Shown here in pieces: positions 1 to 44,188 of a DNA stretch of 44,188 bases (its first letter is position 1; each line of letters starts with the position of its first letter). A model generated the notes under the pieces. The model saw only the letters and a list, made by a program, of their open reading frames with translations, made no database searches and had not been told where the DNA came from. The position numbers and the translations under genes are program-made. The DNA comes from a virus. The stretch is from the IMG/VR virus record IMGVR_UViG_3300033149_006035, positions 1 to 44,188 of that record; one strand, given 5' to 3'.

Positions 1-1
1 G

Positions 2-1192
2 ATCACCATGCTCAGGCGGCATGGCCACGAGGCTCATCTCTATGTATCTGAGAAGTACAACGGCGAGGAGTTCTCGCCCGGGATCCCGGTTCACAAAAAA
101 GTCCCTTTTGCTCACCTCACAGATTACACCTCTATCAAGTATCTGTCCCCTGAACACAAAATGACGGCAAAAGCGACTGCGAAGGTGCTGAAGGAAGAGC
201 TCTCCAGGTTCGACATGGTATGGACCCATGACTGGATATTTACCGGGTGGAATGTCCCTTACGGACTGGGCTGTCAGCTCGCCTGGCCGGACATGCCGGG
301 AACTGCATGGCTCCACTGGATCCACTCGGTTCCTTCCCACAGCCGCGATTTCTGGCAGATAAGGGCCTACGGCCCCAGGGCAAAGATAGTCTTCCCGAAC
401 AGGACCGACGCCCTCCTCGTCGCGGAGCAGTTCAAGGGCGAAATAGACGATGTCAGGCCGATCCACCATATCAAGGACTTGCGGACGTTTTATGATTTCA
501 GCGCAGACACCTGGCGCTTAATAGACCTTGTCCCCCAGGTCATGAGCGCCGACGTGGTCCAGGTCCTCCCTGCGTCTGCGGACCGGCTCAGCGCCAAGAG
601 GGTCAAGGAGGTGATCACCATATTCGGCCACATCAACAGGAGGGTGAACGAGGTCTGCCTCTTAATTGCCAACCAGTGGGCCACAGAAAGACAGCACAAG
701 GAGGACATAGCGAAATACTATGAGCACGCAAAGGCCTGCGGCCTTGAGCCGGGCCGGGACGTGGTTTTCACAAGCGACGTCATGCCGGAGTATAGGGTCG
801 GCATCCCCAAGCGTATGATCCGGGAGCTTTTGCTTTGCTCCAACCTTTTCATTTTCCCGACGAGGGAAGAGTCCTTCGGCCTGGTAGTGCCTGAAGCAGC
901 CCTCCACGGGGTCCAGCTCGTGCTCAATAGATCCTTGACCCAGCAGTACGAAGTGGCGGGGCACAATGCGCTTTTTTTCGACTTCGGCTCATACCGCCAT
1001 GAGCACCACAACAAGATGGGAGACAGGTATTACGCAGAGATAGCGATCATCATCCTCGGCAAGATGGCCAAGTCTGACGTGATCCGTTCCAAGACCTTTG
1101 CCCGGAAGTGCTACAACATGGACTACCTCTACCGGACAGAGTATGAGCCGGTCATGGGCGAGTCACTGACATGGGGGAGGAAAGCGGCATGA
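2..1192 (+). CDS. GT-B glycosyltransferase (GT4-like), 5' end cut by window
   Basis: Probable retaining glycosyltransferase that moves a sugar from a nucleotide donor to an acceptor in the cytoplasm. The frame is open from the first bases of the window. The first visible residues (ITMLRRHGHEAHLY) match the point where GT4 proteins already have a glycine-rich first strand behind them, so the true start lies upstream and the ATG at 8 is internal. The C-terminal half has the GT4 donor-binding signature near residues 285-300 (FPTREESFGLVVPEAALHG), with the E-x7-E pair that binds the nucleotide sugar. It ends by overlapping the next start (ATGA at 1189-1192), so it is translationally coupled to a run of glycosyltransferase and methyltransferase genes. 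The acceptor is unknown: host surface glycan, phage DNA and virion protein are all possible. Confidence 0.8.
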   Translation: MTMLRRHGHEAHLYVSEKYNGEEFSPGIPVHKKVPFAHLTDYTSIKYLSPEHKMTAKATAKVLKEELSRFDMVWTHDWIFTGWNVPYGLGCQLAWPDMPGTAWLHWIHSVPSHSRDFWQIRAYGPRAKIVFPNRTDALLVAEQFKGEIDDVRPIHHIKDLRTFYDFSADTWRLIDLVPQVMSADVVQVLPASADRLSAKRVKEVITIFGHINRRVNEVCLLIANQWATERQHKEDIAKYYEHAKACGLEPGRDVVFTSDVMPEYRVGIPKRMIRELLLCSNLFIFPTREESFGLVVPEAALHGVQLVLNRSLTQQYEVAGHNALFFDFGSYRHEHHNKMGDRYYAEIAIIILGKMAKSDVIRSKTFARKCYNMDYLYRTEYEPVMGESLTWGRKAA

Positions 1193-2307
1193 GACTGGTG
1201 TTCCTTTATTATTCGTACAAGCACGGGTATGGCCAGAACCAGGCATGGGATCCCCGTGTCGAATCGAAGAACTTTTACGCCGAGCGCTTCACCCAGGAGG
1301 GCTATTATAAATTAATCCAGTACATGGCCGAGCGCCGGATCATCGACGAGGCCCTGGTCGTCATCGAGTCAAGAGACAGGCCAGGATACCGCGCTTACAG
1401 CGACAGGGTCGACTGCCTTGTTATGCCGGATATAACAAAGAGTCTGGGAGAATTTATTAGAGGCAACGATATCATCTGGGTCAGAGGAGGCTTCAAACAT
1501 TGGCATGACTGGCTCGCCAGGATGCACGAGCTGGGGTTCTGGCTCATGGTCTATGCCGCCAACACGGGAAGGCAGAAGTGGAGGTTCTGGGATGTCGTTT
1601 TCAATGACCTGGAGGGACGAAATTATGTCGATGAGGTCGGCAGGGTCCACCTGGATTTCAGGAAGCCGGTCAACGATGAGATATTTTACCTGAACCCGAT
1701 GCCTGAGAGGTGGGACGTCATGATCGGCGCAAGCCGGGTTCACGACAGGAAAGGGCAGTGGCGGGTCATAGATGCCCTGGCCACATATAAAGAGCTCTAC
1801 AAGGAGCCGCTCAGGGCTGTCCTCCCTGGGCCGTTTTCAAGGGGCGTCGAGACGAACAGGATCCGCGACAAGATTCATTTTCACAACCTTCCCGTTGATG
1901 TCACGGGTGAGCTGCCCAGGGAAGACCTCGCGGTCGTTATGAACTCATCAAAAATATTTGTCGGCCTGGGAACCCACGGCCAGGGAGACCGCGGACCTAT
2001 AGAAGCGATGGCCTGCGGGTGCCCACTGCTAATCGGGTACCCTCAATATCATGCGCCATGGCTGACCGGAAATATGAGATATGCGCTGATTTCAAGCAAT
2101 CCCGAAAACCCGATAATAGTGGCCAAGGAGATGCGCAAAATGCTGGACAATTACACGCCCGATCTGCGCAGCAAAGTCAGCAAATACAGGGAACAGTGCG
2201 CCGGCATGATAACAGCGATTTTGCCGCGGATGGCCAGGCTTTTTTCCTTTTTCAAGGGCCACCCAAGGGCGGACCGAAAAAAGCTGGCTAAGGAGCTCGG
2301 ACTATGA
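1189..2307 (+). CDS. GT-B glycosyltransferase-like protein
   Basis: Second probable GT-B glycosyltransferase, about 372 residues. I place the start at the ATG at 1189 (MRLVFLYYSYKHGYG), overlapping the previous stop and preceded by GGGAGGAAAG; the ATG at 1171 lies farther inside the previous gene. The C-terminal half contains VGLGTHGQGDRGPIEAMACG, the usual position of the donor-binding loop, with an acidic residue before a GCPLLIGYP strand. The N-terminal acceptor domain is unusual, with an aromatic-rich start (FLYYSYKHGYGQNQAWD), so the acceptor may be specialised. It overlaps the next start by ATGA at 2304. The fold assignment is an inference from motif order and length. Confidence 0.7.
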   Translation: MRLVFLYYSYKHGYGQNQAWDPRVESKNFYAERFTQEGYYKLIQYMAERRIIDEALVVIESRDRPGYRAYSDRVDCLVMPDITKSLGEFIRGNDIIWVRGGFKHWHDWLARMHELGFWLMVYAANTGRQKWRFWDVVFNDLEGRNYVDEVGRVHLDFRKPVNDEIFYLNPMPERWDVMIGASRVHDRKGQWRVIDALATYKELYKEPLRAVLPGPFSRGVETNRIRDKIHFHNLPVDVTGELPREDLAVVMNSSKIFVGLGTHGQGDRGPIEAMACGCPLLIGYPQYHAPWLTGNMRYALISSNPENPIIVAKEMRKMLDNYTPDLRSKVSKYREQCAGMITAILPRMARLFSFFKGHPRADRKKLAKELGL

Positions 2308-2996
2308 AGAAACCCACGTTTTCCGCCGTTGTCCCGGTCGTCAACAGAAAAATGGCAAACCGGCTTTTCGCCTCCATTGATGACAATCTTTACGGGCCTG
2401 AAAAGGTAATCGTCATCGACAACACGCGCGGCCATAAGAGGCTGGAAATGAAGGCGTCTTTTTCCAACGTCCTAATGCTGAAGCCCAGTGAACCCCTCCC
2501 TGTCAACCCTTCATGGGAAATAGGGATCAGGCTGTCCGGGGACGTCAATTTTGTGAGCATCCTCAATGACGACGTGATCCTTGGGCCTGGTTTTTTTGAG
2601 TGGGTCGCCTGTGTCTTTGAGCGATATGCAGATGCGGGCGCGGTCTGCCCTCATACGCTGACGCCCGAGAACAGCGAAATCCCGGAACCCGGCATTCACC
2701 GGATGAAGAGGAAAGAGGGCTGGGCATTTACCATGCGAAAGGCGCTCCTCGACCAGATCCCGCCGATCCCGGAAGGGTGCAGGTATTTCTTTGGTGACAA
2801 CTGGTTCTGGTGGTTCACATACCGGAAGTTCAACATGCTCTGGTACAAGGATACAGGGAACGTCATATGGCATGAGGTCGGAGCATCCGTCAGAAAAATC
2901 GATGGATACCGCAGAATTAAGGAGAAAGAGAAAGAGGTATGCTCCAGGGCCTTGAGGGGGTATTTCCCGGGATCCAAGAAGGAGGCCAAGAGGTGA
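2304..2996 (+). CDS. GT-A (GT2-like) glycosyltransferase
   Basis: Short GT-A type glycosyltransferase, 230 residues. The N-terminus has the Rossmann-like strand and loop of family 2 (FSAVVPVVNRK, then VIVIDNTRG), and an LNDDV motif near residue 90 stands where the metal-binding DxD sits. An aromatic-rich segment (FFGDNWFWWFTYRKFNMLWY) lies near residues 165-185. The length suits a minimal GT-A domain without membrane segments, so it acts in the cytoplasm. It starts in ATGA overlap with the upstream gene and its stop overlaps the GTG of the next, so the set forms one operon. The sugar and acceptor cannot be read from the sequence. Confidence 0.72.
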   Translation: MKKPTFSAVVPVVNRKMANRLFASIDDNLYGPEKVIVIDNTRGHKRLEMKASFSNVLMLKPSEPLPVNPSWEIGIRLSGDVNFVSILNDDVILGPGFFEWVACVFERYADAGAVCPHTLTPENSEIPEPGIHRMKRKEGWAFTMRKALLDQIPPIPEGCRYFFGDNWFWWFTYRKFNMLWYKDTGNVIWHEVGASVRKIDGYRRIKEKEKEVCSRALRGYFPGSKKEAKR

Positions 2997-3521
2997 GGCC
3001 CAGGAAGTTCAGGCAGATGGAGTTTAGGGATCTCTTGATCGAGCTGATACAATTGCTCCAGCCGAGCGTGTATTGCGAGGTCGGGGTCAAGCGCGGATAT
3101 ACCTTCAACACAATAACCCCCCTGGTAAGCCTTGCCATTGCCGTGGACATAATGCCCCTGGATTGCATAGAAAAACCTTTGCCGGGCCGGAAGATAAAGA
3201 AATACCGGATGACTTCGGACGACTTCGCAAAAAAATACAAAGGTCCTCCCATAGACTTCCTGTAATGACGTTCTTCAAATAGGCAGGCATGTCAGGGACC
3301 AAACAGGGCTGATCTTCCTCCATGACACATACCCCGTTATTCCAGAACTGGCAGTGCCGGGGTATTGCCACAATGCGTGGGAGGCAGCCGAGTATTTCCA
3401 CAAGCACGGCGCAGAATACGGATTCGAGATAGTTACCCTGCCCGGGCCTTGGGCCGGGCTTTCCATCATGAGGAAGGTCGAGGCGGGGCACTTGCACTGG
3501 AGGAGCAATGAGGCCGCTTGA
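2993..3521 (+). CDS. Class I SAM methyltransferase, frameshifted
   Basis: SAM-dependent methyltransferase of the Methyltransf_24 kind. The start is GTG 2993, in GTGA overlap with the previous stop and 7 bases after AAGGAGG. The N-terminus holds the SAM motif (VYCEVGVKRGYTFNTITPLV) and AVDIMPLD. The frame stops at TAA 3263-3265 just after PPIDFL, but the next frame continues the fold at once: NDVLQIGRHVRDQTGLIFLHDTYPVIPEL, then GFEIVTLPGPWAGLSIMRKV, ending at 3521 and overlapping the next start. One missing base near 3263 is the simplest explanation. A programmed +1 shift at the stop is possible but has no other support. Its place among glycosyltransferases suggests O-methylation of a sugar. 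Confidence 0.72.
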
Positions 3522-4104
3522 AGATATATATGGCAAGAGGTTCTTTAAGGGCAGGCACCGCCTGAACTGGCGTGCGCCCATTGTATGCGGCGCCATAAAA
3601 GACGTATTTGAGCCGGCCTCGGTGATCGATGCGGGCTGTGCGACTGGCGACCTGGTGCTTCAGTTCATGACCATGTCGATTGACGCCTATGGCATAGAGG
3701 GATCCAGGGCGGTTATCCCATATCTTGAGTGCCCCATCGGCAGAGTGTTTTTCTACGACCTGCGTAAACCCCTGCCGGGGCCTTCGAGACGGTACGACCT
3801 TGCCATATCGTTCGAGGTGGCAGAGCACATCGAGCCTGAATATGCAGAGCAGTTCGTTTTAAACCTGGCCGGCCTCTCAGACCGCATCCTGATGTCCGCA
3901 GCGCCTCCGGGGCAGGGAGGGCACCATCACGTCAACTGCCAGCCGCCCGGATATTGGACCGAGATGTTCTGGCCACACGGGTTTTTCAGGAAGCCCAGGA
4001 TTGAGGGGCAATTCAGGATTCATCTTTCGCCCTGGGCTAAGAAAAAAGGGATCAAGGCATACTATGAGAACAGCCTGTATTTTGAAAGGAGAGCCTATGA
4101 TTGA
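3508..4104 (+). CDS. Class I SAM methyltransferase (Methyltransf_11/23-like)
   Basis: Methyltransferase of 198 residues. Motif I is VIDAGCATGDLVLQF near residues 37-51, followed by the acidic strand end AYGIEGSR (ribose-binding position) and YDLAISFEVAEHIEPE, the motif IV region of small-molecule methyltransferases. The start at 3508 overlaps the end of the frameshifted methyltransferase and follows a GGAGGAG run. The protein overlaps the next glycosyltransferase start at 4097. Such enzymes commonly cap or decorate sugars in glycan clusters; the substrate here is inferred from neighbours only. Confidence 0.78.
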   Translation: MRPLEDIYGKRFFKGRHRLNWRAPIVCGAIKDVFEPASVIDAGCATGDLVLQFMTMSIDAYGIEGSRAVIPYLECPIGRVFFYDLRKPLPGPSRRYDLAISFEVAEHIEPEYAEQFVLNLAGLSDRILMSAAPPGQGGHHHVNCQPPGYWTEMFWPHGFFRKPRIEGQFRIHLSPWAKKKGIKAYYENSLYFERRAYD

Positions 4105-4780
4105 GATCCTCATGACCGCGACAAAGCGCCCGGAGATCATCGAAAGAACCTTGAGGTCCTTTAAGGCTAACCTTTTCCGAAACATCCCGACGAAGGTAAT
4201 CGTCAATATAGACCCTGTCGGGCCTGGGACGACAAAGGATGTCCTGGACGTAATAGGGGAATACTTCCGGGTCAAGTCGGTCAACCTACCGGAGGTTCCC
4301 CATTTCGGCAAGGCCTTCAAGTGGGTGTGGTCACAGGCCGAGGCGGACCTCTGCTTCTGGCTGGAGGACGACTGGGAGCTTATCCGCCCGCTGAGCCTCC
4401 TCGACATGATGGAGGTCATGTTTGAAACCCCTGACCTGGCATCCTTGAGGCTCAACTGGAAGCCCACCAAGCAGTGGGCCATGAAGAACTGGAAGTTTTA
4501 TTTCCTCTGGGTTCAGGTCAACAAATCGGGCTTCTTTGAATGCCCCAGGAACGTCCGGAAATGCGCACAGTGGGTTGATGCCAACCTCAACCCTGAGAAG
4601 CAGTTCCACAACGGGAACGAGAAGCTGATCAGGGAGGTCCTTAAGTGGCGCTACGGCGTCTACGGGGGGCAGAACCAGCCGCCTTCGGTCAGAGACATCG
4701 GCAGGGAATGGATGATATCGCACGGCTATAGGAAGAAAGCGAACAAGGCCTGGTTCACCCAGTGGGAGGAGGTGGCGTAA
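4097..4780 (+). CDS. GT-A (GT2-like) glycosyltransferase
   Basis: GT-A glycosyltransferase of about 227 residues. The start is ATG 4097 (MIEILMTATKRPEIIERTL), after an AAAGGAGAG site and overlapping the previous stop; an open frame extends upstream to 4001 but lies inside the methyltransferase gene. Family features are the N-terminal strand ILMTATKRPEIIERTLRSF, NIDPVGPG at the nucleotide-binding position, and FWLEDDWEL near residue 90 as the DxD-like metal site. The stop overlaps the next start (TAATG at 4778-4782). It probably adds one sugar in the glycan made by this cluster. Confidence 0.75.
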   Translation: MIEILMTATKRPEIIERTLRSFKANLFRNIPTKVIVNIDPVGPGTTKDVLDVIGEYFRVKSVNLPEVPHFGKAFKWVWSQAEADLCFWLEDDWELIRPLSLLDMMEVMFETPDLASLRLNWKPTKQWAMKNWKFYFLWVQVNKSGFFECPRNVRKCAQWVDANLNPEKQFHNGNEKLIREVLKWRYGVYGGQNQPPSVRDIGREWMISHGYRKKANKAWFTQWEEVA

Positions 4781-5640
4781 TGGCGAAGCTGTCTGTGATC
4801 ATGCCTTTTGCGAACGAGTATCCCCAGGTGATCTTCACCATCCGGGCGATCGCTGAGGAGCTGATGGGCAAGGTGGACTTCGAGATCATCGCGGTGGACA
4901 ACTACTGCGCCGAGCTGCACAACCAGAAAAAGACCGTCAAGGTCAGGCGGAATGGGGAAGAGCTGGAGCATGTCGAATCAAAGCAGTACCCGGACAGAGG
5001 AGGGGAGGTCGTCGAGGGATCCCAGAGGGCCTGCTCGCCCTGGCTGAAGTACGTCAAGTATGATGAAAAGCTCTCTCACTGGAACGCGAAGAACGCGGGG
5101 ATCTGCGAGGCGACAGGCGAGTTTTTCTATTTTGTTGACGCCCACGTCATGCCCAGCCGGGACTCCATCTCCCAGATGTTCCTTTACTATGAGAAGCACT
5201 GGCAGGAACTTAACGGCACTATTGCGCTGCCCCTGACCTACAAGATCCTTGAAAGCCGGCGCCTCATTTACAAGCTCTTCATCGAGGACGACGGCACGGT
5301 CCACTACAAGTTTACGCCCCTCCGCAAGGTGGACGAGCCCTTCCGCGTCCCCTGCATGTCGGCCTGCGGGGTCATGATGCACAGGTCAATAATGGAGGGC
5401 CTGGGCGGAGGGTGGCCGGAGCGCCTGGGGATCTATGGCGGCGGGGAGAACTTCTTGAACTTTGTCCTCGCTACCCAGGGCCGTACCGTCAATATTTATC
5501 CCTTCGGTACGCTTTATCACCACGGGGATCCCCGGGAGTATTACTGGAACTGGACGGACTACACCAGGAACCGGGCCGTCGCCAACTACATGATAGGCGG
5601 GGAGGGGGAGTGCTCGGCAGGATCAGGGCCGAGGTGCTAG
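4780..5640 (+). CDS. GT2-family glycosyltransferase, C-terminus frameshifted
   Basis: Family 2 glycosyltransferase. The start is ATG 4780 (MAKLSVIMPFANEYPQVIFTIRAI) in TAATG overlap with the previous gene. Features are FEIIAVDNYC (nucleotide binding), FFYFVDAHVMPSRDSI (DxH in place of DxD) and GLGGGWPERLGIYGGGENFLNFVL (acceptor loop). The frame ends at 5640 after GGEGECSAGSGPRC, but the -1 frame reads on as a sensible C-terminus from about 5608 to 5777 (VLGRIRAEVLESCTGHREKI, then SIQTWVEKCILEGWLENT). One lost base in the G-rich stretch 5597-5611 would explain this, so the true gene probably ends at 5777. It is the last gene of the glycan cluster and faces the TIR gene tail to tail. Confidence 0.75.
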   Translation: MAKLSVIMPFANEYPQVIFTIRAIAEELMGKVDFEIIAVDNYCAELHNQKKTVKVRRNGEELEHVESKQYPDRGGEVVEGSQRACSPWLKYVKYDEKLSHWNAKNAGICEATGEFFYFVDAHVMPSRDSISQMFLYYEKHWQELNGTIALPLTYKILESRRLIYKLFIEDDGTVHYKFTPLRKVDEPFRVPCMSACGVMMHRSIMEGLGGGWPERLGIYGGGENFLNFVLATQGRTVNIYPFGTLYHHGDPREYYWNWTDYTRNRAVANYMIGGEGECSAGSGPRC

Positions 5641-5815
5641 AGTCATGCACAGGACATAGGGAGAAGATCCGGAGGACGCAGAAAATGTCGATACAGACCT
5701 GGGTGGAGAAGTGCATCCTGGAGGGGTGGCTGGAGAATACGGAGATAGTTCAAAAATTCAGGTCGAGCTGTTGTTAATCAAATACCATGTGACGCACTAA
5801 ATAATCTGCTTCTTA

Positions 5816-6802
5816 CTAAAAAGGATCAGGAGGTTTAATTTCCCCTTTATCTGCACGGTTGATAAGGTTTAGGAAGAGCTTAAGACAATAATCAGCAACT
5901 TCGCCCGATGTGAAAAAGCGTTTTGGATCCGATTTCAGACGCCAACCCCATGTTCCATCAGGTTTAACATCAGGCTCAAACATAAACCTATTAAGCTCTT
6001 TAGGTTCAGCGAAAGGAAAACGGTCTCTTTCTTGAGGCAGACGAACCTGACCATTCATTTCTTGTATTACGAGCTGCGCATAGTTAAGGCTATTTCTATA
6101 AGGTGGTCGGAAAAAAGCCGTAAGGCTCACGCGACCATTTGTTAGACCAATGGATTCATCATTTGATCCTACCATTATTTTTAGTCTCGGTGAGCTTTCA
6201 TTAATATCATTAACAAGTCGAGTTATTTCAGAGTAGATCGCTTTTGCTTCCTTTTTAGCGGCACCAACGCCTTCGATTGATGCCAAGAGCCGATTTCTTT
6301 TTTCTCGTTCCCTGATTTCCCTTTCTAATCTTTTTGCCCTATGAACCGCATCTTCTTTGCGATATTGACTTCCAAGCCCTTGAGCTCTTGTCTTTATGGC
6401 GCCAATTGCCTGTTCAATACCATAATCTTCGAGGCTCAACCTAATTCTTGTTTCAGGCAACCATGGTGGAGCTTTGCTCTTATTGTCCATCATTACAAAT
6501 AAAAGCCAATCCCAACCTTCTTTTAGGAAACGATCTTTAATAGCTCCTTCTTCTATCCTGGTCCAAGGAGTTTCCCCCCAACCATCTCGATATAACACAA
6601 CTACCAACCTTGAATCTTCACGGAATGCCTTCCGAAAAGATTCAGTTCCATCGGTTCCAGCAAGATCTTCTTGCTTTTTCGAATAGATGAATACATCGAA
6701 ATGTGGACTAAGCCGGTCATAGAGATACGAAGCTGTTTCTTCATCCTGTGAAAGAAATGAAATCGCTATGTCATACCCATAATCTATGTTTTTAGTATTC
6801 AT
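5816..6802 (-). CDS. TIR-domain protein, probable NAD+-hydrolysing conflict effector
   Basis: 328 residues. The first ~130 form a TIR domain: YDIAISFLSQDEETASYLYDRL (box 1), FDVFIYSKKQEDLAG (BB loop), SRLVVVLYRDGWGETPWTRIEEGAI with the W-x-x-x-E pair where the NADase glutamate sits, then WDWLLFVMMD. A charged coil (EREIREREKRNRL) follows, and then a ~150-residue C-terminal domain I do not recognise (SSPRLKIMVGSNDESIGLT to WGWRLKSDPKRFFTSGEVADYCLKLF), which may sense or bind a trigger. Bacterial TIR proteins commonly deplete NAD+ or make signal nucleotides during anti-phage defence. The region is visibly AT-richer than the phage core. A small gene lies 52 bases upstream on the same strand. Confidence 0.82.
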   Translation of the reverse strand: MNTKNIDYGYDIAISFLSQDEETASYLYDRLSPHFDVFIYSKKQEDLAGTDGTESFRKAFREDSRLVVVLYRDGWGETPWTRIEEGAIKDRFLKEGWDWLLFVMMDNKSKAPPWLPETRIRLSLEDYGIEQAIGAIKTRAQGLGSQYRKEDAVHRAKRLEREIREREKRNRLLASIEGVGAAKKEAKAIYSEITRLVNDINESSPRLKIMVGSNDESIGLTNGRVSLTAFFRPPYRNSLNYAQLVIQEMNGQVRLPQERDRFPFAEPKELNRFMFEPDVKPDGTWGWRLKSDPKRFFTSGEVADYCLKLFLNLINRADKGEIKPPDPF

Positions 6803-6854
6803 AGATTTGTTAGTGATTCAATCTTGGAGCTAAATGCTTAGAAGCTTGTTTCAT

Positions 6855-7169
6855 TTATGCTTGTGAATTATATCCTAATTCATGAAGTCTCTTCTTCGCA
6901 ATCTCTAATTCTTCTTCTGTGAATAAATTGTTCCAGGGGCTTTTTAATATCGTCGCTTCCATCGAAATATCTAGCCTTCCACAATGCCATAGTGCTATGA
7001 GGCCTTCTTGCGACCCAGGAGAATGAAGCAGTGCTTTTGCCGCTTCCAGTCCTCCATATCTATTGACCATTTCCAAGAATCTTGTGGCATTATAATTACA
7101 CTCGGACTTTGTCCTTTCGTAGATCACCATCATCATCCTGTGAAATTGTACTTTAATGTCCTGATTCAT
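6855..7169 (-). CDS. Small conserved protein upstream of TIR gene
   Basis: 104-residue protein, mostly helical and soluble by composition. The conserved-looking part is ATRFLEMVNRYGGLEAAKAL, then LIALWHCGRLDISMEATIL and FTEEELEIAKKRLHELGY. I know this pattern only as a family of hypothetical proteins that recurs beside mobile or defence genes and cannot assign a function. It lies 52 bases upstream of the TIR gene on the same strand and has the same AT-rich composition, so the two may form a transcription unit. No signal peptide or membrane segment is visible. Confidence 0.6.
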   Translation of the reverse strand: MNQDIKVQFHRMMMVIYERTKSECNYNATRFLEMVNRYGGLEAAKALLHSPGSQEGLIALWHCGRLDISMEATILKSPWNNLFTEEELEIAKKRLHELGYNSQA

Positions 7170-7261
7170 TTCCTAGCATTTGCTTAATGCTGTTGATGCG
7201 CAGATGGCAAAGGCGCGCAGCGGAAAAGGCATTCAGCGTTCAAACTGTTATTAGGCTGCTA

Positions 7262-7645
7262 TCACTGAACCAATTCAATACTTTTTATTGTCTCGTCGTC
7301 TTTTTCGTAGGTGACTTTTACCACAATGAATTGTTTTTTCCCTTTGGAACCTTCAATTGGTGTGCCAGCCACTTCCCAGATCCCTAAAGTAACCACATCA
7401 AGTATGCCATGCATAGCGGCTCTAGCTGTGGAACCTGTCGCTTTTCTGAATTTGTAAGTCTCGATCAATACACCATTTTCATCCCTTTTGGAGTCAATAG
7501 GTTCTGCCCCCTTGGAACTTAAACATGCCTTTGTCTTACACTGAGTAACCTCTTCAATGCATACTCCTTCTTTCTTTCCCGCCATGTAGACAGAGCAGGA
7601 ACTTAAGATGAGTGCGAAAATTAAAACGTAAGGCAACCTTGTCAT
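7262..7645 (-). CDS. Small lipoprotein
   Basis: 127 residues. A type II signal peptide is clear: MTRLPYVLIFALILSSC with the lipobox LSSC, so the mature protein should start at Cys17 and be lipid-anchored. The mature part has two more cysteines (C-IEEVTQC-KTKAC region), a glycine/alanine-rich segment (STARAAMHGILDVVTLGIWEV) and a C-terminal strand-rich part (KKQFIVVKVTYEKDDETIKSIELV). An AGGAGGAAAAA site precedes the start. It sits at the distal end of the leftward early region, where temperate phages carry lysogenic conversion genes; phage lipoproteins often block superinfection, but here that is an inference. Confidence 0.72.
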   Translation of the reverse strand: MTRLPYVLIFALILSSCSVYMAGKKEGVCIEEVTQCKTKACLSSKGAEPIDSKRDENGVLIETYKFRKATGSTARAAMHGILDVVTLGIWEVAGTPIEGSKGKKQFIVVKVTYEKDDETIKSIELVQ

Positions 7646-7697
7646 TTTTCCTCCTCCAATTCTCTAAAGGACAGTTTACGTGATGTTCAACTAATGG

Positions 7698-8141
7698 TTA
7701 TGCCTTGTCCTGCAATGTTTGGACCTGGTTCTTGACTGACATAGGATTGGTTATGCCATGAAAGGTGACCTCGATGCCGCTGCCTCCGGCGCTACTGAAC
7801 TCCAGGTTGCCAACGCCGAATATCCTTTGGAATATTGACTGTTTCAGGTTCACATTCCGCAGGTCCTTGATCCGCACTGACTTAATGTTGCGGGCAATGA
7901 TGCCGTGGCGGCTTTCGATGGTATCTGAAGCGATGGTGAATTTCCATGAATATCTCCGGTACAAAATAACCAGTATTGCCAGGATAAAGATTATCAAGAG
8001 TATCCATTGAAGAGACACGCTGTCAGGAGTTTCTGTATTTGAAACTCCGACCAGAGTGCTGATGAAAGCGAGGAAAAGCAGGATTGCGATTAAAATGGCA
8101 AGCCATTGGTTACGCCAGGCGGGCCTTCCTACGTAGTTCAT
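7698..8141 (-). CDS. bPH2-domain membrane protein (YdbT-like)
   Basis: 147 residues with two transmembrane helices near residues 12-34 (WLAILIAILLFLAFISTLVGV) and 43-62 (SLQWILLIIFILAILVILY), then a bacterial PH-type domain: WKFTIASDTIESRHGIIARN, SVRIKDLRNVNLKQSIFQRIFGVGNLEFSS. This is the usual arrangement of bPH2 (DUF304) proteins, inner-membrane proteins of unclear biochemical role. In a phage it may be a membrane conversion factor. A GGAGG-type site precedes the start, and the gene lies 10 bases from the small gene on its right, so it appears to belong to the PL operon. Confidence 0.75.
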   Translation of the reverse strand: MNYVGRPAWRNQWLAILIAILLFLAFISTLVGVSNTETPDSVSLQWILLIIFILAILVILYRRYSWKFTIASDTIESRHGIIARNIKSVRIKDLRNVNLKQSIFQRIFGVGNLEFSSAGGSGIEVTFHGITNPMSVKNQVQTLQDKA

Positions 8142-8151
8142 TTTTGCCTCC

Positions 8152-8337
8152 TTACTCCGGCAGGCTATCGACTGGGACGAGCTTCTCCCCCTCCATGCGC
8201 TTCAGCTCTTCCGCCGCTTTCTTATCTCCCTTCTCGGCGGCCCTCTGAAGCCGGGCTGCCCTGATCCAGTCGTCGTTGAGCTCGTCGGTGAGGTCGATGG
8301 TCATGACGGGTTCGTCTCTCAATTTTTGCTTAGTCAT
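8152..8337 (-). CDS. Small hypothetical protein
   Basis: 61 residues, charged and helical (DDWIRAARLQRAAEKGDKKA), without a recognised domain. The start follows AGGAGAATAATCGAA, a good ribosome binding site. It lies between the bPH2 gene and another small gene on the same strand, so it is likely a late gene of the leftward early operon. Confidence 0.55.
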   Translation of the reverse strand: MTKQKLRDEPVMTIDLTDELNDDWIRAARLQRAAEKGDKKAAEELKRMEGEKLVPVDSLPE

Positions 8338-8369
8338 TTCGATTATTCTCCTATCAATTTATATTACAT

Positions 8370-8549
8370 TTAACTAAATTTGTCAACGTTGTGACAATCA
8401 TCATCTAAGGCCTTCCACAGCTCTGCCCAGCGGCCCTGGATGTATTCTTCCTGTAGGCGCCCGAAATAGTCGGGGTCTGCCGGCTTATCGTCGTTGTGCC
8501 TGGCAAGGCCGTTTTCTTCGGGTTCAAAATAGTCTTGGTGTAATTTCAT
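8370..8549 (-). CDS. Small hypothetical protein
   Basis: I place the start at the ATG at 8549 (MKLHQDYFEPEENGLARHND), giving 59 residues; the open frame extends to 8663 but the upstream part overlaps a better small membrane ORF in another frame. The protein is acidic and rich in Asp, Glu and Trp, with no recognised domain. It ends about 30 bases before the next gene of the leftward operon. Confidence 0.45.
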   Translation of the reverse strand: MKLHQDYFEPEENGLARHNDDKPADPDYFGRLQEEYIQGRWAELWKALDDDCHNVDKFS

Positions 8550-8563
8550 AAGGAACCCGCCCC

Positions 8564-8731
8564 TTATTGGAAACTGGCAGATATGGCTCCCATGAAATAC
8601 CCAGCCGCAAAGACTAGAAAGCCAATCAAAATTCCAAGAACAAAATATCCGGCAGCAGGCCAAAGCCTTTTGCGTTCCCTTTCTTTATCTAACTCTGGAT
8701 CAACATATAACCCTGCCGGCCTGCCCTGCAC
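8564..8731 (-). CDS. Small single-span membrane protein
   Basis: A 55-residue frame starting at GTG 8731. It has a charged N-terminus (YVDPELDKERERKRLW) followed by one long hydrophobic segment (AAGYFVLGILIGFLVFAAGY) and a short tail ending at TAA 8564-8566. The sharp charge-then-membrane pattern is what real small membrane proteins look like and chance frames rarely do. It fits between its operon neighbours without large overlap. No family is recognised. Confidence 0.45.
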   Translation of the reverse strand: MQGRPAGLYVDPELDKERERKRLWPAAGYFVLGILIGFLVFAAGYFMGAISASFQ

Positions 8732-8767
8732 CGGAGTCCACTAACTTCTTACTCGCCTCATAACGCT

Positions 8768-9997
8768 CTATTGATCTTCCGCAGGCGCATTGTAAACGCC
8801 CGGTTTTCTTGTTTCCCTGTTGATCGCCCCATATGCTTCAACGAGTTCGCCATAGTGCCTCTGGGCCTTGTGCTTCTTGAGGAGGTTGTAAAGCGCGCTC
8901 TTCGAGATCCCGGTCGATGCGAGGATGTCCGAGGGGTGTATCCCGTAGTCCATGAGCGCCCGCTGGAAGCCGTAGGGGTCGGTGAGGAGCCATTTCTCTA
9001 CCTCCCTCTGCTCCATCACCTTCCCTGCCGCCTTTATCGGGCCGTGTTCCACGACCCAGGCATTGAGGGCCTTCTCCAGCTCTTTGAGCCGCGCCTGCAC
9101 CAGGACCAGGAGTTCCAGGCCCTTCTCGGCCTTCTGGGGTGAATCTATGGTGAATGACTGTGCCGGGGCCGCCTTGCTGGCTGCCAACTGGATCCAGGAG
9201 GAGTTGATTGCGGGGCATTCAGCAGTGAACCCGCAGTAAGAGCACTGAGCACCCGGTTTGGGATCCCAGTCTTCGTTGAACTCGATCTCCTCGATGGTGG
9301 CGTCGATGTCTTCGCCCACTTTGAGTAAGTCTTCCGGGCTATAAAATCCTCCTTCTTCGATCTTCGCGCCCTTGGCCAGGAAGTTCAGTTTAACCGAGAC
9401 GCGGTTGATGCCGTGTTCCTTTCCCAGGCCCGCATATCCGGCCCAGGCGTAATAGGGAAGCTGGTGCGGGTCAGGGTCTCCCCAGCCAGACTTGTGATCC
9501 ACTATGACCAGCGTGTTTTCATCCTGGGGCACCCAGGCCCAGTCAATCACCGCCCTGAAATACACGTTCTTCTCGAACCAGGCATCGTCCGGGAGAAGGT
9601 TCCAGTGCCGGTCGAATGCGAGCTTTTGCTCCGTCCAGTATGCCCTGACGTTGGGGTCGATACTAAATTCTGCATCTTGGATGCCCGCTACCAGGTCGTC
9701 CACAGCACGCATGACCTCCTGCTTGTCCTCTTCGGTAAAGCCGGGAGGCCATTTGTCGCGCCTGTCCATCTCTGAGAAAGCCCTGGCCGCGCACTGATCA
9801 AGGACTTTCAAGCTAAACATGCGGTGGTTCTCATAGAGCCAAGCCAAGTATTCCTTCATGATTGCGTGCGAGACCTGGCCGACCACTGCGATGGCGGAGG
9901 GCGGCTCATGGGCCTTCTCGATATAGAGCTTATGGAAGCGGAACGGACACGCGAAGGCCTGTATCCGCGAGAAGCTGTATGCTAGGTTCAAAGGCAT
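8768..9997 (-). CDS. PD-(D/E)XK nuclease, Cas4/RecB-like with Fe-S-type cysteines
   Basis: 409 residues from ATG 9997 (MPLNLAYSFSRIQAFACPFRFHK), preceded by GAAAGGGGGAA; the longer frame upstream lies inside the recT gene. Motifs in order are GQVSHAIMKEYL (motif I histidine), VYFRAVIDWAWV, VIVDHKSGWGDPDPHQLPYYAW (catalytic D-x-K and the Q-x3-Y motif), and a C-terminal CSYCGFTAECPA cluster. With the cysteine in FACPF near residue 17, this gives the four-cysteine pattern that holds an iron-sulphur cluster in Cas4 and AddB nucleases. A C-terminal part with a short HTH-like stretch follows (SDILASTGISKSALYNLLKK). It lies next to RecT, so it probably makes single-stranded ends for phage recombination. 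There is no CRISPR array or other cas gene. Confidence 0.85.
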   Translation of the reverse strand: MPLNLAYSFSRIQAFACPFRFHKLYIEKAHEPPSAIAVVGQVSHAIMKEYLAWLYENHRMFSLKVLDQCAARAFSEMDRRDKWPPGFTEEDKQEVMRAVDDLVAGIQDAEFSIDPNVRAYWTEQKLAFDRHWNLLPDDAWFEKNVYFRAVIDWAWVPQDENTLVIVDHKSGWGDPDPHQLPYYAWAGYAGLGKEHGINRVSVKLNFLAKGAKIEEGGFYSPEDLLKVGEDIDATIEEIEFNEDWDPKPGAQCSYCGFTAECPAINSSWIQLAASKAAPAQSFTIDSPQKAEKGLELLVLVQARLKELEKALNAWVVEHGPIKAAGKVMEQREVEKWLLTDPYGFQRALMDYGIHPSDILASTGISKSALYNLLKKHKAQRHYGELVEAYGAINRETRKPGVYNAPAEDQ

Positions 9998-10010
9998 GTT
10001 TTCCCCCTTT

Positions 10011-11177
10011 CTACTGCTCGAAAAAATGCTCGCAAGTGGAATCTGCATATTTGGGACAGTGCTGCTCGCAGAAGGCATAATCAACCTCGATTCCACCACG
10101 CAGAGGGCAGGGCACCCTGGCATTTGATTCTTTTTCCCACTCCCAGGGAGGTTCCTTGTCTGCCTCGGCGGTCTCCTCGTCTCCAGAAGAAACCTCCTCA
10201 GCCTTTTCCTGGCTTGGTTCTTCGGTTGTCTGCTCAGTCTCATCAACTGCCGGCGGCTCTTCGGCTATTGCTTTTGAGAGGATCTCGACCAGCTCCTTTC
10301 CCTCTTCCTTGCGGAGGAAGGTGAGGTCGTTCGCGCCAACCGACTTGAGGTATTCATCTACGACCTTCACATAGCCCCTCGCCTCAGCGTTTTTGATGGC
10401 GGTCAGGTGAATGCCGTCGATGCCGCAGGTCTTTATGTTCTCGCCGTTGAACTGGATCACGTTCCTGCGGAGGCGCTTTTTCGGCCCTTTGTTTTCCGCT
10501 TCCTTTTCCTTGCCTTCCAGGACCTCGCCCGTCTCCCTGTCGATGTCCAGCACCTCACCGTCCAGGGAAGTGGACTCGACATCGGAGGCCTCCGGGATCT
10601 CCTCCTGGGTGTAAAGGTTCCCGAATATGTCCGGGAACGCCTCCCTCTGGGCTGCCACCAGGGCGCATTTCCGGATCATGGTCGCGGGCTTCGTGTCCCA
10701 CATGCGGGATATCTCTCCCGTCTTTTTTCTCCCCACGTACTCTTTGAAGTCGACCTCAGCCCTGACGGGATACTTCTTGCCCTTGACATACACCTCTGCC
10801 CAGCCGCCGACGAGGTCTTGGCCGAAAGTGATCGACCCTTCCTGGTATATCGGATTAGGGAGCTCGCCGGTCTCTTTGTATTTGTCCTGCCAGTTCTTGG
10901 GCAGCAGGATCACGCCCGCCTTGAAACCCTCATAGCGTTCGCCGGCCCTCTCCGCCCTCTTCATCCAGGCGTACTTGGAGATCACCATCTGGCAGTCCTC
11001 TCCGAACTTGACCAGGAAGGCGTCCCCCACCCAGGGGTTGATGTCCTTGTTCCCCCTGGCCACGAACCTTTTTACCTGGTTCACGGTGATCGTGATGTCG
11101 CCGGCATCCGTCTTGATCGTCACCGGCTTCTCCATGATGTCGCTCACAGAGCTTTTTTTCGCTATTGCAGTCGTCAT
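10011..11177 (-). CDS. recT: RecT/Bet-family single-strand annealing protein
   Basis: 388 residues. The family core is clear: VARGNKDINPWVGDAFLVKF, GITFGQDLVGGWAEVYVKG-like and AEVDFKEYVGRKKTGEI, then MWDTKPATMIRKCALVAAQREAFPDIFG, the most conserved RecT/Bet segment. It anneals complementary strands during phage recombination. Unusually, about 150 more residues follow the core: a charged linker with a Glu/Ala-rich low-complexity part and a C-terminal Cys/His cluster (CPLRGG, then FCEQHCPKYADSTCEHF) that could bind zinc or recruit a partner. The start overlaps the stop of the upstream 90-residue gene. The nuclease follows 13 bases downstream, forming an exonuclease/annealase pair. Confidence 0.88.
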   Translation of the reverse strand: MTTAIAKKSSVSDIMEKPVTIKTDAGDITITVNQVKRFVARGNKDINPWVGDAFLVKFGEDCQMVISKYAWMKRAERAGERYEGFKAGVILLPKNWQDKYKETGELPNPIYQEGSITFGQDLVGGWAEVYVKGKKYPVRAEVDFKEYVGRKKTGEISRMWDTKPATMIRKCALVAAQREAFPDIFGNLYTQEEIPEASDVESTSLDGEVLDIDRETGEVLEGKEKEAENKGPKKRLRRNVIQFNGENIKTCGIDGIHLTAIKNAEARGYVKVVDEYLKSVGANDLTFLRKEEGKELVEILSKAIAEEPPAVDETEQTTEEPSQEKAEEVSSGDEETAEADKEPPWEWEKESNARVPCPLRGGIEVDYAFCEQHCPKYADSTCEHFFEQ

Positions 11178-11446
11178 ACATTGACCTCCTTTTTAAAATT
11201 GAATGATTGTTGATCGATATCAACATAATCGGTGACCTTAGCATTGATCCTATCCTTGACGAAGCTGATAGAAGTCTCGATCTTGGCTCGACCATTGTCA
11301 GCTTCTTCGATCTTCGTCCCTAGGCCGATTGAAAATTTCTTCTCATTGCAGTTGAGATAAGCTTCATCCAGCTCATTTATGTACGCGGATAAGAGACTGA
11401 TGACGTTTTCTCCGATCCTTTGAATGATCTCTTCATTGAATTTCAT
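11174..11446 (-). CDS. Hypothetical early protein upstream of recT
   Basis: 90 residues, no recognised domain. It has an N-terminal helix (EEIIQRIGENVISLLSAYINELDEAYLN), a strand-rich middle (FSIGLGTKIEEADNGRAKIETSISFVKD) and a polar tail. Its stop overlaps the recT start (ATGA), indicating translational coupling. Genes of this size and pattern often precede recT in phages; an accessory recombination role is plausible but unproven. Confidence 0.6.
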   Translation of the reverse strand: MKFNEEIIQRIGENVISLLSAYINELDEAYLNCNEKKFSIGLGTKIEEADNGRAKIETSISFVKDRINAKVTDYVDIDQQSFNFKKEVNV

Positions 11447-11474
11447 TTGATCAATCTCCGATTAAAAGCCTTTC

Positions 11475-11669
11475 TCAGAAAGGCCATTGTTCAATTTCGA
11501 TTGCGAAAATCGCCTTTTTGTCCAACCCGTCCGCCTTATCGAGCTTTTCAAAGCACTCTGCGGGCGTTTTCCCGATGCACAGGATCTTTGGAAAATTATT
11601 CTCGTCAACCTGCATCGCGGTCCAGCGCCGGACTGTCTTTGAATAAGCTATCTGATACGTTTTTTTCAT
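11475..11669 (-). CDS. Small hypothetical early protein
   Basis: 64 residues with a compact beta-strand-rich pattern (YQIAYSKTVRRWTAMQVDENN, then AIFAIEIEQWPF). No family is recognised. The start follows AGAAGCAAGGGATG, and the upstream gene overlaps it by the ATGA at 11666-11669. It is part of the leftward early operon. Confidence 0.5.
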   Translation of the reverse strand: MKKTYQIAYSKTVRRWTAMQVDENNFPKILCIGKTPAECFEKLDKADGLDKKAIFAIEIEQWPF

Positions 11670-11893
11670 CCCTTGCTTCTCCTGGTCGTTCTTTGGTCGG
11701 CGGCCCCGGGCGTGGTTATTTCAAACGAGCCCTCGGCGCTCTGGCTCAGGTGCTTCACCACATAGGCCGCGAAATTAGCGCTTGGAAAGCGCCTGGCCTT
11801 GTGCCTGGGGCCGAACTCGAATTTGCCCTGGCCTGCGTTGCCGACAAAGTAAAGCCCTGTTGCCTTATCGATTATCATGTAGTTCTTGGTCAC
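11666..11893 (-). CDS. Small hypothetical early protein
   Basis: 75 residues. An N-terminal beta hairpin (YMIIDKATGLYFVGNAGQGKFEFG) is followed by a basic segment and a polar tail. The pattern resembles small phage early proteins of unknown function. It is coupled by ATGA to the next gene (11669). Confidence 0.48.
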   Translation of the reverse strand: MTKNYMIIDKATGLYFVGNAGQGKFEFGPRHKARRFPSANFAAYVVKHLSQSAEGSFEITTPGAADQRTTRRSKG

Positions 11894-12020
11894 TGCTTAA
11901 CCTCACTTTTGCTGGATTAGGGATTTCAACGTCGAAATCAGATTGCGGTAATGTGGCAATGTGCTTCCACTTATAGTCCTGATAGATGGGCCACACCTTC
12001 TCGACCGGAAGGAACTTCAT
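11865..12020 (-). CDS. Possible very small early protein
   Basis: A 51-residue frame (MKFLPVEKVWPIYQDYKWKH at the N-terminus) between the DUF6166-like gene and the 75-residue gene, overlapping the latter by 29 bases. Composition is ordinary for a protein, but no strong ribosome binding site is visible. No family is recognised and it could be a chance frame. Confidence 0.3.
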   Translation of the reverse strand: MKFLPVEKVWPIYQDYKWKHIATLPQSDFDVEIPNPAKVRLSSDQELHDNR

Positions 12021-12163
12021 GCAGATTTCCCATATCCCCAATTAAATCCGTCAGGGCTATGGTTGCAAACTTCAAGGCTTGGGCCGGGGTATAACTCTTC
12101 GCCGTTAACCCATACGCGCCTTGAATTCCATTCACCCTTAACTCTAATTACGTCCGTGTTCAT
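12017..12163 (-). CDS. DUF6166-like small protein, probably truncated
   Basis: 48 residues from the ATG at 12163, which follows AAAAAGGAGCACCGAA. The segment VWVNGEELYPGPSLEVCNHS then PDGFNWGYG is the hallmark of the DUF6166 family found in phages and mobile elements. Family members I know continue with a second conserved helix after the GYG; here the frame ends two residues later, so the gene looks 3'-truncated or rearranged. Function of the family is unknown. A longer frame upstream to 12322 is possible but lacks a good start. Confidence 0.55.
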   Translation of the reverse strand: MNTDVIRVKGEWNSRRVWVNGEELYPGPSLEVCNHSPDGFNWGYGKSA

Positions 12164-12370
12164 TTCGGTGCTCCTTTTTGCCTCTAATCTCCCGGGGACA
12201 GGCACATTTACAAGCCCAAGGCTGATCAGCCATGCCCCCAGGAGGGAGGAAAAAGCTAGTGGTTTGCCGAGACCCTCGCCCCTGGCTCCAAATGCCGCTT
12301 TCTGCGCAGCGCGGTCGTTCAATGGCGATATTTCCCAAGCCCCAGGGCCTCGGCGGGTTAACGCCCGCTT
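12164..12370. other. Short stretch without a confident gene
   Basis: Between the first PL gene and the DUF6166-like gene. A minus-strand frame (12017-12322) extends through it and would add a hydrophobic segment (PLAFSSLLGAWLISLGLVNV) to the DUF6166-like protein, but the only upstream start is a TTG without a ribosome binding site. I see no tRNA, repeat or promoter here. Confidence 0.3.
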
Positions 12371-12625
12371 TCAGCTTGCCGACACAAGCTTGTCCTTAGC
12401 CGCCGGGCCTCCTTCCGGCCCGCAAATACTAACAGATCGTATCACCCCCTTTCCGGCGACTTCCGGGATCTCGACGCCCCAGGACTCCAGGGTCTTGTCC
12501 GAGACAGTGGATCCGTGATATGGGCCGCCGATCACGTTGAACAGGCGAAAAAGCGGCTCACCGTTGATTCCCGTCTGCCAGCCAATGAATTGGATTTGTT
12601 TGATTTTTGAATAAAATTCAGGCAC
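12371..12625 (-). CDS. Hypothetical protein, first gene under PL
   Basis: 84 residues from GTG 12625, preceded by AAAAGGGAGAA. A conserved-looking core is LFRLFNVIGGPYHGSTVSDK then TLESWGVEIPEV. The gene starts about 36 bases downstream of the predicted PL transcription start, so it is the first gene of the leftward early operon. Function unknown. Confidence 0.58.
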   Translation of the reverse strand: MPEFYSKIKQIQFIGWQTGINGEPLFRLFNVIGGPYHGSTVSDKTLESWGVEIPEVAGKGVIRSVSICGPEGGPAAKDKLVSAS

Positions 12626-12667
12626 TTCTCCCTTTTTTCCTTGAGTGATCGGATATGATTGGATAAC

Positions 12668-12696
12668 ATTATAGGAGAAAATCTCCTATTTGTCAA
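12668..12696 (-). promoter_or_regulatory. Early leftward sigma70 promoter PL
   Basis: Read on the minus strand, TTGACA (12691-12696) and TATAAT (12668-12673) are separated by exactly 17 bases: a perfect consensus promoter. The spacer contains one copy of the operator palindrome (12673-12687), so repressor binding would block RNA polymerase directly. Transcription would start near 12661 and run into the leftward recombination operon. Confidence 0.85.
12673..12687. promoter_or_regulatory. Immunity operator copy 1
   Basis: AGGAGAAAATCTCCT, a perfect 6+6 palindrome around three bases, extended to 19 bases by flanking AT pairs. It lies inside the PL spacer. Two further copies occur at 12706-12720 and 13073-13087 with the same arms and different centres, giving the consensus AGGAGA-N3-TCTCCT. 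It is the likely binding site of the repressor and the Cro-like protein. Confidence 0.85.
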
Positions 12697-12705
12697 CAAA
12701 AAAAT

Positions 12706-12720
12706 AGGAGATTTTCTCCT
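12706..12720. promoter_or_regulatory. Immunity operator copy 2
   Basis: AGGAGATTTTCTCCT, the same arms as the other two copies. Its centre is 33 bases from copy 1, about three helical turns, which would suit cooperative binding on one DNA face. It lies upstream of the PL -35 box and 25 bases from the stop of the repressor gene. Confidence 0.8.
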
Positions 12721-12744
12721 CTAATATTCGCTTTTTATTTTAGT

Positions 12745-13056
12745 TTATGAATATGATCTTTTCACGATGGGAGGAGTGGGATTTCTTATATCGTTGGATG
12801 TCTTGTAGATAAGCTCGGCTTTGGCCAGAATATAGGATGGATGCTCACCTATGAAATTGGCGAGCTTACAAAGGTCCTCAATCGAGACTTTACGGTCTCC
12901 AGCTTCCAATGCCCTCAAAATACGATCGCCATCTTTTTTCTCGAAAATCAATCTAGCTACCCCAGTTTTTGACAAACGTTTTTCATCTGCAAGCCTTTGT
13001 ATTTCATCCAGAAACAATCGACGTAATATTTCTCGAAAAGATCTACAATTCCACAT
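12745..13056 (-). CDS. Phage repressor-like HTH protein
   Basis: 103 residues with a helix-turn-helix of the XRE/Cro-C1 kind (EIQRLADEKRLSKTGVARLI, then ILRALEAGDRKVSIEDLCKL), which also resembles small antitoxin-type regulators. It lies between the PL and PR operator regions and is transcribed leftward away from PR, the position of a CI-type repressor. It has no C-terminal LexA-like cleavage or dimerisation domain, so induction by RecA-stimulated self-cleavage is unlikely and another inducer is needed. The ribosome binding site is weak (CGGAA). Which of this protein and the divergent Cro-like protein maintains lysogeny is inferred from position. Confidence 0.65.
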   Translation of the reverse strand: MWNCRSFREILRRLFLDEIQRLADEKRLSKTGVARLIFEKKDGDRILRALEAGDRKVSIEDLCKLANFIGEHPSYILAKAELIYKTSNDIRNPTPPIVKRSYS

Positions 13057-13065
13057 TTTTTCCGC

Positions 13066-13094
13066 TTGACAGAGGAGAATTTCTCCTATATGAT
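13066..13094 (+). promoter_or_regulatory. Early rightward sigma70 promoter PR
   Basis: TTGACA at 13066-13071 and TATGAT at 13089-13094 with a 17-base spacer. The operator palindrome at 13073-13087 fills the spacer, just as at PL. The expected transcription start (about 13100-13102) coincides with the ATG of the Cro-like gene. Confidence 0.83.
13073..13087. promoter_or_regulatory. Immunity operator copy 3
   Basis: AGGAGAATTTCTCCT, third copy of the AGGAGA-N3-TCTCCT operator, inside the PR spacer and 17 bases upstream of the repressor start on the other strand, so it can control both directions. Confidence 0.83.
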
Positions 13095-13101
13095 AATTTT
13101 T

Positions 13102-13341
13102 ATGAACGAGATTGACCGTTTAAAAGAGTCCTTGGGCACATATGCCGAAGTAGCAAAAGCTCTGGGCATTAGCCAGCGACACTTGCGGTATATCCGAAGC
13201 ACGGGCCGTATAAGTTCACCTTTAAGAAAACTCATTACTTTTCTCTTACGTTCAAATGAATACCATGGAATGAGAAGGTCATCGGAATCCAATAATTCAA
13301 TAAATAAGGGATTTTATGGCAAAATAGCCGAAGATGAATAA
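13102..13341 (+). CDS. Cro-like HTH regulator, probably leaderless
   Basis: 79 residues from ATG 13102. The N-terminal part is a helix-turn-helix: RLKESLGTYAEVAKALGISQ then RHLRYIRSTGRISSPLRKLI. It is the first gene after PR and diverges from the repressor gene, the classic position of Cro. The ATG lies 8 bases after the -10 box, so the mRNA would have almost no leader and no ribosome binding site; leaderless translation is known for lambda cI from PRM. The open frame extends upstream through the promoter itself, which cannot be translated from PR. The C-terminal 25 residues are polar and without a recognised fold. Confidence 0.65.
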   Translation: MNEIDRLKESLGTYAEVAKALGISQRHLRYIRSTGRISSPLRKLITFLLRSNEYHGMRRSSESNNSINKGFYGKIAEDE

Positions 13342-13405
13342 GCCTCCGGGCTGCTTCACTGCGCCCAGCGGAGTGGGGGTTTGTGCCGAAAGAGCCGTAA
13401 CCTCA

Positions 13406-13627
13406 TTATTGCCCTTGAATACCGTTAAATATCGGGCAGAGATCCCAGTTGAGGGTATACGATCCAGATTTTGTTTCCGTCGAGATATCGCAATCTCGTT
13501 CCTTGGAGCACCCAACCATCGAGATGATTTCCTTTTCACCTGATGGGTGCTGGCTGATTTCGATCTTAAGGGTCACGTCCCAACCGGTTTTGGGACAGTA
13601 AGCTTCATGGTGCCGGACTGACTTCAT
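13406..13627 (-). CDS. Small hypothetical protein with cysteines
   Basis: 73 residues on the minus strand within the rightward early region. The core (YCPKTGWDVTLKIEISQH, MVGCSKERDCDI, WDLCPIF) has four cysteines in positions that could form a zinc knuckle and a strand-rich pattern. It converges on the Cro-like gene. I do not recognise the family, but the composition is protein-like and the overlapping plus-strand frame is less so. Confidence 0.5.
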   Translation of the reverse strand: MKSVRHHEAYCPKTGWDVTLKIEISQHPSGEKEIISMVGCSKERDCDISTETKSGSYTLNWDLCPIFNGIQGQ

Positions 13628-13656
13628 AAATTTTCTGATAACACAGAGTCAACAAA

Positions 13657-13893
13657 GTGACAACAAAAAAAGAGCACATCTTCGACCTGCTGATAAAAGA
13701 GGGCTACGGTTTCTCCGAGACCGTCGCGTTCTTTCTGAGGGACATGGGGATCACCATGTCCGACATAGCCCGGCGTGCGGGCGTTGACAGATCTTACGTT
13801 AAAAGGGTGATCGATGGGAAACGGAACTCCGATAGAATCAGGCGAAGCGTCGCCGGAGCGCTCGAATTCGACCCCTGGAGGCACCATGCTTGA
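13657..13893 (+). CDS. HTH regulator (XRE/Ner-like)
   Basis: 78 residues from GTG 13657. The C-terminal two thirds are a helix-turn-helix: FFLRDMGITMSDIARRAGVD then RSYVKRVIDGKRNSDRIRRS, as in Ner and small XRE proteins. It ends with FDPWRHH. The next gene overlaps it by 8 bases. It is probably a second early or lysis/lysogeny regulator. The ribosome binding site is weak. Confidence 0.65.
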   Translation: MTTKKEHIFDLLIKEGYGFSETVAFFLRDMGITMSDIARRAGVDRSYVKRVIDGKRNSDRIRRSVAGALEFDPWRHHA

Positions 13894-14128
13894 AATCTAC
13901 AAAGAGGACACCGAATCAGTCGAGACCTCAAAGCTGAGCTCGCTTTACACCATGAGGATCCCTGACAGCACGAAAACCATGATCGACAAGCTCTCTCCCC
14001 TGTGGAAAAAGAAGCTGAACGAAAGGCTCCGTCTGACGATCGCCAAGGTGCTCCACGAGGCCAACTTCGACCCGAACGTATACTTAAACGGGGACTATGA
14101 GCCCGAAAGAGATAGCCTCCAGGCTTAA
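13886..14128 (+). CDS. Small hypothetical early protein
   Basis: 80 residues from ATG 13886 (MLEIYKEDTESVETSKLSSL), which follows CTGGAGGCACC; the longer frame from 13814 lies inside the HTH gene. A basic helical stretch (MIDKLSPLWKKKLNERLRLT) occupies the middle. No family is recognised. It overlaps both neighbours, so it is part of one coupled operon running to the integrase. Confidence 0.5.
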   Translation: MLEIYKEDTESVETSKLSSLYTMRIPDSTKTMIDKLSPLWKKKLNERLRLTIAKVLHEANFDPNVYLNGDYEPERDSLQA

Positions 14129-14399
14129 CAAGTCCCTCAAGTGGGTCTATAATCACGCTGCCGACCTCGGCGCGGCCCGCATTGGCGGGACCTGGATTTT
14201 CACGGAGGAGGGACTGAGCGATGCCATACAAAGAGGCCAGGAGATGGCGCGGCGTCGTCAAGATAGGTGGGGTCAGGGTGGAGCAGAGGTTGTTTGCCTT
14301 AAAAAGGGACGCCGTAAAGTGGGAAACCGAGACCCGGAAGAAGAGGCTGAAAGAGCTGCGGGTGCAAGGAGGCATGGACTTGACGACCTTCTGTACTAA
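14097..14399 (+). CDS. Excisionase-like winged HTH protein
   Basis: 100 residues; the first ~45 (MSPKEIASRLNKSLKWVYNH then LGAARIGGTWIFTEEGLSDA) match HTH_17/excisionase proteins: helix-turn-helix followed by the wing IGGTW. It lies immediately upstream of the integrase, the usual place of xis. The frame runs 179 bases into the integrase gene. The tail encoded there is basic and low in order, so the functional part may be only the first 60 or so residues. Likely roles are excision control or early regulation. Confidence 0.62.
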   Translation: MSPKEIASRLNKSLKWVYNHAADLGAARIGGTWIFTEEGLSDAIQRGQEMARRRQDRWGQGGAEVVCLKKGRRKVGNRDPEEEAERAAGARRHGLDDLLY

Positions 14400-15303
14400 G
14401 TACCTGGACTATGCGCTCCAGTTCCGGCCAAAGACCTATGATGAGAAGAGGAGCCTAACGCGGCGCATCATCATGGCCTGGGGACCTGACATCCTGGTCG
14501 AGGAGATCACCCCGGAGATAGTGCTCTCATACCTGAGCCGCCGGGCAGAGGAGAGGTCGAACAACGCCTTCAATAAGGACCGCAAGAACCTGCTGGCCAT
14601 GTGGAACTGGGGCATGGAGATCCTGGGGCTTGAGTCAAACCCGGTGGCAAAGATCAAAAGGCGGGCGCACGAGCGCTCTGCCCAGTACGTGCCCCCCACC
14701 CAGGACATCCTCAAGGTCCTGGCTGCCGCGACAAGGGAAGAGAAGGCCTTCCTTGACTGCTACCTCCTCACTGGCGCCAGGCGCTCCGAGGTCCTGCGCT
14801 GGACCTGGATAGAGGACATCAACTTCTCCCGGAGGATGTACCGCCTCGGCACCAGGAAGACCAGGGACGGGTCCATGGAGTACGAGTGGTTCACCATGAG
14901 CGAGGAGCTGCACGAGTCCCTGCGCTGGCTGTGGGAGCACCGCAGGGACAAGACGAGCCCATATATGTTCCCCGATTACTGGTGTCTCGACAGGAACGGG
15001 AGGAACGGCACGGGCGAGCAGAGGGCCAGCAGGTGGATCAAGGCCTTGTGCAGGAGGGCAGGGGTCAAGCCGTTCGGGTTTCACGCTATGCGGCGGTATG
15101 TGGCATCCGTCCTGGCCGACGAGCACAAGGTCAGCGCTAAGAGGATACAGCGCATCCTGAGACACAAGAACATCTCCACAACGGAGAGGTACATCAGGCT
15201 CCTGAACGAGGACCTGAAAGAGACTTTTGAGCTGCTTTCTAAGCGCTCAGTACCCGAAAGCGGTACCCGAAACAAGGGCAGCAAAAATGAGGAATTGGTC
15301 TAA
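14221..15303 (+). CDS. int: Tyrosine-family phage integrase
   Basis: 360 residues. An N-terminal arm-binding-type beta domain (RWRGVVKIGGVRVEQRLFAL) and a SAM-like core-binding domain (FCTKYLDYALQFRPKTYDEK) precede the catalytic domain. Catalytic residues are Arg in LLTGARRSEVLRW, His-x-x-Arg in FHAMRRYV, the second His in ILRHKNIST and the nucleophile Tyr in TTERYIRLL. The gene starts within the excisionase-like gene. It is followed within 20 bases by the tRNA-Glu fragment that forms the attachment core. Its 3' end (15246-15270) also contains one copy of a repeated DNA motif found twice more beyond the core. Confidence 0.92.
   Translation: MPYKEARRWRGVVKIGGVRVEQRLFALKRDAVKWETETRKKRLKELRVQGGMDLTTFCTKYLDYALQFRPKTYDEKRSLTRRIIMAWGPDILVEEITPEIVLSYLSRRAEERSNNAFNKDRKNLLAMWNWGMEILGLESNPVAKIKRRAHERSAQYVPPTQDILKVLAAATREEKAFLDCYLLTGARRSEVLRWTWIEDINFSRRMYRLGTRKTRDGSMEYEWFTMSEELHESLRWLWEHRRDKTSPYMFPDYWCLDRNGRNGTGEQRASRWIKALCRRAGVKPFGFHAMRRYVASVLADEHKVSAKRIQRILRHKNISTTERYIRLLNEDLKETFELLSKRSVPESGTRNKGSKNEELV
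15246..15270 (+). repeat. Arm-type repeat copy A, inside int
   Basis: Starts CTCAGTACCCGAAA, identical over 14 bases to the arm at 15487, then GC and GGTACCC. It lies in the last codons of int, about 50 bases from the attachment core. The same motif in three copies around attP suggests a binding site for integrase or excisionase. Confidence 0.6.
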
Positions 15304-15417
15304 CTTATTGAAATCATTTGGCGTCCCCAACCGGATTTGAACCGGTGTTGCCGGCGTGAAAGGCACAAGTCGTTATTTTCAAACCTTTCCCTTCCGACAA
15401 TTCTTCCAATAAGTTAG
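15299..15417. repeat. 11-base inverted repeat flanking the attP core
   Basis: CTAACTTATTG at the end of int (15299-15309) recurs as its reverse complement at 15407-15417, so the tRNA fragment sits between the two. The spacing is about 100 bases. It may be a further recombination-protein site, or chance. Confidence 0.4.
15319..15364 (-). other. attP core: 3' half of a tRNA-Glu(TTC) gene
   Basis: On the minus strand these 46 bases read from an anticodon loop CTTTCAC (anticodon TTC, Glu) through the T arm GGTTCAAATCC to an encoded CCA end. The 5' half of the tRNA is absent: upstream of the loop the sequence (ACTTGT) does not pair with the anticodon stem. This is the fragment an integrative element carries to restore a tRNA gene after inserting into it. 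Phage genes lie on both sides, so the site is attP rather than attL or attR. Confidence 0.82.
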
Positions 15418-15432
15418 GCTTTGTAGCGCATC

Positions 15433-15513
15433 AACCGGGGTACCATTTCGGGTACTGAGAGCGTGAATTAGAACCATTTTCCAAGGCTCAGTACCCGAAA
15501 TGGTACCCCGGTT
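15433..15513. repeat. 27-base perfect inverted repeat near attP
   Basis: Left arm 15433-15459 and right arm 15487-15513 are perfect reverse complements over 27 bases, separated by 27 bases. The right arm is followed by seven T (15512-15518), so on the plus strand it could also act as a terminator for the int transcript. The arms contain GGTACC and the CTCAGTACCCGAAA motif shared with the end of int. Arm-type integrase sites and a terminator are the two main readings; both may be true. Confidence 0.75.
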
Positions 15514-15536
15514 TTTTTGTGGTCAGGAGGTGAAAA

Positions 15537-15655
15537 ATGGAGCCAGAAGAATCGAAGTTTGTCATGAGAAGGTGATGTCAGAACTGACCGACCTGCCGCT
15601 GGAAATAATTAAGGAGAAGATCCCCGCATTAAAGAAATGGGGATACTTATCCTAA
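15537..15655 (+). other. Two coupled micro-ORFs upstream of the replication gene
   Basis: ATG 15537 follows a perfect AGGAGGTGAAAA site and encodes 12 residues (MEPEESKFVMRR), ending in TGATG at 15573-15577. The overlapping ATG 15575 opens a 26-residue frame (MSELTDLPLEIIKEKIPALK...) ending at 15655, 11 bases before the replication initiator. They may be a translated leader that couples translation of the downstream gene, or chance frames. Confidence 0.3.
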
Positions 15656-15666
15656 AGGAGGCCGAT

Positions 15667-16671
15667 ATGGGATACAGAAAAGTCGATCCGCAGATATGGA
15701 ATGACGAGAAGTTCAGGAACTTGTCTGACGACGGCCAACTTGTCTTTTTATTTGTCCTGACGCATCCCCAGATGACTTCAGTCGGCGCGATGAGGGCTAC
15801 GCTGCCCGGCCTCGCGGCAGAGAAGAAGTGGGAGCTGGAAAGGTTCCGGAAAGCCTTTGAGGAAGGCTTTCAGAAAGGGATGATACTAATGGACGAGGAG
15901 GCCTCTTTTATAGTCTTCCCAAACTTCCTTTACTACAACGGGCCGGAAAACCCGAACGTGGTTAAGGCCTGGGCAAAAGCCCTCAAGAAACTTCCCGAGT
16001 GCGACCTAAAAACCCAGTTAATTGAGCATATTAAAGAGTTCCTTAAAGGCTACTCAGAGCCGTTTCAAACAGCCTTTCATGAAGAATTAGATAAACTCTT
16101 TAATAAAGCCTTTCATAAAGCCTTTGCTAAACCCTTTCAAAAGGGTTTGCCAAAACAGGAGCAGGAGCAGGAACAGGATATATATTTAGCACCCCCTAAC
16201 GGGGGTACTTGTCCGGAGAGTCCTGAAATCCGGCCCGCTGATCCAGAGGCCGAACTTTTGGCCGAAGAAAAAGCCGAATCCCCCAGGCATAAGCCGGAAG
16301 ATAAAATCGTCATCCATGGGGGCAACGGAGCGCCCCCGTGTCCACATAAATCCATCATCGACCTATACCACAAAGTCCTGCCGGAACTCCCGGAGGTGCG
16401 CATCTGGAACGAGACCCAGAAGGGATATCTCCGGGCCAGGTGGAAGGAAGACAAGCAGAGGCAGTCGCTTGAATGGTGGGAGTCGTACTTCAAGTTCATC
16501 CGGGAGTCGGATTTTCTCATGGGCCGGAAAAGCGATTTCATGGCTGACCTTGAATGGCTCGTGAGGCCAAAGAACTTCGCAAAGATAGCCAACGGCAGGT
16601 ACCACACCAGGAAAAAACCAGGCTGGCAGGTGTGGCTGGAGGAAAAAGAAAAGGAGGTTGGATGTGCATAA
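15667..16671 (+). CDS. Phage replication initiator / replisome organiser
   Basis: 334 residues from ATG 15667 (MGYRKVDPQIWNDEKFRNLS), after AAAGGAGGCCGAT. The N-terminus is a winged-helix domain typical of phage replisome organisers (GYRKVDPQIWNDEKFRNLSD then FVLTHPQMTSVG). A low-complexity middle has repeated K-A-F units (FNKAFHKAFAKPFQKG) and Q/E repeats. The C-terminal domain (SIIDLYHKVLPELPEVRIWN, WWESYFKFIRESDFLMGRK, ADLEWLVRPKNFAKI) is the conserved tail of phage O-like initiators that recruits the helicase or its loader. The middle also contains iteron-like DNA repeats, as lambda O does with ori. It is coupled to the helicase-loader gene. Confidence 0.82.
   Translation: MGYRKVDPQIWNDEKFRNLSDDGQLVFLFVLTHPQMTSVGAMRATLPGLAAEKKWELERFRKAFEEGFQKGMILMDEEASFIVFPNFLYYNGPENPNVVKAWAKALKKLPECDLKTQLIEHIKEFLKGYSEPFQTAFHEELDKLFNKAFHKAFAKPFQKGLPKQEQEQEQDIYLAPPNGGTCPESPEIRPADPEAELLAEEKAESPRHKPEDKIVIHGGNGAPPCPHKSIIDLYHKVLPELPEVRIWNETQKGYLRARWKEDKQRQSLEWWESYFKFIRESDFLMGRKSDFMADLEWLVRPKNFAKIANGRYHTRKKPGWQVWLEEKEKEVGCA
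16069..16140 (+). repeat. Iteron-like 12-base repeats, candidate origin
   Basis: Units close to AAAGCCTTTCAT occur at 16069-16080, 16105-16116, 16117-16128 and 16129-16140, the last three in direct tandem; a related unit lies at 15850-15861. The stretch is locally AT-rich and lies inside the replication initiator gene. Lambda and related phages place their origin iterons inside the initiator gene, so this is a candidate ori. The repeats also encode the K-A-F amino acid repeat, so a protein-level cause is possible. Confidence 0.5.
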
Positions 16672-17221
16672 GAAACGAGATTTCAAGTTATTCGCGCACT
16701 TAATGTGCCTTCTGGCGCTCAACTTCACCGATGATGACAACGTCAGCCCCAGAAAGATCGACCTCTACTGGCAGGCGTTCCAAGGCATCGACATTGAAGA
16801 TTTCAAGGCAGCCGTTTTCAAGCTCATCAAGCTGAGGCCCTACCGCGGGTTTCCGGCGATTGGCGAGATCTGGCCCCACCTGCCCAGCGGAGTGCAGATT
16901 ACAGCCTCAGACGCCAGGGCACAAATCGAAAATTGGCTCTACAACGGCGGGCCAGAGCCGGACCACCCGCTCGTTAAGGAGATCATCAAATCCTACGGCG
17001 GATGGTACAGGCTCGGGATGACGCCCTATCCACAGCTCCGCTTTGTGCTGAACGACCTTGAATCGCGGTTCGAGGCCCTGACGCGGAGAGGGGAGATCTC
17101 CCTGGCCGCAAAAGAACCGCCGGCATTGCCAAACCTCCCAAAGAGGCTGAGAGAGCTGGGAGAAAAATCGCTGAGGAGTATCTCAGATGGGAAAAGCGGC
17201 AAAAAAGCACAGGTGGCCTGA
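16664..17221 (+). CDS. Helicase-loader-like replication protein
   Basis: About 185 residues. I choose GTG 16664, six bases after AAGGAGG and overlapping the initiator stop; TTG 16658 touches the ribosome binding site. The N-terminal region (FKLFAHLMCLLALNFTDDDN, PRKIDLYWQAFQGIDIEDF, RGFPAIGEIWPHLP) has the pattern of small phage proteins that load the host replicative helicase, such as G39P-like loaders. The C-terminal part is helical and charged. It follows the initiator as P follows O in lambda. The assignment rests on position and overall pattern. Confidence 0.6.
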   Translation: MHKKRDFKLFAHLMCLLALNFTDDDNVSPRKIDLYWQAFQGIDIEDFKAAVFKLIKLRPYRGFPAIGEIWPHLPSGVQITASDARAQIENWLYNGGPEPDHPLVKEIIKSYGGWYRLGMTPYPQLRFVLNDLESRFEALTRRGEISLAAKEPPALPNLPKRLRELGEKSLRSISDGKSGKKAQVA

Positions 17222-17612
17222 GAAAGACCCCAGGGCGCCTCAGAAAGAGTCGGAGCTGACTCAGCAGATCCTCGACATGCTGAACTGTCTCCCAGGGGTG
17301 TTCGCATATAAGCACTACTCAGGAGGGCCTTTCGGCCTCTCAGGCGTCCACGACATCATTTGCTGTCTGAGGGGGAAATTCGTCTCGATCGAGGTCAAAA
17401 ACCCCAAAATCAAGCCCAAATACAGCAGAAAACAGGCCGAATTTGCCAAAAAAATCGAGAAGGCAAAGGGAATATCGATCTGTGTGAACTCCCTGGAGCA
17501 GGTCGCGGAAAAACTCAATCTTAACGTCAGGTTATTTCCATTGTTCAACAAAAGCAAACACTTGACTGGCTTGACCAATGCCGACAAAGAAGCAGTACAG
17601 GGAAGCGCTTAA
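17187..17612 (+). CDS. VRR-NUC domain nuclease
   Basis: 141 residues. The central domain has the VRR-NUC (PD-D/EXK) pattern: SELTQQILDMLNCLPGVFAY, KHYSGGPFGLSGVHDIICCL (catalytic D), FVSIEVKNPK (E-x-K), then YSRKQAEFAKKIEKAKGI and NSLEQVAE. Phage VRR-NUC proteins act as Holliday-junction or flap nucleases and may resolve replication intermediates before packaging. It overlaps both the helicase-loader gene and the terminase small subunit gene. Confidence 0.85.
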   Translation: MGKAAKKHRWPEKDPRAPQKESELTQQILDMLNCLPGVFAYKHYSGGPFGLSGVHDIICCLRGKFVSIEVKNPKIKPKYSRKQAEFAKKIEKAKGISICVNSLEQVAEKLNLNVRLFPLFNKSKHLTGLTNADKEAVQGSA

Positions 17613-18024
17613 ACTCACCAAGGGGTGTTATGCAGAGGCCGGAAAGCTTTTGGGCGTCTCGCGCCAGGCCGTCTTTGACTACGTTCAGAGGTACCCTGAC
17701 CTCAAGAAGATGGTCGAGGGATTCCAGGAGATCATGCTCGACTATGTCGAGAAGAGCATTTTCGACCGGGTCATGGAAAACGACCTGGAGGGGATCAGGC
17801 TCGCTGCGAAGTATTACGGCCACAAGAGAGGGCTGATCGAGAGGAAAGAGCTGACAGGGAAAGACGGCGAACCGCTCCTGAGCCACCAGACCCAGATCGA
17901 CGCCAAGATAGCCGTATTGCTCCACAACCCTGAAGTCCAGAAAGTCTTGGAGGTGCTTGATGGAATTAAGGAACTTAGCATCCAAGGTCCAGCAGATAAA
18001 GAGGCTGAGAGCGATAATCCATGA
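17578..18024 (+). CDS. Terminase small subunit
   Basis: 148 residues. The N-terminal part is a helix-turn-helix (ALKLTKGCYAEAGKLLGVSR then QAVFDYVQRYPDLKKMVEGF) followed by helices (YVEKSIFDRVMENDLEGIRL, AAKYYGHKRG) typical of small terminase subunits that recognise the packaging site. It lies directly before the large subunit gene, whose true start (17960) overlaps its 3' end. Confidence 0.8.
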   Translation: MPTKKQYREALKLTKGCYAEAGKLLGVSRQAVFDYVQRYPDLKKMVEGFQEIMLDYVEKSIFDRVMENDLEGIRLAAKYYGHKRGLIERKELTGKDGEPLLSHQTQIDAKIAVLLHNPEVQKVLEVLDGIKELSIQGPADKEAESDNP

Positions 18025-19298
18025 GCTTTCCCCGTGGACGTTCGCGGGCCATATGGCTGGCAAAAAAGACAGGCATTGGCGGCAGGATCATTGTCACCAT
18101 GCCTCCCAGGCATGGTAAGAGCGAGCTCGTTTCCCACTGGACGCCCGCCTGGTACCTCCACAACTGGCCGCAAGAGAAAGTCATCCTCACGACTTACGAG
18201 GCTGACTATTCGCTCTCGTGGGGCCGGAAAGTCAGAAACACGCTCACGTACAACGACGAGATCCGGACGTACCTCGCCAAGGACTCAAAGGCCGCCGGCG
18301 CGTGGGAGACCGACCTGGGAGGCGGCATGGTCACTGCCGGGGTCGGCGGGCCGATCACGGGGCGGGGCGGCCACCTGATCATCATAGACGACCCTCACAA
18401 GAACTGGGCGGAGGCACAGTCCAAGAAAATCCGGGAAAACATTATCGACTGGTTCAACTCGACGCTTTACACGCGCTGTGAACCCGCTGCCACCATAATC
18501 CTGCTCCAGACGCGCTGGCACGAGCGAGACCTGGCCGGGTACCTCCTGAACGATCACAAGGACAACTGGACCGAGGTTCGCCTCCCGGCGCTCGCAGAAG
18601 GCGACGACCCTCTGGGAAGAGCAGAGGGAGAAGCCCTGTGCCCGGAGAGGTACGACCGGGACGCCCTCCTCAAGATCAAGCGGGCAGTCGGCTCCCAGGT
18701 GTGGGCCGGCCTTTACCAGCAGCGCCCGGCCCCGATGGAGGGAAATATCTGGAAGCTTTCCTGGTGGAACTTTTACCGGGAGAGGCCGGCGTTCCAGTAT
18801 TTGGTTCAGTCATGGGACACAGGCTTTAAAAAGGGCGAGGAGAACTCATACACGGTGGGCCAGACCTGGGGTATCGCAAAAAACGGGTATTACCTCATCG
18901 ACCAAGTTCGGGACAGGCTGGAATACCCGGACCTCAAGCGCAGGATCAAGGTCAAGTACGACAGGTTCAGGCCCCGCATCGTGCTGGTCGAGGACAAGGC
19001 CTCCGGGATCTCCGTGGTCCAGGACCTTAAGAGGGAGACAAAGATCCCCATTAAGCCGGTCAAGGTCTCCTCAGAGCAGGACAAAATTGTTCGCAGCCAG
19101 CTCGCCTCACCGGCAGCCGAGGCGGGGCTCATTTATTTACCTGAGAAAGCGCCGTGGCTCGATGACTATCTCGATGAGATGACCGCCTTTCCAAACTCGG
19201 AATTCACGGACCAGGCGGACTGCACGAGCCAGGCGATTGAATATTTACACCAGAAAAGAGCCAGGATCGTTTCAGGGGCTCGGATAATAAGTTCATAG
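17960..19298 (+). CDS. Terminase large subunit, frameshift near N-terminus
   Basis: Packaging ATPase and nuclease. The main frame runs from 18021 to 19298 with Walker A TMPPRHGKSELVS, Walker B HLIIIDDPHKN, and nuclease acidic residues in QSWDTGFKKGEENSYTVG and VLVEDKASG. The natural N-terminus lies in another frame: ATG 17960 (MELRNLASKVQQIKRLRAII) with GGAGGTGCTTG upstream, reading to ELSPWTFAGHMAGK. Removing one A from the A6 run at about 18061-18067 joins the two frames as AGKKTGIGGRIIVTMPPRHG. The ATG at 18021 is therefore probably not the start, and one extra A in the assembly is the likely cause. The protein belongs to the Terminase_6-like group. Confidence 0.88.
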
Positions 19299-19310
19299 GA
19301 GGAAAGCCGA

Positions 19311-19634
19311 ATGAATTGTAAGAACTGCGGGGGAGAGACGCGGGTTTTAAAAACCAGAAACATGGGGGTGTTGGTCCACAGGGTGCGCCAGTGCCAATCA
19401 TGCCTGTATGTGTTCAACACCTACGAAGAGGAGGGCGGAGGCCGGGAGTTCGCAACAGTCAACGGAAAGCCGCCCGTGACACAGACCCAGGAGGGCAAGA
19501 CCGAGGCCTCACCGTCTTCCACGACCACGACTACCGAACCGGTGCTTGAGCTGAGAAAGGAGAGAAAACATGCCTCAGCCCGCGATAAAAAAGGCCGTTT
19601 CCTCGCCGGCGCAAGAAAAAAAGCAGCCGCTTAG
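19311..19634 (+). CDS. NrdR-like zinc-ribbon protein with Thr/Ser run
   Basis: 107 residues. The first ~40 are a zinc ribbon of the NrdR type (MNCKNCGGETRVLKTRNMG, VHRVRQCQSCLYVFNTYEEE) with two CxxC pairs, but there is no ATP-cone, so it is not NrdR itself. A short Thr run (SPSSTTTTTEP) and a basic tail follow. The last part overlaps the head protein gene. It lies between terminase and minor head protein; a packaging or DNA-binding role is possible but unproven. Confidence 0.68.
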   Translation: MNCKNCGGETRVLKTRNMGVLVHRVRQCQSCLYVFNTYEEEGGGREFATVNGKPPVTQTQEGKTEASPSSTTTTTEPVLELRKERKHASARDKKGRFLAGARKKAAA

Positions 19635-21282
19635 AGAATCGACTATCGTTCTTTTCGACCAGGTGCTTGTCAAGGCCATGTCAAAACTGAGCCTGGACGC
19701 CGTCATCAAGAGATACAAGGACCTGATCACGAACTCATGGAAGAAGGCCTCCAGGGACGCGATCATCCAGGCAATCAACACGATCGAATCCAACCCATGG
19801 CCTCTTACGCCCGATGAGGTTCAGATCGTCCTTGAAGACCTCGAAAAGACGCTCGGGATGCCCGTTGCCGATGCGATCAGCAAGCCGCTTATAACCCTCG
19901 ACAAAGCCTCCTACATTGCCGGTGCTGAGGACACCGGGCTGACAGGGATGAAGTTCTCCTGGGGGCTGGAGGATGAGCTCGCCCTCAAAGTCCTTAATCA
20001 GAACACCATGTTCTGGATCGGGTCTTATTACACCGACTTTTTACAATCCGGACTGAGAAAACGCCTGAATACGTATTTCCAGGGGGGCCTCAGCCGGCGT
20101 GACCTGGCCTTGCGCTTCCGGGCCGACCTAAAACAAGTCACAAAGAAGGGATATGCCTACTGGGACCTCCTGGCCGACCACACAGCGACCAAGGTACGGG
20201 AGATAGGCAGGGTCGCAGGGTATGAAAGAGCGGGCGTCCGGGCAATCCGGGTGAAAGCCCGGCTCGACGATAAAACCACACTTTTTTGCCGGAAAATCCA
20301 CGGCCACGTGATTGGCGTCAAGGACCTCCGCAAGCAGGTCGACAACTACCTCGATGCCTGCAAGAAAAAGGACAAGAAGCTCATCAAAGAGACCTGGCCA
20401 TGGTGGAACGACAAAGATGCAGAAAAGAAACTGAAGTCCAACTCAGACATCAATTCCCATGTGAAACAAGGGAAGATCGGCCTACCGCCCTACCATGCCA
20501 GGTGCAGGACCAGGACCGTGGTGGAGTTTATTGCAGCTCCCGGCTCACACCTTGTTTCGCTGAAGGAAAACGAGCTCGGGGCTGTCGGGACGCCCTGGAA
20601 GAAACCTGAGAGCCCGCCAGAGGATATTCTCCACAAGCCGCCAGCCGTAAAGCCGAAAAAAGTAAAATACGTGAACCCGGCGGCTTATAAGCCCGGAGAA
20701 ATGCCCAAGCCGGAGGCGATCGATTCGGGAAAGCTCAAAACAATGACGCTCCCGGTCGATTTCAAGCCGGCAAAAGACATCAGGATCCCTAAAAAGCCGA
20801 CCTGGCGGATCATACCCAATTCTCAGCTCGGCAGCAATCCAGGAGCCCAAGTCATCGGGCCAGATGGTAAGAAATATTATGCCAAATTCTATCGGGATCC
20901 CCAGCAGGCGCGCTTTGAGTATGCGGCAAATAAGATTCATGAAAAGCTGGGCTTAGGGGTTCCCAAGACAAGGCTTGAGATGCTTCCCTGGAACGGACAA
21001 GAACAGCTCGCTGTAGTGAGCGAATGGATTGAGGATGTCAAGCCGGTCCGCTCAATCCTCTGGAAAATCGACACAGGCAAACTTACGAAAACCGAAAGGG
21101 AACAAATAACAAAGCATTTTCTCGGCTCGGTGCTCAACAAGAACTGGGATGTTGTCGGCATGGACTTCGACAACCTGGTCTTTAAGGGCCGTAAATTCTA
21201 CGTGATCGACCAGGGCGGGTCCTTTGTTTTTCGCGCCCAGGGAGGAAGCAAGCCAGAAAGGTCTTCAGACAGGTCGTTATAA
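19570..21282 (+). CDS. Mu F/SPP1 gp7-like minor head protein with kinase-like domain
   Basis: 570 residues. Residues ~1-330 resemble phage head morphogenesis proteins: helical N-terminus, then YFQGGLSRRDLALRFRADLK, ARLDDKTTLFCRKIHGHV and IGLPPYHARCRTRTVVEF, the Mu F signature. A Pro/Lys-rich linker (~350-405) follows. Residues ~410-560 look like a kinase of the HipA/actin-fragmin/PI3-kinase-like fold: KKYYAKFYRD (Lys for ATP), ARFEYAANKIHEKLGLGVPK, WIEDVKPV, NWDVVGMDFDNLVF (catalytic loop Asp and Asn) and FYVIDQGGSFVFRAQGG (DFG-equivalent Asp). The frame ends shortly after that. The -1 frame continues into an ADP-ribosyltransferase-like domain to 22202, so the real product is probably one ~875-residue protein broken by a single-base error near 21240-21255. 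Confidence 0.78.
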   Translation: MPQPAIKKAVSSPAQEKKQPLRESTIVLFDQVLVKAMSKLSLDAVIKRYKDLITNSWKKASRDAIIQAINTIESNPWPLTPDEVQIVLEDLEKTLGMPVADAISKPLITLDKASYIAGAEDTGLTGMKFSWGLEDELALKVLNQNTMFWIGSYYTDFLQSGLRKRLNTYFQGGLSRRDLALRFRADLKQVTKKGYAYWDLLADHTATKVREIGRVAGYERAGVRAIRVKARLDDKTTLFCRKIHGHVIGVKDLRKQVDNYLDACKKKDKKLIKETWPWWNDKDAEKKLKSNSDINSHVKQGKIGLPPYHARCRTRTVVEFIAAPGSHLVSLKENELGAVGTPWKKPESPPEDILHKPPAVKPKKVKYVNPAAYKPGEMPKPEAIDSGKLKTMTLPVDFKPAKDIRIPKKPTWRIIPNSQLGSNPGAQVIGPDGKKYYAKFYRDPQQARFEYAANKIHEKLGLGVPKTRLEMLPWNGQEQLAVVSEWIEDVKPVRSILWKIDTGKLTKTEREQITKHFLGSVLNKNWDVVGMDFDNLVFKGRKFYVIDQGGSFVFRAQGGSKPERSSDRSL

Positions 21283-22202
21283 GAGAGCTTGAGCAGAGTG
21301 GAACCAAGTATGAAAGCTGGCTCAAGAAATTAACCAAGGCCAAGGCTAAAAACGCATTTAAGGCGGCGGGGTTCAGGCCAATGGGAATTGAAAGCTGGAC
21401 CACGACCCTAATGCGGAGAAAAGAGCACATGCTGGACCGGATCCGGGAGATGATCAAATACGAAGCCGCTGCCATGAAAGAGGAGGCGCTGGAGGCAGGC
21501 GCGGTTTTCAAGAAAGCTGAGCACAATGACCTATTTCAAAAATATTATCAGAACTATCTAGCCAAGTTCAAAGGGATTGCGGATGTCAAGGAAGTTGAAC
21601 GCATTTGCCGGGATGAAATCAGGGCTCGATGCCCTGATATTATGGGCCGGCTCAGTGAATGGCTTGGAAGCACCCAGGGCTTAAAGCCGACAGCGCTCAA
21701 ATACAAGGCTGAACTCTTGGAGGCGAAGAAACTGAGAACTTATGTTAATCCGCACGCCACCTTCACGCGGGCGGACCTCGAAAGAGAAGCAAAGAGGATC
21801 CCAGATGAGGAGTATATCAGGATCCGGGCTTTGACCAAGGCCTATTTCGACAGGATCGGGAAGAAACGGGTAATGCTCTATAGGGGGATAGGGGGGCGTG
21901 GGGGCCGTGATTACCGTTCCGATGCCCTCCAAGTCTGGGCAAATACGAAAAATGAAGAGGCTATGATTGAAATCAGGGAGACCTCCCTTTCGGGCTGGTC
22001 AACCAGGCACGAAATAGCCAAAATCAAAAAGGGATTCGGGACCCGAGCTGGGGGGATCAATATCAAGTGGTCCCAGCCCATTGAAAACATATTTGTTGCC
22101 CACAATATCTGGCCTAAGCAGCGTTTCTTACGTGAAAAGGAGTGGATTTGCTTCGGCTGGCCGGGGAAACACATTCCGTTAAAGTATCTGGAGTATCGAT
22201 AA
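21243..22202 (+). CDS. ADP-ribosyltransferase-like domain, continuation of head protein
   Basis: This frame is open from 21186 to 22202 and overlaps the end of the head protein/kinase frame. A helical linker (VFRQVVIRELEQSGTKYESW) leads to an R-S-E class ADP-ribosyltransferase pattern: KRVMLYRGIGGRGG (Arg), TSLSGWSTRHEIAKIKKGFG (Ser-x-Ser/Thr region), and KQRFLREKEWICFGW with E-K-E as the E-x-E catalytic motif. Mu F-like proteins with C-terminal ADP-ribosyltransferase domains are known in phages, and T4 injects the ADP-ribosyltransferase Alt. An independent start could be ATG 21381, but no ribosome binding site supports it. Confidence 0.72.
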   Translation, partial: RKQARKVFRQVVIRELEQSGTKYESWLKKLTKAKAKNAFKAAGFRPMGIESWTTTLMRRKEHMLDRIREMIKYEAAAMKEEALEAGAVFKKAEHNDLFQKYYQNYLAKFKGIADVKEVERICRDEIRARCPDIMGRLSEWLGSTQGLKPTALKYKAELLEAKKLRTYVNPHATFTRADLEREAKRIPDEEYIRIRALTKAYFDRIGKKRVMLYRGIGGRGGRDYRSDALQVWANTKNEEAMIEIRETSLSGWSTRHEIAKIKKGFGTRAGGINIKWSQPIENIFVAHNIWPKQRFLREKEWICFGWPGKHIPLKYLEYR

Positions 22203-22224
22203 AAAGGGAGAGAGCTAGAGAGAT

Positions 22225-22491
22225 ATGGAAACATTTGATATGATAAAGGAAAGAATCGCCAAGGATCCGCCGCCTGAGCAGCCTGGTTATCCGACATGGG
22301 AGGAGGCCCTGGAGGCCGACATCGAGCAGGTCATGGCGTGGCTTCTGTTTCTCCCTCCGACCCAGGTGGATGACCCAGAATATTTCCGCAAGATGGCTGT
22401 CATGCATTTGATATCAGCCCTGGGGTGGAGATACAGAGCGGAGGAGGTAGACATAGGCATTCCTCAAAGAAAGGTATTGACTGCTAGGTAA
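22225..22491 (+). CDS. Hypothetical phage protein
   Basis: 88 residues, acidic, with predicted helices (TWEEALEADIEQVMAWLLFL, YFRKMAVMHLISALGWRYRA). An AGGGAGAGAG stretch precedes the start. No family is recognised. It follows the ADP-ribosyltransferase frame and may be the last gene of the head segment before the insert. Confidence 0.6.
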   Translation: METFDMIKERIAKDPPPEQPGYPTWEEALEADIEQVMAWLLFLPPTQVDDPEYFRKMAVMHLISALGWRYRAEEVDIGIPQRKVLTAR

Positions 22492-22546
22492 TCTTGTGAT
22501 AGGAAATTTACTATTTCAAGCAAATATATCAAAAAGGAGGAATGCC

Positions 22547-22924
22547 ATGAGGACAATTAGAATTTCCGACGCAGTTTGGGATGAGATCGCAAAAAGAGGA
22601 GTATTCGGTGAATCTCCTGATGATGTATTACGGCGTGTATTCGGCATAACCGAAAATATGGACAAGAAGCGGATTTGGGGACGGAGACGAAACAGATATG
22701 CAACAAAGAGAATGTCTTGCGGTGTTAGGGACGGCGTCTTGTTCGTTGAATTTGAAGATGGAGCAGCGGATGAATGGCCTCTTCCACCTCGTCACGACAA
22801 AGGTGCCATTCGAGATGTTAGGAGTCAAGCCCTTGATTTTGCAGAGAAACATGGCGCTAGTATAGGTCAGCTAAATGCGATTAAAAAAGCCCTGACCGAT
22901 AATGGCTACCATTTGACGAAATAA
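22547..22924 (+). CDS. SeqA-N/RHH-type DNA-binding protein
   Basis: 125 residues from ATG 22547, after AAAAAGGAGGAATGCC. The N-terminus (MRTIRISDAVWDEIAKRGVF then GESPDDVLRRVFG) is the ribbon-helix-helix motif of SeqA N-terminal-like proteins, common in plasmid, phage and restriction-associated genes. The rest (CGVRDGVLFVEFEDGAADEW, QALDFAEKHGASIGQLNAIK) looks like a separate small domain. Composition is AT-richer than in the phage core. It may regulate the insert. Confidence 0.65.
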   Translation: MRTIRISDAVWDEIAKRGVFGESPDDVLRRVFGITENMDKKRIWGRRRNRYATKRMSCGVRDGVLFVEFEDGAADEWPLPPRHDKGAIRDVRSQALDFAEKHGASIGQLNAIKKALTDNGYHLTK

Positions 22925-23041
22925 TTGTCGAGAGTGGAATTAGAAAATCTCAAAGAAAAAATGAGTGACTCTGAGCAGCTTCCAGGCATGCGTATATAGG
23001 AGCACCATGGCCAGAGAGTAATGGGAAAGAAAGGGTATTAA

Positions 23042-23389
23042 ATGTGGGTCTTCACGCGAGACGGCTTCTACTCGGTAGTCCACGACCGCTATTGCCAGCC
23101 GGATGAACTAATGGTGCGTTCACGGGACAAAAGAGATTTGATGCGCCTGAGCAAAAAGGTCCCCCTGGGGACTGTTCTCGAAACAAAAAAAGCCGATTAC
23201 CGGTACCGGGCCGTGATCAAGCGATCGTCCTGGGCAGCATACCTCTCCCATGAGGCGCTTGAAATAGGTTATGACAATTTCAAGAATGCGGTCTATGGCG
23301 CGGGTGAAGATGAGGTGAGGGAGATCGCCTACATGAACGTTTGGGTGGCGATGAGGGAGGCTTATCAACAAATCGGAAGATACCGGTAA
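23042..23389 (+). CDS. Conserved hypothetical protein of mobile elements
   Basis: 115 residues starting MWVFTRDGFYSVVHDRYCQP, then ELMVRSRDKRDLMRLSKKVP, LETKKADYRYRAVIKRSSWA and a helical C-terminus. I recognise the MWVFT-x-DGFYS start as a widespread family of unknown function, often on mobile elements and near defence genes. It lies upstream of the GHKL ATPase operon, separated from it by 391 non-coding bases. Confidence 0.65.
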   Translation: MWVFTRDGFYSVVHDRYCQPDELMVRSRDKRDLMRLSKKVPLGTVLETKKADYRYRAVIKRSSWAAYLSHEALEIGYDNFKNAVYGAGEDEVREIAYMNVWVAMREAYQQIGRYR

Positions 23390-23780
23390 AATTTCTGACG
23401 CAATAAAGCTTTCCTAGAGTTATCAAGCAGAGCTTCTGCATAGTGCTTGATTTTCTTGTTATCATTATGTTAAATTATCTTTGTAATTCTTATATTGAGA
23501 TTTATGCTTCCGTCATACTCTATTTGCAATTAACGCAATAAAGTTAAAAGACCAAAAAATATTCGCGCAGTCTCCATAGATGAAACCTAGGGGCCCGGGA
23601 GTTAAGTCGGACCGTAGTGCGAGGAACACCATTGTCAATAATAAAATGGCGGCGGCGCTTATGGCCTAAGTGAGCTTCCGCTCCATTCATAGGCTACGAT
23701 AGAATGGTCCCTCTTGCCATCGTAGTTCTGCTCAGCTATTAGCCCACCAGAACCTTAGACTAGCGTTTCAGGAGGCTTCA
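23390..23780. other. Non-coding AT-rich region before the ATPase operon
   Basis: 391 bases with no convincing gene. It holds a hairpin with 8-base arms ATCAAGCA/TGCTTGAT (23422-23451) followed by a T-rich run, a candidate terminator for the upstream gene. The 11-base direct repeat ACGCAATAAAG occurs at 23398-23408 and 23533-23543. A second hairpin (CTACGAT...ATCGTAG, about 23692-23723, with a bulge) lies 60-90 bases before the ATPase start. AGGAGGC precedes that start. This may be the operon promoter and leader, an insert junction, or a small RNA. Confidence 0.45.
23422..23451 (+). terminator. Possible rho-independent terminator
   Basis: Perfect 8-base stem ATCAAGCA/TGCTTGAT around a 14-base loop, followed by TTTCTTG. 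The stem is AT-rich and the T run is interrupted, so it is a weak candidate. It lies 33 bases after the upstream stop codon. Confidence 0.4.
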
Positions 23781-26057
23781 ATGACTCAGCTTAATTACAC
23801 CCCAGATGATGATGTCAAGGTTCATGAGGAAGGAGCCATCCGGCTTATCTGTAAAGCTTTTCAATCCCACGAGAGCGGCCTACCCGAATGGCTGAAGAAT
23901 TCAGCGGATGCGTACGCTAGGGAGGATGCACCTGAAGCTAAACGTGTCATTATTGTGATTTTTGATTACGGCCGCAAAGACTTCAAGCCTTCTATTTCTT
24001 GCCTAGATTTCTCCGGAATGACCAGCTCTATGATCGAGCAAAGCTTCAGGATCTGGGCTGATCCTGAGGCAGCTCGACGGGGAGCAAAACTCCCTGCTGT
24101 TCAGGGAGGACATGGTAATGGTGGAAAATGTTATATGACACAAATGTTCGAAGACTACGCCCTGATCCAGACAGTCAAGGAAGATAAAGGCAACCGCTAT
24201 GGCGTCGTAGCTGGCTCCATCAGATTTGGCTACATTCCTGACCGACAACGTGGGCGGGATTTCCCTGTCGGTGATCTGCGAGTCCAATTGGAGAAAGTCC
24301 TCGATCCTTTGAGGTGCTCTGTTAGCGAACTCCCCGAGGCGGCTAAACAGGCCATTCAAGAAGCCAACGGTTTTACGCTTGTTACTGGCGTAGGGCCAAA
24401 AGGCTTCCGCGATCGAATTCCCACCCGTCACTTGATTGAGATTCTACAAGAGCATCCGCAAATGACACGTACTTTGGAGCTGTGCAAAGTATACGTTCTT
24501 ATCAATGGCGAGTTGTCTAACCGAGGCAGACCGCTTGCTCTTCCTCGAATTACGCCAATGAAAGGAGCAGAACAACCCAAGGAGATTCCCATACCAGATA
24601 CGCTGAAAGACCCTATTTCTGATGAACAGGTTTCTACAACCAACGATAATTCATTTCCTGCCGGCACCTTAGTACTTTACACTTCGGATGTTAGCATGCG
24701 GTGGAGCAAGAAGGGACGCCATAACGTTGTCTACAAAGCGCAGTCTGGGTTCATCGGATATGTCCCGGTTTCTGAACTCGACGTTCAATCTCCATACCGA
24801 GACCGGATTTATGGCGAATGCTATCTTGAAGCCCTGGAGCCGTTTAAACAGAATGAAAGAGCCCGGTTGGCAAACAGCCTTCTCACTCGGGCAGTTGAGC
24901 GATTTATTTCAGAACAGATTCAGGCATATGCCAAAGAATTTGAAGCTCGTGATCGACGCCGGTACGACCAAGAGGAAAAAAATACTCTTAGCAAAATGAA
25001 TGAGGCTTTGGATCGGTGGAAGAATCGTTTTCTCAGAGAATTGATGCGCGGACTGTGGGGACCAGGCGAAGGCGGAGGAAGGCTTCCTGAACCACCATTG
25101 CCAATCGGTAAACCGGCAAGGCTCGAGCTGTCCCTGCCCTCCCAAAGGGCAGGTCTCGGAGTGGCTTTCCGACCTATATTGAGATTCTTCGATGAGGCGG
25201 GGCGTCGAATCCGTCCTGCACCATACATGTGGGTTAGTGAGGATAACAACATAGCGATGGTTGATGAGGACCTGATGATCATAAATACGTTTGCATATGG
25301 AAAAACAGCCATATTTGCCGAAACAATCGATGGTGAACTTCGGTCAAACAAGGTGCCGCTCGAAGTCGTCCGCATTCAGGAAATACATATCTCACCAAGC
25401 CAGATCCAAATCGCTGCAGGCAGCCGGCAGAAGCTTGAAGCTATTTGTCGTTTGGCCTCCGGTGAAGAGACGAGTGCAGTCTACCTGGTTTGGACTGAAA
25501 GCAATGCCAAAGTAGCCAGGGTGAGCTCTTCGGGCTTAGTCTATGGTTTTGCCCCCGGAGAAATTGAAGTTGTCGCTGGTGATGACAGATGCTTGGCGAA
25601 AGAGCCGGCTATCATTAAAGTTGTATCTGGTCAGGCTCGTGGAGCAGGACCTCAACGGGGGCAAGGTTATCCAAGAGTCTTGGTTTCTGGTGTAGATCTT
25701 GACCCCGAAACCGGGGAACCCGTGGATTTCAGCCGAGAAGATCCACCTGTGTGGCAAAGACCACAAGATGTTGAGCGAAACATTTGGTGGATCAATAGCT
25801 CCGCACCCTTGGCGAGATTTTATTTGGATTCCAGTCGTGGCTATGGGGTCCAATCTCGTGAATGGCGAATGTACCATCTTGAACGCTACATAGATATCAT
25901 GGTCCAGATCGCTCTCACCCATGGCCCAACCGAAAAGGAAGCATTATCTGTTGGTGATTGGATACTTGAATGGGGCTCCCACGTTGCCGAAATCCAGGCA
26001 ACTGCTGCCTCTGCTCTTAGCGAATTTATCACTGACGGCATCTTACCCGGAGAATAA
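23781..26057 (+). CDS. GHKL (MORC/MutL/Hsp90-like) ATPase with BIG2-like domain
   Basis: 758 residues. GHKL motifs are complete: N-box LPEWLKNSADAYARE (E-x3-N-S-x-D-A), LDFSGMTSSM (D-x-x-G-x), and the lid GGHGNGGKCYMTQMF. After the ATPase/transducer region (to ~350) comes a coiled segment (EFEARDRRRYDQEEKNTLSK) near 375-410. From ~545 a bacterial Ig-like BIG2 pattern appears: IHISPSQIQIAAGSRQKLEA, YLVWTESNAKVARVSSSGLV, GFAPGEIEVVAG. The C-terminus is unrecognised. GHKL ATPases beside DNA methyltransferases are known from restriction-modification-like operons related to MORC proteins. BIG2 domains are usually extracellular, so one on a soluble DNA-associated ATPase is odd. The start follows CAGGAGGCTTCA. 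The next gene follows after 5 bases. Confidence 0.85.
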   Translation: MTQLNYTPDDDVKVHEEGAIRLICKAFQSHESGLPEWLKNSADAYAREDAPEAKRVIIVIFDYGRKDFKPSISCLDFSGMTSSMIEQSFRIWADPEAARRGAKLPAVQGGHGNGGKCYMTQMFEDYALIQTVKEDKGNRYGVVAGSIRFGYIPDRQRGRDFPVGDLRVQLEKVLDPLRCSVSELPEAAKQAIQEANGFTLVTGVGPKGFRDRIPTRHLIEILQEHPQMTRTLELCKVYVLINGELSNRGRPLALPRITPMKGAEQPKEIPIPDTLKDPISDEQVSTTNDNSFPAGTLVLYTSDVSMRWSKKGRHNVVYKAQSGFIGYVPVSELDVQSPYRDRIYGECYLEALEPFKQNERARLANSLLTRAVERFISEQIQAYAKEFEARDRRRYDQEEKNTLSKMNEALDRWKNRFLRELMRGLWGPGEGGGRLPEPPLPIGKPARLELSLPSQRAGLGVAFRPILRFFDEAGRRIRPAPYMWVSEDNNIAMVDEDLMIINTFAYGKTAIFAETIDGELRSNKVPLEVVRIQEIHISPSQIQIAAGSRQKLEAICRLASGEETSAVYLVWTESNAKVARVSSSGLVYGFAPGEIEVVAGDDRCLAKEPAIIKVVSGQARGAGPQRGQGYPRVLVSGVDLDPETGEPVDFSREDPPVWQRPQDVERNIWWINSSAPLARFYLDSSRGYGVQSREWRMYHLERYIDIMVQIALTHGPTEKEALSVGDWILEWGSHVAEIQATAASALSEFITDGILPGE

Positions 26058-26062
26058 AATTA

Positions 26063-26746
26063 ATGCCGAATTACAATCGATTAAACGTATCCGATAAACT
26101 GCTTTTAGCTGCATACGACTTAGAGCAATCTAGCCAACGACCTTTTTCTGCAGAAGACCTCGTCGTAGCCGCTTGGAAGAGGTTTCCAGATGCCTTCGGC
26201 TTGGCAGGATACGGTTCATTGCATCCGGATTCAAATAGGGTTTTCGCGGAAATTATGGGCAGTAAACCTATCAGAAAACAAGGTCTGCTCATAAAGGTCG
26301 GCAAGAAAATGTACCAGTTGACCGACGCCGGGCGAGAGCACGCCCGTCTTCTTCTTGATCGCGTGGGAGTTGTATCCGCAATCGAAAAAGCCGATCTTTT
26401 CCGAGAGGTAAAACAGGAGCTCAAGAGGCTATTTTCGTCCAAAGCAGCTGAAAAATTTCGAAACGGGCGGCTCGCCGAACTCACTTTTCATGATGCGTGT
26501 TCTTTCTGGGGTATCTCGCCTAGGAGCTCGGCAATTGAGCTTGAAGGGCGGATTAACAAATTTAACAGGAATTTGGACTCAGCTCGGAAAGCTGTCCGCG
26601 AGAAGACAGTAAGCTTTGAACATGGCGGCCAGGTGTTCAGTGAGACTGATTTAGACAACCTGCTTGAGATACACCATGAGTTGTTGAAGAGATTCCAAAC
26701 AGAGATAGAAATTATAAGTGAGAGACGGGACGAGAGGAAGATATGA
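26063..26746 (+). CDS. Winged-helix-like protein of the ATPase/methyltransferase operon
   Basis: 227 residues. The N-terminal ~95 look like a winged helix (VSDKLLLAAYDLEQSSQRPF, SAEDLVVAAWKRFPDAFGLA, LIKVGKKMYQLTDAGREHAR). The rest is helical and charged (DLFREVKQELKRLFSSKAAE, FHDACSFWGISPRSSAIELE, LDNLLEIHHELLKRFQTEIE), without nuclease motifs that I can see. It lies 5 bases after the ATPase gene and overlaps the methyltransferase start (ATGA), so it is an integral operon member. Likely roles are DNA recognition or bridging ATPase to DNA. I do not recognise the family. Confidence 0.7.
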   Translation: MPNYNRLNVSDKLLLAAYDLEQSSQRPFSAEDLVVAAWKRFPDAFGLAGYGSLHPDSNRVFAEIMGSKPIRKQGLLIKVGKKMYQLTDAGREHARLLLDRVGVVSAIEKADLFREVKQELKRLFSSKAAEKFRNGRLAELTFHDACSFWGISPRSSAIELEGRINKFNRNLDSARKAVREKTVSFEHGGQVFSETDLDNLLEIHHELLKRFQTEIEIISERRDERKI

Positions 26747-27660
26747 TCCAACCTTTATATCAAACCAAGCTAGGAAAAGCATATTGTGCTGATTGTTTGG
26801 ATATACTAAAGCTTATCCCTAAGAGTTCTATTGACCTTGTTATAACGTCTCCGCCTTTTGCCCTGCGAAGGAAAAAATCTTATGGGAACGTTTCTGCTGA
26901 GAAGTATTGCGAGTGGTTTTGGCCATATGCCCAAGGGATCTACCGAGTCTTGAAACCGAAGGGCAGTTTCGTTTTAGACATTGGCGGGTCATGGAATAAA
27001 GGTGAGCCAACTCGTACCCTATATCATTTCGAGCTCCTGCTCAGATTGTGTAGCCCACAAGGGCCCTTTCGACTGGCTCAAGAATTCTATTGGTACAATC
27101 CCGCCAAGATGCCTGCACCTGCCCAGTGGGTTACCATAGAACGGGTGAGAGTCAAGGATGCGGTCAACCCTATATGGTGGTTGGCGAAATCAATTAGACC
27201 AAAAGCTTCTAATCGACGCGTCCTGAAGCCGTACACCAAAAGCATGGAGAATTTATTTGCAAAGGGTTACAATCAGGGGGCAAGGCCCTCCGGGCATGTG
27301 GTTTCCAAAAACTGGGACAAACGGCAGAAGGGTGCTATTCCCTCAAATCTGATTATCGCCGCAAACACCAGAAGTAATGATAAGTACCTCAAGGCTTGTA
27401 AGGAGCATGGGCTTCCGGTTCATCCGGCCCGCTTTGTGGAGGCCATCCCAGAATTCTTTATCAAGTTTCTAACGAGAAAAGGGGATATAGTACTAGATCC
27501 CTTCGCTGGCAGCAATGTGGTTGGAGAAGTGGCCGAACGCCTAGAACGGAAGTGGATTAGTGTAGAAATTAATGAAGGATATGTTGTAGGTTCAGCCTTT
27601 CGCTTCGATGGTGTAGGGGCGAGTACCTACAAGCACTGTATGCGCCAATTACAATGTTGA
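26743..27660 (+). CDS. Beta-class site-specific DNA methyltransferase
   Basis: 305 residues. Motif IV is TSPPF at ~36-40 (SIDLVITSPPFALRRKKSYG) and motif I lies near the C-terminus (GDIVLDPFAGSNVVGEVAER then KWISVEIN), the order of beta-class enzymes. SPPF/SPPY motifs are typical of N4-cytosine methyltransferases, though N6-adenine cannot be excluded. Motifs FVLDIGGSWNKG and YHFELLLRLC fit the family. The target recognition part probably lies between ~110 and 215. The start overlaps the previous stop. No restriction endonuclease gene is visible next to it, so the ATPase and winged-helix genes are the only candidate partners. Confidence 0.88.
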   Translation: MIQPLYQTKLGKAYCADCLDILKLIPKSSIDLVITSPPFALRRKKSYGNVSAEKYCEWFWPYAQGIYRVLKPKGSFVLDIGGSWNKGEPTRTLYHFELLLRLCSPQGPFRLAQEFYWYNPAKMPAPAQWVTIERVRVKDAVNPIWWLAKSIRPKASNRRVLKPYTKSMENLFAKGYNQGARPSGHVVSKNWDKRQKGAIPSNLIIAANTRSNDKYLKACKEHGLPVHPARFVEAIPEFFIKFLTRKGDIVLDPFAGSNVVGEVAERLERKWISVEINEGYVVGSAFRFDGVGASTYKHCMRQLQC

Positions 27661-27763
27661 ATGAAGAAGGTTAAGAAAGAAAATTGTCTGCCGCCAAAAA
27701 AGCGCTTCACGTTAGCGTTATTCCGCCATGCTCCATAGCGGCAAGCGAACTAGATCGTTATGC
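27661..27763. other. Short non-coding junction after the insert
   Basis: 103 bases between the methyltransferase stop and the stop of the gp10-like gene on the other strand. It contains GCGCTTCACGTTAGCGTTAT and no clear terminator. This is the boundary where the inverted portal segment meets the cargo operon. Confidence 0.35.
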
Positions 27764-28246
27764 TTAAAAAGCCATGTCCAGATGGATTTTTTCTGGGAGG
27801 TCCTTGACCAGCTCCTTCCCGTATTTCCCGGCAAGATCCTCCAGAAGCCAGCCATAACCTTGCTTCTGGAACTCCTCCACCGCCTCCCTCAAGAACGGCT
27901 TTCCTTTCCTGGCCTTCTGCCTCACCTTCTTCCGGAATATCGTCTGGCCGCCTATCTTAAACTTCAGGGCCGCTTTCTTCGGGTTCTTGTGGCGGCGGTA
28001 CCCATAGGGCGGGTTCTTCCTGACGTTCGGGACGATGGTGATCGCCGGCCTGCCGTCGTGGACTGCCCGGGCGTATGGGAGGTTTGAGCCGACTGTGGCC
28101 ACGCCTTTCCCTACCAGGGTCGTTTGGATGGACTTGCGGAGGTCCCCTGAGCCGAAGGGAATCCTGTCCTGGTCAGTGGCCAGGTCCTCAACCTTGTGCC
28201 CGATCTTGAGCACCACCTCGTTGACATCGAGCTTCTTAGCGGTCAC
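27764..28246 (-). CDS. HK97 gp10-like head-tail/tail completion protein
   Basis: 160 residues with the gp10-like pattern: an N-terminal helix (VNEVVLKIGHKVEDLATDQD), FGSGDLRKSIQTTLVGKGVA, VGSNLPYARAVHDGRPAITI and KGKPFLREAVEEFQ. These proteins complete the neck or the tail end. The gene is on the minus strand downstream of the portal gene and overlaps the 76-residue gene by 4 bases. Confidence 0.75.
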   Translation of the reverse strand: MTAKKLDVNEVVLKIGHKVEDLATDQDRIPFGSGDLRKSIQTTLVGKGVATVGSNLPYARAVHDGRPAITIVPNVRKNPPYGYRRHKNPKKAALKFKIGGQTIFRKKVRQKARKGKPFLREAVEEFQKQGYGWLLEDLAGKYGKELVKDLPEKIHLDMAF

Positions 28247-28473
28247 AGATCAACCCTCCCCAGGTCAACGCCCTTTTTCTCGTGGATCAGCTCGATGAGC
28301 TTGTACTTGATGGACGTGAGCTCAAGATATGTGAAAGACGAAAGGTCGATCCCGGAGATAGAATCCTGGTCCCAGCCCAAGGCCTTCTCCACCTCCTCCC
28401 AGGTGATTCCATATCTCGTCCTGGTGAACCGGAGCCACTTGATGAGAGGCGCCTTGTCTTTTTTTACCGGCAC
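28243..28473 (-). CDS. Small hypothetical protein of the portal segment
   Basis: 76 residues, helical (IKWLRFTRTRYGITWEEVEK, YLELTSIKYKLIELIHEKKG). It lies 2 bases after the portal stop and overlaps the gp10-like start by ATGA, so the three genes form one tightly packed minus-strand operon. Function unknown; small connector or chaperone roles are typical of this position. Confidence 0.6.
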   Translation of the reverse strand: MPVKKDKAPLIKWLRFTRTRYGITWEEVEKALGWDQDSISGIDLSSFTYLELTSIKYKLIELIHEKKGVDLGRVDL

Positions 28474-28475
28474 TG

Positions 28476-29711
28476 TCAGAGCTCCTTATAAATCTTCTCC
28501 AGGGTGTCGACGAGAGCCTCCTCTGGAGGAGTCCCGGGTTCCAGCTCTTCCTGGCGAGCGCCGTAACCCAGGTCTTCCCTGGCCTCGTTGGCGTCCAGGA
28601 TGCCTGCGCCTACCAGCGCAGGGTAGTATTCTGAATCTTTTTCCTGGATCTTTGTGTCCAGCTCCTGGAACTTGAAGTCCGCCTCGATCCCCATTTCCTT
28701 CAGGACGGGCCGCAGCTTGGTCTCGAACAATGTCTGCCTGGGATTGATCGTGACCTCCTGGAACACCTTGAGCTGGCCGTGGATCTCCCCTCCGCCCCCG
28801 AGCTGGCCGGACACCACGATACCCACGAGCCTGGGCGGGACCCCGTGTGCCGAGACTATGTTGTCCCGGCACCTGGCGCGGAGCTTGTCGAAGGATCCGT
28901 CCCGGTCTTTGATGTCGAGAGCCAGTTTCTCAAACCTGACTTTTATGTCCTGGTCGTTGACAGGGAGGTAAAGGGTCCGATGGGCGTTGTTCAGGCCCTT
29001 GAAGTTCGACTGGAAAAAATTGACGACTTTTTTTTCGGTCTCTTCGTCGAACTCGCCGCCCTCGACCACGATGGCAAGGTCCGGAACGCCTGAGTTTATG
29101 AAAAATTTCTGGTTGTAGAGCACGGCATAGTAGTCGACCTCGATGTCGGGCACAGCCCCCCTCCAGTCCGGGAGGCCATAGTAGCGGGACTTGTCGGTGT
29201 AGTTGCAGAAGTGGAGGATCTCACCATGTTCCTGATCGCCCGGCTTTTCTCCAGGCTTGTAAGCGTAGAAATCCACCGCCTCAGCGAGGCCCTTGTATAT
29301 GAAGGGAAATTTTTCTCCTCTTTTTCTGCGTTTCATGAGGATGGCCGGGGCATGGTAGAGCTCCTGGATCCTGCCTGCCCTGTCCCGGACGATTTCGAGA
29401 TAACCGTTCCCGGTCGTCTCAAAGTCCAGGGACACCCTGGAGATGACCTCCTGGAACGACTGGCCCATGTCGTTCACCACGGCGAGCCGGAGGTTGACTG
29501 TGCAATCCGATTTCACCCGGAGACACCGGGCATGGTATGAGTTGTAGTCTGTAATTCGGGAATAGTAGTTGATGAGGTCGCCCCTGTCCTGGGTCATGGG
29601 CCTCTCCACAGCGTCGCCCATTTCAGGCTCAGATTGCTTGGATTCTTTCTCAAACCTGGCGACATAAATGACCTTGGCTCCCCCAAAAGGCTTTTTAGCT
29701 GTCTCTGCCAT
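28476..29711 (-). CDS. PBSX-family portal protein
   Basis: About 411 residues from ATG 29711 (MAETAKKPFGGAKVIYVARF), after GAGGAGGGCTGAA; the frame extends to 29780 without a better site. Family features are SYHARCLRVKSDCTVNLRLA, LDFETTGNGYLEIVRDRAGR, ELYHAPAILMKRRKRGEKFP, GEILHFCNYTDKSRYYGLPD, VLYNQKFFINSGVPDLAIVV, CRDNIVSAHGVPPRLVGIVV, and a C-terminal Glu-rich region after GILDANEAREDLGYG. The portal is the dodecameric DNA gate of the capsid. It is on the minus strand, opposite to terminase and all other head genes, which is very unusual for such an operon. Confidence 0.88.
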   Translation of the reverse strand: MAETAKKPFGGAKVIYVARFEKESKQSEPEMGDAVERPMTQDRGDLINYYSRITDYNSYHARCLRVKSDCTVNLRLAVVNDMGQSFQEVISRVSLDFETTGNGYLEIVRDRAGRIQELYHAPAILMKRRKRGEKFPFIYKGLAEAVDFYAYKPGEKPGDQEHGEILHFCNYTDKSRYYGLPDWRGAVPDIEVDYYAVLYNQKFFINSGVPDLAIVVEGGEFDEETEKKVVNFFQSNFKGLNNAHRTLYLPVNDQDIKVRFEKLALDIKDRDGSFDKLRARCRDNIVSAHGVPPRLVGIVVSGQLGGGGEIHGQLKVFQEVTINPRQTLFETKLRPVLKEMGIEADFKFQELDTKIQEKDSEYYPALVGAGILDANEAREDLGYGARQEELEPGTPPEEALVDTLEKIYKEL

Positions 29712-29775
29712 TTCAGCCCTCCTCGCTTTTTCTCCAATTTTTCCCCCAAACACAGCCTGTATCCAGAACTTTTTT

Positions 29776-29795
29776 GGCATATAGCGCTATATGCC
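29776..29795. promoter_or_regulatory. 20-base perfect palindrome between divergent genes
   Basis: GGCATATAGCGCTATATGCC is its own reverse complement. It lies in the gap between the divergent portal operon and the peptidase/holin operon, after a T6 run. A dimeric regulator could control both late operons from here. A cruciform or a terminator relic are alternatives. Confidence 0.55.
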
Positions 29796-29838
29796 ACAAA
29801 CCCTATTGTTTTTCCTCCTGGATAGCCGAAATAATTTG

Positions 29839-30300
29839 GCCATGGAGCTGAGGGAGCTTTTCAGGGACATCAGGCACTTCAGCCCGGACGAGTTCGACCG
29901 CCCCGACATGCTCGACCGGGACGCCCTTCTGCTCCTCGATGCCATGCGCGACAGAGAGGGGGAGCGCAGGCCGATAAGGATCCGGGTGAACGCCGATTTC
30001 GCCCTGACCGGCCACTCGAAAAAGAGCCGCCACAGATGCGGCGACGCGTTCGACATCGTGATCCTTGATGCACGAACATCTAAGCCACTGGACGTGGTGG
30101 AGCAATTTCTCATGGCTCTCAGGTACACCTGGGGCGGAATAGGGTTTTACCCCTACTGGAACGAGCCTGGGCTCCACGTTGACCGAAGGCCCTGGACAGT
30201 CCTTGGCAGGAGGGCCTTGTGGTGGAGAGACAAGGACGGGAAATACAAGGCAGTGGAGGAATACTTCAAATGGGCATCCCCATCATCGACGAGGTCCTAG
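29839..30300 (+). CDS. M15-type peptidase, probable endolysin
   Basis: About 153 residues from ATG 29839 (MELRELFRDIRHFSPDEFDR); the open frame starts at 29791 but that region contains the palindrome. The metal-binding residues of Peptidase M15 are visible: TGHSKKSRHRCGDAFDIVIL (H-x6-D type) and PGLHVDRRPW (second His). M15 enzymes cut D-Ala bonds or peptide crosslinks in peptidoglycan. The next gene is a 3TM-type holin that overlaps its 3' end, making a lysis pair. Its place between portal and head protease is unusual. Confidence 0.78.
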   Translation, partial: AMELRELFRDIRHFSPDEFDRPDMLDRDALLLLDAMRDREGERRPIRIRVNADFALTGHSKKSRHRCGDAFDIVILDARTSKPLDVVEQFLMALRYTWGGIGFYPYWNEPGLHVDRRPWTVLGRRALWWRDKDGKYKAVEEYFKWASPSSTRS

Positions 30301-30713
30301 ACCTTGTAGAGACCGGCATCAACAAGATCTGGCCGGACAAGAACGTCAAAATACAGACCCAAGCCGACCTGGAAAAATTCAAGCACAACCTCACCTCTGC
30401 GCTCCAAATGCAGATCCTCAAGCAGGCCATGGAAAAAAACAGGCTCCTCTTCCAGGACACGGAAAGCGCCCGCCAGGTCTACATTGAGGAGATCAGGGCT
30501 GCCAACGTGCCCAGATGGGCCAGGGCAATCCAGGTGATGGGCAGGCAAGTGGCGCTCTATGGAACGGTGCTCCTTTATCTTTACTCAAAGGTGAGCGCGC
30601 AGCTCAAGCTCCCGCCGATCGTTCTCAATGAGCGCGATTACTGGCTCATCGGCACGGTGTTCGTTTTCCTGTTCGGCGCCCGGAGCGTCGAAAAGATACT
30701 GGGGAAAGCCTAA
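30270..30713 (+). CDS. 3TM-type holin (gene transfer release holin family)
   Basis: 147 residues from ATG 30270 (MGIPIIDEVLDLVETGINKI). The N-terminal amphipathic part and long helix (SALQMQILKQAMEKNRLLFQ, SARQVYIEEIRAANVPRWAR) precede hydrophobic segments QVALYGTVLLYLYSKV and YWLIGTVFVFLFGARS. This layout is that of the 3TM holins linked to phage and gene-transfer-agent release. It overlaps the M15 gene by 31 bases. Confidence 0.75.
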   Translation: MGIPIIDEVLDLVETGINKIWPDKNVKIQTQADLEKFKHNLTSALQMQILKQAMEKNRLLFQDTESARQVYIEEIRAANVPRWARAIQVMGRQVALYGTVLLYLYSKVSAQLKLPPIVLNERDYWLIGTVFVFLFGARSVEKILGKA

Positions 30714-30737
30714 TAAGCGAAGGGAGAGGAAAAGATC

Positions 30738-31889
30738 ATGCCGAATTTTCTGAAAAACATGAAGATCACCTTCATTTCCCTCGTCAAGAGGGGTGCCAAC
30801 AAGAGGACGATCATCATCAAGACGGGCGATGAAACTCCAATGTTCACAAGGGAGATCAAGATCCGGAAGGTTGATGAGGAGAACCGCCGGTTCTACTCCA
30901 TAGTCTATGCGCCGAACGAAGAGGACGCACAGGGCGATTTCTCAACTCCGGAGGAGATCCAGAAGGCCGCCTACGATTTTATGAAAAACTTGCGGCTCCT
31001 GAACATCGACCGGGCGCACAGTGAAACGCCGGAGAAGGCGTTCATTGCCGAGAGCTGGCTATTGAGGAAAAACGATCCCCTGTTTCCGGACGAGCGGGAG
31101 GGATCCTGGGCCGTCGGCATTGTCGTTGAGGATGAAGGGCTGTGGCAGGACGTCAAAAAAGGCGAGATCAACGCCCTTTCAATGGGCGGGGTCGGAGAAA
31201 GGGAGTTCACCCAGGGCATTTCCAAGATATGGGAGCACACTGAGAACCAGATCAGGCACAGGCTGAAAGACACGAGCGCTTTTATCGCCGAGTCGTTCCG
31301 GACCATAAAGATATCTGAGAAAAAAGGCGGCATCTTCCTTGTAACCGGAAAGCTGAAGGGCGGGAGCGGCTCCATGGTCGCCCAGTCGCTCCGCTTCACA
31401 CTCAAGAATGACAACAATCCCAATGGCTGGACAATGGCGGAGGCCAAGAAATGGTACGAGGACCACAAAGACCAGTTTGAAAAATCCTGGGATGAAATGA
31501 CCGTCTCAAAAGCAGTGCTTGAAGACAATGCCGGCGTTTTGGGCCTGGATTTGGACGATGGGCTCATGCCGGCCATATATAAAGCCCTGGAGAAACTGGG
31601 CCTTAAATCGAACAAAAGAGGAGGTGAAGACATGGACGAGAAGGAAACCAAGGAGCTGATCAACAAAGCTATCGAGCCGCTTCAGAAGAAGGTGGATGAG
31701 ATAGGCAAGCCGTTGACAAAGGAGCAAATGGCCGAAGTCGTCAAAGTGGCCATCAAACCTCTGTCCGAGCGGGTGGAGAAGCTCGAAAAAGTGACCAAGG
31801 GGTCTCGGCAGGATGATGACGACATCAAAAAAGATGCTGACCTCGAAAAGCTCGGAGGTGAGATCGCCAAAATGGTCAACGAGGCATAA
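30738..31889 (+). CDS. XkdF-like prohead protease with scaffold-like C-terminus
   Basis: 383 residues after GGGAGAGGAAAAGATC. Residues ~40-160 carry the XkdF-like serine protease pattern: RRFYSIVYAPNEEDAQGDFS, AAYDFMKNLRLLNIDRAHSE (His), SWAVGIVVEDEGLWQDVKKG, INALSMGGVGERE (Ser in S-M-G-G). The middle (KGGSGSMVAQSLRFTLKNDN) is unassigned. From ~300 it is a charged coiled coil (DEKETKELINKAIEPLQKKV, IKPLSERVEKLEKVTKG), as expected for a fused scaffold. It acts in prohead assembly before the decoration and capsid genes. Confidence 0.82.
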   Translation: MPNFLKNMKITFISLVKRGANKRTIIIKTGDETPMFTREIKIRKVDEENRRFYSIVYAPNEEDAQGDFSTPEEIQKAAYDFMKNLRLLNIDRAHSETPEKAFIAESWLLRKNDPLFPDEREGSWAVGIVVEDEGLWQDVKKGEINALSMGGVGEREFTQGISKIWEHTENQIRHRLKDTSAFIAESFRTIKISEKKGGIFLVTGKLKGGSGSMVAQSLRFTLKNDNNPNGWTMAEAKKWYEDHKDQFEKSWDEMTVSKAVLEDNAGVLGLDLDDGLMPAIYKALEKLGLKSNKRGGEDMDEKETKELINKAIEPLQKKVDEIGKPLTKEQMAEVVKVAIKPLSERVEKLEKVTKGSRQDDDDIKKDADLEKLGGEIAKMVNEA

Positions 31890-31928
31890 GCCTCAAAGGC
31901 CACGATTAAGATGAGGAGGTGAAAACTA

Positions 31929-32411
31929 ATGACCTTAGATTTTGGAAGGACGGACACCGTCCACACTCAGGATAACTTGATAGCTGGCCCCATGCCGCGC
32001 TCGGAGGTAGGCATCGTCCTGGCATCCGGAGAGAACCTCTCAAGGGGCGCCCCTCTTGGCCGGGTCACAGCAACCGGCAAGTACAAGGAATGGGATCCCA
32101 ATGCCAGTGACGGAACTCAGAATTTCCGCGCCATACTGGCCGAGGACTGCGATGCGTCGGGAGGCGATGAGAACTGCGTCGCCTATTTTTCTGGCCAGTT
32201 CAATTACGATGGGATCCAGTGGGATGCTGACAAGCACCAGAAAGACGACAGACTAGACGCGATCCTCGAAGGCCATGACCGCGGGATCTTCATCCTTGGC
32301 CACGACATAGGCGTGAGCGAGTCCGCGTGGACTTCAACTTCAACCACAACCACGAGCTCGACATCCACCACAACATCGTCCAGCTCGTCAACCACCACCA
32401 CGACAGCATAA
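31929..32411 (+). CDS. Lambda gpD-like head decoration protein with Thr/Ser tail
   Basis: 160 residues after AGGAGGTGAAAACTA. Residues 1-130 are the head decoration fold: DTVHTQDNLIAGPMPRSEVG, GENLSRGAPLGRVTATGKYK, NFRAILAEDCDASGGDENCV, AYFSGQFNYDGIQWD, LEGHDRGIFILGHDIGV. The last ~28 residues (coded by 32331-32408) are almost only Thr and Ser, ending STTTTTA. The codons are mixed (ACT, ACC, ACA, ACG, TCA, TCC, TCG, AGC), so the amino acids are maintained rather than a DNA microsatellite. The tail would protrude from the capsid surface at every decoration trimer. Confidence 0.85.
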   Translation: MTLDFGRTDTVHTQDNLIAGPMPRSEVGIVLASGENLSRGAPLGRVTATGKYKEWDPNASDGTQNFRAILAEDCDASGGDENCVAYFSGQFNYDGIQWDADKHQKDDRLDAILEGHDRGIFILGHDIGVSESAWTSTSTTTTSSTSTTTSSSSSTTTTTA

Positions 32412-32448
32412 GCGCTGTCTGGGGAAAGAGATAAGGAGGTGCTATTCA

Positions 32449-33480
32449 ATGGGACTTTTAGACTTTGATGAATTCAAATGGAGAGCCATGACCTCCGCCA
32501 TCAACCAGATCAAGGCGGCGGCGAGCCTGGTCAAGGATTTGATTTTTCGTGAGTCAAATCCCCAGCCCTCCGAGTACATCGACGTTGATGTCGTTATCGG
32601 GGGCCGGAAGATCGCTCCGTTTGTATCCCCGATTCAGGGCGGTATTGTGGTCGAAAAGATGGGGCGTGAGATGAGGTCGATCAGGGCTCCCAGGATCAGG
32701 TTGAAAAAGCCTTTCTCCGCCCATGAGCTCCTGACCACTAGGGCACCTGGAGCCGGGTTCTATACGACAGGCGGGTCAGATGCCCAGGCTTACCGGAGGA
32801 AAAAGGTCGCCCAGGAGCTCAACGATCTCAAGAACAACCGCATCGCCAACACCCTTGAGTGGATGTGTTGCCAGGCGCTCACCGGGATTTTGTCCTATGA
32901 GGGAGAGAACATCTCCTTCCAGGTGGATTACAAGATGCCGTCCAGCCACAAGATCACTTTGACAGGCACCGATCTATGGTCAGATACCACTGACTCTGAT
33001 CCAATCAAAAACCTGGATGAGTGGTCAAACCTGATCATCAACGCCCTGGGCTTTGGCCCGGATTTGATGATCATCGGAACCAACGTGGCTAATGCTCTCA
33101 GGAAGCATGAGGATATCAGGAAGCTTCTTGACAACAGGAGGGAAAACCTCGGTCAGTTGACCTGGAAGGCAACGTCCAACTTCATAGGCAACCTGAACGG
33201 GATCGACATCTACCGCTATGGGAGCAAGTACGACGACCTCAACGATACCGAGCAGAACTTCTGGAACCCGAACTACATAGCGCTGGTAGCCACTAGGGCA
33301 AGATTCAGCCGGGAATACGGAATGATCCTTGACCTCAAGGCAGGCGCCAGAGTGGTGGGCGAGTATTTCGCCAAGTCCTGGGAAGAGGAGGATCCGAGCA
33401 ACCTGTGGATCCTGGCAGAGTCGAGGCCGTTGCCGGTCCCCTGGCAGCCCGAAGCCATCGTCTATGCCAAAGTCGTTTAA
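32449..33480 (+). CDS. Major capsid protein, lambda gpE-like
   Basis: 343 residues after AAGGAGGTGCTATTCA. It has the Phage_cap_E pattern: SEYIDVDVVIGGRKIAPFVS, GREMRSIRAPRIRLKKPFSA, LNDLKNNRIANTLEWMCCQA, LMIIGTNVANALRKHEDIRK, NFIGNLNGIDIYRYGSKYDD, FSREYGMILDLKAGARVVGE. Length equals that of lambda gpE (about 340). It is paired with a gpD-like decoration protein as in lambda. Confidence 0.9.
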   Translation: MGLLDFDEFKWRAMTSAINQIKAAASLVKDLIFRESNPQPSEYIDVDVVIGGRKIAPFVSPIQGGIVVEKMGREMRSIRAPRIRLKKPFSAHELLTTRAPGAGFYTTGGSDAQAYRRKKVAQELNDLKNNRIANTLEWMCCQALTGILSYEGENISFQVDYKMPSSHKITLTGTDLWSDTTDSDPIKNLDEWSNLIINALGFGPDLMIIGTNVANALRKHEDIRKLLDNRRENLGQLTWKATSNFIGNLNGIDIYRYGSKYDDLNDTEQNFWNPNYIALVATRARFSREYGMILDLKAGARVVGEYFAKSWEEEDPSNLWILAESRPLPVPWQPEAIVYAKVV

Positions 33481-33483
33481 GCG

Positions 33484-33882
33484 ATGGACCATTATGTGTC
33501 AATCATTGACGGAGCGCTCAAGCTCTTTCTGACGGCGTTCCTCGGGGGGATCGGGTTGTGGGCCTTGAAAAGCTACATCAAGCAGAGGACGGCTCTTCCC
33601 AAAGCGAAGAACGGGTTTGTGACTTTGGAAGACCTCAAGGCGCACTGCGCGGGGATGCAGGAGCAGTGCTTTAAGAACCTGACCCAGAAAATGGATGCCA
33701 TAGGCCGCGTTATCGACCAGCGCCTCAGCCAGGGCGACAGGGTATTCGAGGAACACGCGAACAGGCTGCGGGAGATCGAGGGCAACATGATCAGGGTCAT
33801 GGAAGACCTGAACCAGTTTGAAAAGGGGCTCTGCGACCGGATAGTCGCAGTCATGGTCAAACACCAGAAACAGGGGCCTTAA
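33484..33882 (+). CDS. Small membrane-anchored coiled-coil protein
   Basis: 132 residues with one transmembrane helix near 12-30 (LKLFLTAFLGGIGLWALKSY), then a soluble helical part with probable coiled coil (KMDAIGRVIDQRLSQGDRVF, EEHANRLREIEGNMIRVMED). There is no ribosome binding site, and the start lies 3 bases after the capsid stop, suggesting reinitiation. This layout fits an inner-membrane spanin or accessory holin, but the location among head genes gives no proof. Confidence 0.6.
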   Translation: MDHYVSIIDGALKLFLTAFLGGIGLWALKSYIKQRTALPKAKNGFVTLEDLKAHCAGMQEQCFKNLTQKMDAIGRVIDQRLSQGDRVFEEHANRLREIEGNMIRVMEDLNQFEKGLCDRIVAVMVKHQKQGP

Positions 33883-33885
33883 CCT

Positions 33886-34281
33886 ATGGGATTCGCTTCC
33901 TTAAACGATGTCCGGCGCATCGGCAACCTTCCCGACAGCACCAAGCTGGACAATTCGGTCCTGGAACCGCACCTGAAATCCGCGGTGAGGCTTCTGACCA
34001 AGTGGATCGGCAATTACTCAGGGGCCACGGGGGACAAGAAAGACCGGTGCATAGAGGCCGAGGCCTGCCTGACCATGTATTACGCCCTCCCGGTCCTCAA
34101 CACCTTTTTCACCCAGGGCATAACGACGCTTCAAAAGGAAATAGGTGAAATGGACTTTCAATTTCACTCTCCCGAGGAGATGGAGGCTATCAGGGAGGCA
34201 TGGAAAGACCGGGCCATGGATGCGGTCGCTGAGTGGATGTCGCAGGGAGACCGGCATCCCATAGGATGGTACGCAGTATGA
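33886..34281 (+). CDS. Probable head-tail connector protein
   Basis: 131 residues starting MGFASLNDVRRIGNLPDSTK, then LEPHLKSAVRLLTKWIGNYS and CIEAEACLTMYYALPVLNTF. The helical layout and position after the capsid gene match adaptor proteins of the gp6 kind. It overlaps the next gene by ATGA at 34278. Family membership is an inference. Confidence 0.62.
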   Translation: MGFASLNDVRRIGNLPDSTKLDNSVLEPHLKSAVRLLTKWIGNYSGATGDKKDRCIEAEACLTMYYALPVLNTFFTQGITTLQKEIGEMDFQFHSPEEMEAIREAWKDRAMDAVAEWMSQGDRHPIGWYAV

Positions 34282-34658
34282 GCGCGATCGATGATGCAAT
34301 AGAGGAGCATGTCAGGGCGAAGGTCCAGAAGGCCTACCCTGAACTAGAGGAAGACCAGGTCATTGTGAAATTTCCGGAGGCCAGGGCCGCTTTCAGCAGG
34401 TCCCACAACATGCGCGACAACTCCGGCAAATGGGCCATATGTGAAGAGACCCTCACTTGCATGGTGATCATTGCATCAGAGGAAAAGCTGGACCGGACAT
34501 TGCTGATCAGGAAGCTTCCCAGGAAGACCTATCAGCTAGGTGGTTTCAAGGTTCTCCAGGAATACCAGAGGGCTGTTTATTCAGACCTGGTCGAGGCCAT
34601 AAACATGAAGGGGCTGATTTTTTACATCAGCTACACATACGTCATTTACTCTGAATAA
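34278..34658 (+). CDS. Hypothetical neck/tail completion protein
   Basis: 126 residues from ATG 34278 (MSAIDDAIEEHVRAKVQKAY), in overlap with the previous stop. The middle is strand-rich (GKWAICEETLTCMVIIASEE, LLIRKLPRKTYQLGGFKVLQ) and the C-terminus ends LIFYISYTYVIYSE. Position directly before the major tail protein suggests a tail terminator or completion protein; no signature is seen. Confidence 0.6.
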   Translation: MSAIDDAIEEHVRAKVQKAYPELEEDQVIVKFPEARAAFSRSHNMRDNSGKWAICEETLTCMVIIASEEKLDRTLLIRKLPRKTYQLGGFKVLQEYQRAVYSDLVEAINMKGLIFYISYTYVIYSE

Positions 34659-34675
34659 CAAGGAGGTGCTTTAAG

Positions 34676-35251
34676 ATGCCATTAACTCCTCACAACACGG
34701 AGCTTTACGAACTGGGACGGGGCAAGCTCTACATCGCGGAGTGGTCCGGAGGCTCTCCGGGAGAGTATGAAGAGGTCGGGAACTGCCCGCGGTTCGAGTT
34801 CGAGGTCACGGAGGAAGTCGTCACACACAAGGAAAGCCGGGGAGGGGTCCGCACTAAAGACAAGACCGCAACCCTGGAAGCCGCCTACACCCTGTCCTTT
34901 GACCTGGACGAGATCGCGGCGTCCAACATGGAAAAGTATGTCCGGGGCGAAATCGATGCGTCCAATCCCTATTTGATCCACGGAATAACCACTGACGGCC
35001 TCAAGAAAGAGTACGCGGTCAAGTTTGTCCAGGACAACCAGGAGGGGCCGAACAAGACTTTCGAGTTTTGGAGGTGCAAGCTGAAACCAGGCGGAGCGCA
35101 CTCTGTAATCGGGGACGAATTCTCGATTCTGCCGTTCAGCGGAGAAGCCCTGAGCGACAAGACGAACCATCCGAGTTCGCCGTATTTCGACGTCAAGTAC
35201 CACAGCACGACAACGACATCCAGTTCGACCACGACAACGACAACAGCGTAA
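34676..35251 (+). CDS. Major tail (tube) protein with Thr/Ser tail
   Basis: 191 residues after CAAGGAGGTGCTTTAAG. The tail-tube pattern is GRGKLYIAEWSGGSPGEYEE, VGNCPRFEFEVTEEVVTHKE, TLEAAYTLSFDLDEIAASNM, KKEYAVKFVQDNQEGPNKTF, EFWRCKLKPGGAHSVIGDEF and SILPFSGEALSD. The last ~16 residues (35202-35248) are STTTTSSSTTTTTTA, the same kind of tract as on the decoration protein, with mixed codons. In the assembled tail this would put a Thr/Ser fringe along the tube. Confidence 0.78.
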   Translation: MPLTPHNTELYELGRGKLYIAEWSGGSPGEYEEVGNCPRFEFEVTEEVVTHKESRGGVRTKDKTATLEAAYTLSFDLDEIAASNMEKYVRGEIDASNPYLIHGITTDGLKKEYAVKFVQDNQEGPNKTFEFWRCKLKPGGAHSVIGDEFSILPFSGEALSDKTNHPSSPYFDVKYHSTTTTSSSTTTTTTA

Positions 35252-35280
35252 CTCATTAACCTTACACGAAAGGAGTCCGT

Positions 35281-35694
35281 ATGATCCAGACGGGAACCGT
35301 CGAGCTTGGCGAGGAAGGGCAAAAAAGGACCGTCACGGTAAAAGAGCTGACTGTGAGCCAGGTTCTTTCGATATTCAACAAGTTTGCCAAGCCTGCCCAA
35401 GATGCCCGCGGGCTCGACGATATGCTGACCGAGGCAAAAGAGCTTTTTTCCATGTCCATCGAGGGCCTCCAGTGGGAAGAGCTGAAAGATTTCGCGCCAT
35501 CAGAGCTGAAGATGCTCTATGACAAGTTCCGGGAGGTCAACGCCGTTTTTTTCGACGTGGCGCGCTCCCTGGGGATCGAGGAGGCCCTGGGAGAGATAAT
35601 ACGCGCGCTAAAAAGCGACTTTATAAGCATATTTGCCGCCTCCTCGAAAGAGGACACCGCGATGTCCTCAACTACGGATACCGCTATTTCTTAA
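35281..35694 (+). CDS. Tail assembly chaperone (G-like)
   Basis: 137 residues after GAAAGGAGTCCGT. The sequence (MIQTGTVELGEEGQKRTVTV, KELTVSQVLSIFNKFAKPAQ, DFAPSELKMLYDKFREVNAV) is typical of tail chaperones between the tube and tape measure genes. The -1 frame is open from at least 35607 to 35885 and encodes a protein-like T extension (RLYKHICRLLERGHRDVLNY, GYRYFLICLEVTAELDLERE). It is therefore probably a G/GT pair with a programmed -1 shift, likely at the A5 run at 35610-35614. Confidence 0.75.
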   Translation: MIQTGTVELGEEGQKRTVTVKELTVSQVLSIFNKFAKPAQDARGLDDMLTEAKELFSMSIEGLQWEELKDFAPSELKMLYDKFREVNAVFFDVARSLGIEEALGEIIRALKSDFISIFAASSKEDTAMSSTTDTAIS

Positions 35695-35885
35695 TTTGCC
35701 TCGAAGTGACCGCCGAACTAGACCTGGAAAGAGAGCTGGATCTGGCGACCGCCTTTCGCATGTCACAACTGGATAACAAAGCATGGAAGGAGTACGTTAG
35801 ACATGCCAGCCGGTTCAAAGAGCGACACGTTAGACGTGATTATCCGGGTAAAGGACGCGGCCACAAGAAACCTTCAAAAAGTTGA
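35607..35885 (+). CDS. Tail chaperone T extension by -1 frameshift
   Basis: The -1 frame continues about 90 codons past the slip region: KKRLYKHICRLLERGHRDVL, NYGYRYFLICLEVTAELDLE, MSQLDNKAWKEYVRHASRFK, then a basic tail to TGA 35883-35885. It overlaps the tape measure start by 83 bases, as T extensions of siphoviruses usually do. The slip site CTA-AAA-AGC lets the Lys tRNA re-pair on AAA in the -1 frame. The heptamer is not the canonical X-XXY-YYZ, so efficiency is unknown. Confidence 0.6.
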   Translation, partial: AKKRLYKHICRLLERGHRDVLNYGYRYFLICLEVTAELDLERELDLATAFRMSQLDNKAWKEYVRHASRFKERHVRRDYPGKGRGHKKPSKS

Positions 35886-37095
35886 CAGAGGCCTCCAAAA
35901 ACTACAATCCCGCCTTAAATCCCTACCAAGAGCCGTCTTTAACCTGAAGACGGCCTTCGCCGGCCTGGGTCTGAGCCTGCTAGCCAGGAACTTCACCCAG
36001 GCCGCCTCCACAGCAGAGCAATACCGGACCCGCCTGAACGTCCTCCTGGGATCGACCATGGAGGGAAACCGCCTCTTTCAGGAGATGGCGGATTATGCGG
36101 GCAAGGTGTCTTTCCGGTATGAGGAGATCATGGGATCGGCCACCAACCTTGCCGGCGTCATGAAAGGGGGCACCGATGAGATAAAGCAGTGGATGCCCCT
36201 GATCGGGGATCTCGCTGCGGCTACAGGGCTGTCCCTTCAGGAGACCACGGGCCAGGTGATCAGGATGTACAGCGCCGGCGCTGCGGCTGCCGATATGTTC
36301 AGGGAACGCGGGGTCTTGGCAATGCTCGGTTTTCAAGCAGGGGTCTCGTATTCGGCAGAGGAGACGAGAAAGCGCCTGCTGGCCGCTTGGAAGGATCCCG
36401 CATCCCAGTTTAGAGGAGCTGCGGGCGAACTGGGAAAAACCTGGGAAGGCCTGATATCCATGATGCAGGACAAATGGTTCCAGTTCCGGAACCTGGTCAT
36501 GGAGGCGGGGGTATTCGACTATTTGAAAGCCTTGATGTCCACTTTCCTGGACTTCATCAACCGGCTCAAGAAAGAGGGCAAGCTCGACAAGTATGCCCAG
36601 GACATGGCCAAGTTCTTTTTAAAAGCAATCAACATTCTCATAAAGGGCGGGGCGGCTGCCCTGGAGGTCATATTGCTGCTGCGAAGGGGCTTTGAAGGGA
36701 TAAAGTTTGTCCTCAACGCAGTCATAGCGGGCTGGGCCAAGCTGATCGCGATAATCATAACCGGGTACTCGAAGATTGCCGGGATCCTGCATATGAAGGG
36801 GATCTCGAAGACACTTCAGGGAGTAGCGGATCGGTTCAATGACATCTCGAAGACCGCCGGGGAAGAAATGAATAAATCTGGCGTGAAGATGGTCGAGCTG
36901 GCCGACAAGCAGGGCAAATACTGGAGGGGCGTCTCAGGGTTCATCGAGAACGTTAAACAAAAAACCGAGGAGCTCGGCAAGGCCCAGGAAAAGGAGGAAA
37001 AGCGCATAAAGCTCAAACCGCCGGTGGACCTCAAAAAGCTTGAGGCCCAACAGAAATCATACGTCGCGCGGCTCTCAGAGACAAGATCGCCTTAG
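35803..37095 (+). CDS. Tape measure protein, N-terminal part
   Basis: 430 residues. The N-terminus (LDVIIRVKDAATRNLQKVDR, GLQKLQSRLKSLPRAVFNLK) and YRTRLNVLLGSTMEGNRLFQ, GSATNLAGVMKGGTDEIKQW, LIGDLAAATGLSLQETTGQV match tape measure proteins of the lambda-like kind. Hydrophobic helices appear at ~275-320 (FFLKAINILIKGGAAALEVI, LNAVIAGWAKLIAIIITGYS). The frame ends at 37095 after YVARLSETRSP, but the -1 frame continues without a gap as ALRDKIALEEYFKERRALIS. A one-base error in the GC run at 37060-37075 is likely, making one gene 35803-38195 (~797 residues). Confidence 0.82.
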   Translation: MPAGSKSDTLDVIIRVKDAATRNLQKVDRGLQKLQSRLKSLPRAVFNLKTAFAGLGLSLLARNFTQAASTAEQYRTRLNVLLGSTMEGNRLFQEMADYAGKVSFRYEEIMGSATNLAGVMKGGTDEIKQWMPLIGDLAAATGLSLQETTGQVIRMYSAGAAAADMFRERGVLAMLGFQAGVSYSAEETRKRLLAAWKDPASQFRGAAGELGKTWEGLISMMQDKWFQFRNLVMEAGVFDYLKALMSTFLDFINRLKKEGKLDKYAQDMAKFFLKAINILIKGGAAALEVILLLRRGFEGIKFVLNAVIAGWAKLIAIIITGYSKIAGILHMKGISKTLQGVADRFNDISKTAGEEMNKSGVKMVELADKQGKYWRGVSGFIENVKQKTEELGKAQEKEEKRIKLKPPVDLKKLEAQQKSYVARLSETRSP

Positions 37096-38195
37096 AGGAG
37101 TATTTCAAAGAGCGCCGGGCTCTTATTTCAAAGGAATTTAAAGCGGAGATAAGCCTTGCCGAGAAATTGGCCGAGCAAGAGGCAGACCCGGCGAAAAAGA
37201 TAGCCCTCCAGGACAGGGTGTTCAAGCTGAGGCAGGAGTTCAACCGGGCACTCATCGCCCTGGACCAGGAGCGCTTTGAAAAGACGGAGGACCTGGCACA
37301 AAAAGAAGTGGACAGGAAAAAGATCCTGGAATCGTTGAAGCTTAGAATCGCAACTGATTTTGCAGGGAATCTCCAGGCACAGTTCCAAAAAGAGCTGGCC
37401 GAGATGGATGAGAGGCACCAGGAGGAGATAAAGCGGCTCCAGGACCTCAATGCAAAAAAAGCCGAGATCGAGGAGGCGTACAGGCTCCAGAAACAGGAAA
37501 AAGACAAGCTCATGCTCGACCAGGAGCGAAGGCTAAACGAGTACAGGCTCCAGCTCGCCTCAGACACGGCAAAAGGCATGGCAGACGTATTCAACGAGGT
37601 CTATGAGCTCTCAGGGCAAAAGCGCAAAGAGTTCTTTTACCTCTCTAAGGGCGCGGCCCTGGCCGAGGCAATCATCAACACGGCCCAGGCTGTTACAAAA
37701 GCTATGGCACAGGGCGGAATATGGGGGATCGCCCAGGCAGCCGTGATCGGCGCAAAAGGGGCCATACAGATAGCGAAGATCAGCTCGCAGACCCTCGGAT
37801 CCGGAGGGCTTGTCCTTGGGAAGTCTCCTTCACCCACCTCAGACGACAAGCTTGTCGCCGCTACATCCGGAGAGTTCATGATGCCTGTCAAGGCCGTCAA
37901 AAACTATGGCCTCGGCATCATGGAGGCTCTCCGACGAAATGCTATCCCGAAAAGTATCCTTGAGGGGTGGTCTGTCCCAGGCTGGAGCCGGCCCAGGTTG
38001 GGATTCGCGGCTGGAGGAGCTGTCACTGGGGCGACCGTGCCGGCGGGCCAGGGAGTGACTGTCGAGGCGAGCATTTTCAATCTCCAGGATCCCAGGGACT
38101 TTGAGCGGCAGCTCGCATCTGCCAGGGGCAAAAATGCCCTGATCAATTTCCTCGGACAGAACAGGCAGACGGTGAGGCGGATATTGAGGGGTTAA
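37083..38195 (+). CDS. Tape measure protein, C-terminal part
   Basis: Continuation of the tape measure in the next frame. It begins KIALEEYFKERRALISKEFK, a long charged coiled coil up to ~170 residues, followed by FFYLSKGAALAEAIINTAQA, VTKAMAQGGIWGIAQAAVIG, AKGAIQIAKISSQTLGSGGL and a Gly/Ala-rich C-terminus with SGEFMMPVKAVKNYGLGIME. The FYLSKGAALAEAIINTAQA motif is the classic C-terminal signature of these proteins. An internal ATG at 37167 exists but nothing suggests it is used. The whole gene of ~2.4 kb implies a tail near 120 nm by the usual 0.15 nm per residue rule. Confidence 0.8.
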   Translation, partial: KIALEEYFKERRALISKEFKAEISLAEKLAEQEADPAKKIALQDRVFKLRQEFNRALIALDQERFEKTEDLAQKEVDRKKILESLKLRIATDFAGNLQAQFQKELAEMDERHQEEIKRLQDLNAKKAEIEEAYRLQKQEKDKLMLDQERRLNEYRLQLASDTAKGMADVFNEVYELSGQKRKEFFYLSKGAALAEAIINTAQAVTKAMAQGGIWGIAQAAVIGAKGAIQIAKISSQTLGSGGLVLGKSPSPTSDDKLVAATSGEFMMPVKAVKNYGLGIMEALRRNAIPKSILEGWSVPGWSRPRLGFAAGGAVTGATVPAGQGVTVEASIFNLQDPRDFERQLASARGKNALINFLGQNRQTVRRILRG

Positions 38196-38762
38196 ATGAC
38201 GACCATAAACTCATACCTCCTGAAGAAGCCGGACTGGTCTTCCCCGGTGAAGATACTCAAGACCTGGAGGACCGGGGTTCAGAAAGCCGTCCAGTCCGCT
38301 GAAAAAAGAGAACGCATATACTCGCGGGCCAGGATCGGGATCCGGTTCGCCCTGACAGCCATGGACTACGCCGAGGCGGCTTACATCCACCGCAAGATAT
38401 TCAAATACCAGGGCGGGGTCATCGGGGTTCCCCTGTGGCCATACCTGGCCAGAATAACAGCCCAGGCGAGCGCGGGCCAGAAAGAGGTCCAGGTGGAATC
38501 AACCGTCAACACCTTCTTCACCCCAGGGAGGATTGTGGTCCTCATGGATCCGGCAAACATGGAGAGCTACGAATCGGGCATGATCGCATCTGTTACGTCA
38601 ACTGTAATAACACTTGCGGAAAACCTGGAGAACACCTGGGATGCAGGAGACGAGATCGCCCCGGTGATTCCATGCAGGGTTGGGAACTCCAATTCCTTCA
38701 CATGGGCCACAGACAGGAACTTCAAGATCAGCATTGAGGCGCGAGAGGCGATAGCAGACTAA
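38196..38762 (+). CDS. Distal tail/baseplate protein
   Basis: 188 residues, starting right after the tape measure stop (TAAATG). Pattern: YLLKKPDWSSPVKILKTWRT, RIYSRARIGIRFALTAMDYA, YQGGVIGVPLWPYLARITAQ, VVLMDPANMESYESGMIASV, FTWATDRNFKISIEAREAIAD. It resembles baseplate proteins that sit between tape measure and hub, and the C-terminal half recalls the third domain of the next gene. The overlap TAATGG couples it to the next gene. Confidence 0.65.
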   Translation: MTTINSYLLKKPDWSSPVKILKTWRTGVQKAVQSAEKRERIYSRARIGIRFALTAMDYAEAAYIHRKIFKYQGGVIGVPLWPYLARITAQASAGQKEVQVESTVNTFFTPGRIVVLMDPANMESYESGMIASVTSTVITLAENLENTWDAGDEIAPVIPCRVGNSNSFTWATDRNFKISIEAREAIAD

Positions 38763-39175
38763 TGGCATATGAAGATTTCACGACATACACGGAAGTTGAT
38801 GAAGACAATGACATAACCGTCAGCCAGAACCAGATTACCGTGGATACGATGCGGCGGGACGCAGCTTCTTATGTTCACAAGGATTTTGGGTCCGGCGCAT
38901 TCGGGGACTTCGAGATTCAGTTTGAGGCGACTTGTTCGGCAGTTTCCGGGAATGGCGCCTCTGTAGTCGTCCTAGGGCTGACTAATTCCGGTTTTACCCA
39001 CGAGGATGCTCTCCAGAACAATGAGGGCATTTTGGTGTACTTTTACTATAGTTCATACTTGAGCCCGACAGATCAGGTTGTGGCTTTGATGAGAGGTTCC
39101 GACCAGACCCAGGACTTATATTACTTCTCTTCGATACCGTCCACCTTTCCGATGGTACTGTATATAGGTACTTGA
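38762..39175 (+). CDS. Modular tail protein, N-terminal LamG-like part
   Basis: 137 residues: YEDFTTYTEVDEDNDITVSQ, AASYVHKDFGSGAFGDFEIQ, ATCSAVSGNGASVVVLGLTN, YFYYSSYLSPTDQVVALMRG. This is the first half of a concanavalin/LamG-like beta sandwich. The frame ends in SSIPSTFPMVLYIGT, while another frame continues the fold across 39127-39172 (FDTVHLSDGTVYRYLSPLMS), so a one-base error near 39125 separates it from the 489-residue frame downstream. The joined protein is about 626 residues. Confidence 0.65.
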   Translation: MAYEDFTTYTEVDEDNDITVSQNQITVDTMRRDAASYVHKDFGSGAFGDFEIQFEATCSAVSGNGASVVVLGLTNSGFTHEDALQNNEGILVYFYYSSYLSPTDQVVALMRGSDQTQDLYYFSSIPSTFPMVLYIGT

Positions 39176-40641
39176 GCCCTCTCATGTCGAGGGATCACAA
39201 CGTAGGCGGCGTTGATTCAACAATGACGCTTAATGTCAAGAATTTTGAGATAATTTCAGGGGGGGCATCAACCACCACAACCACGACTACCCAGAGCACG
39301 ACCACCACGAGCACGACCGCGCCCGGCGGGACTTCCACTTCGTCCTCCACAAGCTCAAGCACAACCACGTCGACTCAGTCCACTTCCACGACCACCACGA
39401 CCGAGGTCCCTCCGTGCAAGGACCCCGCCAACTACGCCTACGACGCGCCCCAGGAGTGGACTCACAACGAGAGTAACTGGGCCGGCAGGACGATGCGATA
39501 CATCATTCCGGCATCCAGCTTGAGGGCCGGCGGGTCCGAGGTCTCAGTCTATTTCACCTGGTTCGGTCTCGACTATGAGATCGGCAAATGCTACATCGGC
39601 CACCAGGCAAGCTCCGGCCACGAGTACGACTTTGACGGGAACCAGGTTCAGGTCACTTTCAACGGCGGCTTTCCGGGGGCCACGGTCACAAGCCCAGGTG
39701 AGTGGTCCGACCAGGTCGCTTTCAGTCTTGACCCGTCCAAGAACCTCGTCGTCGCCGTTTACTTTGTTGACAACGGCATCCCGCGCGGGCCGCTTGAGCC
39801 GAACGTCACCGGCTACTGGAAAGACGGGGATGACGCTGCGACGACAGATGCGGTCGGATATTCTCTTCTCCCCACTTACACGGCGCAAAGGGTGATAGAT
39901 GTCGTCTGTGTTTCAGCAGGCTTGACCACCACGAGCACGACCACGACATCATCCACTACCTCCAGCTCGACCACCACGACCGGGCCTGGGGCGACCGGCA
40001 CCACGACCAGCTCTTCGACCACCACTTCAACTCAATCGACAACCTGCACGACCACGACCTCCGGGCCATATTGGTCATGGTACCAGGACAGGCCTGTCTT
40101 CCTGGTCGATCCCAACTGGGTTTCCCCCCTGGATTCAGATATCGATGATCCAACGGAGATCACGGCATATTACGGCAAGGAATACGCCTACGGGCACTAT
40201 CCGGAGGGACCCACCTGGAGGTCGGATATAGTCGTCAATGCGGCCTTTGACGCTGCCGACATCACGCTCAGCGTCGAGGATTTCAAATGGGAAGATTATT
40301 TCCGGCAGACGGGGACAGGTCAGTATCTCTTCTTTGCGTTCCCGGACGGGACCACAGCGGTCAGAAAGCTAATATCCGCAACATCGTCCACAATCACGCT
40401 AGATCAGGCGATCGGAAAGACGGTTTCCACAGATGAGCTCAGCCAGCTCCTGGTCTCGTTTCTCCTGTATGGCCGCTTTGACCAGGACGAGGTCGAGGTG
40501 GAATTTCTGAGCTCCAGGGCAGCAAAAGTCAACTTGAGCTTTCACTCGCTCCCCTACGAGACGCCGGGAGTGATAACGAGCACGTCGAGCACGACTACCA
40601 GCTCGTCAACTACCAGCTCCAGCACGACAACGACGACATAG
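39172..40641 (+). CDS. Modular tail protein with three Thr/Ser tracts
   Basis: Continuation of the preceding frame (its real N-terminal part lies at 38762). After LNVKNFEII come a Thr/Ser tract (39268-39408), a beta-sandwich-like domain (39412-39915: WAGRTMRYIIPASSLRAGGS, YIGHQASSGHEYDFDGNQVQ), a second tract (39922-40065), a baseplate-like domain (40072-40567: VFLVDPNWVSPLDSDIDDPT, FFAFPDGTTAVRKLISATSS, FDQDEVEVEFLSSRAAKVNL) and a third tract to the stop (40573-40638). It is therefore three globular domains joined by mucin-like linkers. Codons are mixed throughout the tracts. A receptor-binding or surface-adhesive fibre near the tail tip is likely. Confidence 0.7.
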   Translation: MSPLMSRDHNVGGVDSTMTLNVKNFEIISGGASTTTTTTTQSTTTTSTTAPGGTSTSSSTSSSTTTSTQSTSTTTTTEVPPCKDPANYAYDAPQEWTHNESNWAGRTMRYIIPASSLRAGGSEVSVYFTWFGLDYEIGKCYIGHQASSGHEYDFDGNQVQVTFNGGFPGATVTSPGEWSDQVAFSLDPSKNLVVAVYFVDNGIPRGPLEPNVTGYWKDGDDAATTDAVGYSLLPTYTAQRVIDVVCVSAGLTTTSTTTTSSTTSSSTTTTGPGATGTTTSSSTTTSTQSTTCTTTTSGPYWSWYQDRPVFLVDPNWVSPLDSDIDDPTEITAYYGKEYAYGHYPEGPTWRSDIVVNAAFDAADITLSVEDFKWEDYFRQTGTGQYLFFAFPDGTTAVRKLISATSSTITLDQAIGKTVSTDELSQLLVSFLLYGRFDQDEVEVEFLSSRAAKVNLSFHSLPYETPGVITSTSSTTTSSSTTSSSTTTTT

Positions 40642-40653
40642 AGAGAGGAGGAG

Positions 40654-40914
40654 ATGAAGAACCAGACACAGAGTTACATCGAAAAAGAACAGGCGGTCGA
40701 GCTAAAGCCAGTGGAGCTGTTTCACTTCTGGAAGGCGGACGGGTCTCAGCACTGGCGGTACACGTCCCACGACGAGGACGTGGAATACCAGGGCAATACC
40801 TACCAGGCCGCGACCTTGAGGTCTCCACCATTCAAATTTTTGCCGTTTTCAAGGACGACCCGATGGAGGAGTACCTGGCGGAGAACCCGATTGAGGTTGT
40901 ATGGGCCGAAGTGA
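40654..40914 (+). CDS. BR0599/DUF2163-like baseplate hub protein, N-terminal part
   Basis: Start after GAGAGGAGGAG. The first ~50 residues (VELKPVELFHFWKADGSQHW, RYTSHDEDVEYQGNTYQAA) match the N-terminus of phage BR0599/DUF2163 proteins. The frame then turns into basic low-quality sequence, while the -1 frame continues the family from about 40806 (RDLEVSTIQIFAVFKDDPME). A single-base error in the CCGCG run at 40803-40812 explains it. The true gene is 40654-41441. Confidence 0.7.
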   Translation: MKNQTQSYIEKEQAVELKPVELFHFWKADGSQHWRYTSHDEDVEYQGNTYQAATLRSPPFKFLPFSRTTRWRSTWRRTRLRLYGPK

Positions 40915-41441
40915 TCCGGGTGCATAAGGACTTGCCTAATCAGGGTTCAAACGTTTTCATCGGCCAGGTTTCCGGCGTGGCCTTCCAGGGCCAGGAGGCG
41001 ACCGTCAAGTGCGTGGGGTTCGAGTTCCACCTGCGCCAGCCTGCCTTGTCCCTGAGATACCAGCCCAAATGCAATCACTTCATCTACGATGAGATCATAG
41101 ATGGGGTCGGGTGCGGTGTCGATAAAAATGCACACAAGATAACGAAAACCGTGAGCGTGGATGGCCTGACGCTTTCAAACGCGGACCTCGCGTCTTATTC
41201 GGACGGGCACTTCAAGTACGGATGGGTCGAGTGGCAAGGCCACCGCAGGATGATCGTCTCTCATGAGGGACAGAACATCAAGGTCCGGTATCAGATCCCG
41301 GGGCTTTCTTCGGGCGCCCAGGTCGACATCTTTCCTGGCTGCGACGGAAGGCCGGAGACATGCAGGGACAAGTTTTCAAATATCAACCAGTTCCTGGGGT
41401 TCACACAGATCCCGGTCGACAACCCTGCGACCAAATATTGA
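40806..41441 (+). CDS. BR0599/DUF2163-like baseplate hub protein, main part
   Basis: Continues the previous frame. Family features are STIQIFAVFKDDPMEEYLAE, NPIEVVWAEVIRVHKDLPNQ, VSGVAFQGQEATVKCVGFEF, LSLRYQPKCNHFIYDEIIDG, VGCGVDKNAHKITKTVSVDG, YGWVEWQGHRRMIVSHEGQN and a C-terminal FPGCDGRPETCRDKFSNINQ FLGFTQIP. The cysteine pattern in the C-terminal part is conserved in these hub proteins. The protein forms the tail-tip hub between distal tail and NlpC/P60 proteins. Confidence 0.82.
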   Translation, partial: GRDLEVSTIQIFAVFKDDPMEEYLAENPIEVVWAEVIRVHKDLPNQGSNVFIGQVSGVAFQGQEATVKCVGFEFHLRQPALSLRYQPKCNHFIYDEIIDGVGCGVDKNAHKITKTVSVDGLTLSNADLASYSDGHFKYGWVEWQGHRRMIVSHEGQNIKVRYQIPGLSSGAQVDIFPGCDGRPETCRDKFSNINQFLGFTQIPVDNPATKY

Positions 41442-41450
41442 GAGCGGGCT

Positions 41451-41903
41451 ATGGCATATTTTTTTGACAGCGAGGAAAACGTAAGGCGGCTCAAGGAGAC
41501 CCTCAAAAGCTGGGAGGGCACGCCCTGGAGACACAGGACAGCCGTGAAAGGCCTGGGGGCCGACTGCATCCATTTCGTCCTGGGCGTCCTCGGCGAGATG
41601 GGGATCCTGGACCTCTCGCGGATCCCCGTCCCCGACTATCCCCCTGACTGGCACCTGCACAACACCAGGGAAATGCTTTACGAGGGCCTCCACCGCTATC
41701 TCAATGTAGTCGATGTCCCGGTCTCTGAAGTGAGAAACGGCGACATCATACTAATCCACTTCGGCAAAGCGGCGAGCCATGCGGCCTTTTACCTGGACGG
41801 GTTCATTTACCATTGCGTCCGCCCAGGAGGAGTCTCAAAGGGATCCTTCAACGATCGCACCTGGAGGAAGAGGATGAAAATTGCAGTGAGGTTGTTGTCA
41901 TGA
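41451..41903 (+). CDS. Tail-associated NlpC/P60 peptidase
   Basis: 150 residues with SWEGTPWRHRTAVKGLGADC, IHFVLGVLGEMG, VPDYPPDWHLHNTREMLYEG, RNGDIILIHFGKAASHAAFY. Cys in GADCIHF and His in ASHAAFYL are the expected catalytic pair of phage NlpC/P60 tail proteins, which open peptidoglycan at entry. It ends in ATGA overlap with the next gene. Confidence 0.87.
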   Translation: MAYFFDSEENVRRLKETLKSWEGTPWRHRTAVKGLGADCIHFVLGVLGEMGILDLSRIPVPDYPPDWHLHNTREMLYEGLHRYLNVVDVPVSEVRNGDIILIHFGKAASHAAFYLDGFIYHCVRPGGVSKGSFNDRTWRKRMKIAVRLLS

Positions 41904-42289
41904 GCGTCGGGGGCCTGATAGGGGGAGCTGTCGGAGGCGCAGTAGGGTTCCTGGTCGGCGGGCCTGTAGGCGCAGCCATCGGCGCGGGGATCGGCGCCGG
42001 GGTCGGCATGATGCTCGACCCGGTGCAGCCCGACACGCCAGGGCCTTGGGACCAGGGGGGCATTTCGGTCAACCTGGCCAAGGAGGGCACCCCGATACAG
42101 GACGCCCTCGGGACCGTAAAGGTCAACGGAAACATCATATGGTCGTGCTGTCCCAGGTCGGTCGAGATCAAGGAAGAGCAGGGCGGCAAAGGCGGCGGGT
42201 CCCTGGGCAATCGGTATTTGCAGGGGGCCTGTGGACAAACTTTACACTGTCTATGCAAACGACAAAGTGGTCTGGTCGGGCGAGCTTGA
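41900..42289 (+). CDS. Tail-tip (gpJ-like) protein, N-terminal part
   Basis: Start at ATG 41900, overlapping the NlpC/P60 stop. A Gly/Ala-rich hydrophobic segment (GGLIGGAVGGAVGFLVGGPV, GAAIGAGIGAGVGMMLDP) is followed by PWDQGGISVNLAKEGTPIQD, ALGTVKVNGNIIWSC and VEIKEEQGGKGGGS, the usual start of tail-tip proteins. Near 42200 the frame leaves the family pattern; the next frame continues it (AIGICRGPVDKLYTVYANDK). One gene with a one-base error is likely, 41900-43796. Confidence 0.75.
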   Translation: MSVGGLIGGAVGGAVGFLVGGPVGAAIGAGIGAGVGMMLDPVQPDTPGPWDQGGISVNLAKEGTPIQDALGTVKVNGNIIWSCCPRSVEIKEEQGGKGGGSLGNRYLQGACGQTLHCLCKRQSGLVGRA

Positions 42290-43796
42290 AAGGCCGGCAA
42301 GCGGAGGCCTGGTGACGATATCCCTGGACGGCATGGGGTCCTGTGATTTCTATTTCGGGACTTCGGATCAAACGCCGAACAGCTACATGGGGGCAAGACT
42401 GCCGGATGCCACGCTCAACCCGGCTTACCGGGGCCTGTGTTATGCCGTGCTCAAGGACTGTGCCCTGGGCAATTACAACAGGGCTCCCAGCATGTACTTC
42501 GTGGTTCACAAGGCGCCCTCAATAGAGGCCCTGGAGGACGACTACAAGGACATAGAGACGTTTGACTACAACCCGGCTCATGCCGTCTATTACGTGCTCA
42601 ACAGGATGGCCGGCATTGATGCCGAGTACCTTGGCGCAGACGATTTCAACGTCTCCGGAGGCCTGCGGTGGGGAGGTGATTCAAAGCTCCATCTGTTCCT
42701 CTACCGTGAATCGGAAGACACTGATTCCTTGCCTTCTTTTGGGCCTGAAGACTTCCTTGAAAAGCCCAGGATCGACCGCAAATCATGGCTGGATACCGTC
42801 AATGAATTCAAGGTCCAGTATTCGCGCAGGGTTTTCAGGGAAGCGCTGTGTCCCACGGGATGCGACAACTTTGACATTTCGTCCAAGGAGTCTATCGGAG
42901 CCAACGAGACCAGGCAGATTACCATCCAGAACGATGACTGGACGAACCAGGAATGCAACGATTTCTCCTTCCTGAGCGACGGCCTTCCGGCAAGCAGAAG
43001 GGGGTCCTTCTGGGGCTTCACCTACCAGGGATCCGGAAAATGGCAGGGAAACTACACGACGAACCCTGACCTCTGCACGGGGCAGGATCCGAATGACCCT
43101 GAGTGCCCAAGCATATGCGGCGTAAAGTTGCCATGCTGCACATGCGAAATAATTGATCCGGTCAGCTTTGATATGGACAAGACGCCCGAGACAGTGGATC
43201 CGGGGTCAAGCATAAACCTTTACCTGAAAGATGGCTACGGCCCCTTTACCTGGACAATAGAGAGCGGCTCCGGGTTCAGCCTGGGCGCTGGAGTCACATC
43301 CACTCGCGTGAATACCCTTTATTGCAATCCAGGCTCCTGTTCCAGCGACGATCAAGTGAAAGTTACAGTCAAGGTGCAGGACGCCTGCGGAAACTCAGCC
43401 ACTCACACTTTTAGAAACACAGACGGGGTGTGGGACTATGACCTTGCTAGGAGGGCTTTTATTGCAGAGGTCCAACAGGACTATGATTTGTGCGATGACA
43501 GTGTGCATCGCTGTCAGACCTTCATAGTGGATGGAGATAAGAGATGGAAATACAGCTCGATAAATACCTACGGGAGAGACAGGCAGTGCCTCAAGCTTGG
43601 ATTTGATGCAGTGTATGAAGAATTTACTTATCAGGCTGGACTGTCTAATAGCGGGCCGTGTGGTGCAGGAGGCCGCGATTGCGTAACTTGGGATGCGTTG
43701 TGCGCCGAGGATCCTAACTGTCCCACGGGCATATATACCAGGGTTGAACTCCACTTCTGGAAATGCAACCCGGCAAGTCAATCGAGCGGATGCTGA
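42201..43796 (+). CDS. Tail-tip (gpJ-like) protein, main part, cysteine-rich
   Basis: Continues the N-terminal part. It begins about AIGICRGPVDKLYTVYANDK VVWSGELERP; GTG 42231 is the first start in this frame but probably internal. Features are YMGARLPDATLNPAYRGLCY, YVLNRMAGIDAEYLGADDFN, WLDTVNEFKVQYSRRVFREA. From ~300 residues it becomes cysteine-rich (CTGQDPNDPECPSICGVKLP, CCTCEIIDPV) and then Ig-like (YGPFTWTIESGSGFSLGAGV, DQVKVTVKVQDACGNSATHT). The C-terminal half probably binds the host surface. Disulphides would form outside the cell. Confidence 0.75.
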   Translation, partial: PWAIGICRGPVDKLYTVYANDKVVWSGELERPASGGLVTISLDGMGSCDFYFGTSDQTPNSYMGARLPDATLNPAYRGLCYAVLKDCALGNYNRAPSMYFVVHKAPSIEALEDDYKDIETFDYNPAHAVYYVLNRMAGIDAEYLGADDFNVSGGLRWGGDSKLHLFLYRESEDTDSLPSFGPEDFLEKPRIDRKSWLDTVNEFKVQYSRRVFREALCPTGCDNFDISSKESIGANETRQITIQNDDWTNQECNDFSFLSDGLPASRRGSFWGFTYQGSGKWQGNYTTNPDLCTGQDPNDPECPSICGVKLPCCTCEIIDPVSFDMDKTPETVDPGSSINLYLKDGYGPFTWTIESGSGFSLGAGVTSTRVNTLYCNPGSCSSDDQVKVTVKVQDACGNSATHTFRNTDGVWDYDLARRAFIAEVQQDYDLCDDSVHRCQTFIVDGDKRWKYSSINTYGRDRQCLKLGFDAVYEEFTYQAGLSNSGPCGAGGRDCVTWDALCAEDPNCPTGIYTRVELHFWKCNPASQSSGC

Positions 43797-44092
43797 TGCA
43801 GGGCATAGGCTTCATATTACAAGCGTGGAAACTTGCCACCATTCAGGAAGCGGTCAACTTGAACCGCAAGCTTGAGCGGGAAGGCAGGACCTGGGCCGAG
43901 GTCACGGGATGGCTCAAGGAAAAAGAGGCGCAAGAGCAAAGGATGGTCGAGCTGAGCCTGGAAGAGCTTTCATTGCTTAGGGCGAGGAGCAGAGGGAAAA
44001 TCCGTCGATTACCCAAAGCGTTGAGGAAAAAACTCTGGGCCGTGGAAGGCTGGAACCTGGAGAACAGGAAGCTTTCAAGGGGCAAACCATGA
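43796..44092 (+). CDS. Hypothetical basic helical protein
   Basis: 98 residues from ATG 43796, in TGATG overlap with the tail-tip stop (ATG 43790 is an alternative). A mainly helical, strongly basic protein (QAWKLATIQEAVNLNRKLER, SLEELSLLRARSRGKIRRLP, KALRKKLWAVEGWNLENRKL). No family is recognised. It continues the late operon. Confidence 0.55.
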   Translation: MQGIGFILQAWKLATIQEAVNLNRKLEREGRTWAEVTGWLKEKEAQEQRMVELSLEELSLLRARSRGKIRRLPKALRKKLWAVEGWNLENRKLSRGKP

Positions 44093-44159
44093 AAAGAGAA
44101 GCTGAAAAAGGCCAGGCTGGCCGAGGAATACGGGTTTTTATTTTAGGGGGTTTGTCAAG

Positions 44160-44188
44160 ATGATAATCGACTACCGGGAGGCCATAGC
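44160..44188 (+). CDS. Start of a further gene, cut by window end
   Basis: ATG 44160 after TTTAGGGGGTTTGTCAAG opens MIIDYREAI and runs off the window. The ribosome binding site and the position in the late operon support a real gene start, but too little is visible to name it. Confidence 0.4.

Follow-up and report, generated by a model that had tools for sequence, protein, structure and literature searches.

Threonine/serine tails on virion proteins of uncultured tailed phages are linked to a conserved glycosyltransferase module and are probably platforms for a sugar coat

In the virus analysed here (IMG/VR record IMGVR_UViG_3300033149_006035, 44,188 nucleotides, hereafter the window), several virion proteins carry tracts that consist almost entirely of threonine and serine, and such tracts recur in other uncultured phages together with a conserved set of sugar-attaching genes. 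Since the two go together, it is probable that these phages coat their own particles with sugar. We regard it as quite probable that the tracts serve as O-glycosylation platforms on which enzymes of the phage itself act; the association described below strongly supports the original prediction on this point. To our knowledge, glycosylation of the phage particle has been reported in few phages.

The positions predicted for the tracts on the decoration, major tail and modular tail proteins are borne out, and all three proteins are far beyond chance: their longest pure Thr/Ser runs comprise 25, 14 and 21 residues, respectively, against maxima of 8, 8 and 10 when the residues of each protein were shuffled 2000 times. 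The head decoration protein (31929..32411; this and the other window features given with coordinates below are on the + strand) belongs to the lambda gpD family, as it contains the HDPD domain (PF02924, 6.6e-20, residues 14-120) and adjoins the capsid gene. Its C-terminal tail (32331-32408, TSTSTTTTSSTSTTTSSSSSTTTTTA) is appended past the conserved fold, after residue 120, while the neighbouring major capsid protein E (32449..33480; PF03864, 4.9e-76) is untagged. The major tail (tube) protein (34676..35251; phrog_807, 5.9e-30) ends in a tail of 15 residues (35204-35248, STTTTSSSTTTTTTA). In the modular tail-tip protein (38762..40641; phrog_1082 tail assembly protein, 7.5e-26), an N-terminal domain, a Thr/Ser linker (about 39268..39408), a middle domain, a second Thr/Ser linker (about 39922..40065) and the tail-assembly domain are followed by a C-terminal Thr/Ser tail (40573..40638). 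This protein starts at 38762 and not at 39172 as initially supposed, and its frame is broken in the window at 39146 and about 40186-40210 because of assembly gaps. A sister contig (G003, L012) contains 91 bases that are absent from the window at 39146, and the protein is intact (679 aa) in L010:1045-3084 and a single 679-aa gene in the relative G002. A programmed frameshift at 39175 was rejected in favour of an assembly gap, and several broken genes of the window are assembly gaps. Searches of phage records with the modular protein (megablast, tblastn) gave no match. Just beyond the window, in G003 and G002, a fourth tagged protein (207 aa, with a 53-residue tract) lies directly upstream of the glycosyltransferase cluster.

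The term "mucin-like" initially given to the tracts is half apt because these long, Thr/Ser-dominated stretches, which resemble the mucin domains of eukaryotic viruses and cells in their dense runs, are nearly free of proline and contain neither proline-rich tandem repeats nor, in the window copies, any regular repeat; unlike those domains, they also belong to a bacterial virus, and their glycosylation is predicted. A shorter run noticed in a zinc-ribbon protein is present but amounts to just SSTTTTT in the window. The shared ending TTTTTA is common but not essential: C-terminal tracts in the loci selected through glycosyltransferase 1 (GT1, see below) terminate in A, S, T, P, V or other residues, and an obligatory terminal signal was therefore rejected.

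Codon turnover provides clear evidence that selection acts on the amino acids of the tracts, as had been proposed from their mixed Thr/Ser codons. Between the window and G002, a relative whose DNA is about 78% identical, 8 of the 26 codons of the decoration tract differ, all synonymously, and 7 of the final 9 codons in the tail of the tail protein have changed without altering a residue. This recoding of the decoration and tail-tube tracts includes swaps between AGY and TCN serine codons (AGT-TCC and TCG-AGC in the tail protein); tract serines are encoded by AGY in 43% and by TCN in 57% of cases. In the modular protein, 72/110 tract codons have changed, with 13 residue replacements, 8 of which are T/S swaps. 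An origin as functionless DNA triplet expansions generated by slippage has in its favour that one tract unit (in L027) is duplicated exactly in tandem. It is already disfavoured by amino acid conservation in the face of codon turnover, and the codons are mixed, with AGY and TCN serines alternating, the reading frame is kept across about 45 clusters of tagged proteins and no out-of-frame T/S runs extend past the stops, which makes this origin barely credible.

The prediction of five glycosyltransferases and two methyltransferases at 1-5.8 kb is broadly right, two of the former being assigned through homology or a motif only. GT1 (2..1192; PF13692, 9.3e-5), which serves as the module marker and is cut at its 5' end by the contig end, has the GT-B fold and E-x7-E motif of GT4-like enzymes, with EESFGLVVPEA conserved; its homologues share 42-57% identity in 12 tagged records and 27% in one further record. 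Glycosyltransferase 2 (GT-B; 1171..2307; PF00534, 1.2e-9) has counterparts at 31-40% identity in tagged phages. The probable GT2-like glycosyltransferase 3 (2304..2996) has no Pfam match of its own, and its homologue at L168:4306-4995 matches PF00535 at 2.3e-4, slightly under the cut-off. The SAM-dependent methyltransferase (3508..4104), 40-54% identical to counterparts in tagged phages, matches PF13489 slightly under the cut-off (7.2e-6) and PDB methyltransferases in profile searches. The probable glycosyltransferase 4 (GT-A-like; 4094..4780), having no Pfam match, is assigned tentatively from its conserved LEDDW motif and belongs to a family conserved in tagged phages, whereas glycosyltransferase 5 (family 2; 4762..5640) matches PF00535 at 1.5e-10 and has counterparts there at 42-52% identity. 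The modules of relatives add sulfotransferases and a PIG-L deacetylase.

A structural model of the G002 copy of GT1 (pLDDT 93.9) matches BshA, MshA and PimA; the folds closest to it are those of various GT4 enzymes, none of them protein-specific. Foldseek TM-scores are low (0.3-0.4; whole-chain rmsd 15-18) because whole-chain superposition is poor, and a closer functional assignment is therefore not made. None of the enzymes stood out as an initiating peptide glycosyltransferase, nor was a donor-sugar pathway recognised among the window genes scanned. GT-B enzymes glycosylate modified DNA in T-even phages, and one BFVD structural match of GT1 is a cyanophage DNA alpha-GT. It is nevertheless very improbable that the enzymes decorate modified viral DNA in the manner of the T4 alpha-GT and have nothing to do with the tracts: the window genes scanned, which are part of the gene set, include no hydroxymethylase or base-modification gene, the presence of 4-5 glycosyltransferases, with sulfotransferases in relatives, fits a complex glycan better, and the link to the T/S tails would be left unexplained.

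The original prediction pointed to related phages for co-occurrence of tracts and glycosyltransferases, and there the association holds strongly from both sides. Among large tagged records, GT1 is found in 15/20 as compared to 0/24 controls, and T/S tracts accompany GT1 in 53 of its 79 loci, whereas 120 random viral loci have none (p about 1e-28), in a sample that is not phylogenetically independent, several records being close relatives. Even where a GT1 record has no tract in the flanks, Thr runs occur elsewhere in 6/17, against 0/19 random records. GT-B2, MT, GT-A and GT2 are encoded in 36, 32, 34 and 43 of the 79 GT1 loci, respectively, and in 0/120 random loci; going by this recurrence, the cluster of the window is a conserved module. 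The tracts of module-bearing phages sit on non-homologous virion proteins, mostly on the same strand as GT1 (84:3) and upstream of it (78:9; median 3.3 kb). The glycosyltransferases are thus both phage-encoded and linked to virion genes, as fits virion glycosylation. A few tagged records without such a glycosyltransferase (G010, G023 and G064) speak against the link, but they are classed as linear and possibly incomplete; G010 carries one short pure-Thr run. The short pure-Thr tails of some phages (8-11 Thr, e.g., in L060 and L076) may be of a different nature.

In GT1 loci, roughly half of the tracts (40/87) separate one domain of a long tail protein from the next, and in this respect resemble linkers. 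That they are merely flexible, protease-tolerant linkers or entropic brushes, with glycosyltransferases serving another purpose, is all the same unlikely: C-terminal tails join nothing, a mere spacer would not need near-invariant amino acids despite codon turnover, and tracts and module co-occur far above background from both sides. Phage-borne glycosyltransferases that modify the host O-antigen are common, and the cluster could in principle alter the surface of the host (seroconversion, superinfection exclusion) or its glycans, with tracts that bind such glycans rather than carry them. This is slightly more doubtful still, as the cluster immediately follows the tail genes and shares their strand, like late virion genes, and no GtrA-type flippase was seen among the cluster proteins scanned. 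Moreover, we know of no lectin fold made of pure T/S peptides, although Ig-like domains in the same positions do bind host glycans in mycobacteriophage Douge (PMC13033339).

The trait extends to a large group of uncultured phages. In 82 uncultured viral loci, 147 C-terminally tagged proteins form about 45 sequence clusters, which include major capsid, decoration, tail tube, tail tip and other proteins, and most of the identifiable members belong to the virion surface or the tail. A model of one 211-aa cluster, a tail-tube candidate, gave no usable fold (AlphaFold, pLDDT 32). A search with the C-terminal tag pattern gave 79 viral contigs but no credible match in 257 Gb of prokaryote genomes, where the three matches (Bpl_23 MAG, Nonomuraea and Fluviicola) are all non-coding or in the wrong frame and indicate no host. 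A tblastn search of 50,697 cultured-phage records with GT1 gave no match at 1e-5, and the sole match of the methyltransferase there, in Caulobacter phage Cr30, is weak. By these searches, the combination of Thr/Ser tail and module came to light in neither the cultured phages nor the prokaryote genomes covered. In one group of phages, homologues of the major capsid protein are tagged at the C-terminus, while the homologous protein is untagged in all five tagged-decoration phages in which it was found, the window's aside. A recognisable HDPD domain is present in 6/6 tagged-decoration records versus 0/20 tagged-capsid records above the cut-off. Because G005 has a sub-threshold, partial HDPD match (19 bits) to a 232-aa gene, we do not claim that the capsid is tagged solely when the decoration protein is absent.

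For mycobacteriophages Che8, Corndog and Myrna, glycosylated capsid and tail-tube proteins are reported in PMC12363180 and PMC11256854, which cite Freeman et al. (2023). The present phages resemble them in encoding their own glycosyltransferases and in having capsid and tail-tube proteins as proposed targets; they differ in their predicted acceptors, which are dedicated Thr/Ser tails borne by many proteins unrelated to one another, and in their enzymes, which make up a conserved module of 5-7 genes that includes methyltransferases and, in relatives, sulfotransferases. With the Ig-like domains of phage capsid and tail-tube proteins and of T4 Hoc, the tracts share the C-terminal display position on capsid, decoration and tail-tube proteins. 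The tail protein of the window even falls into phrog_807, "major tail protein with Ig-like domain", yet the best-matching stretch is in its N-terminal half and the C-terminus bears the Thr/Ser tail instead of an Ig-like domain. Unlike Ig-like domains, the tracts have no fold, consist of Thr/Ser only and are linked to glycosyltransferases rather than to glycan binding. Dense Ser/Thr acceptor tracts beside dedicated GT4-type enzymes are also found with the O-glycosylated Ser-rich repeat adhesins and SD-repeat proteins of bacteria (GtfA-GtfB, SdgA-SdgB), but here the tracts are Thr-dominated, on virion proteins and not secreted, and GT1 is not specifically closest to those enzymes, SdgB being one of its many structural matches (Z 14.8).

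If the tracts are glycosylation platforms, they would act as outward display tails and linkers offering dense acceptors for O-linked sugar, made by a late-operon module of two GT-B and up to three GT-A/GT2-type enzymes with methyltransferases. Head and tail proteins and enzymes would be produced together late in infection; one enzyme would attach the initial sugar to Thr/Ser residues in the disordered tails, and the others would extend and methylate it. We infer this attachment and its order, as well as the surface exposure of the tracts, the latter by analogy with the known geometry of gpD and tail-tube C-termini. Once assembled, the head, the tube and the tip of the tail would then bear a short glycan brush where other phages have Ig-like domains. 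Its benefit would most likely be to shield the particle and to tune how strongly it sticks to surfaces of the host or matrix. Of the uses first suggested (antibody escape, mucus binding, masking), antibody escape has no particular claim in phages from the environment such as these, and defence against host enzymes or adsorption traps and binding of host surface glycans are just as plausible. We also lean towards the view that uncultured tailed phages possess a portable system for virion glycosylation, in which a gene-encoded acceptor tail could be placed on any outward-facing head, tube or tip protein and served by the glycosyltransferase/methyltransferase module, in some phages with a sulfotransferase. 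Stop-codon readthrough is possibly part of this system and would yield longer-tailed capsid subunits.

Phage cultivation has apparently missed this trait. If the proposal is true, a short sequence tag and an enzyme set would make sugar-coated phages predictable straight from metagenomes, and the tag would mark which virion proteins are glycosylated. It would also point to the natural purpose of the sugar coat and make a genetically encoded acceptor/enzyme pair available for study.

Direct reading and translation of the window, an IMG/VR virus record, located the Thr/Ser tracts where the original prediction had placed them, namely on the decoration protein (31929..32411), the major tail-tube protein (34676..35251) and the modular tail-tip protein (38762..40641). 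Their longest runs comprise 25, 14 and 21 residues, lengths that shuffles of each protein's own residues never come near. When the window is compared with its relative G002, the decoration tail keeps 26 of 26 residues with 8 codons recoded. In the tail-tube tail, 7 of the last 9 codons differ without any change of residue; the recoded tail-tube serines include AGT/TCC and TCG/AGC, each swap needing at least two base changes. Over all tags pooled, AGY accounts for 43 % of the serine codons. Such codon comparisons indicate that the amino acids of the tracts are under selection between the window and G002.

The window phage is a temperate-type tailed phage encoding an integrase, RecT, TerL, a portal and an XkdF-type protease, together with a lambda-type decoration protein, capsid protein E and tail genes. 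Two sister contigs of the same virus, G001 and G003, are practically identical to the window (zero or few mismatches outside gaps), and in the three-way comparison each sister contig is devoid of discrete stretches 9-146 bases long; gap sites lie at 37082, 39146, 40186-40210 and 40812 in the window and at several places in G003. Since the sister contigs miss different stretches, three genes that are split in the window, the tape-measure gene (35803-38195), the modular tail gene (38762-40641) and one at 40654-41441, are interpreted as interrupted by scaffold gaps that have collapsed, a fault that disrupts several genes across these IMG/VR records. All three are intact in G002 (~78 % DNA identity to the window). 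The window end joins the window start through a piece present in G003 that encodes, just upstream of the glycosyltransferase cluster, a protein of 207 aa whose Thr/Ser tail is 53 residues long. Adjoining this cluster on the opposite strand is a TIR-domain protein (PF13676; 5816-6802, minus strand), which may serve a temperate phage in defence. At 23781-26057, distant from the tail module, an untagged protein of 758 aa that carries a Big_2 Ig-like domain is a candidate surface protein.

Beyond the window, IMG/VR was scanned with a looser C-terminal pattern, Thr6-Ala-stop. With a mixed Thr/Ser pattern, which is stricter, 79 viral contigs gave matches; across 257 Gb of prokaryote genomes it occurred at only three places, and at none of them does a credible reading frame encode a Thr/Ser tail. 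The 147 C-terminally tagged proteins fall into about 45 sequence clusters, with a maximum of four per locus among the loci fetched. Among them PHROGs recognises major head and head decoration proteins as well as major tail, tail assembly, tail and minor tail proteins, and one protein matches a head-scaffolding family. In the capsid proteins of one group, the tag is added past the end point of the window's untagged capsid protein. Two loci (L145, L161) carry an N-terminal rather than C-terminal tract on a virion-region protein. Five others (L024, L036, L081, L094, L106; several of these contigs are ~210 kb) encode a protein of 621 aa that contains a TTTTTTTYTTTTTTY run in its interior and seems to have no connection with the tail system.

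Three tagged capsid genes (L027:5-580; L059:427-1851 and L086:2523-3974, both minus strand) all end TTTTTA-TGA. Past the TGA, 15-35 further in-frame Thr/Ser codons lead to TTTTTA-TAA, and no out-of-frame case of Thr/Ser codons after the stop exists. Elsewhere in L027 and L086, TGA serves as a normal stop codon. This arrangement suggests that stop readthrough may yield longer-tailed capsid subunits.

Co-occurrence of the tracts with the glycosyltransferase set in related phages was found from both the tag side and the enzyme side. Of the tagged records 27 kb or longer, 20 of 23 contain a glycosyltransferase domain (PF00534 or PF00535), versus 3 of 8 untagged ones, and the window's first glycosyltransferase, GT1 (2..1192), is present in 15 of 20 large tagged records versus none of 24 controls. 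Conversely, GT1 relatives were fetched regardless of tags (79 loci, 1.32 Mb), with 120 control loci (1.09 Mb) picked by an arbitrary 14-mer: tracts occur in 53 of the 79 and in none of the 120 (Fisher 7e-29), p-values here being indicative only because the records, mostly fragments, are mutually related and the counts from both sides carry no phylogenetic correction. The tracts lie upstream of GT1 on the same strand, and module partner genes are frequent near GT1 and absent from the 120 random loci.

The window's module (1-5.8 kb) comprises GT1 and GT2 (both GT-B), a GT2-like protein, a methyltransferase, a GT-A-like protein and a family-2 glycosyltransferase, genes that recur in other tagged phages at 27-57 % identity. 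A GT1 model, built on the G002 copy from an alignment of 40 sequences with very high confidence (pLDDT 93.9), has enzymes of the GT4 type among its matches, for example BshA, MshA and PimA, and the E-x7-E motif of GT1 is conserved; GT1 had no match among 50,697 phage records. In relatives the cluster also encodes a C-methyltransferase, Methyltransf_24, sulfotransferases, a PIG-L deacetylase, a hexapeptide transferase and a radical SAM protein. The clusters of L168, L174, L175 and L180 contain sulfotransferases, PIG-L deacetylase, C-methyltransferase and a radical SAM/SPASM protein, hinting that the glycans of these relatives may be sulfated and methylated.

On phage particles, the C-terminus of gpD and the C-terminal domains of tail-tube proteins lie at the surface. 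In mycobacteriophage Douge, the Ig-like domains of the capsid and tail tube point away from the particle and bind glycans of the host (PMC13033339). Three other mycobacteriophages, Che8, Corndog and Myrna, are reported to use enzymes of their own to glycosylate their capsid and tail-tube proteins, and antibody binding is lowered as a result (PMC12363180; PMC11256854). The simplest account of the sequence data is that the Thr/Ser tails would act as acceptors for O-glycans produced by the module; at the level of tract-module association, this supports the proposal that the tracts are O-glycosylation platforms served by the phage's own glycosyltransferases. No description of such a tag-plus-enzyme system was found in the literature covered, which excludes preprints and most subscription papers, and we file it within phage-encoded virion glycosylation, a known kind. 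The finding exceeds the window and points to a putative tag-plus-enzyme system of uncultured phages.
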